DNA of 64,000 nt from Citrus sinensis (Eukaryota; Streptophyta; Magnoliopsida; Sapindales; Rutaceae): NCBI RefSeq assembly GCF_022201045.2, contig NC_068559.1, forward strand, positions 2,640,501-2,704,500, written 5' to 3'. The translations under genes were made by a program, and so were the position numbers. The first letter of the stretch is position 1; each line of letters opens with the position of its first letter. The notes beneath the pieces were generated by a model, which was not told the DNA's origin, ran no database searches, and was given only the letters and a program-made list of their open reading frames with translations. Positions 1-64,000 of this stretch are shown here, in pieces.

Positions 1-24
1 AAAGATAAGCATAAATAAAATCAG

Positions 25-674
25 TGTTGATGCTGAAATCTGCTCGTCCTTAGACCGACCAGATTCTTTCACCAACGTTTACGTTATTGACTGTTGCTCG
101 AACCACTTAGGCTGGAATCACCTTCTTTTCCCTCGCTAGACCTGCGTTCACCAAAAACGGATCAGAGACGCCGGTGGTTTTGCCGGCGTAAACCCTCCGA
201 TGCCTAAGTTAGCACAAGGTGTTTACGGGAAAACAGTGTAATATGATTTCAGGAAATTTGTAAGGAAATGGCCTGGTTGCAATTTGGCAGCGTTTCCCCT
301 CTCTCCCTTTTTCTCTTTTATAGCCGCCCTTTGTCCCACGTTTTCCGTTTGCCCCTGATTCCTCCTTTTTCGGGTGGTGGTAGCCCCTCATGGGACTCTA
401 ACTGTTAGATTGTGGGCAAACGTGGATCTCGCGTGTCCTTCAACCGTTCTGGGAGAAACGCAACTACCGCGGTTTTGTGGGATCGTGTTCCCGCTTTCCT
501 GGGGATGAGTATTGGCTCGGCATATATTTCTGGTCGGTATGTTTCCCTGGTTGTTCTCTCCTCTGATCGGCTCATGCTTGCCCACATGCTCTGCTCGTAT
601 ATAAGAGATGAAGCAATCCGTTCTGGGATGGAACTAGTTGCATGGCCGACCTGGTGTTCTTCATGCACTCAACA
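25..674 (-). repeat. Left LTR (3' LTR of the element)
   Basis: 650-bp LTR, TG...CA bounded, almost identical to 10080-10729. Read on the minus strand it has a TATA-like CTATAAAAG around 314-324. Read on the plus strand it has TATATAAG at 598-605, facing the antisense gene that starts at 1294. The short ORFs inside (for example 412-705) occur in both LTRs and are not considered genes. Confidence 0.95.
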
Positions 675-690
675 CCAGTCCCCCAGTTTC
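675..690 (-). promoter_or_regulatory. Gypsy polypurine tract
   Basis: Immediately internal to the left LTR. The minus strand reads GAAACTGGGGGACTGG, a purine-rich tract in the position where plus-strand DNA priming occurs. Confidence 0.65.
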
Positions 691-1293
691 TGGTCTGGCG
701 AGTGAAATGAGTTAAGAGTAGAAACTGATGGTCAAATCACACCAGCCCAGGGAGCTTCTCATCTGACCCTCTTTTTACTGAGACGGGCCTGACCTGATGT
801 ATTATTTTTCTACTGAGGAGGCCCCGATCTGAGCATGGGCCTAAGTGACCTGTACATAGCATATCTGGGCTTACATCTAACCTGGCCCCTTGTAACGGTT
901 GGTGACGCGGCATCTCCAGACTCTTCGTATTTGAAATTTGAAACGACGGGCTATCCGTCCTCGATATATGGGGGGGGTGAGCTGGCATATCCCATCACTT
1001 AAATGCTTCCCTTTTCCCCTTTTCGTTTTAAATCCCTAAACTGGGGTCTTCATCATTTTGTTATTCGTTTCTCCGCCGTCAACCAAATTCTCTCTGTACT
1101 TTGCTCACACTTCCAGCGTCCGGAGTATCCATTCGCCGGGTGTTTTCTGTGTCACGGCGGCGCTATCAGTGTCAGTCTATTCCAGGTATAGTCCTTTTAA
1201 CTTCTCCTCTGGTTGTTTGTTGATTGGGTTCTGTGTTGCCTTCTTTGTGTCCATATACTCGAGTTTTCTCTGTTTCCTTTCTGGGATTCCGGT

Positions 1294-3406
1294 ATGTCAA
1301 ATCGGAAGAGGAAGTTGATTGTTGATGAGGGTGATGAAGAGTCAGGGGACTCAGGCTTCGATGTGCCAATACCCACTGATAACTTAGGACCCTCCAGTAG
1401 TGTAGGTCATTCCCATGGCAGGAGTACCCTTGAATACCCACGCCCTTTGGTTATCTCTCCTTCCCCCGAATTAGAGCTTGTAGGGAATAGAGGTGGACCT
1501 GCGTCGGGCTCTGGTGAGAATCACAGTTCTGGTGGGGTTGGGTTCCCTGAAGGAGTAGGTGATGGTGAGGGAAGCAGCTCCGGACCGAGCCGACCTGCTC
1601 AGAAAAGGCACCTAAGTCATAGGGTGGAGGCTGATTCCTACCCTATTGATTTCCTGGCTTGCGCCACTACCCCCACCGATTTATTTAAACTTAGGAATCT
1701 CTACAACATCCCCAACGAGATTCTTCTTGTAGTTCCTGGAAAAGGGGATGTCCCCAGTCGGCCTCCGAAAGGGTATGTGACGATGCACTTGGAGAGTTTC
1801 AAACTAGGAGCTCGGCTGCCCCTCCAACCTTATTTTGCTAAGATACTGAGCGGTATGCACCTGGCCCCAGGTCAGCTACACCCAAATGGGTGGAGGGTTC
1901 TCTCGGCAATGTTTGTGTTGTGGGAGAGGTGCGGGTTGGAGGAGCCTTCCCTTGTTGAAGTGAAACATCTGTATCAGCTGCGGAGTAGCCCGAAGGAGGC
2001 GGGCTGGTACTACTTTATGTCCAGTTCTGCAAAGAGGAAACCGATCACTGGGTTTCCATCTTCTTGCAAAAATTGGAAGAACAAATTCTTCTTTGCTGGA
2101 GGGAAATGGTGCCCAGCAGTTCGGTCGCTTGGTGGGGATCTTTATCTTCCCACCCATTTTGTCACCCCAGGTCGCTCATTTTTGCCTATATTCTTAATTA
2201 AATTGCTACTTATTGGGTTCTTTAACCTTTTGTGCTATTTCAGAGTCGTGGGGTCTGATCGGGGGGCTTGAAGATCGACCCTTGCTTCAGGTGGAAACTG
2301 CTCTGGTGAACGCTTCTACCTGCCAAGACCTCCTGTCTCCAACAAACCTGGTCGGTTCGGGCCTAGTGGATTTAGCCGCTGGAATGGATAACAAGATCCT
2401 CAGCGCGATGAGCAGGAAGCGTGGTCGGGCTCCGAGCAGCTCTAGCAACCCTCCTCCTCCTCCGAAGAAACCTAGCGTTGGTCCTTCTAAGGCGTCTATT
2501 CCTGCTCTGCCTCCTCCTCCACCTCGTAAGAGTGGTGGGGATAAAACCTCCGACAAGGGCCCTGAGGTCAGCTTGCAGTCTGGGGACCGATCTTCTCCTC
2601 TCCCGTCTCGGGATCAAGGTGATTACCTGAGTCCATATCAGAAAGACTATAAAAGATCGGTTGGGCCCAAGATGGTGAAGGACATCGAGAGCATGAGCCT
2701 CTCCGAGTTGGCTGCTTCTGTTCAGAGAGTTTCCTTCAGGCTGACCACAATGGTCTCGTGCTACAAGACCGGGTCCGCGCGTCATGAGAAGAAGCTTCAA
2801 GCCGACAATCAGGAGTTGAAGAAGAAGGCTGACTCTGCTGATCGCTCCAAGGAGAAGCTGGCTGAGCTGAACAAGCTGAATATGGAGCTAGAGGAGAAAG
2901 TTGCAGTTGCTGAGTCCACTTCCTCCCAGCTTGAGGGCGAGTTGGGTGACCTGAGATCTGATCTTCAGGCTACTCAAGTTGAAAGGGATACTCTGAGGGC
3001 CACCCTTGAGGAGGAAATTAAATCCTTGGGTGAGCAGCTGGCTGAGGAGAAAGGCAAATCCGCTGATGTGGACGACCGGCTGGATGCCGAGTATGATTCT
3101 GGGGTTGCCTTCTCCTATAAGTGTATCATGTCTGTGCTTAAGGATGAATATCCCGAGCTGGACATGAGCAAGCTGGAGGCCGGAGTGCAGCGGTATATGG
3201 CGGGGGTCGACCAAGCAGATAAGGAGCAAGGTGAGCAGGAACAGGTGGATGCTCCTTCGGATGGGGTGCAGGAGGGAGAAGCTGGGCTGCGTGTCTTTGA
3301 AGTGGGACAGGGGTCCGTGCCCCCTCCTCCCGAGATTACTGACCTCCCACCTCCCGGGACAACAGATCCTTCACCTGCTGAAGCCGCTGTCCCTCCTAAT
3401 CCTTAG
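1294..3406 (+). CDS. Antisense gene of the gypsy element: two-exon plant-transposon-domain/coiled-coil protein
   Basis: Runs opposite to gag-pol. Exon 1 is 1294-2170 and exon 2 is 2244-3406, with a 73-bp AT-rich intron that has a GT donor at 2171 and ends TGTGCTATTTCAG. Joining them keeps one frame for 680 codons (679 residues). ATG 1294 begins a basic, nuclear-localisation-like start (MSNRKRKL). Residues about 110-290 resemble the 'putative gypsy-type transposon' domain (Pfam Transposase_28) found in antisense ORFs of Tat elements. The second half has a Pro-rich patch with KKPSVG and a long heptad-rich coiled coil, then an acidic/Pro tail. Antisense genes in this element class are known; their function is not. 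An upstream in-frame TTG at 1213 is not used in this call. TATATAAG in the left LTR (598-605) could drive it. Confidence 0.75.
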
Positions 3407-3690
3407 GTCTATTTTTGTATAGACTTTAGATTTTCATTAGTTTTGTAACCAACTGAACATTAATAAATTTTTAGATGTTCTTTATTGGCTCCCTTGTTTA
3501 ATGTCTACTCATAGACTGCTTCTGCAAAATAATTGCACGACTTATCTGATCTTGCCTGCTGGTTTCTTAGTGGACCGAGTAGGTGTAGGTATTTACTTGC
3601 CTTAGTAAACTTCTCGTAGAATTAGCTGCTGGTCTTTCGTTGACCGAGCAGAAACAGGCACTTTGTTGCCTTAGTGGAATTTTCGAAGCT

Positions 3691-4146
3691 TTAGCTGCTG
3701 GTCTTCGTTGACCGAGCAGAAGTAGGCACTCGCTTGCCTTAGTAAAATTAGCTGCTGGTCTTCACTGACCGAACAGAAATAGGCACTCGCTGGCCTTAGT
3801 AAAATTAGCTGCTGGTCTTCACTGACCGAATAGAAGTAGGCACTCGCTGGCCTTAGTAAAATTAGCTGCTGGTCTTCACTGACCGAACAGAAATAGGCAC
3901 TCGCTGGCCTTAGGAAAATTAGCTGCTGGTCTTCGCTGACCGAACAGAAATAGGCACTCGCTGGCCTTAGGAAAATTAGCTGCTGGTCTTCGCTGACCGA
4001 ACAGAAATAGGCACTCGCTGGCCTTAGGAAAATTAGCTGCTGGTCTTCACTGACCGAACAGAAATAGGCACTCGCTGGCCTTAGGAAAATTAGCTGCTGG
4101 TCTTCACTGACCGAACAGAAATAGGCACTCGCTGGCCTTAGTAAAA
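3691..4146. repeat. 57-bp tandem repeat, 8 copies
   Basis: Units start at 3691, 3748, 3805, 3862, 3919, 3976, 4033 and 4090. Each contains TTAGCTGCTGGTCTTC, then GACCGA, and ends near GGCCTTAG; GGTC and GACC could form a short stem. A diverged unit lies upstream near 3622. The array sits between the 3' ends of the convergent antisense gene and pol. Because 57 is divisible by three it generates a spurious long minus-strand ORF. Confidence 0.95.
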
Positions 4147-4305
4147 TTCTTGTTGAGCTTGTTAGCAAAGGGATTTCGTGCTGAATTCATCTTTATTTCA
4201 AATTTGAGTGTATTACAAAACTACTGAATATTTACATGCGCATCAAGCCGTCATGCGGTTAACAGAAATAACTTATCAAAATGGGAATTCAGTAGAGGAC
4301 TCTGC

Positions 4306-7300
4306 TTACTGGAAATATTTCTTCAAGTGTTCGGCGTTCCACGACCTTTTCACGTCTCGTCCATCCTGGTACGCTAACTTATAAGCTCCCGGTCCAGTGG
4401 CTCGTATCACCCTGTACGGACCTTCCCACTTTGGGCCAAGAGCGCCATGGTTAGGATTTCTGGTGTTCTGGTTCACCCTCCTAAGTACCCAATCTCCTGC
4501 TCGGAACTGCCTTACGCGTACGTTCTTGTTGTAATAACGCATGACCCTTTGCTGGCACTGGGCCACTTTCTGTGCTGCTCCTTCCCTTCTCTCCTCCAGC
4601 AGGTCCAGACTTAAGCAAATCTGCTCGTCATTTTGCTCCTCAATGAAATATTCCGTCCGATGTGTTCCCACTCCAATCTCTGCTGGGATTACCGCCTCAT
4701 GACCAAAGGCTAAAGCGAACGGTGTTTCTCCTATGGCGGTTTTGTGAGTTGTCCTGTAGGCCCACAGTACTCCTGCTAGCTCGTCGACCCAAGCTCCCTT
4801 CTTCTCTCCCAATCTAGTCTTTAGGAGCTTCTTTATCACCTTGTTGGCCGCTTCCACTTGTCCGTTTGCCTGGGGGTGTGCGGGGGTGCAAAACTTCAGG
4901 TCCACCCCCAGGTTTCGGCAAAATTCCCTGAAGTTGCCGTTGTCAAATTGCCTCCCATTGTCTGTGATGATGGCGTAGGGGATCCCATATCTGCAGATGA
5001 TATTTTTCCAAATGAAATCTGTTGTCTTCCTCTCTGTGATTTGGCTGAGGACTCCTACTTCCACCCATTTGGTGAAGTAATCTATTGCCACAATTGCATA
5101 TGTCGCCGCTCCTCGTCCCTTAGGCAATGGACCAATCAAATCGATTCCCCATTGGGCGAAAGGCCATGGGGATGTCATCGCCGTCAGCTTTTCCGGGGGT
5201 TGTGCAGGAACCTCGGAGAAGCTTTGGCATGTTTTACAATTCTTTGCCATCCTTTTGGCGTCCTGGTGTATGGTTGGCCAGAAGTATCCTTGCCGGAGTG
5301 CCTTGAAGGCTAAAGTTCTTGCTCCCGAGTGATTGCCGCATATTCCCTCATGAATCTCTCTCAGCACATAATCCGCCTCCTCATCATCCAAACATCTCAA
5401 AAGGGGCAAGGTGAACCCTCGGCGGTACAGCACTCCATCCAGTAGCGTATACCTTGCTGCTCGGCATTTTAATTTCCTTGCTTGCCTTTTGTCCTCTGGT
5501 AAAACTCCATCGCGGACATATGCCCGAATCGGGTCCATCCAGGACTCTCCAATACTTACTCTCATCACCTCTGCTTCTTCCTCAATACTTGGTGAGGTCC
5601 TTACCTCTAATGGAACCGATTTCGGTAATTTTGGGTCTGCAATGGCTGCCATCCTAGCCAGCATATCTGCTCGGAAATTTTCATTCCGGGATATCTGCTT
5701 TACCTCCACTGCTTGGAAAAGCCTAACCATCTGCTTCGCCTTCTTCAAATAAAGGCCCATCTTTTCTCCCCTCGCTTGAAACTGATCATTGAGCTGATTA
5801 CACACCAATTGGGAATCTGCTCGAATTTCAACTCTTTCTGCTCTGAGAGCGTGTGCAAGTCCGAGCCCGGTGATAAAGGCTTCATACTCAGCTTGGTTGT
5901 TTGTGAGTTGAAATTCGAACTTCACCGCATATGTTATCTCGGTTCCCTCTGGGCTCCGTATTACCACTCCTGCTCCGGACCCTTGCTCACTACATGACCC
6001 GTCAACCATTACCAGCCATGTCCCCTTTGAATCCTCTTGCTCCTCCGGTTGTTCCTCTTGGACCTCTTCCCCCGGTTCAACACAATCCACCATAAAATCT
6101 ACCAGGGCTTGGGCCTTGGTTGCTCCTCGGGGCCTATAGGACAGGTCAAATTCGCTCAGCTCCACGGACCATTTTACTAACCGACCAGACGCATCTGGTT
6201 TTTGGAGTACTTGCCGAAGTGGCTGGTCGGTCATTACAACGATCTGGTGGGCTTGGAAGTATGGTCGGAGTTTACGTGCTGCTGTTATCAGAGCCAACGC
6301 CCACTTCTCCATTGGTGGATATCGGGTTTCTGCGTCCACCAGGGCCTTGCTCGTGTAGTATACCGGGTGTTGCTTCCCTTCTTCCTCCCTCACTAAGACC
6401 GAGCTGGTAGCCCGCTTGGAGATTGCTAAGTACAAAAGCAGCTGGTCACCCTCTCTCGGAGTTGATAGTAACGGGGCGCGGGCTAGGTATTCCTTCAACT
6501 GTCCAAATGCCTCCTCGCATTCTGGTGTCCATTCCATCTTCTTTCCTTTCTTTATGATTTGGAAGAAAGGGTGGCACTTATCAGTGGCTCGTGAAATGAA
6601 TCGGTTCAATGCTGCCAGCTTCCCCGTAAGGCTCTGCACCTCCTTAACTGTTCGTGGAGACCTCATTTCTATCACCGCCCGTATCTTCTCCAGGTTGGCC
6701 TCAATACCTCGATGGCTCACCAGGTATCCCAAGAATTTGCCCGAGCTGACCCCAAATGCACATTTCTCCGGGTTCAGCTTCATTTTGTACCTCCTCAGCA
6801 ATTCGAAAGTCTCTTCCAAGTGCTTCACATGATCCCTCGGTTCTCTTGACTTGGTGATCATATCGTCCACATATACTTCCATAGTGCGACCGATCAATGG
6901 TTTGAAGACCTTGTTCACCAACCTTTGATAGGTAGCTCCTGCATTTTTCAGGCCAAAGGGCATCACCCTGTAACAAAATAAACCCATGTTAGTTATAAAG
7001 GTGGTGCTTTCCTCATCCTGCTCGTTCATGGGTATCTGGTTGTATCCGGAGAAGGCATCCATGAAACTGAGCAGACTATGACCCGCGGTTGAGTCCACCA
7101 GCTGATCTATTTTCGGCAGGGGGAAGCTGTCCTTCGGGCATGCCTTATTGAGGTCCGTGAAGTCTACACACATTCTCCACTTCCCATTGACCTTCTTTAC
7201 CAGTACCACATTGGAAATCCACTCCGGGTACTTAGCTTCCCTTATAAATCCTGCTTTCAGTAGCTTTTCCACCTCGGCATTTATGGCCTCGTACCTTTCG

Positions 7301-9024
7301 TGGTTGAAGCACCTCCTTTTCTGCCTCACCGGCTTTGCCCCTCTTTTGACCGCCAGCTTGTGACAAGCTATCCCGCGGTCAATACCTGGCATATCCTCAT
7401 GAGACCAGGCAAATATGTCCGCATGGGACTGTAGACACTTCACCAGCTCGCCTTTTATTGCTTCGCCTAATTCTGATCCGACCTTAACCACTTTGCTAGG
7501 GTCGCTCCTGCTTACAACAACTTCCTTCAGCTTCTCAACAGGTTCCTGGCGGCCATTTTTTGAATCCCCTCGATTATCCAGAGAGGTCACCTGCAGCGTT
7601 TCCTTGGCCGCTGTAGCATAACAGCTCCTGGCCATTCTCTGGTCGCCCTTCACTACACCCACAACTCCATTTATTCGGTACTTCAGCGCCAGATAATGCG
7701 TGGATATTACGCATTGGCTTATCCTCATGAATGGTCTCCCCAATATCATCTGATAAGGACTTCTTTCCTCTACCACTACAAAGTCCAGCATCATCGTTCT
7801 TTCAAATGGCTTTGTCCCCACAGTAATCGGGAGTTCAATGACCCCCATGGGAGTTAACCGTCCCCCTCCAAATCCCTTCAAGGATGTATTCGTTCGCTCC
7901 AGCTTTAAGTCTGAAATCCCCATATCATCTAAGGCCGACTTAAACAGAATGTCTACTGAGCTGCCCGTATCTACCAGTATTCGCCGTAATTCTGTACTGG
8001 CCACCAACGCTTTAATTACCAGTGCATCCTCGTGAGGGTACAAAATGCCCTCTTCGTCATTCTCTGTCCACATAATAGGAACTTGCCGTACTTTTGCCCT
8101 CTTGGCTGCTGGCAAATTGAAAAGCACTTCTTTGCTAGTCAGGGCGTATCTTCCATAGTTCTTCCGCGCCCTGTTCGAATCTCCGGCCAATGTTGGCCCT
8201 CCTGCTATCACACGGACGGTCGACTGCTCACGTTCTAAACTCCTCTCAACTCCTTCATCCCGTGTGTACTGTGATTCCGTGGCAGGGGATATTCCATCTA
8301 CATACTCGTCCAAGTATCGGTTCCTCACTAAATCCTCCACCTGAGTCTTCAGGTCACGGCATTGGTTGATAGTGTGACCGTGAGTGTCGTGGAACTTGCA
8401 GAATCTGCTCTTATCCCGTCGGTGAGTTGGTTTTGTTATTGGGGCCAGGGGGTATAGCAGGCCTCGTCCCTCAATCCTCTCATACAATTCCTCCATGGAG
8501 ATCTTTAATGGAGTGTGTTGTCTATATGTCAAGCTCTGGTCTACCAGCTGAACGGCTCGGCTATCATGAACGTCATCTCGGGCTGGCATAGTTGCTAACT
8601 GATCTGGTCGTCTGGCCCTGGGATTGGTTGCATGTGATGCTCTGGGAGTGTTATGATAGGGGTCGGCAGCTATCTGCCGGAATTCTCGCTGCCGATCTGG
8701 GAATGGGAGACGTGGAGGCTGAGCCCGATTGTGCTGGAACTGTTGTGATCTTGTAGCTATGGGGTAAGGGCGGGATCTAGCTGATGTTCCGCCCCTTTCT
8801 GAGGGTTCCCCAGCTCGCTTTCCCGACCTGCTCCCATTGGGAGTTCTCCTTTCCTTTCGTCTTAGCTCCTCCAGCTGTTCACTCTTTATCTTTGCCGATT
8901 TTTCTTCCTCTATTTCGATATCTCTCTTTGCCTGCTCATATCCTGCTGAATAATTCTGCACCAGGGGGCTTCTCAGGTTATACCATAGCCGGCCTATCCT
9001 CACACCCTCCTTTAAACCCTTCAA
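4306..9024 (-). CDS. pol: Gypsy Gag C-terminus-protease-RT-RNase H-aRNase H-integrase
   Basis: 1572-residue polyprotein from the first ATG after the UGA; the frame is open back to 9045. Domains in order: Gag remainder with a C-H-H-C knuckle (about 209-222); aspartic protease with DTG at 352-354; reverse transcriptase about 570-770 with D656 and YVDD at 718-721; Ty3-type RNase H about 860-965; a tether rich in Glu (982-999); a second, archaeal-type RNase H about 1003-1130 with D1008, E1046, D1070 and D1120; integrase with the HHCC zinc site (H1225, H1232, C1263, C1266) and the DDE triad D1295, D1355, E1391; and a C-terminal GPY/F-like module (GPYRV at about 1535). No frameshift is seen over 4.7 kb and all catalytic residues are present. 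Dual RNase H is diagnostic of the Tat clade. Confidence 0.95.
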   Translation of the reverse strand: MKGLKEGVRIGRLWYNLRSPLVQNYSAGYEQAKRDIEIEEEKSAKIKSEQLEELRRKERRTPNGSRSGKRAGEPSERGGTSARSRPYPIATRSQQFQHNRAQPPRLPFPDRQREFRQIAADPYHNTPRASHATNPRARRPDQLATMPARDDVHDSRAVQLVDQSLTYRQHTPLKISMEELYERIEGRGLLYPLAPITKPTHRRDKSRFCKFHDTHGHTINQCRDLKTQVEDLVRNRYLDEYVDGISPATESQYTRDEGVERSLEREQSTVRVIAGGPTLAGDSNRARKNYGRYALTSKEVLFNLPAAKRAKVRQVPIMWTENDEEGILYPHEDALVIKALVASTELRRILVDTGSSVDILFKSALDDMGISDLKLERTNTSLKGFGGGRLTPMGVIELPITVGTKPFERTMMLDFVVVEERSPYQMILGRPFMRISQCVISTHYLALKYRINGVVGVVKGDQRMARSCYATAAKETLQVTSLDNRGDSKNGRQEPVEKLKEVVVSRSDPSKVVKVGSELGEAIKGELVKCLQSHADIFAWSHEDMPGIDRGIACHKLAVKRGAKPVRQKRRCFNHERYEAINAEVEKLLKAGFIREAKYPEWISNVVLVKKVNGKWRMCVDFTDLNKACPKDSFPLPKIDQLVDSTAGHSLLSFMDAFSGYNQIPMNEQDEESTTFITNMGLFCYRVMPFGLKNAGATYQRLVNKVFKPLIGRTMEVYVDDMITKSREPRDHVKHLEETFELLRRYKMKLNPEKCAFGVSSGKFLGYLVSHRGIEANLEKIRAVIEMRSPRTVKEVQSLTGKLAALNRFISRATDKCHPFFQIIKKGKKMEWTPECEEAFGQLKEYLARAPLLSTPREGDQLLLYLAISKRATSSVLVREEEGKQHPVYYTSKALVDAETRYPPMEKWALALITAARKLRPYFQAHQIVVMTDQPLRQVLQKPDASGRLVKWSVELSEFDLSYRPRGATKAQALVDFMVDCVEPGEEVQEEQPEEQEDSKGTWLVMVDGSCSEQGSGAGVVIRSPEGTEITYAVKFEFQLTNNQAEYEAFITGLGLAHALRAERVEIRADSQLVCNQLNDQFQARGEKMGLYLKKAKQMVRLFQAVEVKQISRNENFRADMLARMAAIADPKLPKSVPLEVRTSPSIEEEAEVMRVSIGESWMDPIRAYVRDGVLPEDKRQARKLKCRAARYTLLDGVLYRRGFTLPLLRCLDDEEADYVLREIHEGICGNHSGARTLAFKALRQGYFWPTIHQDAKRMAKNCKTCQSFSEVPAQPPEKLTAMTSPWPFAQWGIDLIGPLPKGRGAATYAIVAIDYFTKWVEVGVLSQITERKTTDFIWKNIICRYGIPYAIITDNGRQFDNGNFREFCRNLGVDLKFCTPAHPQANGQVEAANKVIKKLLKTRLGEKKGAWVDELAGVLWAYRTTHKTAIGETPFALAFGHEAVIPAEIGVGTHRTEYFIEEQNDEQICLSLDLLEERREGAAQKVAQCQQRVMRYYNKNVRVRQFRAGDWVLRRVNQNTRNPNHGALGPKWEGPYRVIRATGPGAYKLAYQDGRDVKRSWNAEHLKKYFQ

Positions 9025-9045
9025 CGCCTGCGGGTGATTGAAAGC

Positions 9046-9999
9046 TCACAAATCAAGTACGGCTCGGTGGTATCGCTTTATAAAATCTCGTAGGGACTCG
9101 TGCTCCTCCTGTCTCATCCCCATCAATTCCATCATGTCATCCTCTGGGGCCACTGCCCCCCGAAACTGCTCGGCCAACTCCTGGCATATCTGCTCATACC
9201 CCTTTATTCCTCCTCGGGGCAGCTTGCGGTACCATTCTCGGGCTCGTCCCTCTAGGGTCAACGGGAGCACCCTACATCTCTGAGCTGGTGTCAGCCCCTG
9301 CACACCCGTCATGTCGTTGAAACGCTCAATGTGTACCAACGGGTCACTTCGCCCGGAGTATTTGAGGTCGGGGAAGCGGAAATCCTTTGGGATTATGGTA
9401 CTCATGATCTCCGTTGACAACGGAGATTCTTCATCTAGCATTATCCTCCAGCTCGGGGGCTTTCTCTTGCCCTGCATCTCCTCTATCACCTGCGCCAATC
9501 TGCGCACCTCCCCCTCCAATTCTACAGCACGATCAGGATCACGTGCAGCTATCTGGTCTCGCTCCTGCTCGGCGTTCTGGAATCGCTGTCTGAGCTCTCC
9601 TTCATCAACACTGGCCCCTCGGCCATTTATTTCCAGTGTCCGTCCGGGGCGAGGTTGGTCTCTCCCTTCATCAACGTGTTCCCCTGGGACCCGACCAGTA
9701 CTTCGGTGGGGATGCACCCCGTTAGGTTGGTCTCCGTACGGGGGGATTTCCCCGACTCTACGCCCCCGGAGGCTGGGTTCTGCTCCAACTCCATCTCTTC
9801 CCACGGGGGTTTCGCAATCTCTTCTCCGCTCGTCCCTCAGCTCAAACAATACGGCCGCAAGAGTCTCCATTTGTTTCTCCATCCGCTCCAGTCTATCTTG
9901 CGTCATCCTCTCTCGGGCTTCATTTGCAATTTCCCGAAGAGTGATTGTCTCCCCAGCTTCGTTATCCTCCCTCAGAGCGTCCTTCCTCGTCACATCCAT
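9046..9999 (-). CDS. gag: Gypsy Gag, N-terminal part, ended by an in-frame UGA
   Basis: Retrotransposon capsid/nucleocapsid precursor. The first ATG in frame is at 9999; the reading frame is open further upstream to 10077 but only with a TTG inside the primer site. The N-terminal half is charged and coiled-coil-like. The C-terminal half carries the retrotransposon Gag capsid fold, with the hallmark run around EGRAREWYRKL and QLAEQFRG-like segments and a SLRDFIKRYHRAV segment just before the stop. The frame stops at a single UGA (9046-9048) and continues in the same frame into the pol reading frame with the rest of Gag. The UGA therefore splits the capsid domain itself. It could be a recent point mutation in this copy or a readthrough site. 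The context is UGA-GCU, not a well-known readthrough context. Confidence 0.85.
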   Translation of the reverse strand: MDVTRKDALREDNEAGETITLREIANEARERMTQDRLERMEKQMETLAAVLFELRDERRRDCETPVGRDGVGAEPSLRGRRVGEIPPYGDQPNGVHPHRSTGRVPGEHVDEGRDQPRPGRTLEINGRGASVDEGELRQRFQNAEQERDQIAARDPDRAVELEGEVRRLAQVIEEMQGKRKPPSWRIMLDEESPLSTEIMSTIIPKDFRFPDLKYSGRSDPLVHIERFNDMTGVQGLTPAQRCRVLPLTLEGRAREWYRKLPRGGIKGYEQICQELAEQFRGAVAPEDDMMELMGMRQEEHESLRDFIKRYHRAVLDL

Positions 10000-10058
10000 G
10001 TTTAACCGTTCGCTGTTTCTCCGGTACTTCCTAATTCGGTGGTAGCTTTTTATCCAGC

Positions 10059-10077
10059 TCCCCACAGACGGCGCCAA
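10059..10077 (-). promoter_or_regulatory. Gypsy primer-binding site
   Basis: On the minus strand the first internal bases after the LTR read TTTTGGCGCCGTCTGTGGGG. TGGCGCCG...GGGGA is the usual form of a tRNA-complementary primer site in Tat/Athila-like plant elements. I cannot name the tRNA with certainty. Confidence 0.7.
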
Positions 10078-10079
10078 AA

Positions 10080-10729
10080 TGTTGATGCTGAAATCTGCTC
10101 GTCCTTAGACCGACCAGATTCTTTCACCAACGTTTACGTTATTGACTGTTGCTCGAACCACTCAGGCTGGAATCACCTTCTTTTCCCTCGCTAGACCTGC
10201 GTTCACCAAAAACGGATCAGAGACGCCGGTGGTTTTGCCGGCGTAAACCCTCCGATGCCTAAGTTAGCACAAGGTGTTTACGGGAAAACAGTGTAATATG
10301 ATTTCAGGAAATTTGTAAGGAAATGGCCTGGTTGCAATTTGGCAGCGTTTCCCCTCTCTCCCTTTTTCTCTTTTATAGCCGCCCTTTGTCCCACGTTTTC
10401 CGTTTGCCCCTGATTCCTCCTTTTTCGGGTGGTGGTAGCCCCTCATGGGACTCTAACTGTTAGATTGTGGGCAAACGTGGATCTCGCGTGTCCTTCAACC
10501 GTTCTGGGAGAAACGCAACTACCGCGGTTTTGTGGGATCGTGTTCCCGCTTTCCTGGGGATGAGTATTGGCTCGGCATATATTTCTGGTCGGTATGTTTC
10601 CCTGGTTGTTCTCTCCTCTGATCGGCTCATGCTTGCCCACATGCTCTGCTCGTATATAAGAGATGAAGCAATCCGTTCTGGGATGGAACTAGTTGCATGG
10701 CCGACCTGGTGTTCTTCATGCACTCAACA
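10080..10729 (-). repeat. Right LTR (5' LTR of the element)
   Basis: 650-bp LTR, near-identical partner of 25-674. In element orientation a CTATAAAAG box near 10369-10379 is the likely start-site signal for gag-pol transcription. It is followed downstream (leftwards) by the primer-binding site at about 10059-10077 and by gag. Confidence 0.95.
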
Positions 10730-10734
10730 ATCAG

Positions 10735-10990
10735 CAATGGATTAAACTTATTGTTTTGTGCAATTCAATTTTTAGGCTCGACAGAGATATAAAGATAGCT
10801 TAGTTGATTTTGGGGAAAGAGAGCAACATGAAGGAAATTTTCCAGATAATTTCATAAATTCAAGACAAAATATCATTTATACTCCAAGATCCAACAATGT
10901 TGCTGTACACAAAACAATTAATTATGTGGCATGATTATTGAAACAAACTTCAGGTTTTTATTTTTTAATCTTTCCGTAAGTTGTACTATG
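10735..10990. other. Non-coding host sequence between the two retrotransposons
   Basis: No gene. This segment (AACATGAAGGAAATTTTC and neighbouring sequence) is homologous to 39700-39990. It is the left part of the duplicated locus into which the copia element inserted at 10990/15985. Confidence 0.8.
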
Positions 10991-11292
10991 TGTAAAGGAT
11001 TCTGAAGATCCTCCAAGACACATATCCTTCCTCAGTAATCCAGTAATTAATTTGGAAGATTTGCCTGCACAACAAAGTCAATGGTCTCAGCACTTTGTGA
11101 AGAAAAGACAGCCTACCTTACCTTACAATTCTAGAAGATTTTAGTTTCCTTAGTTAACTTGATTATTTCCTATTTATGTTCATTGCAGAATCATAAATTG
11201 CACTATAAATTGCAGGCACTATAGCCTTGTAAATTGTACTGCTCCTTTAATAATAATAAAGAATCGGTTGCTCTCTATTTCATTATTTTAGT
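10991..11292 (+). repeat. Copia 5' LTR
   Basis: 302 bp, similar to 15684-15984 throughout with scattered differences. It contains the polyadenylation-like AATAATAATAAAGAATC near its end. Confidence 0.9.
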
Positions 11293-11304
11293 TGGTATCA
11301 GAGC
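11293..11304 (+). promoter_or_regulatory. Copia primer-binding site (initiator tRNA-Met)
   Basis: TGGTATCAGAGC directly follows the 5' LTR, matching the 3' end complement of plant initiator methionine tRNA. Confidence 0.9.
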
Positions 11305-11308
11305 AGAA

Positions 11309-14300
11309 ATGGCCGCAGACGTCAGCCAGCAACAATGCCTCAACAAACACAACCAACCCACTCAATCCAAACAATGCAACCTTGACCTTTACCACCCCTA
11401 CCAAACTTGACAACAACAGTTATCTCCTATGGAGATCTCAAGTACTCCCTAGTGCGCGTGCCAATGACCTTGAAGGATTCCTTATTAGAAATAAACCCTG
11501 TCCAAATCACACCTTGGTCGAGACAGATGATGAAGAAAACATCATCACCAAAGATAATCTTGAATTCTCAGCTTGGTGGAGAAAAGATCAATTGTTGCTC
11601 AGTTGGCTACTCTCAACAATCACCAAAGAATCTTAACATCCGTTTTGAACTGTGAAACCTCTAAAAATTTATGGAAATCACTTGAAAGAATTTTTTGCTC
11701 GCAATCATGAGCAAAAGCCTTGCAACTTCACATCTAGTTCCATAACAACAAAAAAACAAGACAAGACCATTGTAGAATATTTCAATAAGATGAAAACCAT
11801 TGGCGATAATCTCAGGTCTGCAGGAGGTTCCCTCATTGATGAAGAATCGATGACTCAAATCCTTGCGGGAGTAGGCAATGATTATGATGCTATTGTCGTT
11901 AATTTAATTGCTAGGATTAAAACCTTGACCCTGCAGGAAGTATTCTCTATGCTGCTGACACATGAGAGTAGATTTGACCAACTCCTGGTGGCAAGCAACA
12001 TCACTGGCCCTAATAATCCGTCAGCCAATTCTGCTCAGAACAACAACAAAAGAAACCAACAAAATATTGGAAGAAACTTCAACAACAACTGGGCCAACCA
12101 AATCAGAGGTCGCTATCGAGGGGCAAGAGGCAGAGGTAGAAACAACGATGGCAAAGGCTACAACAATAGTGATAAAGGAAATCCCCAAACTCTCCTGCCA
12201 AGTATATGTCAAGAATGGTCATGATGTTGCTGTGTGTTATCACAAGTTTGACAAAGAATATGTGCCCTCACATACCAATAATTAGGGAAGAAATTATGGA
12301 CACCACCAGAACCAGCCATCGAATCAGGGATCTGGGGCATATGTGATTGAACCTGAAACTATTGGAGATGCTGCCTGGTACCTGGATAGTGGCGCCACCA
12401 ACCATATCACAAATGACATAAAACAACCTCACCCAGAAGTCAGAATATCGAGGTAATGAAAGATTAGCCGTAGGTAGTAGACAAACCCTCACCATTACAC
12501 ATATTTGCTAAATCAATATGTCTACTATATCTAATCAGCAGCATGTTAAATTGAAAATGTTTTGCTAGTATCTCATATCACCAAGAACCTGATTAGCATT
12601 TCCAAACTACTTGACAATAATGACATTACTGTTGAATTCACTAAATTTTGCTGTCTCATTTAGGACAAGAGGACGGGGAATATTCTGCTGCAAGGAATGC
12701 CTAAGGGAGGTTTATATCAACTATAAAATCCACCAAAATCAGTCAGACATCCTCAGTCTAGAGTCACCATTAATAATTTGTGGCTCAAACCAGGGTTTAT
12801 GTTATCAATTTCCAGTTTAGAATCGAGAGTCCATAAAAGCTTAGAGAATAAAAATTACAATACAGTAGCCTTGCAGAGGACAAAAAATTCATTAGATCTA
12901 CTTCACAGAAGACTTGGTCATAATATTGAAAAAGTCCTCAAAATAATACTATCAAATTGTAATATTTATTCTCATATTAATAAAAGTTCAGCTACTCTTC
13001 CATCATTTTTTCAAGCACGTCAGTATGGAAAATCTCATAGATTTCATTTTCGCACCACTGAAACTAAAACAACAAAACCACTTGAAGTTATTCACACTGA
13101 TTTATGGGGAGCTTCACCAGTACCCTCCAAACATGGCCATAGATATTATGTCTCCTTTGTGGATGATTGGTCTAGATATACTTGGATTTACCCTCTGGTC
13201 TCCAAATCAGACACCTTTAAACATTCATCTTTTTTAAAGAAATGATAAAAAAGAAATTAGAAAGAAAAATAAAGGCCCTACAATCTGATATAGGAGGGGA
13301 ATTTAAGATACTTGCAAATTTTTTTAAAACAAAATGGAATAGAAATATGATACTCTTGCCCCTATACCCATAATCAAAATGACATTGTGGAAAGAACACA
13401 CAGACATCTCATTGAGACTGGCCTCACTCTGATAACACAAAGCAGCATGCCGATAAATTTTTAGTGGGAAGCATTCTTTTCAGCTAGTCACCTTATTAAC
13501 AGAATGCCAACTTCTACTCTTAACAACATCTCATCCTTTGAAAAGTTATTTCAAACCAAGCTAGATTATAGCTTTTTAAAGACTTTTAGATGTGCTTGCT
13601 ATCCTTACCTTAGACCTTATAACCATCACAAGTTTGATTTCCATACTTTCATAGGTTACAGTCCTCAACATAAAGGATATATGTGTCCACACCCATCAGG
13701 CAAAGTCTATTTAGCCAGTCATATGAAGTTTAATGAAATTGTCTTTCCCTTCAGCTCTCACTCACAATTCAAAGTCCCAAATGTATCTTTAAGTCCACAA
13801 GTGTCACCACTAACAAGCACACATTTGGCAGCAAGTAGTTGATATAAACTTTTCCTCGGACACGACTACAGCAACTTTCCAACCTCTGGCCACCTTAATC
13901 AACCTGCAGAACACACTCTATCTGTACCTTTCTCTTCCTTACCAAACCCTCAAATTACTGCCCAACCACAGGATGCACCACCTACAAATAACTTTCAACC
14001 AACAGAGGATCAAACAAATTCCCAACACACGGATCCCTTTTTAGCACCACAGCCGAGACACCATATGACCACAAAATCCAAAAATGGCATTTTCAAACCT
14101 AAGTTATACCATACCAACGCCACCACCCTATCCACTAATATTCCTTATTACACCAAAGCTAATTTAGTAAACTCTTATTGGAAACCGGCAATGGAAACCG
14201 AATATCAGGGTCTCATTAACAATTACACATGGACTCTAGTGCCCTCCCAACCCACCTCAAACTTATTGGTAACAAATGGATATTTAAGGTTAAACAACAT

Positions 14301-15665
14301 CCAAATGGTTCCATTTCCAGGCTTAAAGCAAGACTTGTAGTAAAGGACTTCCATCAGGCTCCTGGCATAGATTATTCTCAGTCTTTCAGCCCCGTCGTCA
14401 AACCTGCAACCATTCGAATCATCCTTAGTTTAGCTAGTCATTTCAATTGGTGCCTCCGACAAGTCGATGTCAATATAACATTCTTGAATGGGGACCTCAA
14501 AGAAGATGTTTTCATGGCACGACCAGAGGGCTTTGTGGATCCATCCAAACCTGATCATGTCTGCAAATTATGGAAGGCACTATATAGCTTAAAACAAGTC
14601 GCTCGAGCTTAATTCAAGAAACTTAAATCAACTCTAGCTCAATGGGGCTTTAACAGCTCCAAATTTGATTCATCTTTGTTTTTTCGAAATGACCCAGCTG
14701 GCATTGTTCTTATCCTTTTGTTTATGTGGACGACATTATTCTTACTGGCCATAATCGACAGCTCCTTGGGACCTTGTTTCTACTCTGCACAAACAATTCT
14801 CTCTTAAAAATCTTGGTGACTTGCACTACTTCTTGGGAATATAAGTCACTAGGACAGCATCTACCTTACACTTAAGTCAGACCAAATATCTACAAGACTT
14901 ACTGCGCAGGGTTAATATGGATAACTAAAAATAATGTTTCACTTCATTCAGCACATATTACAAACTCACTAAGCATAAAGGCGAGGTCTTTCCTGATGCT
15001 ACTCTTTATCGGAGTATAGTTGGTACATTACAATATGCCACCTCAACACAGCTTGAATTGGCCATTGATGTCAACAAACTAAATCAATTTATAGCCACAC
15101 CTCGTTGTCGTCATTATTAAGCTTGTAAGCGAATCATTCAATATCTTCGAGGCACTCTCAACCATGGTCTATTATTCCAACAATCTTAAGATAAATTGGA
15201 CCTTATGGCTTACAATGATGCATATTAAGGCTGTGACTTGGATGATAGGAGATCCGTTGGGGATATGATGTCTATCTTGGAGGTAATCTAGTATCTTGGA
15301 GCTCTAGGAAGCAGCATGTTGTTGCTCGATCTAATCCCGAATCTAAATACCGGCACTTGCCCATCATAATGCTGAAATTTCTTGGCTCACTTCTCTCCTC
15401 CGAGAATTAAATGTCCCCTTATATCACCCTCCGATGCTCTGGTGCAACAACAACAGTGCTACCTCTCTTACAGAAAACCAGAGTTCCATTCTCGCACTAA
15501 GGACATTGAGATTGATGTTCACTACATCTGTGACAAAGTAAGTAATGGTCAGCTTGAAATTCGGTATGTCCTGAGTTCAGATCACGTTGCTGATATACTT
15601 ACCAAACCCCTCTCAATCGACAAATTTAATTTCCCTCGTTGTAAGCTCCAAGTTCTTTCCAAAAC
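11309..15665 (+). pseudogene. Copia gag-pol, multiply broken
   Basis: The ATG at 11309 is followed within about 20 bases by a frameshift into the long Gag frame. Recognisable pieces in order: Gag (11330-12200, UBN2-like, ending in a degenerate zinc knuckle with CQVYVKNGHDVAVC); protease LDSGATNH at 12382-12405; integrase zinc region about 12890-13020 and core with HTDLWG and SFVDDWSRYTW at about 13090-13190; reverse transcriptase 14060-14770 including the YVDDI block at about 14720; RNase H remnants about 15290-15640 ending in the usual VADILTKPL motif. At least ten stops or frameshifts separate these blocks, so no polyprotein can be made. Confidence 0.92.
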
Positions 15666-15683
15666 CTATCGCATGAGGGGGAA

Positions 15684-15984
15684 TGTAAAAGATTTTGAAG
15701 ATCCTCCAAGATACAAATCCTACCTCAGTAATTCAGAAATTAATTGGGAAGATTTTCCAGCACAACAAAGCCAATGGTCTCAGCAGTTTGTAAAGGAAAG
15801 ACAACCTGCTTTACCTTGCAATTGTAGAAGATTTTAGTTTCCTTAGTTAACTTAATTGTTTCCTGTTTATATTCATTGCAAAATCATAAATTGCACTATA
15901 ATTGCAGGTACTACAGCCTTGTAAATTGTACTACTCCTTTAATAATAATAAAGAATCATTTCCTCTCTATTTCGTTATTTTAGT
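15684..15984 (+). repeat. Copia 3' LTR
   Basis: 301 bp, preceded by the purine tract GCATGAGGGGGAA. About 28 bases of the same LTR end recur alone at 41129-41156. Confidence 0.9.
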
Positions 15985-18411
15985 CTATAATCCTTCTATC
16001 TAAAAAGTTCAATACGTTGTGTACTGAAAGAGCAATGCTGTATATTCCAAAAAATCTCTCAAAAATTTATCTGAGGTGATGTAAACAACTATTTACTCTA
16101 CCTCCGCCATTAACAAGTCACTAAATTAGTCATATAAATAAGTACAATTCAATTACTTATTTTATAATTCTCATTTTAAAACTATTCATATAATTAAAAT
16201 GGTAAAAATAATTTGTTTCTTTATATTTCGGCTTACTCTAATGAAATTCAATAATCCACAACGAATTATCAAACTTTTGGAATTAATTTAGCTAAAAAAC
16301 TCAGGAATTTAGGATGTGTTTGTGAGTGAGGTGCTGTAACTTTTAAGCTGTAGCTGTTGTGGAGTAAAAGTCATAGTTGTAAAGTAAAAACCTTAGCTTT
16401 TAAGTTGTTGAGCTACCAAAGTCCAATTACAAGGTGTAACCAAACACCTTAACAGCTCGGCTTTGACAGTTTAGTTATCTCACATTACTCCTAAACTTAC
16501 ATTTAAAGTAACAGAATAGCTGAAACTAAAACATATTCAATTCTTAATAGCTGAAGCTGAAACGTATTTAATGCTCAGACATAAAAACAAACAATCATGT
16601 AGAATTGTGACTCCAATTAAATTTCTAATCCACTGTCACAAAGCAATGCTAACATGTTTTATCTTTTTCTAACTAACATTTTATCATTGGCAGAGACAAA
16701 CTTAATTAGTGATATCTCTCATGAATGCCTCGGAAATCAGTACACACAGTACATAATCACTAAACCTTGCCATTAATTTCTGCTCTTTCTTCTAATATAC
16801 CTGCTTTAACAACATTACATACCAATATATAAAAATGTAAATATACGGAATTAAACCATGACACGGACGCATCTGCAGATTGACCTTGCCAAACATATAT
16901 AGCCACTCCAACCCTCCAAGTAATACGTAAGTGAATAGAGAATATGAGAATTGGGGAGGAAGAGGCGGGAATAAGAAAACAATGTGGTCCCTCGATTTAT
17001 CTTAATTTATCTCATTAGCTCTAGGTTTAATTAATATAATTTAAATGGTGGCAATCATTGAGTGGAATATATATTTCTTCCACAAATTAGTTCGTAGATA
17101 AATATATTCCTCCAAATTCATTTTAATAGAATAAATCTAGGTTAGTCTCAATAGATCTCGATTATAAATATATCAAAAGGATTCTAATGGTAATGTCTTA
17201 TTATTCAAAAAAAATTCATCCTCGATCAATCTTATATAATTAATCCTAATTTACCCTTACAATCGATTTATCCTTATCCATACACCCCATCATCTAAAAT
17301 CAATTAAAGAAACAACTATCAAATATAATTATTAAATTAATTCTTGTTTTTCTTAAGATTTGAACTCAAGTGCCTAATCTAAGAAAGCTATTTGATGACC
17401 ACTCGGACATGCTCATCAAAATCTTATTTTAAAAAAGACTTTTCAATCATAGAAACCAGAATGTAAGCGGAAAAAAAAACATGAATCCTTAAGAAATTTT
17501 GAATTTAAACCTTTCAAAATTCCATGAAGATTGACAAGTAAAAAAAAATAAGAGAATAAAAACTTAAAAGTTACTGCTTTATATATAATTAGCTACTAGC
17601 GTTTCAAATTATTTTCATCCGTAAGTATAAAAGTTTATATTATCATAAAATAGCAAGATAACTATTTAAGAAGTGTAATAGAGTTTATAAATTTAAAGTT
17701 ACCTTAAAAGTTATTTATGTGACTGTACTTAAAATTTATTTATCATTTTTAGAAATTTTCTATAACAGAAAAATAAAAACAATTATATAAAAAAAACTGG
17801 TAGGACTGATTACATAAATTTGATTAATTGAAGGACCAAAATGTCATTGGAAAATATTTCTGGTAAGTGCAGAGATTGAGGTACATCAATCAAAGTTCAT
17901 TATAGCCCGAAACCTGGGTATCAATGAGGCTGGAGCATCAAAGTACACGAAATGGCGAGCCCAATAAAAAAGGAAGGGAAAGAAGCCACATGGAGACGTT
18001 GGGCTAGGGCCTAGGAGTTAGGGGATGCTAGATGCGAAGGTTTGGGATCTCGAAGACAACGAAGGACAATATTGTCATTTCCAGATGCGAAGGCTCGTAC
18101 GTCTTCTTCATTTCTTGGCCACGATATTCCATTCTCTAAAGATACATGCAAGCAAGAAGGGAAAAGTTTTTGGAGCAATACTGCTCCTGTAACATCCAGT
18201 AAATAATCTCTCTAATTAAAAGAAATAAAATTATAAAAATTGGGACATATGTCTTAATTTTATTGTTCCAAAATACAGAAGCTCCACTCAGGCCATAGCG
18301 GGCCACTGAGAAGTAAGAGTGTGAGGCTTCTCCCCGAAGCAACACGAACATGGCACGAATCATCCGATGAACGCGTTATGGTCTACAATTTTCTTTTAAA
18401 GAAAAAAAAAC

Positions 18412-18444
<33 letters not shown>

Positions 18445-18588
18445 AACATATATATATGTATGTGTGTATGTATATATCAGTCCGTAGCTCACTCCCACAG
18501 CACACATATAGTCACTTAGTTTGCTCTATACAAACGGTTTTCTTTTTCTACATTTTGCGTATAAATTTTCATTTCCATTTATTTTATT
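15985..18588. other. Upstream region of truncated HSP70-DC1 copy 1
   Basis: About 2.6 kb without a gene, AT-rich. Homologous along its length to 41157-43808 and, for the first 0.6-0.8 kb, to 40000-40550. It contains a Tourist-like insertion (16312-16496) and a TA microsatellite near 18417-18450 just before the copy-1 start. No heat-shock element like those of the intact genes was seen. Confidence 0.8.
16312..16496. mobile_element. Tourist-like (PIF/Harbinger) MITE, copy 1
   Basis: About 185 bp starting AGGATGTGTTTG, flanked by TTA at 16309-16311 and 16497-16499. The same insertion is at 41477-41667, where the ends are better preserved (GGTGTGTTTGG and CGCACCC). The third paralogous copy at 40311-40320 reads straight through (CATTTAAAGT), which gives an empty site. 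Confidence 0.7.
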
Positions 18589-19913
18589 ATGGCCGGAAAA
18601 GCTGGAGTTGCTATCGGAATTGATCTGGGGACGACGTACTCCTGCGTTGCTGTTTGGCAGCATGACAAGGGGGAGATCATACCCAATGATCAGGGCAACA
18701 GGACTACTCCGTCCTACGTGGCGTAGCTCAACTTTGACGATAGTGACATATCTTAATTACTATTGAACCGGATCTTAATTTGAACAGGTCAAACTTTACC
18801 AAGCAGGGCAGTCCATGAAAGCCACAGGCCTGATCATGAGCTCCATCTGAAAAATTACAAAACACTTTTCGAATGTAACGGCTGCAGAACCAAAGGGTTT
18901 GGGTTAATGTACAGATGTGAGCTTTGCAACTTTAATCTTCACACAGACTGCATGTTCACTACAAGCCACAAGCACCATGACCACTTCAAAGACTCCACTT
19001 TCCAATTCTTCACTCAACTTCCAAAGTACAGCGGCTCCAGAGATGGCTATAAATACTGTGAGGCCTGCGTGAAACCCACACCAGGATTTGTGTATCACTG
19101 CGAAAAGAATGGGTGTGATTTGCATCCATGTTGTTTCAATCTTCCAATCAAGTTACAAATTCTTGATGCTGAACTCGAGCTTTCGGATAAGGAGTTATCG
19201 GGAAAGTGCCTTTGGTGCAACAAGAAAAGGCTCAAAGGAAGTGTAACAGGAAATTCAGGGTGGTCTTATGTGTCCGCTTGCAAGACATACAATTGCCATG
19301 CATATTGCAGCACTCATATGTTGCTAGAGAAATGGGAAAAAGCAGATTCTGGTAATGATTGTTTGGTTCCCAAGAATGTTCAGCAGCCTATCTGTGAAGA
19401 TAGCTCATTATGCAGAAGTAAAGAAGAAGAATCAGCATGGTGTTAAGCCTTGTATCAAGAATGTCAAGTTACCAGCTGTCATTAGTGCCACGTCAAAAGA
19501 TCCAAGTCAGCAGCAGTTAACAGCCTAACTAACTTCACAATGCACACTCTGTATTTGGTTATGTGTTAGCAGAGTTAGATTTCGTTTTAATAATTAGTTA
19601 GTGAGCAATCAGTTAGAGTATGAAAAACATGTATAAATAGCTACATATTCCAGATTGTTATTATGTACAAAATAACAGTTCATTAATGAAATAAGAAATT
19701 TTCCTCTATTTTCTCCGTTGCCAAACAGCAACACTTTATCAATTTTACAATTTCTTCACTATTAAAAAACAGTTGAAAACAAAGAAATGGACCAAAGGCA
19801 ACAAGAAGCTCCAGATGGCAAAGAAGTTGTTTGAAACACTCGTTAGTATCTTCATCGGCGATCACATAATCATCACTCTTGTTTCTCTCATCGTCACTGT
19901 CTTGGTTGGCTGA
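18589..19913 (+). pseudogene. Truncated HSP70-DC1, copy 1 (possible spliced 257-aa remnant)
   Basis: ATG 18589 opens 45 codons of an HSP70 start ([16 protein letters not shown], then TTPSYVA) and meets TAG at 18724. The sequence then jumps to what corresponds to residue about 421 of the intact fusions: three DC1 modules (18810-19446; Cys/His ligands intact, for example [11 protein letters not shown] and [10 protein letters not shown]). The frame ends at TAA 19444. About 320 bp further on, 19770-19913 still matches the C-terminal hydrophobic tail (LVSIFIGD) but is out of reach. Most of the ATPase domain (about 1.1 kb) is deleted. An 84-bp intron, donor GTAGCT at 18723 and acceptor ACCAAGCAG ending at 18806, would remove the TAG and join both parts in frame (774 nt including stop). 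The locus might therefore still make a DC1 protein without a membrane tail. I call it a pseudogene because of the deletion and lost tail. Confidence 0.7.
19479..19725 (+). mobile_element. Possible solo LTR inside truncated copy 1
   Basis: Sequence absent from the intact genes separates the DC1 part from the hydrophobic-tail part. It starts TGTCATTAGTGCCACG, has a TATAAATA box near 19632 and an AATAAG-like signal, and ends around GTTGCCA. CCAGC before and ACAGC after could be an imperfect target duplication. The same insertion is in copy 2 (about 44697-44945). I infer a small solo LTR; its exact ends are uncertain. Confidence 0.45.
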
Positions 19914-22639
19914 TATATAATTGCATCGCTAGCTGCTGTTATTTATATTAAAAATTAAATGAACTAAATGGTTTGCTTTATTTTTTTTTAATACATGAAC
20001 TCAGTGAAAGGTGTGCGCTTTTTCAATTTTATTTTTGATAGTTGGATACCTAAATTTGTGCAAACTTATTTTCATGTGTTCCTTTAAAAGTAACTAATGA
20101 AATTATTTACTGGCTAGAAAACTTTGTTTCTTCACTTCTAGCTGTTTTCTTGTTACCTTTTTATTTTTCACTATAGATAATTTGCACAATACCACAAAGA
20201 CAGAAGACTTCAAAGCAACATAACGACGTAAGTTAATGTTGATCAAGAAGACTTTTCAAAGCATGTAGTTGCCTAGTCGGGGAAAAGGAAAACGGAAGGA
20301 AAAAGCATTAAAAGGGAAAAACAAAAAAAAAAAGATCGAGCGCACGCATGCATGTGCGGTCCTCTCTCTAATTCTTGTGGGAGACCCCGCATGTTAAGTA
20401 AGCTTTATTCCCTCATTTCAGGAAATGACATGAACTTATAGACAAATAACGCTAGTTGGCATTCTCCATTAATCATCAACCTAGAGGCTACTTTTTAATT
20501 TACTTAGTGATAAGATCTCAAATATTACTTCTTTGTTCATACATACATATATATATCTTCAAATGATTAATATGGATTACTTAATACATTCAGCAGAAAT
20601 CATCTCATATATCCACATTGTACATTTGATTTTTTGGTAAGTATCGTGTACGATTTTAGTGTCACTTGGTCCTACAACACCTTCTTGTAAGATTCCTTCT
20701 TTGCGCGCCCATCCTGGATAAATGTCCTTTTAATCCTTATAATTTAGTTTAAGTGTCCATTCAGTTCTTACATTTTAAAAAATATCTCAAAACATCCTTA
20801 CTCTTGAATTATATTATATTTTTTCCCTTATTTTTTCTTTAGTTTTACAATAATACCTTTACTGCAATATTCTTGATATTAATTAATTTACTTATTGTAA
20901 AAGTTAATTATTTATTAGTAAACTAATCAATAAATATCAATTTTAAAAGAAGTAGTATTTCGAGTGCCCTTGCAATAATCTTGCTAATTATTATTTATAA
21001 ATAAATCAATACCAGACATCTTCAAGCAATTTTTAATACCCTTACAACAATCTTACTAATTATTAAGTTATAAACAAATTAATTTACAAAATTAATCCTA
21101 AAAGAAAAATAATAACAAAAAAGTTTATACTAACTTTTATTTTACTTTTAAGGCAATTTCATAAGTTAATATTTTTTTCTTTTCATTAATATCTCCAAGA
21201 GCATTGTCGTAAGGATATTATGTAAAAACAAAGAAGAAGTAAGGGTTATGATGTATAATAATGAATAATAAGGGTGTAATGAAGCATTTTTTTAAAATAT
21301 AGAGACTAAAACTAAATAACCACTTAACTCCAAATATAAACACTAAACAAGTATTGAAAAATGTTCTGGACTAGTTAATGCGGTTATATGTTCATTCCAG
21401 TTCATTAAGCAATCTAGAGAACAAGGGTACCACTTCTATGCACCAACAAAAGAGAGGCCATGGTACTGGTGGACGATAAGAAAAGAGGATTATGGTTGAT
21501 GATTTAATATTACTTATTATTGCGTTGCGTGGGATTTATTTGTCTAATTACGTAGTGATATGATGGTGCAGGTTGCCGGGTGGGACGTAGACATGTGCAC
21601 GTAGCGTGTTATTTTATGTTTTGTATAGTCGTATCCATGCAGTAATGATATAAAGAATTTCGAAGGATTTTAGGGGGGAAAAAAAATTTGTATTTAATAT
21701 AGTAAAATGTGATTGCGAAGATGAATTTTGAGGGACATGCGATGCGCCCCACCCCAGTGCCACGCATTCAATATCGGCCCTACAATACAGCTTCCGAGCC
21801 ACGACAACTTCCATTGCAAGTTCTCTAGTCTTTTGCTTGCCAATACTTTACAATTTAGAATCAAATCGGAAGCTTCTATTTCATATAACCTTGTATGTTT
21901 TCCAAACAACAATCAAATAACACTTTTACCTGATTGTCAGCAACTTAGCATGGTAAAAGTTATTTTTCTATTAAGTGAAATATTAAATCTTTTTTATTTT
22001 TTATTTTACAATTATTAGTTAAAAAATTAAATTACATTTTCTACTTATTTTTATTAACAATCAAATAATTAATACTTAATTAATAACAAAAAATTATGTA
22101 GATACTTCGATTATTGATTCGCTATTACAAATTAATATTTGATAATTCGGTTGAATTATATAGATATTAAATACTAAGCAAACTCTATTAAAATTAATTT
22201 TTGAGTAGTTTAGGGTCATAACATTTATCTATTATTTAATTTAATTTTACTGAATACAAAATAGTATTATAAAATCGGAAACCTAATTTGATAAGTCTTT
22301 GTCTTGTAATTAATATATTCAAATTAACAAATCCTAAACTTTTAAATTGAATTTTATATAAAGAATGACTTATTATTTGAAATCAGTGCCCTTTTTGTTA
22401 TTATTATTTTTTAGGCTTTCTTATTATTATAGACACACAAAAAAGTGATAAAAATAGTCAATAATGTGCATTAACGAGTTATGGTAAAATAGTTCACAAC
22501 TTACCAAGAAGCATGTTGTTGAATACAAATGACAACGAACAAAAGAAAATTGTGATATATTCTTATTAATAATGTACCTTTCAGAATGTTGTTGAAGAAG
22601 AAACTTCTAAGAACGTACTTAGTTTGCATATTGTTATTT
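19914..22639. other. Non-coding flank of truncated copy 1 plus a fragment of another unit
   Basis: 19914-21360 matches 45133-46436. 21730-21960 (TCAATATCGGCCCTACAATA and onward) matches the 3' flank of the intact fusion genes (30645-31015 and 55560-55960), so it is a leftover of a fusion unit whose gene is gone. The rest is AT-rich and shows no gene. Confidence 0.7.
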
Positions 22640-22654
22640 GCTCTATGGAATTCA

Positions 22655-22705
22655 CCACAATCATCACTCTTGTTTCTCCCATTATCACAGTCTTGGTTGG
22701 CTGAT
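22655..22705 (+). pseudogene. Relic of a third truncated HSP70-DC1 copy (tail end only)
   Basis: Only the last codons of the hydrophobic tail remain (reading about TIITLVSPIITVLVG then stop), almost identical to 19863-19913 and 45082-45132. The downstream flank (22706-24718) follows that of copies 1 and 2, including the ACGGAAGGAAAAAGCAT stretch. Confidence 0.7.
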
Positions 22706-23028
22706 ATATAATTGTATCGCTAGCTGCGGTTATATATATATATTACACTTATTTTCATGTGTTTCTTTAAAAGTAATTATTTTTGTTTCTTCACTTCTAG
22801 CCGTTTCTTGTTACCTTTTTATTATTTACTATAGATAATTTGCACAATCCCACAAAGACAGAGGACTTTAAAGCAACATAACCAAGAAGACTTTTCAAGC
22901 ATGTAATTATCTAGTTCGGGAAAAGGAAAACGGAAGGAAAAAGCATGAAAAGGGAAAAACAAAAAGGAAAAGATCAAGCGCATGCATCTATGTGTGGTTT
23001 TCTCTCTCTCATTATGTGAGAGACTACT

Positions 23029-23902
23029 TGGGTGGTGTTTGGTTTTAAAAAAGGGGAGAAGAAAAAAGTAGAGGCGTGGAAAGATGATGAGAGGAGCAGA
23101 GTGTAAAATTAATTTTTATTGTTTTATTTTACATTAAATTTGAAAGAAAAAAAATTACATATTTTTTATTTAGACAAATATGCCCACTATCTTTAATGTT
23201 AATATTGTTAATAAATAAAAATAATTAAACTATGAATTAATTTAATCTATAAATAGAGATTTCTTTTTTTTAAATTACAGCATCAAGTCATGGACAGCAG
23301 CTACGTTGACCGACGCTCACCACCGTTGACCGGTGCCGTTGACTGCAGTTGACTGTCATTTTTTTATCGCGTTAAATACATAATAATGATAAGAAATTGA
23401 TGATTTACTCATTGAAAATGTTAATTTTGCAAAAAATACACTATATAGTAGGAAATATGAGAGTAAAAATTTTCTCAAACATTTAAACAAGACTTGAAGT
23501 AAATAACAACGTTTATTAACATTTCTAACTCCATATAGTTGTAGATCGGCTCATGAGGATTCCATTGGTACATTTTTTATGGTAAAACGTGTTTCCGGCG
23601 AGTCTCCGATGACTCTCCGGCGATTCACTTTACTACTTTATTTTTTTCAAATAAGTTTATCCTATTAATTTAAAAAATAAATATAAATTATTTACACTTT
23701 AATTTATTTAAAATTAATTTTGTTTTGAGGATAATATTGGAATTTGTGTTTTAATAGATGAGAAATTTGAAATCTTTAATCATTGATAAGGAATACAAAT
23801 TCTTCAATTCCATTAAACTTGGTCTAACCAAACAGTGAAAAGTAGAAAAGAAATCAAATTCTTTTCCTCTCCCCACTTCCGTACCCTCAAGCAAACATGG
23901 CC
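23029..23902. mobile_element. Candidate MITE with imperfect terminal inverted repeats
   Basis: Inserted relative to the corresponding flank of copies 1 and 2. The left end reads GGGTGGTGTTTGGTTTT; the right end is the reverse complement of a GGCCATGTTTGCTTG-like sequence. Internal sequence is AT-rich except for a TTGAC-rich patch at 23300-23360. No ORF. Ends resemble Tourist/Harbinger termini, but the target duplication is not clear. Confidence 0.45.
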
Positions 23903-24718
23903 TTAGTTGCTTGATTCCCTCATTTTAGATCACGAAATGAACTTAAAGACAAATAATGTTAGCCAGCATTATTCATTAACCAACCTAGAGGCTACTTTTT
24001 AATTTATTTAGTGATTATATATATTCAGTGATTAATATGGATTACTTAATACATTCAGTAGAAATCATCTCATATATTGACATTACACCTTTGATTTTTT
24101 GGTAATTAACGTGTGCGATTTTAGTGTCATTTTGTCCTCCAACAAATTTTTATGAAGTTCCTTTTTTGCGTGCCCATCATAGATAATATTCTTTTAATCC
24201 CTATATTTTAATTTAAGTGCCCGTTCAGCTCCTACATTTTAAAAAATATCTCAAAACATCACTACTCTTAAATATATTATATTTGTCCCTTACTTTTTCT
24301 TTACTTTTGCAATAATATCATTGTTACAATGTTCTTGATATCAATTAATTTACCTATTGAAAAATTTAATTAATAAATAACAATTTTAAAAGAAGTAGTA
24401 TTTCCAGTACCCTTGCAATAATCTTGCTACTTATTATTTATAAATAAATTAATACCATCCAACTTCTATAAACAAATTAATTTACATTAATCCTAAAATA
24501 TAATAAGGAAAAAATTTACAATAATTTTTATTTTACTTTTAAGGCAATTTGATAAATTAATATTCTTTTCGCTAATGTCTTCAAGAATATTATTACAAGG
24601 ATATTATGTAAAAGCAAAGAAAAAGTAAGGTTATGATGTAATGTAATTAATAACAACGGTGCAATGAAGCATTTTTTAAAATATAGAAACTAAACAATCA
24701 TTTAACTCCAAATTTAAG

Positions 24719-25420
24719 TAGGGGTTGGCATGGGTTGGGTTGGAAAGAGTTTGTGAAAACTTAACCCAATCCATTATTGAATAGATTGAAATAAAAATAA
24801 CTCAACCCAATTAAATAAACATATTCAATCCAATTCAACCAAAACCTTAAATCATCGAGTTGGATTGGGTTGATTGAGTTGAAAATCGAATCAAAATTAA
24901 AAATTAAATAAAGAAGAAGATATGAAACTTGTAATAAAACTTATTAAAATCAAATATAATATATTATAGCATGAAAATTCTATTCATGGTCTAGTATTTG
25001 AAAAAAAAAAGAATATAGAATGAATAAATCAGAGAAATACCTTAGTTGACTGGGAATTGAGATTTAAGAAAGTGACTTTAGTTCTGATATTAGAGTCCAT
25101 AGTAAATGTAAGAACAAAATAGTCTCTTTTATTAAAAAAATAAAAAGAGGATAAAAAAATAGATTAGCTGTTTAGATTTTCAGGATTTTACAAATTGAGA
25201 ATTATTATTATTATTATTATTATGATGATGATGATGATGATGATGATGATGTGGGTTGGATTGGGTTAAATGGATTCATCATAATTAACCCAACCTTACC
25301 CAATTGTTAATTGGGTTCAAAAAAATTGACCTAATTAACCCATAATAACTCATTCAACCCGTCAAAATTAAATTGGATTGAGTTGAGTCCATCGGGTTGG
25401 ATTGAGTTTGCTCACCCTTA
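24719..25420. mobile_element. hAT-like non-autonomous element 1
   Basis: Ends TAGGGGTTGGCA and TGCTCACCCTTA are imperfect inverted repeats. The 8-bp target duplication is AATTTAAG (24711-24718) versus AATATAAG (25421-25428). The interior is full of GGGTTGG/CCAACCC-type inverted motifs and an ATT/ATG microsatellite (25200-25250), with no transposase. The sister segment near 47940 lacks it. Confidence 0.8.
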
Positions 25421-26700
25421 AATATAAGTATTAAACAAGTATTTATCAATAACCCAAACTTAACTAACTATAATGAGCTCTCAATAATCTTATCCATCTA
25501 TAATATTTGTGGAAATTTAAAGTTGGTTTCTTTTGGAAACTGCAAGTGGCTTAATTTCTAAGAAAAGTAGAAGGAAAAATAAAAAATAAAAATAAAAACT
25601 ATTGATTAGTGGCTACTTTCCTTAAATTTTCCATGAACTTACTCTAGAGACTGGAACCATTAAGCAATATTGTATACCTTATCTAATTGACAATACTGAC
25701 TTATTATCTAATAAGGGATTTCTTTACCTTATTAGATTAAGGGATAAACTAAAAGATAGTGGGGAAAAAAAGTGTATTTTTTAATCTTTAAATTTCTAAT
25801 CTTTTACTTTGATGAATTAACGATTCCTCATTTGGAACATTACTATGATAATATATAATTTATCTCAACTAATTTGGCATCTGATTTATTAATTATTTAT
25901 TGATTATTAATATCATTGATGATTGATGATAAAATCAACAAACAACTAACACATAATAGTTAATGATTAGTGACATGCATGTCAGCAGTTAAGATACAAA
26001 GCACTTATGTTAAAAATTGTATTATTATATAAACTATGTAACCGAATTATAGATCTAATGTTATCATTTAAAATAAAAAATTTGTATGCATTATTTAAAT
26101 TAACTTTAATCGCCCCAAGGTTCAAGTTTTATAGCTATTTTCTCTCCTTGTAAATATACAGGTAGCGTAGGGTGGATTCTGATGTTATTAGGTGTAGATT
26201 TTAAAGATATACTCTCTAAAGCTTTGGGCCCCGAACTAACTATGTCATATAATTTTAAAGATAAACTCTTGGTGGACTGATGATTGTAATGTCAATAGGT
26301 AGGAATATAGTTTACCAAAAAAAAAAAAAAATTAAACTACTCGTATATGACTAAAACATGAATTGTAAACGCCAATATACAATGCAACGAGCTGATTTTG
26401 GGCTCTCATTCTGACCAAAAAGCGAAGGCCTCAGCAATTGGCATTGGCCTCTCAGTACCCTTCCTAGAGAAGGAGTCAAAAGTCAAATTCATACACGTTA
26501 TTTTTTTAATTCGACAGCCCCGGCTTCCTAGCTGGCCCTCCAAAATTTAACTCAACTAAGAGCTTCAGGGAAAAAACTCAAGTTACTAATTAGTGGTACG
26601 CGGAGTGTCCACGTACGTCGATAAAACCCTAAAACAAATTCAAATCAATCCAAGGGCAATGTACACATTTCATATAACCACATATTCAACTATTGAAAAT
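25421..26700. other. Non-coding upstream region of HSP70-DC1 gene 1
   Basis: No gene. Parallels 47950-48183 plus 49091-49870 upstream of the second fusion gene. The site at about 25668 corresponds to the empty target of the Mutator-like element found at 48193-49081. Confidence 0.75.
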
Positions 26701-26714
26701 GCCCACCTTGCACA

Positions 26715-26722
26715 GAACGTTC
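26715..26722 (+). promoter_or_regulatory. Heat-shock element, distal, gene 1
   Basis: GAACGTTC: GAA and TTC units in the inverted spacing bound by heat-shock factors, about 90 bp upstream of the TATA box. Confidence 0.6.
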
Positions 26723-26778
26723 GTAGACGGTCACATTTCATGTAACCCCATAATCAACGTCCAGCAGGAAATGCCATG

Positions 26779-26791
26779 GAATGTTCCAGAA
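26779..26791 (+). promoter_or_regulatory. Heat-shock element, proximal, gene 1
   Basis: GAATGTTCCAGAA: three perfect alternating nGAAn units at the standard 5-bp period, 16 bp upstream of the TATA box. A fourth degenerate unit follows. Confidence 0.85.
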
Positions 26792-26806
26792 AGTTTGAAG
26801 ATCTCC

Positions 26807-26813
26807 TATAAAT
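26807..26813 (+). promoter_or_regulatory. TATA box, gene 1
   Basis: TATAAAT, followed about 25-35 bp later by the likely start-site region AAAGCATACTACACACAC, which is also present before gene 2. Confidence 0.8.
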
Positions 26814-26970
26814 TGCCAACTCCCTTAGGCAAAGCATACTACACACACAACGTTTCTTAGCTCTTGCTCGTTTGATAAGCATTACATTTTTTTTTTTTTG
26901 CTTCCTTTTTCTTTTAATTCCAAGAAAAAATAAATTTTTTACATTTATCTCATTTCTTTATTGGTAATTA

Positions 26971-28998
26971 ATGGCCAGAAAAGAAGGGGTACTAGGGATC
27001 GGGATCGATCTCGGTACCACGTACTCGTGCGTTGGAGTGTGGCAGCATAACAGAGTGGAGATCATAGCCAATGATCAAGGGAACAGAACGACGCCGTCTT
27101 ACGTGGCCTTCACCAAAAAGGAGCGTTTTGCGGGCAACGCTGCCAAGAACCAGTTAGCCATGAACCCCACCAACACCGTCTTCGACGCTAAGAGGCTGAT
27201 AGGGAGGAGGTTTAGCGACGTGTCGGTTCAGGAAGACATCAAGCTCTGGCCATTTAAAGTGATTGCTGGACCGAACGACAAGCCAATGATTGCCGTTAAA
27301 TACAAAGGCGGAGAGAAAAAGTACGCTGCTGAAGACATCTCTTCAATGGTGCTTGCCAAGATGCGTGAGATTGCCAAGGCGTACCTTGGTTCAAATGTGA
27401 AGAATGCAGTGGTCACCGTTCCAGCTTACTTCACTGACTCTCAGCGTCAGGCCACGAAGGATGCCGGAGCTATGGCCGGGCTTAATGTTTTGAAAATCAT
27501 CAGTGAGCCCACTGCCGCCGCCATTGCTTATGGTCTGCACAGGAAGGCTTCCTCTGAAAAGAATGTGCTGATTTTTGATCTGGGTGGAGGCACTTTTGAT
27601 GTGTCTTTGCTTACCATCGGAAAGGGCATCTTCAAAGTGAAGGCCACTGCCGGAGACACACATCTCGGTGGTGAAGATTTTGACAACCGAATGGTGAATC
27701 ATTTTATTCAGGAGTTTAAGAGGAAGAAAAAGAAGGATATCAGCGGCAGCCCTAGGGCTGTTCAGAGATTGACAACTGCTTGCGAGAGGGCCAAGAGAAC
27801 TCTCTCATCAACTTCTCAGACTACGATTGAAATCGATTCCTTGTACGAGGGTATTGATTTCTCTTCAGTAATAACGCGTGCAAGATTTGAAGAGCTCAAC
27901 ATGGACCTCTTCAGGAAGTGCATCAAGCATGTTGATATGTGCTTGAGGAATGGTAAAATGGACAAGAGCAGAGTGGATGATGTCGTTATCGTTGGTGGCT
28001 CTGCTAGGATCCCTAAGGTGCAACAACTGCTTCAGGAATTCTTCAACGGAAAGAGACTCTGCCAGAACATCAACCCAGATGAGGCCGTAGCTTATGGTGC
28101 TGCAGTTCAGGCCGCCGTGTTGAGCGGCAACCGCAGTGACAAGGTTGAGGATACCGTCGTCTTGGATGTGAACTCTAATTATAATTCATCACTTGAGCTG
28201 AAAACCACTACTAGTTTTGCAGCTCAAGATTTACCAAGCAGAGCAGGTCATAAAACCCACCGGGCTCATGACCTACAGCTGAAGAACCACAAAATACTCA
28301 GCGAATGCAATGGATGCAAGAGACCTGCTTTTGGGCTGATGTATAGATGTGAGCTGTGCAACTTCAATCTTCATATCCCCTGCATGTTCATTGACCGCAA
28401 GCCTGCTGCCAAACATGAATTCTTCGGGAACTCCACTTTCAAATCCTTACCCAAACTCCCCGGGATATGCTCTACTAGAGATTGTAGAGATTGTAACAAA
28501 CACTGTCATGCGTGTGCAAGACCCGCAGATGGTTTTGTCTACCATTGCGAAGAGAAAGGCCGCAACTTGCATCCCTGTTGCTTCAACCTCCCGCGTAAGC
28601 TGGCTATCGGTTCTGTTGAATTTGTGCTTTCTGATAAGGAATTATCACAAGAGTGCATTTGGTGCGAAAGTAAAAGGCTTCAAGGAAGTGCAAGCGATAA
28701 TTGGGGGTGGTCTTATGTATCCAAGTGTAACAATTACCATTGTCATGCATTTTGCTCTACTGAAATGTTGCTGGAGAATTGGAAAAGTAGTGAAGAAAAG
28801 TCTAAGGATAGTACTTATTACTCTTTGGTGCCGAACAGTCTGAAGCTTCCAGTTAAAAGTCAGTTGAAACGCAACAAAGGGAGGGGCAACAAATATTTGA
28901 TGATAGCCAAAGGGTTCTTTCAAATTCTTGTCAGTATCTTCATCGGCGACCCAACTACTTTACTTGCATCTCTAATCTTGGGTCTGGTCATGAACTGA
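26971..28998 (+). CDS. HSP70 ATPase-DC1 zinc-finger-tail fusion protein 1
   Basis: Single-exon, 675 residues. Residues 1-390 are a complete HSP70 nucleotide-binding domain: IDLGTTYS at 12-19, FDAK with K74, the [11 protein letters not shown] block with E179, [14 protein letters not shown] from 201, and [12 protein letters not shown] from 339. ATP-contact and catalytic residues (D13, K74, E179, D203, T208) are present. The usual interdomain linker is altered to [10 protein letters not shown], and the whole substrate-binding domain, lid and EEVD are missing. In their place are three DC1 modules, about 433-471 (H433, C446, C449, C460, C463, H468, C471), 482-537 (C512, C515, C526, H534, C537) and 553-595 (C562, C565, C586, H592, C595). 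A basic stretch (630-641) and hydrophobic segments 643-658 and 662-674 follow, suggesting a tail-anchored membrane protein. Heat induction is inferred from the promoter. Binding partners of plant DC1 domains are poorly known (zinc, lipid or protein). Confidence 0.93.
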
Positions 28999-31342
28999 TC
29001 GATGCTGGGTTTTAAGTTTTGTGTATAGGATCTTGTTGAATCTAATATTAATTAGATAGCATTTTTAAAAAATATATACGAGAACATATATAATTAATAT
29101 CTAATCCTATAGTGTATGGAGAGACTAATTGAAGGAAATCTACTTTAAAGTTTTACTTGTCTCTCCCTAGTTTAACGAGTGGTTAAGATTGAGTTTTTTA
29201 TTTTTTTTTCTTTCACTTTATTTACAATCAAATCAACTTTTTTATGAAGGTAACAAAATCAACTTTCACTTTATTTACTTTTACAATCAAGTTATGAAGG
29301 TAAGGATAGAATTTTTAGCGTTTGATTAGAATTCTTGTAGTTTACTTTGAATTACAATTCTCCCCTTCCATTATCAAGTCAACTTTCACTTTATTTACTC
29401 TTACAATCAAGTTATGAAGGTAAGGAAAGAATTCTAATGCAAAGTAAACTACAAATAACAATAACTTATCTAGTAATTGATACTAACAAATCATGTAATT
29501 AAGAAGATTAATAAAATCAAAACAATGGAATTATGGAAGGGGAAAAAAGGCACTTTCTAATTGAAAGAGTAACGTACCTTTTGACTCTTGAGAGAAATTA
29601 TCATCAGATAGCTTTTCCCATCAACTCTTAGCGTTTGATCACAGAATCTCGAACAAGATGAAGCCGGAAAAAGGATAAATCAATAAAACAAACGGAAAAA
29701 AAAAATGAAGACACATTAACGTAAATGGTGATACTGGAAGAGAAGCAATATAGTTTGAGAACTGTTAGGAAAACTCGACTAATTTGCAAAAGCAATATAT
29801 GGCTGTAATGCTGAACATTCTGTTCATCGTTTTTCAGAGGTTATCATCGTTTACTTTGGCCTTCACCAACTGGGGCAACGAGCCAAGTCGTTGGCCTTTT
29901 AGGGGGTTTTGATTCGTTAAACTAAGGGCACAATGACATGTGGGGTTCATAATTCATTTCACCGACTACTTATTATCTTTTAGGGCAAATACAAAAACGA
30001 TCAGTCATGCAAGGAAGATGCTCCTCATTTAATTTTCTTTAATGGACTCCTTTCTGGCTTTTGATGCTTTTCATATTTTTTTTCTTCATATTACTAATCT
30101 TGTTCATTAGTTTAACTTGGAATTATAATTAGGTTTCAACTTTATGCTAATTTAATTGTATACCACGTTGTATAATGCTATATTTACACTTTTTTTTTTA
30201 ATTTTTCAGCATTTCCTTGCAATGTCTTTCTAATATGACGGATCATCATTAATCCATCTTGTAATTTATTATCCTTTTTTTTCTTAATAATATAAATTTT
30301 TAATGGAATGAGAAAGCTAACTTGCTGGACATCAACTTTTATTTAATATTATTATTATTAATATTTTTATTCAAACTTTTAATAATTACCATAAGTGCAG
30401 AACACATCCACAATCAACTGAATTATACTCGAGGCCTTAACCCATCAAATCTTTATCTTCATTAATTACAGTCAATTTTATTAACCGTTAGTGTTCTAAT
30501 TCGCTCGATTTTAAATTCACAATTAATGATGGCAGTCCATTTGGGTTGAAAAAGTTGACGACATCGATATGGTCTTCTTAATTAATTTAATTCAGAGAAT
30601 ATTACTTCAGCTGTCATCCATCAAAAGCAACATGGGATTCAAATGCGTTTTCAATATCGACCCTACAATACAACTTCCTATCTACGACAACTTCCGTTGC
30701 AAGTTCTCAAGTCTCTTGCTAGCTAAGATATGAAAAAAAAAAAAGATTAATTATAATTTCCAATTTTCCATCACCCCGACTCAGTATCCTTCCGGGCCGG
30801 TGAGAAAATTGGCTGAGATTTTCCAGGAATTTTCAACGAAATTACTCTTAAATTGTTAAATAAAAGAAGAATGCATACGCTTCTTTGTCGGTTGCTTGCA
30901 ATATCTTCTTCCTACGATATCATTCTTTTTCTAGTTTTTTCTCCCTATAAAAAATATTTGACAGAACTCTAGCATCAAATCGGATGCTTCTTTTTTATGT
31001 TTTCCAAATAACACTTTTATCAATTTCATCCAATTCTCTCTTCTTGTTCTTCTTTTTTTTTTTTTTTTTTGGTCCTCCATGAAATACGTAACTATTCATG
31101 AATTCATAATGTTAAAGTCATTTTTATAATTCCAGATTAAATTGAACCAAAAAAAAAATGCATCCATATTTATTAATTCAGAAGTGATTCAAGTGAAACT
31201 AAAAATGAAAAATAATAAATTCAGCCCATTAAGGCCTAAAGGCCCAAATCAACTTAAAGTAAAGGAGCGCCCACTTACAGGTAATCTCCTATTGGGCGGA
31301 CGGGCTGAATTTGGTCCAAGTATCTTTTCCTAATTCAGAACT
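28999..31342. other. 3' flank of HSP70-DC1 gene 1
   Basis: No gene. After the stop it follows gene 2 for about 50 bp, then joins at about 29040 sequence homologous to 54070-56260. The 1.6 kb that follows gene 2 (52470-54070, with AATAAA at 52620) is absent here. AT-rich, with short local repeats near 29230-29420 (CAACTTTCACTTTATTTAC repeated). Confidence 0.75.
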
Positions 31343-32087
31343 AGGGCTGGGCAAAATCAAATTCGGATCAACCCGATTGAATTTTGGGTTAGTCGAGTTG
31401 CATAGAAATCCATCCGAATTTAATCTAAATTTATAATTCGATCCGATCCGATCCAAATATATTCGGATCGAGTCAAAAAATAGGTTAAATTCGATTCGAA
31501 TCGGATTCAGATTAAAAACAGTTTGGATTGAAAAATGAAAAATGTATGGTCATTGAAAAAAAAATTAAGACATTACAGTTTTCTTTACTATAGGTTTTCT
31601 TATCATTAGCCGGTGAACATCAAAATTTTACAACTTATATATGATAATAATCACAACATGAAGAAATACCATCAAAATTTCAAAACACAAGGCTCAGGTT
31701 GCCGAGTTGGAGAATTCGAGTTCCTGGGTTGAAGTGGAGCTTGAAGGCGAGAAACTTGGCGATGGATGGTGCCTACAGATCCAGTGGTTATGGCTGTGTC
31801 TGTGAATGATCGACGGTGGTTGTGCTACGTCTTTGTGTCAGCGTCGATTTGCTTTTGTGATTGAAACCTAATCCGTGAACCCTGATTGTGTGAGAAACTC
31901 GATTTGTGAAAACTGGAGAGTGAAGACTGAAAAAGAAGAAATCGAGTCTGTGAAGATTGAAGAGTGAAAACTAGAGAAGAAGCAACGAAGAGAGTGAAGT
32001 GTGAGGCTGTGAAGCGTGAGTAAAGGATGTCTTGTGCAATTTTTTGTTTGCGCGTGGGTGTGTCAGTGTGTGTGTGGGGAGATGGGG

Positions 32088-34804
32088 TAGGGATGGCAAC
32101 ATAACCCGGACTCGGACAAACTTGGATAATCCGATCCTGGTTGAACCCGCATCGAAGTTGAATTAAATACGGAACCAGATTTAATTTTTTAAACCTGAAC
32201 ATATCCGGGTTTAGGTAAACCTATATATCCGGAACCTGGACTCAAATATCTTTATTTTAATATTATTTTTTAATAATTTGTAATATAAATATAAAAGAAA
32301 AAAAGGGACAAAATAGCCCTAGCACAACCGGCCTTAGTTTGCAATTCACATTTTCCTCTTCTCAAATCTCACATATGTGGGCTGTTGACCATATTTTTTA
32401 TTCTCTTCATCAAATCAAATCGTCGTCGTCGTCGCTTCAGCCATTTCCTCTTCTCTACATTCATTATCAATATCATCAGTTGTTGTGTTCATCATTATTA
32501 GTCGCTCTGTTCCTCTCCTCTACGCTGTCGCGACATCTAACATTTCTCAATCGTTCAACTGCTGCAAAATTGAGTGGTCTAACTTCCACCTCTAAGCCCA
32601 CCTCTGCTTCTCTCTTGTCATCTCTTCATAAACTTTCTCTCTCTCCATGGTTTTTGTGGAGATAGTGTGTGGGCTGCCTTTGATGCCATTGCATGGTGGA
32701 TCAGGGTGGGTCACTGTCTTTGATGTTGTTGGTTATAACTTTTAATGCTATTGATGTCAATGTGTAAGTGTACACAACAAGTAATATAATGATGAGTATT
32801 CAAGATCGTCTCCACAGAGATTGATGTTATCAGACTTGCTACAACAATCTTAACAGTGTAGATTTTGTTCTAAATTAAAATAAAATAATTAATGAAACCA
32901 ATATAATAATTTAAAAAACGCAATAAATAAAATGCAACAAAATAAATTATCACGTCAAACTCAAGGATAAAACCCATAGGAATGTAGAGTAGTTGAGTGA
33001 ATAAACTCTCTCAATAGTTTTGACTAGCAAAGTAAATTATTACGTCAAATTCAAGGATAAAACCCATGAGAATGTAGAGTAGTTGAGTAAATAAACTCTC
33101 TTAATGGTTTTGACTATTTTTTTAATGTTTGGCTTGGTTGCTACAGCAGTGGGCAAAATCCTTATGCATCCTCAGTTGTTGCATGTTGAATATCTTATAT
33201 CTATATGCAATATAATAGTGATCAATTATTATGCCAACATAAGATATAGCATTACACGCTTAAGTTTTATTTACCCTATAAGGTGAATCCTTATATCTAG
33301 TTCATCATTAATTTTAAATTAAGCATGACCCTTTTGGGATGAACATAAGATATAGCATTACACGCTTAAGTTTTATTTACCCTATAAGGTGAATCCTTAT
33401 ATCTAGTTCATCATTAATTTTAAATTAAGCATGACCCTTTTGGGATGAAGTAAAACTCAATCCAGGAAGCCCAATGTAAAACCAAGCATTGCTCTGATAT
33501 GTTCCACTAAGAGAGGCATTTTGTGGTTCTTTCTTAGCTAGTATCATTAAATGGGTGATCAGCCAAAATAATGAATAAAAATAAATACTATCAAAATAAA
33601 ATGTTACACTAAACATGCAACAACACATATTTTCAGTCAATAAACCATTAAGATTATTTATCACTCAACCACAAATAAATTTAATTCACGATTTACAAAA
33701 GAAAAATAAAAAACAAGGTTTCGGCCATGAAACACATCTCTATGAATAAATAGAAAATAAGAAAACAAGAGAAGAATAATAAGGACTAAGCTCCCAATTG
33801 ATTTTTGTAAATTCTCCTCTTGTGCAGCCCTTAATCTCTCTCTTAAATTCTGTTATTCTTTTGTTTCTTTGTGGTTTTTCTCCTTGAGTGACGGCTCTCT
33901 CTTTTCCTTATGATTTGTGCTCCTTTTATAGTTGAAAATTAGGATAAACGAAAGCCTAGGTCGCGTATCTTCCAGATTAGGAAACTGCAGATTACAATAT
34001 TCTGTAAAATTTTCTCTATCGTTGTTCCAAGATTGCTACAGCAACGGATGTTGCAGCAACGATGCTACAACAACTTCACTGTTCTAGATTTGTTTTAATT
34101 CTTTTGTAGCCAAGTTCTTTTTCATCTTTTGTAAACCTATTGCAGTAGCATTTCTTCCTTGAAATTTGAGATTCCAATCACTTACAATTATGTACACAAT
34201 CTAAGCACATAAAAATTATTCTAAAATAACGTAATTTATTAAAAATAAACTAAAATGGTTTTTCATGCAAAATAAAACTAAAATGCAAATAAAAACATGT
34301 CATTTACTCTCAAAGTAATCTTGATTTAAGTTTAAAAATGTCTTAATAACTCTCATTTCATATAGTTATCAAACGCCATTACAATTCAAAATTAATTGTA
34401 ATTTTCATGCATCCACTCCTTATATTAATTTAATCTTAATTTTGTTTTTACAGTACTTGCAGCATCTCTATATCTCTATAAGCTTCTATAAGCTTTTATC
34501 ATGTGAACTTGACAAAATATCATCAACTAAGAGAAAAAATGTTTCATCGGGTTTACTTTGTGATTAAAGTGTAGTATCCAACTTCATAAGGAGATGGCAT
34601 TTTTTTTTTCAAATCATAATTCATAAAGCAATCCGGGTTTCAAACCCTGAATTCAGAAACCCAGATTTTTCTGGGTTGAACCCATTCCAGACCCATATGT
34701 AGGAAAATCAGGTTTATATTCGGGTCCGGTACAAAAAAAATAGTATCCAGGTCAGAAACCGAAAATACCGAACCCGATCTCGGACTCGGATTTTGCCATC
34801 CCTA
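32088..34804. mobile_element. hAT-like element 3, nested inside element 2
   Basis: Inverted ends TAGGGATGGCAA and TTGCCATCCCTA are perfect over 12 bases, followed by CCGGACTCGG-type subterminal motifs. The flanks GATGGGG and GGTGGGG could be a degraded target duplication in a GT-rich stretch. The interior carries tandem duplications (32943-33110 and 33241-33447) and no transposase. Confidence 0.75.
33241..33447. repeat. 106-bp tandem duplication
   Basis: AAGATATAGCATTACACGC through CCCTTTTGGGATGAA appears twice with a 106-bp period. A similar tandem pair of about 75-80 bp lies just upstream at about 32943-33110. Inside hAT-like element 3. Confidence 0.85.
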
Positions 34805-35094
34805 GGTGGGGGGTGGCCTGTGTGAGTGTGCTTAGGGAGGTGGTGTGTTTGAGTGTGTGTCAGTGTGTGTGTGTGTTTAATTTTTATTTCTTTTTTTTTC
34901 AATAGCCAAATCCAATCAGATTTTTGGATTGGATCAGGTGAACCCAATATGATGACGATCCGATCGGGTTTGCTAAATTAAATCCGATCGGGTTAGGTTA
35001 ATAACCCGATCTGATCCAAACCTGATTTTTTTCGGGTCAGGTCAAGTTATTTGCCCATCACTATTCAAAACCACGATATCAACATGGATAATTT

Positions 35095-36162
35095 TAGGGG
35101 TGGGCAAATGGTTTGGTTTTTGCCGAATCGAACTAAATTTTTTTGGTTCAGTTCGGTTCGGTTCTAATGACAAAAACTGAATGGTTTGAAAACTTATGAA
35201 CCGATTGTTTGGTATTCGGTTCATAACAAAACCGAACCGAACCGAAAAACCGATCGGTTCGCTTGAATTTAATTAAAAAATATATTAAAAGTAAATTATA
35301 AAAACCTAAAATCTAAAATCAATTTTCATTCCTAATTTCTAATTCATAACAAAGAAAAACCCCAATCGGTAAATCCCTAAATCAACATCCATCTCTCACG
35401 GTCAACGGCGGCATGATAACCTTTCCTGATGACAGCTTCTCATAGCGACGCCGTCGCGGACGCAGCTCTCAAGCACGATCATATCGCGGTCTCACTCATC
35501 TGCCGTTAGCCGACTCAGCTTGTCATATTCAACCTTCGCCGCTCATCTCACCGTCGTCAGTCATCACTCATGCCTCATTCACGCTGTTTGTCTCACTCTT
35601 ATCACTCCAAATCGCCTGCAGTCAGCTCGTCATCTTCCTTGTTGCAGTTTTTTTTTAAAATTTATGATGTATGTTTGTTTTACTTCTGTTTGAAACTTAT
35701 GAGGGGTTGCTTTTGTACTGTTGTTTGAATCTTGAGGGCTGCGGCTACTGCAAGTGTGAAATCAATTGCTGTATATTGCTTTTGTGGTGATGGTGTTTGA
35801 ATTTCGTGGGCTGTATCTTTTGTGCTAGTGTATATTGCTTTTGTGCTGCTGGTGTTTGAATCTTGTTGGTTATGGCTACCATAAGTGTGAAATTGGTGTA
35901 TAGTGAGAACCCATTTGCGAGAGAAACATGTATATTTAATAGTTGGATTTAAAGTTTATCATGCTTCTGTAAATGAAAATCCGGAAGATGTATAAACCGA
36001 ACTAAACCGAATTTCAAAACTGAACCGAACCGAACCAAAATATTTCGGTTCGATTCAGTTCGGTTTTGAAATTCGGTTTCTATTCGGTTTGAATTCTTAA
36101 GAACCAATCGGTTTTAGTTTGGTTCGATTCTGGCTCCGAACCAAACCGAAAAACTCCCACCC
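35095..36162. mobile_element. hAT-like element 4
   Basis: Starts AGGGGTGGGCAAATGG and ends CTCCCACCCC. Subterminal regions are packed with TTCGGTTCGGTT and its complement. The sister locus 56265-56310 has no insertion (the text runs GTATCCCCGATTTAGCCC). The target duplication is not clearly resolved. Confidence 0.65.
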
Positions 36163-36631
36163 CGATTTAGCCCAATAAGAATATTTCTATTTTTAAAGCG
36201 GCCCATATCTCACCAAAATGTTTGACGTAGCCTTTAGTGTTATGTTAATAATAAATATTGTAATGGCATTTTACTATTTTCATCATTTGAATTGAATTTA
36301 GTAGAAGGGTCACAATTTTTGACATAAACCTCCAACTCGCCAAAGATAGCAATGAATTAATGCAATGATTAGATTTGAGGCCGTGTTTTGTATTGATATT
36401 GCTCAGTTTGAGCCAGTTTGGTATTGACATTAGACAGTCGTAGCTTAAAATTAAATTATAGTATTAAAATTTAGTAAACACTACTACCATGACTTAAGAA
36501 TTAAGTTGATTTGTCCCATCACCTATGTAATGAAAAACCTATGATGTCTTTAATATTTTGTAAAAAATTATTATTTAAATATCATAATTACTACATACTA
36601 TTGTTTTTATTTCATAATTACTATGTTCTGT

Positions 36632-37324
36632 TAGGGATGGTAAAATCGGGATTCGGATCCGGATGTAGGTGCATTCAGATCTGGATTCACATAGTTATTT
36701 TTATATTCTGATTCAGATTCGAAAAAAAAAATGCGGATCTGGATGCGGGTAATATCCGCATGGATTGTGGACATATATTCCCAATATTCAAATCTGCATA
36801 AATTAAAATTTAAAATTTTAAAATTTAATTTAAAATTCAATAATTTACCTAATAATATCAAATAAAATCCAATCATAATTAACAATCAACAATTCAATAC
36901 TTAGAATAACATACAACACCATAAATTTATAAACAAAAATATCACAACATAAATCAAATATCAATAATAATATAAATCTAAATCTAACACCACCACAAAT
37001 TCACAAATAAAATTATAAAAGCACTACAAATCCATATAAAATAATGTGGATCCCAATATATATATTTTACTTTAGCTTCACTTATATATTTTTTAATTAA
37101 TTCTATTATGTTTTTTTATTTAACTTATATATATATTATTTTAATTTAATTTAATAAATAATTTAATTAAAAAATAATTCCATCCGGAAAACCGGATATC
37201 CGGATCCTCATGGATTCTACAAGTTAGCATCTAGATCCACATTTTTTAATAAGCGGATTCGAAAAAATCTAAGTCTAGATCTTTGCAAAATCTAGACCGA
37301 ACTTGGATCTTTTTGTCATCCCTA
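36632..37324. mobile_element. hAT-like element 5
   Basis: Ends TAGGGATGGTAAAA and TTTTGTCATCCCTA. Flanks TGTTCTGT and TGTTTTCT are a plausible aged 8-bp duplication. Subterminal GGATCCGGAT motifs. AT-rich interior without a coding region. Confidence 0.75.
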
Positions 37325-39699
37325 TGTTTTCTCAATAGTTGTAACATAAAAGATACGGCACCTCATCAATATCAAACATGGCCTTGAACTTAAGCAATTA
37401 TGTCCAATCATCTCACAACCCTAAGTATATATTTAAGATAAGATATTCGAGGTTAATAATATTATAACCTTAGCTTCAGTCAAATATAAGCTCTCTATCA
37501 ACTTTTGAGAATGACAATTTTTGTTTCCTAAAATTAGAAGATAGGCTTCAATTTCCCTAAAGTTGTAAGGTTATGGAGTTGTCTTCCCCCCATGATTCAT
37601 CATTTTAGGTTAGCTACTAATTAATGTAAAACTAAATTGAATTGATTGATATTGGTGATTAATTTGTAATCTTAGTCGATACCATGGCTACATAAGATAT
37701 TTTGATAAACACGTAGTATAATATTGTTGTCAAAATATAGAACATGTATATAAAATCAAACATGCATTAATAATATACCAATTCAAAAATCTATGTATTT
37801 TCTATTCAAAGGGAAATTCTTTATCAAGTACTTTTGGTTATTTCCGAAGCATTACACGGCCTTCTATTAAATTTTTGGCAAGTGTATTGACTAGTTGAGA
37901 TGAATAATAAGAGTTCCGTTATATGACAAGAATCAATCAAGATTGTATTAATTATTAATTTGGTCCCTCCTATTACCAACTTTGATTGTTAATTGACTAC
38001 ATGTTTTTCACCAAATTTTTGCTAGGATCCGAATCGAACTAATTGGGTGGTTCCTACCAGATCCAGCGCAAATCTGAATAAAACAAATAAATTTATATTT
38101 GAGGGGAGCTTCTACTAACTTTGAGGTTTAGGTGTGTTTTCCTGATGTTTAGGGCAGGTGATTTAGCTGAGTTATCCTAGGTGGTGAGCTAAAGTAATAT
38201 GTACAGTGAGCGAAGTTGGTCATATGACAAAAAATACAGAGAGCTTAGTGGAGCCCCATAGAATTTGATATGGGGGGCTAATATGTGTTTAGGTGTAGCT
38301 TAGATGTACTCGAGGGATAGCTCAAGTGGTCTCACTGCATAGTTAGTGGAACTAGGATAGCTCATGTAAGTTCACGCATGAAACACAATCTTGACCTTAA
38401 GTAAGCTCACACTTGAAACACAATCTCGGCCTCAAATTGAAAATATAGTAAAATAAATATAATATATAAGGAACACATGATATTTACATGGTTCTACCTT
38501 TGGCCTACATCCACGGGAGAAAAAATCGCTAATCCACTATATAAATGAGAGTTTATATAAGATTTTACATTATCCAAGATGAATAACACAAGTTAGATAG
38601 TTATATATAGATGTTTGGTGTTGATAAGGATGAAGAAGGTGAATAAAAATATGGAGAGTGATAATATGGTGAAGAAGATGATGAAGGTGGAGAATTGAAA
38701 ATGACCTCCCAAAAATAGAGAAGTGGGTAATGATCTAAAAGATGGAGAGAGAGTGAGTGAGAGAGGAAAAGAGAGAAGTAAAGAGATGATAGCTTCCAAT
38801 ACGGGTGAATAAGACATTTATATAGTAGAGGCTAGTGATAAGGGGAGTGCATAAAATTTAAAGCTAGACAGCATCCTTAGGTTACAACGAGAGGAAGCTT
38901 CCTATGTGTCGTATTTAAGGATAAGAATATTCCTTTCATATTATTCTTTCTCGTAAATATCTAGATGTGTCCGACCTTGACCCTTGATTTCCTAAGCTCA
39001 GCCAATGTAGTAAATTATTTCAAATGACATCTTTATACTTCTCCAAGCATTGTGCCTATTTAACCCTTATAATTGTCCACGTATTATTAATTTATTAATC
39101 CAAAAATATCCTTCCTAATTTACTCCCAGCACTAAACATTATGGGTTTTTCAAAATTCAATCTCCCCATTCAGCAATAATATTAATAATACAAAGTGTTC
39201 ACTTCCAATCTTCCAATTTGATTTAGACAAAAATGATTCTCACCGGCCAATACTAATAAAACTAGCTACGAAATTAATTAAACTTATCTTAATTTGTGGG
39301 ATCTAGTTAATTTAACTAGTAAAAACTCTTGTGATATACAATAAGTGTAAGATTTGAATCTTACTCACATAAGTGGTAAGAGCCTAATATTTTCAAAAGA
39401 CTTTTTTATTATTCTTTTCAAATATAGTGACATTCAGCCAAGTTAATAATTAATATAATTTAGGGAATGTTTTGGCACCGAAGATCATGGTGCAACCCAT
39501 GCAAATTTCTCGCTTTGTTTTCTTAATTTTTGCGGCTATATTAATAGCAAAAATTCCCCTAAATAATAGAATTCATTTTCAAAAATATGTCAAGATATAT
39601 ACACATATATAAGGTGCAATACATAGCCATGCATCTATTACTTTTTTCCATTCTAATGAAATCAAAGTCAGAAATTCTGCACAAATTAAATCAACACTG
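37325..39699. other. Non-coding AT-rich spacer
   Basis: No gene supported. 38030-38560 has relic repeat character (GATAGCTCAAGTGGTCTC, CCTACATCCACGGGAGA), perhaps an old LTR or SINE fragment. 38590-38820 is purine-rich GA repeats. Ends at the partial duplicated locus starting about 39700. Confidence 0.6.
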
Positions 39700-40550
39700 A
39701 ATTGATCTCTGCTTTGGTGCAATTCAGTTTCTAGGCCGAACAGAGATATGAAGGTAGTTAATTTGGTTTTGGGCAAAGAGAACAACATGAAGGAAATTTT
39801 CTAAATAATTCCAAAAATTCAAGACAGAATATCGTTTATTCTCCAAGATCTAACAATGCTGCAGTACACAACTTTGCTAAATTGTTTCTTACCTTTTTAT
39901 ATCTCCATGAGTAAATAAATAAATAATTAATTAATTGTGCGGCATGATTATTGAAACAAAACATCAGATTTTTTGTTTTTTATCTTTCCATGAGTTGTAT
40001 GATCCTTTTGTCTAAGATGTTCAATACGTTGTTAGCTGAAAGAATATGCTACATATTCCAAAAAATTCTCTCACAAATTTATCTAATGTGATGTAAACAG
40101 CTGCACCAGCTCCACCATTAACAAGCCACTAAATTAGACATAAATAAGTACAGATCGTTTACTTGTTTGATAACTGTCATTATAAGACTAATCATATTAA
40201 TTTGGTAAAAACAATTTGTTCTGTGCATATTTCGACATACTCTAATGAAATCCAGTAATCCACAATGACTTATCAAACTTTTAGTGTTAATTAAGTTGTC
40301 AAAACTAAGGCATTTAAAGTAACAGAATAGCTGAAACCGAAACATATTCAATATTCAGACCTAAAAACAAACAAACTGACTCCAATTAAATTTCTAATCC
40401 ACTGTCACAAAATAACGCTGACATATTTTGTGCTTGTTACTAACATTTTATCATCGCCAGAGACAAACTTAGTAATATCTCTCATGAATGCCCAGGAAAT
40501 AATTACACACAGAGCATACATAACTGCAAATTCTGAGAACATGTAATTCA
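39700..40550. repeat. Partial duplicated locus without copia or Tourist insertions
   Basis: 39700-39990 matches 10745-10990 and 40000-40550 matches 15985-16780, continuous here. It shows the target of the copia insertion (around 40000) and of the Tourist-like insertion (40311-40320). No gene. Confidence 0.85.
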
Positions 40551-41128
40551 GGTTAAAATGTAACTGATTTTACAGGGGCAGCATGTGTATGATTCGTTCA
40601 AAAACCCAATTGCTAGCTCTATCATAGGCGCCTTGGTAGGAGTTGAATGAGTGATTATTATTACATTAGAGACGCTTAGTGATCGACCTTTATTCACTCA
40701 AAACACAGTAGTGAAAAAATAATCAACTAGAAAGGAGGAAAGTGACATGAAAATTCTCCACAGGCTTGTAAGCACTTGCACTAGCATTTAAAACAGAGCA
40801 AGAAACTTTTATAATACCATTATAATATAAGCATATAAGCAAAATTTTCCTCATCTAATCATTTAATTTTCGGTTGCTTAAAGTTGTGCTAAATCACTAC
40901 CCCATCATCATCACATTAGATCTCATTCACATTTGCTTGATTCATGGTAGAAATAAGATTCTTCTGCTAAACATTGAGGTGATCAAGAAGCGTAATAGCT
41001 TGACAAAACTACAATTGTTCTTCCATTAGAGATGAAAACGAAATCTAGTAGTTACCCAAATAAGTTAGACACTTCACTGAAACTACAAGAGTTTCCTCTA
41101 TCAAATTATTACCTCCTATGCCCAACTA
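40551..41128. other. Spacer between duplicated segments
   Basis: No gene or recognisable repeat. Ends abruptly where 28 bp of the copia LTR tail begin. Confidence 0.6.
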
Positions 41129-41476
41129 ATTTCCTCCTCTCTATTTCATTATTTTAGTCTATGATCTTTCTGTCTAAAAAGTTCAATATGTTGTGTACTG
41201 GAAGAGTAATGCAGTATATTCCAAAAAATCTCTCAAAAAATTATCTGAGGTGATGTGAACAGCTACATACTCCACCTCCACCATTAACAAATCACTAAAT
41301 AAATAAGTACAGTTCAATTACTTATTTTATAATTCTCATTACAAAACTAACCATATAATTAAAATGGTAAAAACAATTTGTTTTCGTATATTTCGGCTTA
41401 CGCCAATGAAATTCAGTAATCCGCAACAAATTTATCAAACTTTTGGCATTAATTAGTTAGAAAACTAAGGCATTTA

Positions 41477-41667
41477 AGGTGTGTTTGGGAGTGAGGTGCT
41501 GTAACTTTTAAGTTGCAACTGCTGTGGAGTAAAAGTCATAGATGTAGAGTAAAAGACTTAGATTTTAAACTTTTGACCTACCAAAGTCTAGCTGCAAGGT
41601 GTAACCAAACACCTTAGCAGCTCGACTTTGAAACTCCAACTACCTCATATTACTCTCACACGCACCC
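41477..41667. mobile_element. Tourist-like MITE, copy 2
   Basis: 191 bp between TTA at 41474-41476 and TTA at 41668-41670. Ends AGGTGTGTTTGGG and ACACGCACCC. Orthologous to 16312-16496, so it inserted before the A1/A2 duplication. Confidence 0.75.
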
Positions 41668-43021
41668 TTACAGTAACAGAATAGCTGAAACTAAAACATA
41701 TTCAATGCTTAATAGCTGAAACGGAAACATATTCAATGCTCAGACATAAAAACAAACAATCATGTTGAACAGTGACTCCAATTAAATTTATAATCCACTG
41801 TTATCAAACAACGCTAACATGTTTTATCTTTTTTAACTAACATTTGATCATCGGCAGAGACACTTAATTAGTAATATATCTCATGAATACCTCGGAAATA
41901 AGTACACACAGTACATATTCACTAAACCTTGCCATTAATTTCTTCTCTTTCTTCTAATATACCTACTTACACAACATAACATACTCTCTTTCTTCTAATA
42001 TACCTACTTACACAACATAACATACCACTATATAATAATGTAAATATACATAATTAAACCATGACACTGACGCATCTGCAGATCGACCTTGCCAAACATA
42101 TACAGCCACTCCAACCCTCCAAGTAATACGTAAAATTAAGTAAATTCAATCGTTAAATAGTTATTTGCCCACCAAGTGAATGGGGGATGTGAGAAGTTTG
42201 AATTGGGGGAAAAGGGGCAGGAATAAGAAAACAATATGGTCCCTCGATTTATCTTAATTTATCTCATTATTTTTATGTTTAATTAATCTAATTTAAATTA
42301 TGTCAATCATTGAGTGGAATAGATATTTCTCCCAAAAATTAGTTCGTAGAGTAAATATATTCCTCCAAATTCATTTTAATAGAATAAATCCAGGTTAGTC
42401 TCAGTAGATCTCGATTATAAATATATCACGAGGATTCTAATGGTAATGTCTTATTATTCAAAAAAAAATTCTTTCTCAATCTCTCTTATATAATTAATCC
42501 TAATTTACCCTTACAATCGATTTTACCCTTATCCATACACCCCATCATTTTAAATCAATTAAAGAAACAATTATCAAATATAATTATAAATTACGTCTTA
42601 TTTTTATTCAGATTTGAACTCAGGTGACTAATCTAAGAAAGCTATTTGATGACCACTCAGACATGCTCATCAAAGCCTTATTTTAAAAAAGACTTTTCAA
42701 TCATAAGAACCATAATGTATTAAAAAAAAAAATCTTGATTCCTTAAGAAATTTTGAATTAAACCATTCGAAATTCCATGAAGATTGACAAGTTAAAAAAA
42801 AAAAGAGAATAAAAACCTAAAAGTTACTCCTTCATATATAATTAGCTACTAATGTTTCAAATTATTTTCATCCGTAAGTATAAAAGTTTATATTATCATA
42901 AAAATAGCAAGATAACTATTTAAAAAGTGTGATAGAGTTTATAAATTTGAAGTTACCTCAAAAGTTATATATGTGACTGTACTTAAAATTTATTTATCAT
43001 TTTTACAAATTTTATAAAACA

Positions 43022-43064
<43 letters not shown>

Positions 43065-43808
43065 CTGGTAGGACTGATTAGATAAATTTGATTAATTGAA
43101 GGACCAAAATGTCATTGGAAAATATTTGTGGGAAGTGGAGAAATTGAGGTACATCGATCAAAGTTCATTATAGCCCAAAACTTGAGTATCAATGAGGCTG
43201 AAGTATCAAAGTACACGAAATGGCGAGCCCAACAAGATAGGAAGGGAAAGAACCACATGGAGACGTTGGGCTAGGGCCTCGGAGCCTAGGGGATGCTAGA
43301 TGCGAAGGTTTGGGAGCTCCAAGACAACGAAGGACAATATTGTCATTTCCAGATGCGAAGGTTCGTACGTCTTCTTCATTTCTTGGCCACGATATTCCAT
43401 TCTCTAAAGATACATGCAGGCAAGAACGGACAAGTTTTTGGAGCAATACTGCTCCTGTAACATCTAGTAAATAATCTCTCTAATTAAAAGAAATAAAAAT
43501 TAAAAAAATTGGGACATATGTCTCTATAGCGGGCCACTGAGAAGTGAGAGTGTGAGACTTCTTCCCCAAGTAACACGAACATGGCACGAATCATCCGATG
43601 AACGCGTTATGGTCTACAATTTTTCTTTTAAAGAAAAAGAAAATATATATATATAAATATGTGTGTATATATATATATATATCAGTCCATAGCTAACTCC
43701 CACAGCACACATATAGTCAGTTTGCTTTTAATTGCTCTTTTGCTCTATACAAACGGTTTTCTTTTTTCTACATTTTGCGTATAAATTTTCATTTCCATTT
43801 ATTTTATT

Positions 43809-45132
43809 TTGGCCGGAAAAGCTGGAGTTGCTATCGGAATTGATCTGGGGACGACGTACTCCTGCGTTGCTGTTTGGCAGCATGACAAGGGGGTGATCAT
43901 ACCCAATGATCAGGGCAACAGGACTACTCCGTCCTACGTGGCGTAGCTCAACTTTGACGATAGTGACATATCTTAATTACTATTGAACCGGATCTTAATT
44001 TGAACAGGTCAAAATTTACCAAGCAGGGCAGTCCATGAAAGCCACAGGCCTGATCATGAGCTCCATCTGAAAAATTACAGAACACTTTTCGAATGCAACG
44101 GCTGCAAAACCAAAGGTTCCGGGTTAATGTACAGATGTGAGCTTTGCAACTTTAATCTTCACACAGACTGCATGTTCACTATTACCACAAGCACCATGAC
44201 CACTTCAAAGACTCCACTTTCCAGTTCTTCACTCAACTTCCAGGGTACAGCGGCTCCCCAGGTGGCTATAACTACTGTGAGGCCTGCGTGAAACCCACAC
44301 CAGGATTTGTGTATCACTGCGAAAAGAATGGGTGTAATTTGCATCCATGTTGTTTCAATCTTCCAACCAAGTTACAAATTCTTGATGCTGAATTCGAGCT
44401 TTCGGATAAGAAGTTATCGGAAAAGTGCCTTCAGTGCAACAAGAAAAGGCTCAATGGAAGTACAGCAGGAATTCCAGGGTGGTCTTATGTGGCCGCTTGC
44501 AACAAATACAATTACCATGCGTATTGCAGCACTAATATGTTGCTAGAGAAATGGGAAAAAGCAGATTCTGGTAATGATTGTTTGGTTCCCAAGAATGTTC
44601 AGCAGCCTATTTGTGAAGATAGCTCATTATGCAGAAGTAAAGAAGAAGAATCAGCATGGTGTTAAGCCTTGTATCAAGAATGTCAAGTTACCAGCTGTCA
44701 TTAGTGCCACGTCAAAAGATCCAAGTCAGCAGCAGTTAACAGCCTAACTAACTTCACAATGCACACTCTGTATTTGGTTATGTGTTAGCAGAGTTAGATT
44801 TCGTTTTAATAATTAGTTAGTGAGCAATCAGTTAGAGTATGAAAAGCATGTATAAATAGCTACATATTCCAGATTGTTATTATGTACAAAATAACAGTTC
44901 ATTAATGAAATAAGAAATTTTCCTCTATTTTCTCAGTTGCCAAACAGCAACACTTTATCAATTTTACAATTTCTTCACTATTAAAAAATAGTTGAAAACA
45001 AAGAAAGGGACCAAAGGCAACAAGAAGCTCCAAATAGCAAAGAAGTTGTTTGAAACACTCATTAGTATCTTCATCGGCGATCACATAATCATCACTCTTG
45101 TTTCTCTCATCGTCACTGTCTTGGTTGGCTGA
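43809..45132 (+). pseudogene. Truncated HSP70-DC1, copy 2
   Basis: Same internal deletion as the copy at 18589, but the start ATG has become TTG (43809) and a 1-bp loss near 44180 (TTCACTATTACCACAAGC) shifts the frame between the first and second DC1 modules. The downstream frame reopens (44288-44665) with [10 protein letters not shown] and the third module, ending as in copy 1. The hydrophobic-tail remnant lies at 44989-45132, again separated by the shared insertion. Three independent lesions make it non-functional. Confidence 0.88.
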
Positions 45133-46436
45133 TATATAATTGCATCGCTAGCTGCTGTTATTTATATTAAAAATTAAATGAACTAAATGGTTTGCTTTTT
45201 TTTTTTTTAATACATGAACTTAGTGAAAGGTGTGCGCTTTTTCAATTTTATTTTTGATAGTTGGATACCTAAATTTGTGCAAACTTATTTTCATGTGTTC
45301 CTTTAAAAGTAAAGTAACTAATGAAATTATTTACTAGCTAGAAAATTTTGTTTCTTCACTTCTAGCTGTTTTCTTGTTACCTTTTTATTTTTCACCATAG
45401 ATAATTTGCACAATACCACAAAGACTTCAAAGCAAAATAACGACGTATGTTAATGTTGATCAAGAAGACTTTTCAAAGCATGTAGTTGCCTAGTCGGGGA
45501 AAAGGAAAACGGAAGGAAAAGGCATTAAAAGGGAAAAACAAGAAGAACAAGTACGCTTGATTCCCTCATTTTAGGAAATAACGCCAGTTGGCATTCTCCA
45601 TTAATCATCAACCTAGAGGCTACTTTTTAATTTACTTAGTGATAAGATCTCAAATATACTTCTTTGTTCATATATATATATATAATGATTAATATGGATT
45701 ATTTAATACATTCGCCAGAAATCATCTCATATATCCACAGTACACTTGATTTTTTGGTAATTAACGTGTGTGATTTTAGTGTCATTTGGTCCTACAACAC
45801 CATCTTCTAAGGTTCCTTCTTTGCGTGGATAAATGTTCTTTTAATCCTTATATTTTAGTTTAAGTGTCCATTCAGTTCTTACATTTTGAAAAATATTACA
45901 TTTTTGCCCTTATTTTTTCTTTAGTTTTACAATAATACCTTTACTGCAATATTCTTGATATTAATTAATTTACCTATTGTAAAAGTTAATTATTTATTAG
46001 TAAACTAATCAATAAATATCAATTTTAAAAGAAGTAGTATTTCGAGTGCCCTTGCAATAATCTTGCTAACTATTATTTATAAATAAAATAATACCAAACA
46101 ACTTCAAGCAATTTTTAATACCCCTACAACAATCTTACTAATTATTAAGTTATAAACAAATTAATTTACAAAATTAATCCTAAAAGAAAAATAATAACAA
46201 AAAAAGTTTACACTAATAAAGTTTACACTACTTTTTATTTTACTTTTAAGGCAATTTCATAAGTTAACATTTTTTTCTTTTCATTAATATCTCCAAGAAT
46301 ATTATCGCAAGGATATTATGTAAAAACAAAGAAAAAGTAAGGGTATGATGTATAATAATTAATAATAAGGGTGCAATGAAATATTTTTTAAAATGTAGAG
46401 ATTAAATAACCACTTAACTCAAATATAAGCACTAAA

Positions 46437-47580
46437 TAATGTAACCCAATTATAGATCTAGTGTTATCATTTAAAATAAAAAATAAAAATTGTATGCATA
46501 ATTTAAATTAACTTTAATCGTCCAAAGGTTCAAGTTTTATAGGTATTTTCTCTACTTTTAAAATTAAAAAAAAAAATTGAAAAGGTAGTGTAGGGGGAAT
46601 TTTGGTTTTATTTGCTGTAGTACTCTCTAAACCTTTAGGCCCCGAACTGTGTTATAATTTTATTGATTTAAACCCTCGGTGGATCGACGACTGTAATGTC
46701 AATAGATAAACATTGCTGGAATATATGGCTGTAATGCTGAACATTCTGTTCAGCATTTGTTTCAGGTTATCATCGTTTACTTTGGTCGTCGCCACCAGCT
46801 GGGTCAACAAGCCAAGTCGTTGCCCTTTTAGAGGGTTTTGATTCGTTAAACTAAGGGCACATGACATGTGGGGTTCACAATTCATTTCACCAACTTGTTC
46901 ATTAGTTTAACTTGGAATTATAATTAGGTTTCAACTTTATGCTAATTTATATACCACGTTGTCTTTCTAATATAACGGATCATCATTAATCCATCTTGTA
47001 ATTTATTATCCTTTTTTCCTAATTAATAATACAAATTTTTAATCAAAATGAGAAAGTTCAGTTACTGAACATCAACTCTTATTTCATATTATTGTTATTA
47101 TTATTCAAAACTTGAATAATTACCGTAAGTGCAGAACGCATCCACATTCAACTGAATTGTACTCGAGGCCCTAACCCATCAAATCTTTATCATGATTAAT
47201 TACCGTTACGTTTCTAATTCGCTCAATTTAAATTCACAAATTTAATGATGGAAGTCCATTTGGGTTGAAAAAGCTGACGACATCGATATGGTCTTCTTAA
47301 TTAATTAATTAATTCGACTCCTAAGCTTGGAGACTTGTCAGCGGCGAAGAGAATATTAGTTGAGCTGTCATCCATCAAAAGCTTGCGTTTTCAATATCGA
47401 CCCTACAATACAACTTCCTATCTACGACAACTTCCGTTGGAAGTTCTTGCTAGCTAAGATATGAGAAAAATAAAAATAAAAAAAATAAAAAAAATAAAAA
47501 AGAGGATTAATTATAATTTCCATCACCCCGACTCAGTATCCACCTGGGTCTGTGAGAAAATTGGCTGAGATTTTCCCCGG
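46437..47580. other. Scar of a deleted HSP70-DC1 unit
   Basis: 46437-46710 matches the region upstream of the fusion genes (26035-26310, 49459-49700). At about 46711 the sequence jumps to the 3' flank of the fusion genes (GGCTGTAATGCTGAACATTC, matching 29792 and 54680), and stays homologous to it up to about 47580. The gene between is gone. Confidence 0.75.
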
Positions 47581-48192
47581 AATTTTCTAGTGCGCTTGCA
47601 ACAATCTTGCTAATTATTATTTATAAATAAATTAATACCATAAAACTTCAAGCAATGTTTAATTCTCTTACAATAATTTTAATAATTATTAAGTTGTGAA
47701 TAAATTAATTTAAAAATTAATCTTAAAAGAAAAATAATAACCAAAATGTTTACACTAATTTTTATTTTACTTTTAAGGCAATTTCATGATTTAACTTTTT
47801 TTTTCACTAGTATCTCCAAGAATATTATTGTAAGGATATTATGTAAAAGAAAAGAAAAAGTGAGGGTAGGATGTAACATAATTAATAACAAGGGTGCAAT
47901 GAAATATTTTTTAAAATTTAGAGATTAAATAACCACTTAACTCCAAATATAAGCAATAAACAAATATCTAACAATGAACAAACCCTAGATAAATATAATG
48001 AGCTCTCAATAATCTTATCCATCTGCAATATCTGTGGAAATTTGAAGTTGGTTTCTTTTGGGAACTGCAAGTGGCTTAATTTCCAAGAAAAGTAGAAGGA
48101 AAAATAAAATAAAAATTAAAACTACCGGTTAGTGGGTACTTTCCTTGAATTTTCCATGAGCTAACTCTATAATCTGGAACCATTAAACATTA

Positions 48193-49081
48193 GGGTAGGA
48201 CTATTTGCACTATAAAATCTACTTTGAACACTCATTTACTTTGCACACTCAAGAAATAATTTTAAAATATTAATTTTTACTCGGACCACTCTTTCAAATT
48301 CCAATATTGTCCTCATTACCCATTTCTTTAATTACCTTATCACCTCTTTATACCCAATAAAGTATTCATCGTCACAAACAATATATCTAATTTTCTTCCT
48401 TTTTTATTAACTTTTATTTTCCTCTCATGACAATTTCGAATTGAAAAAAAAAGAAGCAAGCAACGTAGGCTAAAACAAACTCTGCTAATTTAATAACCCA
48501 AGTTCAGGTGAACATGGCATATAGCAAAGCAATGCATCACTTCTTCTTCTTTCCACCTCCAGCGGCCCTCATCCTGCAGAGTACATTAGACATCTCTCCA
48601 TGCTTCATCTTTGCCCTCTCATAAGTGCAGAGCTTTCTCTTTGCAAGCTTCAATGCCCTCTTATCCTTACCAACTTTAGGAAGCACATCGATCCTTTTCT
48701 CATAGGGTGCAAAGCCGGAAACTTCTCTAATCACATTCCTCTCAAAGTGGACCCTTTTGCTTGTTTTCCCTTGGGCGGTAGCAATTCCTTTTTGGTCACA
48801 ATATGACCTTGCTTAATCCAACAAATAGACAACTATTTAGTTGTTTAGGAGCCATTACCTCCAATGACACTGAGATTTTGTAGAGATCTTGTCTCAACTT
48901 TTCATTGTTGGTGTGGATTATAGTAGAAAAAATATGACGATTTATTAGATAAAAATTTATCAAATTGTGTTTTATTAAATTGTCCTTAATAGTAAATTAT
49001 ATTAAGGTTAAATTAGTAATATAAAAAATTATTATAATGTGAGTGTTCAAAGTAACTTTTAGAGTGCAAATAGCCCCACCC
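48193..49081. mobile_element. Mutator-like element (Pack-MULE type) carrying an eL36 fragment
   Basis: 889 bp with about 42-bp terminal inverted repeats (GGGTAGGACTATTTGCACT on the left, GGGTGGGGCTATTTGCACT read inward from the right, 5 mismatches over 42). Flanked by the 9-bp direct repeat TAAACATTA (48184-48192 and 49082-49090). A 9-bp duplication is typical of Mutator-like transposons. No transposase is encoded. The paralogous region at about 25668 has the site without the element. It contains the ribosomal pseudogene below. Confidence 0.85.
48537..48826 (-). pseudogene. Ribosomal protein eL36 (RPL36) pseudogene
   Basis: On the minus strand, 48734-48537 reads through [35 protein letters not shown] and [11 protein letters not shown] then stop, which is the C-terminal two-thirds of eukaryotic large-subunit protein L36. 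Upstream (to about 48826) pieces matching GHIVTKKEL and the KGK-rich segment are present but in other frames, with at least two frameshifts and no N-terminal start. There is no intron in the matching part, so it may be a captured cDNA-like or short-exon fragment. It lies wholly inside the Mutator-like element. Confidence 0.85.
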
Positions 49082-49090
49082 TAAACATTA

Positions 49091-49870
49091 TTATATAACT
49101 TATCTAATTGACAATACAGGCTTATTATCTAATAAGGGATTTCTTTACTTTATTAAAATAAGGAATAAACTAAAACATACGAAAAAAGGACAAATGTGTA
49201 TATTTTTCTTATCTTTAAATTTATAATCCTTTACCTTGATAAAGTAAGGGATCCCTCATTTGGAACATTACTCTGATAATATATAATTTATATCTCAACT
49301 AATTTGGCATCTGACTTATTAATTATTTATTGATTATTAATATCATTGATGATAAAATCAACAAACAACTAACACATAATAGTTAATGATTAGTGACATG
49401 CATTTAGCAGCTAAGACACCAATTACTTATGCTAAAATTTGTGTTATTACATAAATAATGCAACCCAATTGTAGATCTAGTGTTATCATTTAAAATTAAA
49501 AAAAAAATTGTATGCATAATTTAAATTAACTTTAATCGTCCAAAGGTTCAGGTAGTGTAGGGTGGATTTTGGTGTTATTTGGTGCAGTACTCTCTAAACC
49601 TTTAGGCCCCGAACTGTGTTATAACTTGTTCGTTGTTCAAGTTATGTCATAAAAAAAAAAAAAAAAGGACGACTGTAATGTCCATAGATAGGATTATAGT
49701 TTAAAAACGAAAAAGAAAAAAATCGAACTACTCGTATCATATGACTAAACCCTAAACATGAATTGTTAGGGCAAATACAAGAAAGACGCGTGCATAGCCA
49801 CTTGCAATCTGGAGCCCACAGCTGATTCTGGGCCTTCATTCCTACCAAAAAGAAAAGGCCACAACGGTTG
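49091..49870. other. Non-coding upstream region of HSP70-DC1 gene 2
   Basis: Homologous to 25680-26460 upstream of gene 1. No gene; the short ORFs are not conserved between copies. Confidence 0.75.
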
Positions 49871-49920
49871 GCACCGGTCTCTCACTCTCTCACTCTCTCT
49901 CTCTCTCTACAGAAGGAGTC

Positions 49921-50178
49921 GAAAGTTAAGTTCACGCGCGCCATCTTAACGCCACGCGGAGTGTCCGCGTACGTCAATAAAAAACCTAAAACAAATTCAA
50001 ATCAATCCAAGGGCATCTCTAGACGTACACGTTTCATATATCAACGGCTGAAAGTTAAGTTCACGCGCGTCATCTTAACGCCACGCGGCGTGTCCGCGTA
50101 CGTCAATAAAAAACCTAAAACAAATTCAAATCAATCCAAGGGCATCTCTAGACGTACACGTTTCATATAACCACGTAT
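49921..50178 (+). repeat. 129-bp tandem duplication in the promoter of gene 2
   Basis: Two copies starting at 49921 and 50050, each with TTCACGCGCG, CCACGCGG, TCCGCGTACGTCAATAA and AAATCAATCCAAGGGCATC. Gene 1 has a single diverged copy. Each unit carries CGCG boxes (CAMTA-type sites) and a TGACGT core (bZIP-type, reverse strand). The 129-bp length, divisible by three, produces a spurious repetitive ORF. Confidence 0.9.
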
Positions 50179-50208
50179 ATCAACGGCTGAAACTGCCCAA
50201 CTTCCACA

Positions 50209-50221
50209 GAACGTTCCCGAA
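50209..50221 (+). promoter_or_regulatory. Heat-shock element, gene 2
   Basis: GAACGTTCCCGAA: three perfect alternating GAA/TTC units, 18 bp before the TATA box. Confidence 0.85.
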
Positions 50222-50239
50222 TTCACGTTTCAAAAAACC

Positions 50240-50247
50240 TATAAATA
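50240..50247 (+). promoter_or_regulatory. TATA box, gene 2
   Basis: TATAAATA, with the same AAAGCATACTACACACAC start region downstream as gene 1. Confidence 0.85.
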
Positions 50248-50402
50248 CCCCAATGCCAACTCCAACTCTCCAAGGCAAAGCATACTACACACACAACATT
50301 TCTAAGCACTTGCTACTTCTGATAAGCATTGCATTTCTTTGGTTCTTCCTTTTCTGATCTAAGAAAAAGTAATTTTATTTACGTTTATTTCATTTTTTAT
50401 TG

Positions 50403-50868
50403 ATGGACGGGAAAGAAGAGGTACTAGCAATTGGGATCGATCTCGGCACCACGTACTCGTGCGTTGGAGTGTGGCAGCATGACAGGGTGGAGATCATAGC
50501 CAACGATCAAGGGAACAGAACGACGCCGTCTTACGTGGCCTTCACCGATAAGGAGTGTTTCATGGGCGACGCTGCCAAGAACCAGTTAGCCATGAACCCC
50601 ACCAACACCGTCTTCGACGCTAAAAGGCTGATAGGGAGGAGGTTCGGCGACGTGTCGGTTCAGAGCGACGTCAAGCTCTGGCCGTTCGAAGTGGTTGCCG
50701 GACCGAACGACAAGCCAATGATTGTCGTTAACTACGAAGGCGAAGAGAAGAGGTATGCTGCTGAAGAAATCTCTTCAATGGTGCTTGCCAAGATGCGTGA
50801 TATCGCTGAGGACTACGTTGGCTCACCTGTGAGCAATGCTGTGGTCACCGTTCCCGCTTACTTCACCA

Positions 50869-50902
<34 letters not shown>

Positions 50903-52418
50903 TATGGCCGGGCTTAATGTTTTGAAAATCATCAGTGAGCCCACTGCTGCTGCCATTGCATATGGTCTTGACAGGAAGGCCGCCTCTGAAAAGAATGTGT
51001 TGATTTTTGATCTGGGTGGTGGTACTTTTGATGTGTCTTTGCTTGCCATCGAAAAGGGTATCTTCAAAGTGAAGGCCACTGCCGGAGACACACATCTCGG
51101 TGGTGAAGATTTTGACAACAGAATGGTGAATCATTTTATTCAGGAGATCAAGAGGAAGACAGAGAAGGATATCAGCGGCAGCCCGAGGGCTGTTCAGAGA
51201 TTGAGAAAGGATTGCGAGAGGGCCAAGAGAATTCTCTCGTCAACTTGTCAGACTAAGATTGAAATCGATTCCTTGTACGAGGGTATTGATTTCTCTTCGG
51301 TTATAACGCGTGCAAGGTTTGAAGAGCTCAACATGGACCTCTTCAGGAAGTGCATCAAGCATGTTGATATGTGCTTGAGGAATGGTAAAACGGACAAGAG
51401 CAGCGTGGATGATGTCGTCATCGTTGGTGGCTCTGCTAGGATCCCCAAGGTGCAACAACTGCTTCAGGAATTCTTCAACGGAAAGAGACTCTGCAAGAAC
51501 ATCAACCCAGATGAGGCTGTAGCTTATGGAGCTGCAGTTCAGGCCGCCGTGTTGAGTGGCAACCGCAGTGACAAGGTTGAGGATATCGTCATCTTGGATG
51601 TGAACCCTAATTATAATTCACCACTTGAGCTGAAAACAACCACTAGTTTTGCAGCTCAAAATTTACCGAGCAGAGGAGGTCATACAAGCCACCAGGCTCA
51701 TGACCTACAGCTGAAGAACCATAAAACACTCAGCAAATGCAACGGATGCAAGAGACCTGCTTTTGGGCTGATGTATAGATGTGAGCTGTGCAACTTCAAT
51801 CTTCATATCCCCTGCATGTTCATTGACCGTAAGCCTACTGCCAAACATGAATTCTTCGGAAACTCCACTTTCAAACTCTTACCCACCCTCGGGGCATGCT
51901 CTACTAAAGATTGTATAGATTGTAACAAACACTGTCACGCGTGTGGAAGACCCGCGGATGGTTTTGTCTACCATTGCGAAGAGAAAGGCCGTAACTTGCA
52001 CCCCTGTTGCTTCAACCTTCCGCGTAAGCTGCAAATCGATTGTGTTGAATTTGAGCTTTCTGATAAGAAATTATCACAGAAGTGCATTTGGTGCAACAGC
52101 AAAAGGCTTCAAGAAACTGCAAGTGACAGGTGGGGGTGGTCTTATGTATCCAAGTGCAAGAATTACCATTGTCATGCATTCTGCTCTACTGAAATGCTGC
52201 TGGAGGAATGGAAAAGTGGTGAAGATAATTCCAAAGAGAACTCTTTGGTGCCGAGCAGTCTGAAGCTTCCTGTTAAAAGTCAGTTGAAACGCAACAAATG
52301 GAGGGGCAACAAATACTTGATGATAGCCAAGGGGTTCTTTCAAATTCTTGTCAGTATCTTCATCGGCGACCCAACTACTTTTCTTGCTTCGCTAATCTTG
52401 GGTCTGGTCATGAACTGA
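50403..52418 (+). CDS. HSP70 ATPase-DC1 zinc-finger-tail fusion protein 2
   Basis: Single-exon, 671 residues from ATG 50403 (a TTG just before it is not used). Same architecture as the gene at 26971: HSP70 nucleotide-binding domain with IDLGTTYS (12-19), K74, the [11 protein letters not shown] block, [15 protein letters not shown] and [12 protein letters not shown]; linker changed to [10 protein letters not shown]; three DC1 modules with all Cys/His ligands ([42 protein letters not shown]); a basic stretch then the hydrophobic tail [16 protein letters not shown]. It keeps GLDRK where gene 1 has GLHRK. The two proteins are very similar over their full length with no frame disruption in either, and many differences look conservative, which suggests selection. 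AATAAA at 52620. The promoter has a heat-shock element and a 129-bp duplication. Confidence 0.93.
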
Positions 52419-52619
52419 TCGATGCTGGGTTCCAGGTTTTTTTTATAGGATCTTGCTGAATCTTGTTGTGTTATTTGTGTTTGTTTTTGTACAAATGCAA
52501 GTTCCTAGTGTGTTTGTTTTTATAGTTGTATTTGAACTCTTTGCATGTATTTTATACATGTGTTAATTGTGTTGTGATGTTTTTGTTCCAATGTTCCCTT
52601 CTGTTTTTTCTTTTCTTTG

Positions 52620-52625
52620 AATAAA
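52620..52625 (+). terminator. Polyadenylation signal, gene 2
   Basis: AATAAA about 200 bp after the stop codon, in a T/G-rich 3' untranslated region (TTGTGTTATTTGTGTTTG and similar). Confidence 0.65.
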
Positions 52626-55600
52626 GTCGTTTATCTGGCCAAATATAGAAGATAAATCTATTGGTGGGTAACTAACCCTAAATTATGATCATGATGCTTT
52701 TTCGACTTTGATGACCAAGATGATGTTACATCAGGATACTTAGATGATTATCTTTTCTTGCAGCAAATTAGAATAAAACACTAAACGTAGTTTGACAGGC
52801 TGTTATTTTGAGACTTGTGTCCACTTCCCGCAGCCACGGAAATTGTCCATTAAACATAATATTGACAGCACATGAACTATGACAAATTGTTGCAAGCTAG
52901 GTAATTAATACAAAGCAGAGATGGGATATTTATAAAATTTATTCACTTTTACTTATATCTTCTTATAGATACGCCTTGTTTCTTCTTCTTTTTTTTTTAC
53001 ATATTTATTATATATTACCCATAAAAATGTATCTGTTATGACAAGAGAAAATCACTGGGACTTTTGGTTGGTCTTAGATTTGAACAAAAAAAGAAAATAT
53101 TTTTTTAAAGTATAAAAAGACAAGAAAAATATATTCTATGGCATATGCTTTATTGTGCAAGAGGAGGGGATCCATGAATTCTCACACAATACCACAAAGG
53201 CACCAGACTTTTAAATTGACAAGACCTTCTCCTTTTAGGATTAGGACAAGTGTGATTAGATGGCCGGTGTGGCTACAAAAAGGACCACAATTAATGTTCT
53301 CTCACTTGCTAGCAAATGGCGGTAACTGATTAATTTAAGTCATTGTATTGGAAGCTCTATATAGTCAAAGACGGTGGGCGAGTGATATATATTATAATGA
53401 GTTAGTTTGTGTTTAATAACGTCATTAATTATTCTCCATGATATTAATGAATTATAAGGTCTACACCACATAAACATTATTGCAGAGATGCTTCTTTTTT
53501 TAATTACTACATCTATTTTTCCTTAGTCACGAAGTTAGTCATAAAAATTTGAACATTTTCGGGGAAATTTAAGAGCAAAAGATCAATTAGGTTAGTTGGT
53601 TGGATATAAACTTTAGCTTATGCTTAGCGTCAATGAGAGAGGTCACCGACTCACCGCCACTAAGTGTGTGAATGTCATATTCCTAAGTATCTAATTACTT
53701 AAGTTATAATGAGAATTAAAAAAAAAATTACTGAAGTATCATTGGTCGACATAAAGTATGGGTAAATTTATCTTTACTCCTTAGGTTTAGACATTAATTT
53801 CTAGTTGGTCGTCTTTCAACTTTTAAAATTGACTTAAAAAAAGAAAGAATAGGCCCAACACTTTTTTATATATTGTTATTTCTGTTAGTTTGCAAGGTAA
53901 AAAAAGAAAGTAAACAACTACTCTTTGATAAGGATGATATGTTAAACATCCATGCTGCTACTTATGAGATTATATTGATAAAATAAATAAAAAAATTATC
54001 CTTCTCTTATTACGTCGGGGTTTGCCAAAATCAAAATTATCTTTAGAAATTAATGTTTAACACTAATAGAAGTAATAGTATAAAAATTAATTAGATGGCA
54101 CTTTTTGAAAATATATATGAGGACATATATAATTAATATCTAATCCTCTAGTGTATGTACAGACTAATTGAAGAGAATTTATCTCAAAGGTAAAACAAAC
54201 GAGAATCTTCTGTTTGCCTCTCCCCGGTTTAATGAGTGGCTAAGATTGAATTTTGTATTTTTTTTCTTTCACTTTATTTACAATCAAGTCAACCTTCTTC
54301 ACTAAATTATGAAGGTAAGGAGAGAATCCTATTTCAAATTAAACTACAAGTAACAATAACTTTTCTAGTAATTGATACTAACAAAACATGCAATTAATAA
54401 GATTAACAAAATCAAAACAATGGAATTATGGAAGGGAAAAAAAGGCACCTTTTGAGTTTTGACTCTTGAGAGAAATTATCATCAGATAGCTTTTCCCATC
54501 AACTCTTAGCGTTTGATCACAGAATCTCGAACAAGATGAAGCCGGAAAAAGGATAAATCAATAAAACAAACGGAAAAAAAAAATGAAGACACATTAACGT
54601 AAATGGTGATACTGGAAGAGAAGCAATATAGTTTGAGAACTGTTAGGAAAACTCGACTAATTTGCAAAAGCAATATATGGCTGTAATGCTGAACATTCTG
54701 TTCATCGTTTGTTAGAGGCTATCATCGTTTACTTTGGCCTTCGCCGACTGGGTCAACGAGCCAAGTCGTTGCCGTTTTAGAGGGTTTTGATTCGTTAAAC
54801 TAAGGGCACAATGACATGTGGGGTTCATAATTCATTTCACCAACTACTCATTATCTTTTAGGGTAAATACAAAAACGATCAATCATGCAAGCAAGGAAGA
54901 TGCTCCTCATTTAATTTTCTTTAATGGACTCCTTTCTGGCTTTTGATGCTTTCCATGCTTTTTTCTTCATAATACTAACCTTGTTCATTAGTTTAACTTG
55001 GAATTATAATTAGGTTTCAACTTTATGCTAATTTATATACCAACGTTGTATAATGCTATATTTACACTTTCTTATTTTTCAGCATTTCCTCCTTCTGCAA
55101 TGTCTTTCTAATTTGTCGACGGATCATCATTAATCCATCTTGTAATTTATTATCCTTTTTTCTTAATTAATAATATAAATTTTTAATCAAAATAAGAAAG
55201 CGCAGTTACTGAACATCAACTTTTATTTCATATTATTGTTATTATTATTATTCAAAACTTGAATAATTACCGTAAGTGCAGAACGCATCCACATTCAACT
55301 GAATTGTGCTCGAGGCCCTAACCCATCAAATCTTTACCATGATTAATTACCGTGAATTTTATTAACCGTTAGTTTTCTAATTCGCTCAATTTAAATTCAC
55401 AAATTTAATGATGGCAGTCCATTTGGGTTGAAAAAGTTGACGACATCGATATGGTCTTCTTTAATCAATTAATTCGACTCCTAAGCTTGGAGACTTGTCA
55501 GCGGCGAAGAGAATATCAGTTGAGCTGTCATCCATCAAAAGCAACATCGGATTTAATTGCGTTTTCAATATCGACCCTACAATACAACTTCCTATCTATG

Positions 55601-57128
55601 ACAACTTCCGTTGCAAGTTCTTGCTAGCTAAGATATGAAAAAAAAAATTTTTAAAAATTAATTATAATTTCCATCACCCCGACTCAGTATCCACCTGGGT
55701 CGGTGAGAAAATTGGCTGAGATTTTTCCTGGAATTTTCAACGAAATTACTCTTTAATTTTTTAAATAATAGAAGAATGCATACGCTTCTTTGTCGGTTGC
55801 TTTCGATATCTTCTTCCTAGTTCCTACAATATTATTCTTTTTCTAATTTTCTTTTTTCCCTATATAAAGTATTTGACAAGACAACACTTTATAGCTTAGA
55901 ATCAAATGGGAAGCTTCATTTTTATGTAACCTTGTATGTTTTCCAAATAAAACTTTTATCAATTTCATCCAATTCTCTCTTCTTCTTTTTATTTTTCTTC
56001 CCTCCATGAAATACGTAACTATTTATGAATTCATAATGTCAAAGTCGTTCTCTATAATGCCAGATTAAATTGAACAAAAAGAAAAGAAATTATGTTTCCA
56101 TACTTATTAATTCTGAAGTGAAACTCAAAATGAAAAGTAATCAATTCAGCCCATTAAAGGCCCAAAGGCCCAAATCAACTTTAAGTTAAGGAGGCCCACT
56201 CACAACTAATCTTCTCTTGGACGCACATGCAGATTTTGGTCCAATTATCTTGTCTTCATTCAGAACCGCGGTACCGACATCCGTAATTCCGTATCCCCGA
56301 TTTAGCCCAATTAAGAATTATTTCTATTTGGACTATAACCCATTTACAACTCATGCAGCCTCCCCTTCTCATAAGAGTTTATTCGGCTCCCCACTTTGAG
56401 GATAAAATAGATTTTCCTCTAATATTAAGTGAGGATCGTTGTTCAAACTGTATTATATCATAATCATGAAGGAGAGTTCCTATTATTATATGGTTATAAA
56501 TATCAATAGAGTTGTAATTGTAATACATCAATATTAAAAAAAAAAAAGATATTTCTATTTGCAAGGGGGCCTATTTCTCACCCAAATGACTAAAGTAGCA
56601 TTAGTGTTATGTTATAAACAAATATTGTAAGGGCATTTTACTATTTTCATAGTTTGAATTGAATTTAGTAGAAGAGTCACAATTTTTTACATAACCCTGC
56701 AACTCGCCTGAGATGGCACTGAATTAATAAGTTTTGAATTGATTAATTAAAATTGATACGGTTATTAAATAGACATATTCAAAACACTTGTTTAATAATT
56801 GTGTTCGGGTTCGAATTCATATTTTCTGATAATTAATTATTTAATTAAATATATTTTATTAACTTAATTTACTCAGTAGAAATATGTATTATGTTTGATA
56901 CATTAAGGGACCTATTTGGTACAAATTGATAAACAACGTCCCTGTCCGAGAATAAATAAAACAACTAGGGATCGTTCGCTCCCCCAATTCAAAATCCCTA
57001 CGCACCTTTTTCAATTCACACAAGGCGCGCGCGTAGCCGACCTTGACGAGTTCCAGACGTACATTGACCAAAATCCAGACCGTCAATTGCGCTTCAATCA
57101 ACGGCTGCGATTGCCCCAACGACCGCAG
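52626..57128. other. Non-coding spacer between HSP70-DC1 gene 2 and the conventional HSC70
   Basis: 54070-56730 is the sister of 29040-31340 plus 36160-36370, without the hAT-like insertions. 52630-54070 has no counterpart near gene 1. No gene supported; AT-rich. Confidence 0.75.
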
Positions 57129-57141
57129 GAACATTCTAGAA
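57129..57141 (+). promoter_or_regulatory. Heat-shock element, conventional HSC70
   Basis: GAACATTCTAGAA: three perfect alternating units, 17 bp upstream of TATAAAAAA at 57158. Confidence 0.85.
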
Positions 57142-57157
57142 CTTGTAACCAAAAATC

Positions 57158-57166
57158 TATAAAAAA
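57158..57166 (+). promoter_or_regulatory. TATA box, conventional HSC70
   Basis: TATAAAAAA, about 139 bp before the ATG at 57297. The 5' leader between is T-rich. Confidence 0.8.
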
Positions 57167-57296
57167 ACTCACAACCCTAGCTCTTAACAGAACCACATAC
57201 AAGTTTTTTATTTTTTAGGTTTGAGATCTATTTTTGTTTTTCTTCGCTGTCAAAGCAAACTACTTTATTCTCCTTTTCCTTGCTTGAGTTTTGATA

Positions 57297-59769
57297 ATGG
57301 CCGGAAAAGGAGAGGGACCAGCGATCGGTATCGATTTGGGGACGACGTACTCCTGCGTCGGAGTCTGGCAGCATGACAGAGTCGAGATTATCGCCAATGA
57401 CCAAGGGAACAGGACGACGCCGTCTTATGTGGGGTTCACCGACACGGAGCGTTTGATCGGGGACGCTGCTAAGAACCAGGTCGCCATGAACCCCACGAAC
57501 ACCGTCTTTGGTAAGTATTCGTTTGACGTTGTTTTGATTTCTTCGTTCAATGATTTGTGTAATACGTCATGGAAAGCGCATGAACCGACTGCTGTTTCGT
57601 CAGATCTATGCGTTCGGAGGGTAGTTTTGTCTTTCTCCAGTTAATGAGTTTTGAGATCTTGTGTTTTTACGGGATTGGCTGAACTATAAGTCAACATTGA
57701 GTCGCGACTTAGTACATTAGAACGTTCAATTTTGTTAGTTAATTATACTTAGGAAATAAATTAGTATTTTTAAAAACATATATATAAAAAATTACCGGTA
57801 TCATTATATGTGTTCAATATTAGTTTAATTTAATGACTGTTTTGATTTCTTCAAGCAATTTATATTTTTAAAAATTATGCAGCGAATCTTATGTTAATAG
57901 GTTTTTTTAAAATTTTTGCCTTGTAAATAAATATGCTTAAATTTATTGTTTTGTTTTTATGCTTTGACTTGTTTATGATGTTGGCTTGTGTAATTGGGCT
58001 TGTTTGATTGACTGGTTTTTATTTTTTACTGTGTAGATGCAAAGAGGTTGATTGGTAGGAGATTCAGCGATGCATCAGTCCAAGGAGATATGAAGCTATG
58101 GCCATTTAAGGTGATTGCTGGACCAGCTGACAAGCCCATGATTGGTGTTAACTACAAGGGCGAAGAGAAGCAGTTTGCTGCTGAGGAAATCTCGTCTATG
58201 GTGCTCATCAAGATGCGTGAGATTGCCGAGGCTTACCTTGGCTCAACTATTAAGAATGCAGTCGTTACTGTCCCTGCTTACTTCAATGACTCACAGAGGC
58301 AGGCCACCAAGGATGCTGGTGTCATTGCTGGGCTTAATGTGATGCGTATCATCAATGAGCCCACTGCTGCTGCCATTGCTTATGGCCTTGACAAGAAGGC
58401 TACTAGTGTGGGTGAGAAGAATGTGTTGATCTTTGATTTGGGTGGTGGTACTTTTGATGTGTCGTTGCTCACTATTGAGGAGGGAATCTTTGAAGTGAAG
58501 GCTACTGCTGGAGACACTCATCTTGGTGGTGAGGATTTTGATAACAGAATGGTGAATCATTTTGTTCAGGAGTTTAAGAGGAAGAACAAGAAGGATATTA
58601 GTGGCAACCCTAGAGCTCTTAGGAGATTGAGGACTGCTTGTGAGAGAGCGAAGAGGACTCTCTCCTCTACTGCCCAGACTACAATTGAGATTGATTCTTT
58701 GTATGAGGGTATTGACTTCTACTCAACCATAACTCGTGCCAGATTTGAGGAGTTGAACATGGATCTCTTCAGGAAGTGTATGGAGCCTGTTGAGAAATGT
58801 TTGAGGGATGCTAAGATGGACAAGAGCACTGTCCACGATGTTGTGCTTGTGGGTGGTTCCACTAGGATTCCCAAGGTGCAACAGCTTTTGCAAGACTTCT
58901 TCAATGGCAAGGAGCTCTGCAAGAACATTAATCCAGATGAGGCTGTTGCTTATGGTGCTGCTGTTCAGGCTGCCATCCTGAGCGGCGAGGGCAATGAGAA
59001 GGTTCAGGATCTGTTGCTCCTGGATGTTACACCTCTGTCTCTTGGTTTGGAGACTGCTGGTGGTGTCATGACTGTGTTGATCCCAAGAAACACAACCATC
59101 CCCACCAAGAAGGAACAAGTTTTCTCCACCTACTCAGACAACCAACCCGGCGTCCTGATCCAGGTGTACGAGGGTGAAAGGACAAGAACCAGGGACAACA
59201 ACTTGTTGGGCAAATTTGAGCTCTCTGGCATTCCTCCAGCTCCCAGGGGTGTTCCTCAGATCACTGTTTGCTTCGATATCGATGCTAATGGTATCTTGAA
59301 TGTCTCAGCAGAAGATAAGACAACGGGCCAAAAGAACAAGATCACAATCACCAACGATAAGGGTAGATTGTCAAAGGATGAAATTGAGAAGATGGTTCAA
59401 GAGGCCGAGAAGTACAAGGCTGAAGACGAGGAGCACAAGAAGAAGGTCGAGGCCAAGAATGCCTTGGAAAACTATGCCTACAATATGAGGAACACTGTCA
59501 AGGACGAGAAGATCGGCTCCAAACTTGATCCAGCTGACAAGAAGAAGATTGAGGATGCCATTGATCAGGCAATTCAATGGCTTGATAGCAACCAGCTGGC
59601 TGAGGCCGATGAATTTGAAGACAAGATGAAGGAGCTTGAGAGCATCTGCAATCCCATCATTGCCAAGATGTATCAAGGTGCTGGTGGTGATATGGGCGGT
59701 GGCATGGATGATGATGCTCCTCCAGCTGGTGGCAGTGCCGCCGGTCCCAAGATTGAGGAAGTTGACTAA
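57297..59769 (+). CDS. Cytosolic heat-shock cognate protein 70
   Basis: ATP-dependent chaperone of the cytosol and nucleus. Exon 1 is 57297-57510 and exon 2 is 58037-59769, with a 526-bp intron (donor GTAAGT, acceptor CTGTGTAG) that splits the codon of the Asp in VFDAKRL, the classic intron position of plant Hsc70 genes. The joined frame is 648 residues. It has the three HSP70 signatures, the linker [13 protein letters not shown], a complete substrate-binding domain (starting TAGGVMT...IPRNTTIP), the helical lid, a Gly/Met-rich tail and the C-terminal EEVD for TPR co-chaperones. ATG 57297 gives [15 protein letters not shown]; the upstream in-frame TTG is not the start. It is the only conventional HSP70 in the window and the likely relative of the N-terminal half of the fusion genes. 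Confidence 0.97.
57511..58036 (+). other. Intron of conventional HSC70
   Basis: 526 bp, T-rich, GT-AG. Absent from both HSP70-DC1 genes, where the same codon is uninterrupted (GTCTTCGACGCTAA). Confidence 0.95.
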
Positions 59770-60184
59770 GCTTCCAGTTTTATTTTGTTGTGTTTGTGGG
59801 AGGTCGGTTTTTTGACGGTGGGAAAACTGGACGTTTGGTTTTTATCTTATGTTGTTTTAGCCTTAGGATGAATATTAATTTTTCCTTTTCTTTTTATTTT
59901 TCAAATTTTACTTTTAATTCGGACCAATTTATATAATGAATATTTTTCGGTCCCTAAATATTGTCTCTTTTGCTTGAAGCCTTATTAATTATGAACAAAA
60001 GTCATGCCACCCCATGAACGTTTGTGGCCCAGGATTTTGGTATTTTGATAGGACAAAATAAGTAAACTATTGACGAACCAAAGTCTGCCAAAAATGTTGC
60101 AAAGTATGTCGTTGCTTGATTGCCCGCATATTAAAGATTACGAATTACAGATAACTAGTTCAATTTGTTAAGTGGAAATTGCTT
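59770..60184. other. 3' region of HSC70 and intergenic spacer
   Basis: The 3' untranslated region is T/G-rich. The tail-to-tail neighbour ends at 60185, so the two 3' ends converge within about 400 bp. No further gene. Confidence 0.7.
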
Positions 60185-62762
60185 TCAAGCTAGACCGCTG
60201 AAGCCTGAAACCTTTCTGACAACCTCTTCTTCCATCTGCGCCAGCTGACTGCAAAAACTTTCCACATCATGGGCCTCTTCCTTGAACGTGAATCTGAATT
60301 CCTTCCATAGGAATCCAGGCATGCCATCTTTTGTGGCTGGACCAGGAACCTTTCCCAGCACATCAAATCCCTTGCGGTCGACAGCGAGCATAAACGCATC
60401 CTTGACACCATAAAGGCAAAATGTTTATTACTGAAGTTGATTCAAAGTATGATGAATTCATGCTCTAATAATATCTAGATAGGTATCTTACTTTTGCATT
60501 TGCATTCAAGTACACAAAACAGAAAAGCACCAACGCCTTGCGCCTTGCTTCGCTTTGGTTAATGCCATCAATTAGCTTTGCAGAAAGGGGAGCTTCATGT
60601 AAAGCCAAGTTTAGATGCATTTTGATAAGTAGAGTCGTACAAAAGAGAGATTACTTCCAAGGCACAATATGTATGTTATCATTATGCAAAGAGGCCTTAC
60701 CTAACATATCTGCTTTAGATGTTTGAACATCTTTTAAGTCCACTTCATGAGTGCCCCCATGACCATCAATATACATGCATGAACTGAAGAAGAAGATCTA
60801 ATATCAGATTGTAAGTTGACATATTGGATTTCTAATTTGGTTCTTTTTGTCCATAATTCAGTCATCATAATCATATTATACTTTCTCCCTAAAGCTATCA
60901 GAGTTGCGTCAGCCAAATTGAATTTTAGTGTTTGAGGACACCTGCCACTGACCACTCTAATTGGAAGAACAAAATATATTCAATTGAGCAATCATCTACT
61001 CATATATTGACCTGATATTATATCAGCTTAACCAGAAATAGATGAAATCATCTTTTGGGTCCTACAGACACAAGGTTGATGATGGGGAAGTCTTTGCAGT
61101 CAGAAAGACCTCCAAGAAAGAGTAACTGATGAATCAATCCAAGTGAAAGATTCTTACCTTATATTAAACTTATAAACCACGTACTTTTCACGCTCATCAA
61201 GTAGGTCCTTGAGGTTTTCATTTCGGGAAGTAGTAATAAAGTTAGAAGAACTTAATACACCTGAAACCGTGTAACTGGACTCACCAATCACTTGTTGCTC
61301 AGACAGCATGACTTCTTTAAGACATTCTGCAGCTAACCGAGCCTATAACAAGAAAAACAAAAACACGGTCAACAATGATATTCTGTCAAAGCCTAACTCT
61401 TTACTCTTACATGTACGTTCAGGTTTTCCTCATCTTTGGAAAATACCTGTCTTGCAAAACAAAATTTTGCATTTTCCTTACTGGCTTGAATTGAATGATT
61501 TACAAGTTTGAAGTTACTCTTATCATTCTTATAAAAACAAAACTGTGAAATGATCAGAGACAGTAACCAGAATCTAGATTTGTACTATATTGGTGATGAT
61601 TTATATACCTAAAAGCCATACAATTACAATCAACACATGTAACATCATTACCACAAACCAATTTTCCTGAAGTTGGAAATCATATATAAGCAGCTTACCT
61701 TTTCACTTTTAAGAGGCGCAATATCTCCACTTAGAGCAACCCGAGTTGGTAGCTGCAGCATGTGTAAAACTAAATAAAGCTAAGTGTTGCTTTGCTGCAT
61801 GTGAGGAAGGCTCCTCAGGGGGATTTAAATGATGTAGCAGCAGAGGGATGAAAATTTTGTGTGGGTAGAGTAATATATGACATAACTGAACAACAAAGAA
61901 AGTAATGCAGCTCTAATAATCACCGACCTTTTTTATTGAATGAAGTAATTTAGCCAGAGGGCCTGGGGTGGGACTGGCTACAGCAAATGAACCACGCTCA
62001 TCAATGATTGTGTTCTACATGAAAAAGAAAGGGGGAAGAGATCCAAAGTTATGTGGGAAATCAGATGACAACTTCTCATCAGACTTAGAACTCGAATACA
62101 CACACAAAAAAACACAAAAGCATGCTAATCATTGCCAATTTTTCACAGTACACACATTCAGAAGAATAGACATAACAGAAAAACTACACAAAAAGAACCA
62201 TACCACATTGTGCATATCCTTTTCCGGTACCCAGATGAAGGGTTTCCCCTTCTTCAGCATATACTTAACCTTTGAAGTGTAGATGCTTTCCTTGCTAACA
62301 CACAGTAACAAAACAACACATTAGCTTAACAAAAACACTTTATATTAATCTTCATTAGAAACAAAACAAGAATAACAACCTTTATGTTATTTTGTCGCTA
62401 AATTACACAGTTGCATCAAATTTTAAGTGCCCAGCTTTTGCCTTTTCTTATACCACAAATATTGATTAAATTTATGACACAAATCTTAAAATTGCTTTTG
62501 TTTCTTAGATGTTCATCTTTCAACAACAATAAGCAAAAGGGATTAAAAAACTAAAAAGGGTACCTTCCTTCGGCGTCAGCTTTGATGGTATTGAGGCGCC
62601 CTTGCCAATTTGCCGCCAATATATTCTGCCAAAAGAAAACTTCTAACCTAAGTTCAAAAGTTCAAATGTATAACCCCAGACGCAATGAAAATGATACTTG
62701 AAAGAGAGAGAGACCTTGCATTTCTCGGCGAGCGTTAATACAGTTGCGTTGTTTGATTTCAT
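60185..62762 (-). CDS. Nine-exon gene, probable FMN split-barrel/DUF2470-type protein
   Basis: Minus strand, ATG at 62762, stop TGA at 60185-60187. Exons: 62715-62762, 62564-62625, 62204-62294, 61928-62014, 61699-61752, 61158-61342, 60701-60783, 60492-60592, 60185-60400. All introns are GT-AG, phases match, and the sum is 927 nt (308 residues). The N-terminal part (ILAANWQGRLNTIK; FIWVPEKDMHN; ERGSFAVASPTPGPL; RVALSGDIAPL) resembles a pyridoxamine-5'-phosphate-oxidase-like split barrel. The C-terminal part (LIDGINQSEARRKALVLFC, then FMLAVDRKGFDVLG) resembles the DUF2470 domain that accompanies it in plant proteins such as the glutamyl-tRNA reductase-binding protein. No transit peptide is obvious at MKSNNATVLTLAEKC, so a cytosolic location is possible. 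I am sure of the gene and less sure of the family; whether it binds FMN or haem is unknown. Confidence 0.85.
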
Positions 62763-64000
62763 GCCTACTCTCGCCAACTGCTCGACGAAATTACTCTTTC
62801 AAGTTCTGTTTTATGTGCTCTGTACGGGATTGTGATGCAGTTAGTTATTTGAGCAACTAACGCACTCGCAACCTATATATTTCATATATAGCTCTTTCCT
62901 TTAACAAATTCTTAAATATAACCCAAATGCTTTCCGAAATTGTCGAGCTAAGAAATGAGTAGTACCCTTCTACTCGAATTAGGCTGAATAGCCAAAACCA
63001 AAAGCGGTATTTTTGCGAAAATCTTTTACAAAGGGCAAATTACCATCAAATTCACAAAATTTTCCACAGAATTTCAAATTTTTTATAGAATTTGCAAAAA
63101 TCCTCTACTCATTGCCCAATAAAGGAAAACTATGAAGAAATCTTTGTTTTTAAAAATTTTGAGCAACTGATACTTTAGCTTTTGTAATCTTTCATATTTT
63201 TTTTATTCCTTTAATAATTTTTTACCAAGTATACATGCAATTTTTATCTCCTTGATTTCTTTGGTGATATCTAAAAAATATTTATCAAATGATGTGTCAT
63301 TTATTTATTAAATAATTATATGATTGAATTAAAAAATTTTAGATATTATGAAATTTTACAATCCAACAAATTAACAATGGATCACTTGAAATATAATATA
63401 TTGAAAATAATTTTAAGAAGTGTAAAATTATTGTTAAAACAAAGATAATACGCCCATGTAAATATATGACACACATCGACAATGTGACTATCCTTTCAAA
63501 TTTTGATACATATACCTATATTTACATATTAGTCTACTTATATATATAAATTAATCAATCACATAAGGACATAATTTTTTTTTCCTTATAAAGTGGGTTG
63601 GAAAATAAAAAAGTTTTGCTTATCGAATTAGGTGATACATAAATACATTATACTAATTTATAATAGATTTGAGATAAGCAATTCATTTTTTTTTTTCAAA
63701 ATAACTGATATTGTAAATATGTGTAGGGACTACTTTGATAATTATCCTTTCATAAACTCGATCATGGGCACACGTCAGGGGTTTTTTATTTATATATGAT
63801 AAAATGATTTTCATATTGCATAAATATGATGACTTTTTAGAATGTAATGTATAAGATATTTTGGTGTATTTTGTCTAAGATACCCTTTCTATCTTCATCA
63901 AGAACAATATCTCTTTATACAGAAATTTCATATCTCTCTAGTAAATTTCACGCAAATTCAATATTTATTCAACAAACACATCCCAAAATAATTTAAAAAT
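62763..64000. other. Promoter of the nine-exon gene and AT-rich intergenic DNA
   Basis: A TATATA-rich stretch around 62870-62890 lies about 110-130 bp upstream of the minus-strand ATG and could hold its TATA box. 63000-64000 is AT-rich with no gene or clear repeat. Confidence 0.6.

Follow-up and report, generated by a model that had tools for sequence, protein, structure and literature searches.

We identified two intact Citrus sinensis genes in which a full HSP70 nucleotide-binding domain (NBD) is followed, in place of the substrate-binding domain (SBD), by the Cys/His modules of a DC1 protein, with both halves in one reading frame and both under purifying selection. The genes lie in the window, the 64,000-nucleotide stretch analysed here (C4:2640501–2704500), and the surrounding assembly (299.7 Mb, 11 contigs) was scanned for further cases. 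Architecture, copies, selection, the ATP site, the SBD-docking and J-protein face and the heat-shock elements were all computed. This order of domains had been proposed in the first-pass annotation, and it is borne out by Pfam, by the single open reading frame and by its occurrence in two copies.

A full HSP70 nucleotide-binding domain joined to DC1 modules

The first gene, F1 (26971–28998, plus strand), is an uninterrupted open reading frame of 675 amino acids. Residues 10–402 match the Pfam HSP70 family (PF00012) with 580 bits over profile positions 2–391 of 599, and residues 428–472 match C1_2 (PF03107) with 34.1 bits against a cut-off of 26. The HSP70 part comprises the full NBD (residues 1–393, 26971–28149, from the Pfam match and the DnaK alignment) and the interdomain linker DTVVLDV (residues 394–400, 28150–28170, aligned to DnaK 388–394), and then stops. 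A spacer of about 17 codons (28171–28222, delimited by reading) ends in TTTTGCAG at 28215–28222 and leads into the DC1 part (28223–28890), in which Pfam and alignment give one good C1_2 module, followed by two that are degenerate. The frame closes with a hydrophobic tail containing GDPT (residues 641–675, 28891–28995), delimited by alignment and hydropathy.

By reading, the first DC1 module has the usual Cys/His set and is predicted to bind zinc. The later Cys/His modules are degenerate, with the same pattern in two stand-alone DC1 relatives, and when the DC1 part was cut out and searched at a permissive Pfam threshold, two C1_2 stretches were matched. The initial count of three DC1 zinc fingers was generous, because Pfam supports one full module and the later modules are degenerate. 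We assign the tail to the DC1 protein because a GDPT-containing tail also closes all three aligned stand-alone relatives. Its 19-residue hydropathy peak reaches 1.96 at residues 652–670; the earlier description of it as membrane-like holds for its hydrophobic character, and membrane anchoring is predicted from hydropathy alone. The exposure of zinc fingers where a peptide cleft would be, put forward in the same annotation, is likewise a prediction. An AlphaFold model of F1 made with a six-row alignment had a mean pLDDT of 34.3.

In both F1 and its intact sister F2, the HSP70 profile match ends short of an SBD (at position 391 and 394 of 599, respectively), and neither protein has one. Apart from the gene itself, a tblastn search of the window with the SBD of its ordinary HSP70 gene gave just two weak matches (E 0.095 and 0.66), and no SBD remnant was seen there. 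Because an SBD was searched for without success, we class the predicted proteins as NBD proteins of the HSP70 superfamily and not as HSP70 chaperones. The NBD begins at residue 9–10, like that of cytosolic HSP70, and in the alignment, read by eye, we found no ER-targeting N-terminus in F1 or F2 and no room for a signal peptide.

Two intact and two broken copies lie in one cluster

F2 (50403–52418, plus strand; found from the reading-frame list, Pfam and alignment) encodes 671 amino acids, scores 576 bits for HSP70 and 35.3 bits for C1_2 (cut-off 26), and is 87% identical to F1 in protein and 91% in DNA. Two further copies on the plus strand are broken, each having a damaged DC1 part and an HSP70 part cut short by a stop after 45 codons. 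In F3 (18589–19913) the HSP70 codons and stop occupy 18589–18726, the DC1 part 18788–19446 and a tail piece 19761–19913; in its sister F4 (43809–45132) the corresponding pieces are 43809–43946, 44008–44665 (with a frame shift) and 44980–45132. The pairs F3+F1 and F4+F2 lie in two copies of one duplicated stretch, at about 16–31 kb and 41–56 kb. An ordinary HSP70 gene with one intron follows on the same strand (57297–59769; exons 57297–57510 and 58037–59769, from Pfam and reading frames).

Across the assembly, HSP70 and C1_2 meet at these four loci only, among 80 HSP70 matches and the best 150 of 252 C1_2 candidates scored (lists read by eye). Three NBD-length reading frames on C7, C9 and C2 looked, by reading, like first exons of Hsp110-type genes. 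The second intact copy, the two broken copies and the ordinary HSP70 gene in the same window make a misjoin unlikely.

The duplicated stretches differ in their similarity. F3 (18461–20210) and F4 (about 43.7–45.4 kb) are 94.0–99.6% identical per 250 bases and their upstream flank 85.9–95.2%; gene conversion or a composite history is possible for a pair closer than its own flank. About 0.3 kb of extra sequence interrupts the DC1 tail of F3 (19447–19760) and also that of F4, and could be a small mobile element that predates the duplication. Over 26598–28998 and 50083–52418, F1 and F2 have a dS of 0.19 and 22% mismatches in the 5' flank, with 8–9% in two other duplicated stretches; judged from these values, the intact genes may have split earlier than the block duplication. 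Elsewhere in the window, 25–10729 is an LTR retrotransposon that looks young by its sequence, with repeats (25–674 and 10080–10729) 99.8% identical across 650 bases. Inside it are a long gag-pol-like frame, encoded on the minus strand (4306–9024), and, at 3556–4148, a short tandem array of similar units whose minus-strand reading is a repeated LRPASAYFCSVSEDQQLI peptide.

Both halves are under purifying selection

Over 671 aligned codons, F1 and F2 show 166 base differences and 81 residue differences. Neutral simulations (4,000 runs at each of two transition ratios) gave an expectation of 114–118 residue changes, and none of the 4,000 was as low as 81 at either ratio; stops are absent from both genes, against 4.5–5.3 expected. 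Taken by part, residue changes as few as those observed arose in 0 of 4,000 simulations for the NBD, in 1 and 11 of 4,000 (at the two ratios) for the DC1 part and in 79 and 96 of 4,000 for the tail. The corresponding dN/dS values were 0.30 for the NBD, 0.36–0.40 for DC1 (0.40 for residues 428–620) and 0.07 for the tail. A comparison of fused with ordinary NBDs shows stronger constraint (dN/dS 0.10–0.11) than that of F1 with F2. Both indels in the coding sequence are multiples of three, whereas 8/8, 16/27 and 20/22 indels in flanking stretches are not. Both halves are under purifying selection, and the gene is maintained. With two intact copies, indels that keep the frame and selection on both halves, the earlier reading of one joined gene stands, and misassembly or a chance reading frame is rejected on the strength of the copies and the selection. 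Across the junction (residues 389–427, 39 codons) there are 6 residue and 9 base changes, a count as low being reached in 2,106 and 2,435 of 4,000 simulations, with a dN/dS of 0.55. Because these junction codons look neutral, selection alone does not prove that the two halves are read together.

The NBD stands in place of a first DC1 exon

In a tree of NBDs, F1 and F2 form a group with support 100/100 on a stem of 0.17, with tip lengths of at most 0.049 for six ordinary paralogues and the neighbouring HSP70; most other forks were unresolved. The fused NBDs are 80–82% identical to that of the window's ordinary HSP70 (F1 over the NBD: dS 0.94, dN 0.10), and the intron at codon 71 of this neighbour is absent from F1 and F2.

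The DC1 half and tail are colinear with stand-alone DC1 proteins at C4:2539230 (44% identity), C4:2551703 (43%) and C8:4256482 (37%), of which the first two are encoded upstream of F1, at distances of 128 and 116 kb. Read by eye, these two C4 genes each open with a short exon followed by an intron. In C4:2539230 that intron ends in AG 28 bases ahead of the first shared His codon; in F1 and F3 an AG precedes this codon by 26 bases. TTTTGCAG in F1 sits at the 3' splice site position of the stand-alone genes, and DNA similarity between F1 and F3 begins at this old acceptor AG. Because the AG spacing and the start of the F1/F3 similarity coincide there, we place the HSP70 part at the position of the first DC1 exon; on this sequence evidence the NBD apparently replaces that short exon at what was once an intron boundary, in the manner of exon shuffling. 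The gene would have arisen by an in-frame join between a cytosolic-type HSP70 NBD with its linker and the main exon from a stand-alone DC1 gene. One such gene (L032 3528–3604; C4, about 2.539 Mb) appears to begin MGQASSNFS, a start that is gone from the fusion and that looks like an N-myristoylation signal.

Heat-shock elements are kept ahead of the intact genes

A perfect three-unit heat-shock element precedes F1 (26778–26792, plus strand; TATAAA at 26807–26812) and F2 (50208–50222, plus strand; TATAAA at 50240–50245). These elements lie 193 and 195 bases ahead of the ATG, that of the ordinary HSP70 lies 169 bases ahead, and in all three genes a TATA box follows about 30 bases past the element. 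Shuffled sequences reached the same score in 2, 3 and 3 of 500 cases (F1, F2 and the ordinary gene). No such element was found ahead of F3 or F4, for which 285 and 500 of 500 shuffles reached the score.

The catalytic core is kept and the docking and J-protein surfaces are changed

E. coli DnaK and the ordinary HSP70 agree at 197 positions, of which 18 (one a gap) are changed in both F1 and F2. Among the residues listed for the ATP site (28 positions, 25 usable), 24 of 25 are kept, the exception being L339I.

A second set comprised 15 positions to which the excerpted text of PMC5240922 ascribes an important role in SBD docking, in allostery or in the action of DnaJ. Both copies carry changes at five of them (N147T, R167K, N170S, E217K and D326N; F2 also has D148N), compared with 13 of the 182 other deeply conserved positions, a difference (Fisher one-sided p 0.006) that is indicative only because the changes at N147, D148, R167, N170 and D326 had been seen by eye before the list was fixed; that at E217 had not been noticed before. 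None of the 15 is changed in any of six ordinary paralogues. Excerpts of the DnaK literature describe what these residues do: N147, D148, R167 and D326 variants retain ATP binding and hydrolysis and lose allostery (PMC5240922); R151, K155 and R167 face SBD D481, D326 faces SBD K414, and R167 replacements increase basal ATPase (PMC4595643); R167 and E217 contact the J-domain (PMC13012618), R167 being the J-domain's target arginine (PMC7289447). The R167K change preserves charge.

The excerpt of PMC5519331 describes DnaK 206–219 as a groove with negative charge, contacted by the basic helix II of the J-domain. The net charge of the matching segment is −2 in the neighbouring HSP70, −2 in five of six other paralogues and 0 in the sixth (L008), against +3 in F1 and +2 in F2, a switch of the J-domain groove from acidic to basic. 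The changed docking residues may reflect decay of an unused surface, which would resemble re-wiring; the charge reversal in the groove goes further than mere loss.

The linker keeps both Asp residues in F1 and F2 and is less hydrophobic at one place (TVVL and IVIL, versus LLLL in the neighbour). According to the excerpt of PMC6843406, alanine or Asp changes in the DnaK linker cause loss of ATPase activity or docking. A literature search for the DnaK 1–393 construct gave no match.

A possible ATP-timed tether, and its alternatives

We favour the reading of a selectively maintained chimeric gene whose product serves as an ATP-timed, localised switch or tether and not as a peptide-binding chaperone, to which we give an even chance of being right; the presence of NBD and C1_2 within a single reading frame, twice, is consistent with it. 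Expression, ATPase activity and membrane targeting are here predictions. Heat stress would induce the fusion protein; its NBD, unrestrained by a substrate domain and only weakly controlled by J-proteins, would bind and hydrolyse ATP; DC1 modules and hydrophobic tail together would direct the enzyme to a membrane or to a DC1 partner; and the nucleotide state, with the linker docked or free, would alter how the DC1 part is presented. More tentatively, the protein could be a lineage-specific Hsp70-derived ATPase that has shed SBD and J-protein control and acts, through its DC1 zinc modules, as a heat-induced, ATP-timed membrane tether or switch.

It is unlikely, though worth weighing, that the HSP70 part contributes just a heat-inducible promoter and a soluble N-terminal carrier, with DC1 doing the work and ATP turnover irrelevant. 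The retained heat-shock elements, the altered docking surface and the existence of stand-alone DC1 proteins without an NBD would all fit such a carrier, but the NBD is itself under purifying selection (dN/dS 0.30, with residue changes fewer than in any of 4,000 simulations), and its ATP site is nearly complete.

We think it improbable that the locus makes two products, an NBD and a separate DC1 protein, whether by an alternative promoter, by a different transcript end or by use of the old DC1 splice site. The acceptor position of the DC1 relatives is still occupied by TTTTGCAG and the junction codons appear neutral, as this would predict; however, the frame is open over 675 and 671 codons in the two copies with no stop at the junction, and the first Met past it is residue 457, within the C1_2 module. 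For a short junction intron, a hand count found two candidate donors before TTTTGCAG (intron lengths 79 and 55), both frame-breaking.

Slightly more doubtful still is a decoy, in which the NBD would hold exchange factors or other NBD partners at DC1-marked sites with no cycle of its own. The lack of an SBD and the preferential change of deeply conserved positions on the SBD and J-protein face agree with this idea, but binding to exchange factors is hypothetical. A functionless chimeric pseudogene or misjoin is very improbable: two of the four copies in the window are broken and, among the scored C1_2 matches (best 150 of 252), the fusion is confined within the assembly to this cluster, but the two intact copies, 91% identical in DNA, have no stops, only in-frame indels and selection on both halves.

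The gene is a natural experiment on Hsp70 allostery, with a catalytic core kept and the surfaces facing the SBD and J-proteins changed, as expected if those residues serve SBD and J-protein tasks. Were it expressed, the fusion would demonstrate that an Hsp70 ATPase cycle can drive another output domain, and the DC1 family of plants, itself poorly understood, would gain an ATP-dependent member.

Comparison with known systems

With cytosolic HSP70/HSC70 (PF00012) the fusion shares the NBD, the ATP-site residues, the linker with both Asp, and a heat-shock element with TATA box; it differs in lacking the SBD, lid and HSP70 C-terminal tail, in its changed docking and J-domain residues and in lacking the neighbour's codon 71 intron. 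With the stand-alone DC1/CHP proteins (PF03107) at C4:2539230, C4:2551703 and C8:4256482 it shares a colinear DC1 part, Cys/His modules and the GDPT tail, although these are 37–44% identical to its DC1 half, and the C4 genes have a short first exon (MGQASSNFS or MGQVSSNFS) where the fusion has an NBD of about 400 residues. DC1 proteins vary in location, since VLG has been placed at the vacuolar membrane (a report cited in the excerpt of PMC10707348), and sweet potato IbCHR10, which lacks a predicted C-terminal transmembrane helix, is found in tagged form in the nucleus and elsewhere (excerpt of PMC13033517).

The truncated plant Hsp70T proteins (T1 and T2 lineages) are likewise cytosolic-type with an altered C-terminus, but are described, in the excerpt of PMC10687569, with an SBD-beta or atypical SBD-beta; the words 'zinc', 'fused' and 'fusion' do not occur in the text of that source. 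The general rule, assumed at the outset, that HSP70 families keep an SBD does not hold: Hspa13/STCH, a stress-linked protein with an Hsp70 NBD and no SBD, works as an ATPase and has a role in the cell (excerpt of PMC9691929). Hspa13/STCH is an animal ER protein that keeps most J-domain contact sites, whereas the fusion has a cytosolic-type start, altered J sites and a DC1 partner. Titles and opening lines of abstracts gave no fitting description of an HSP70–DC1 protein, in keeping with the earlier statement that none with this order was known. Both halves are familiar and, going by those titles and opening lines, the join of an HSP70 NBD to DC1 modules is a new combination.
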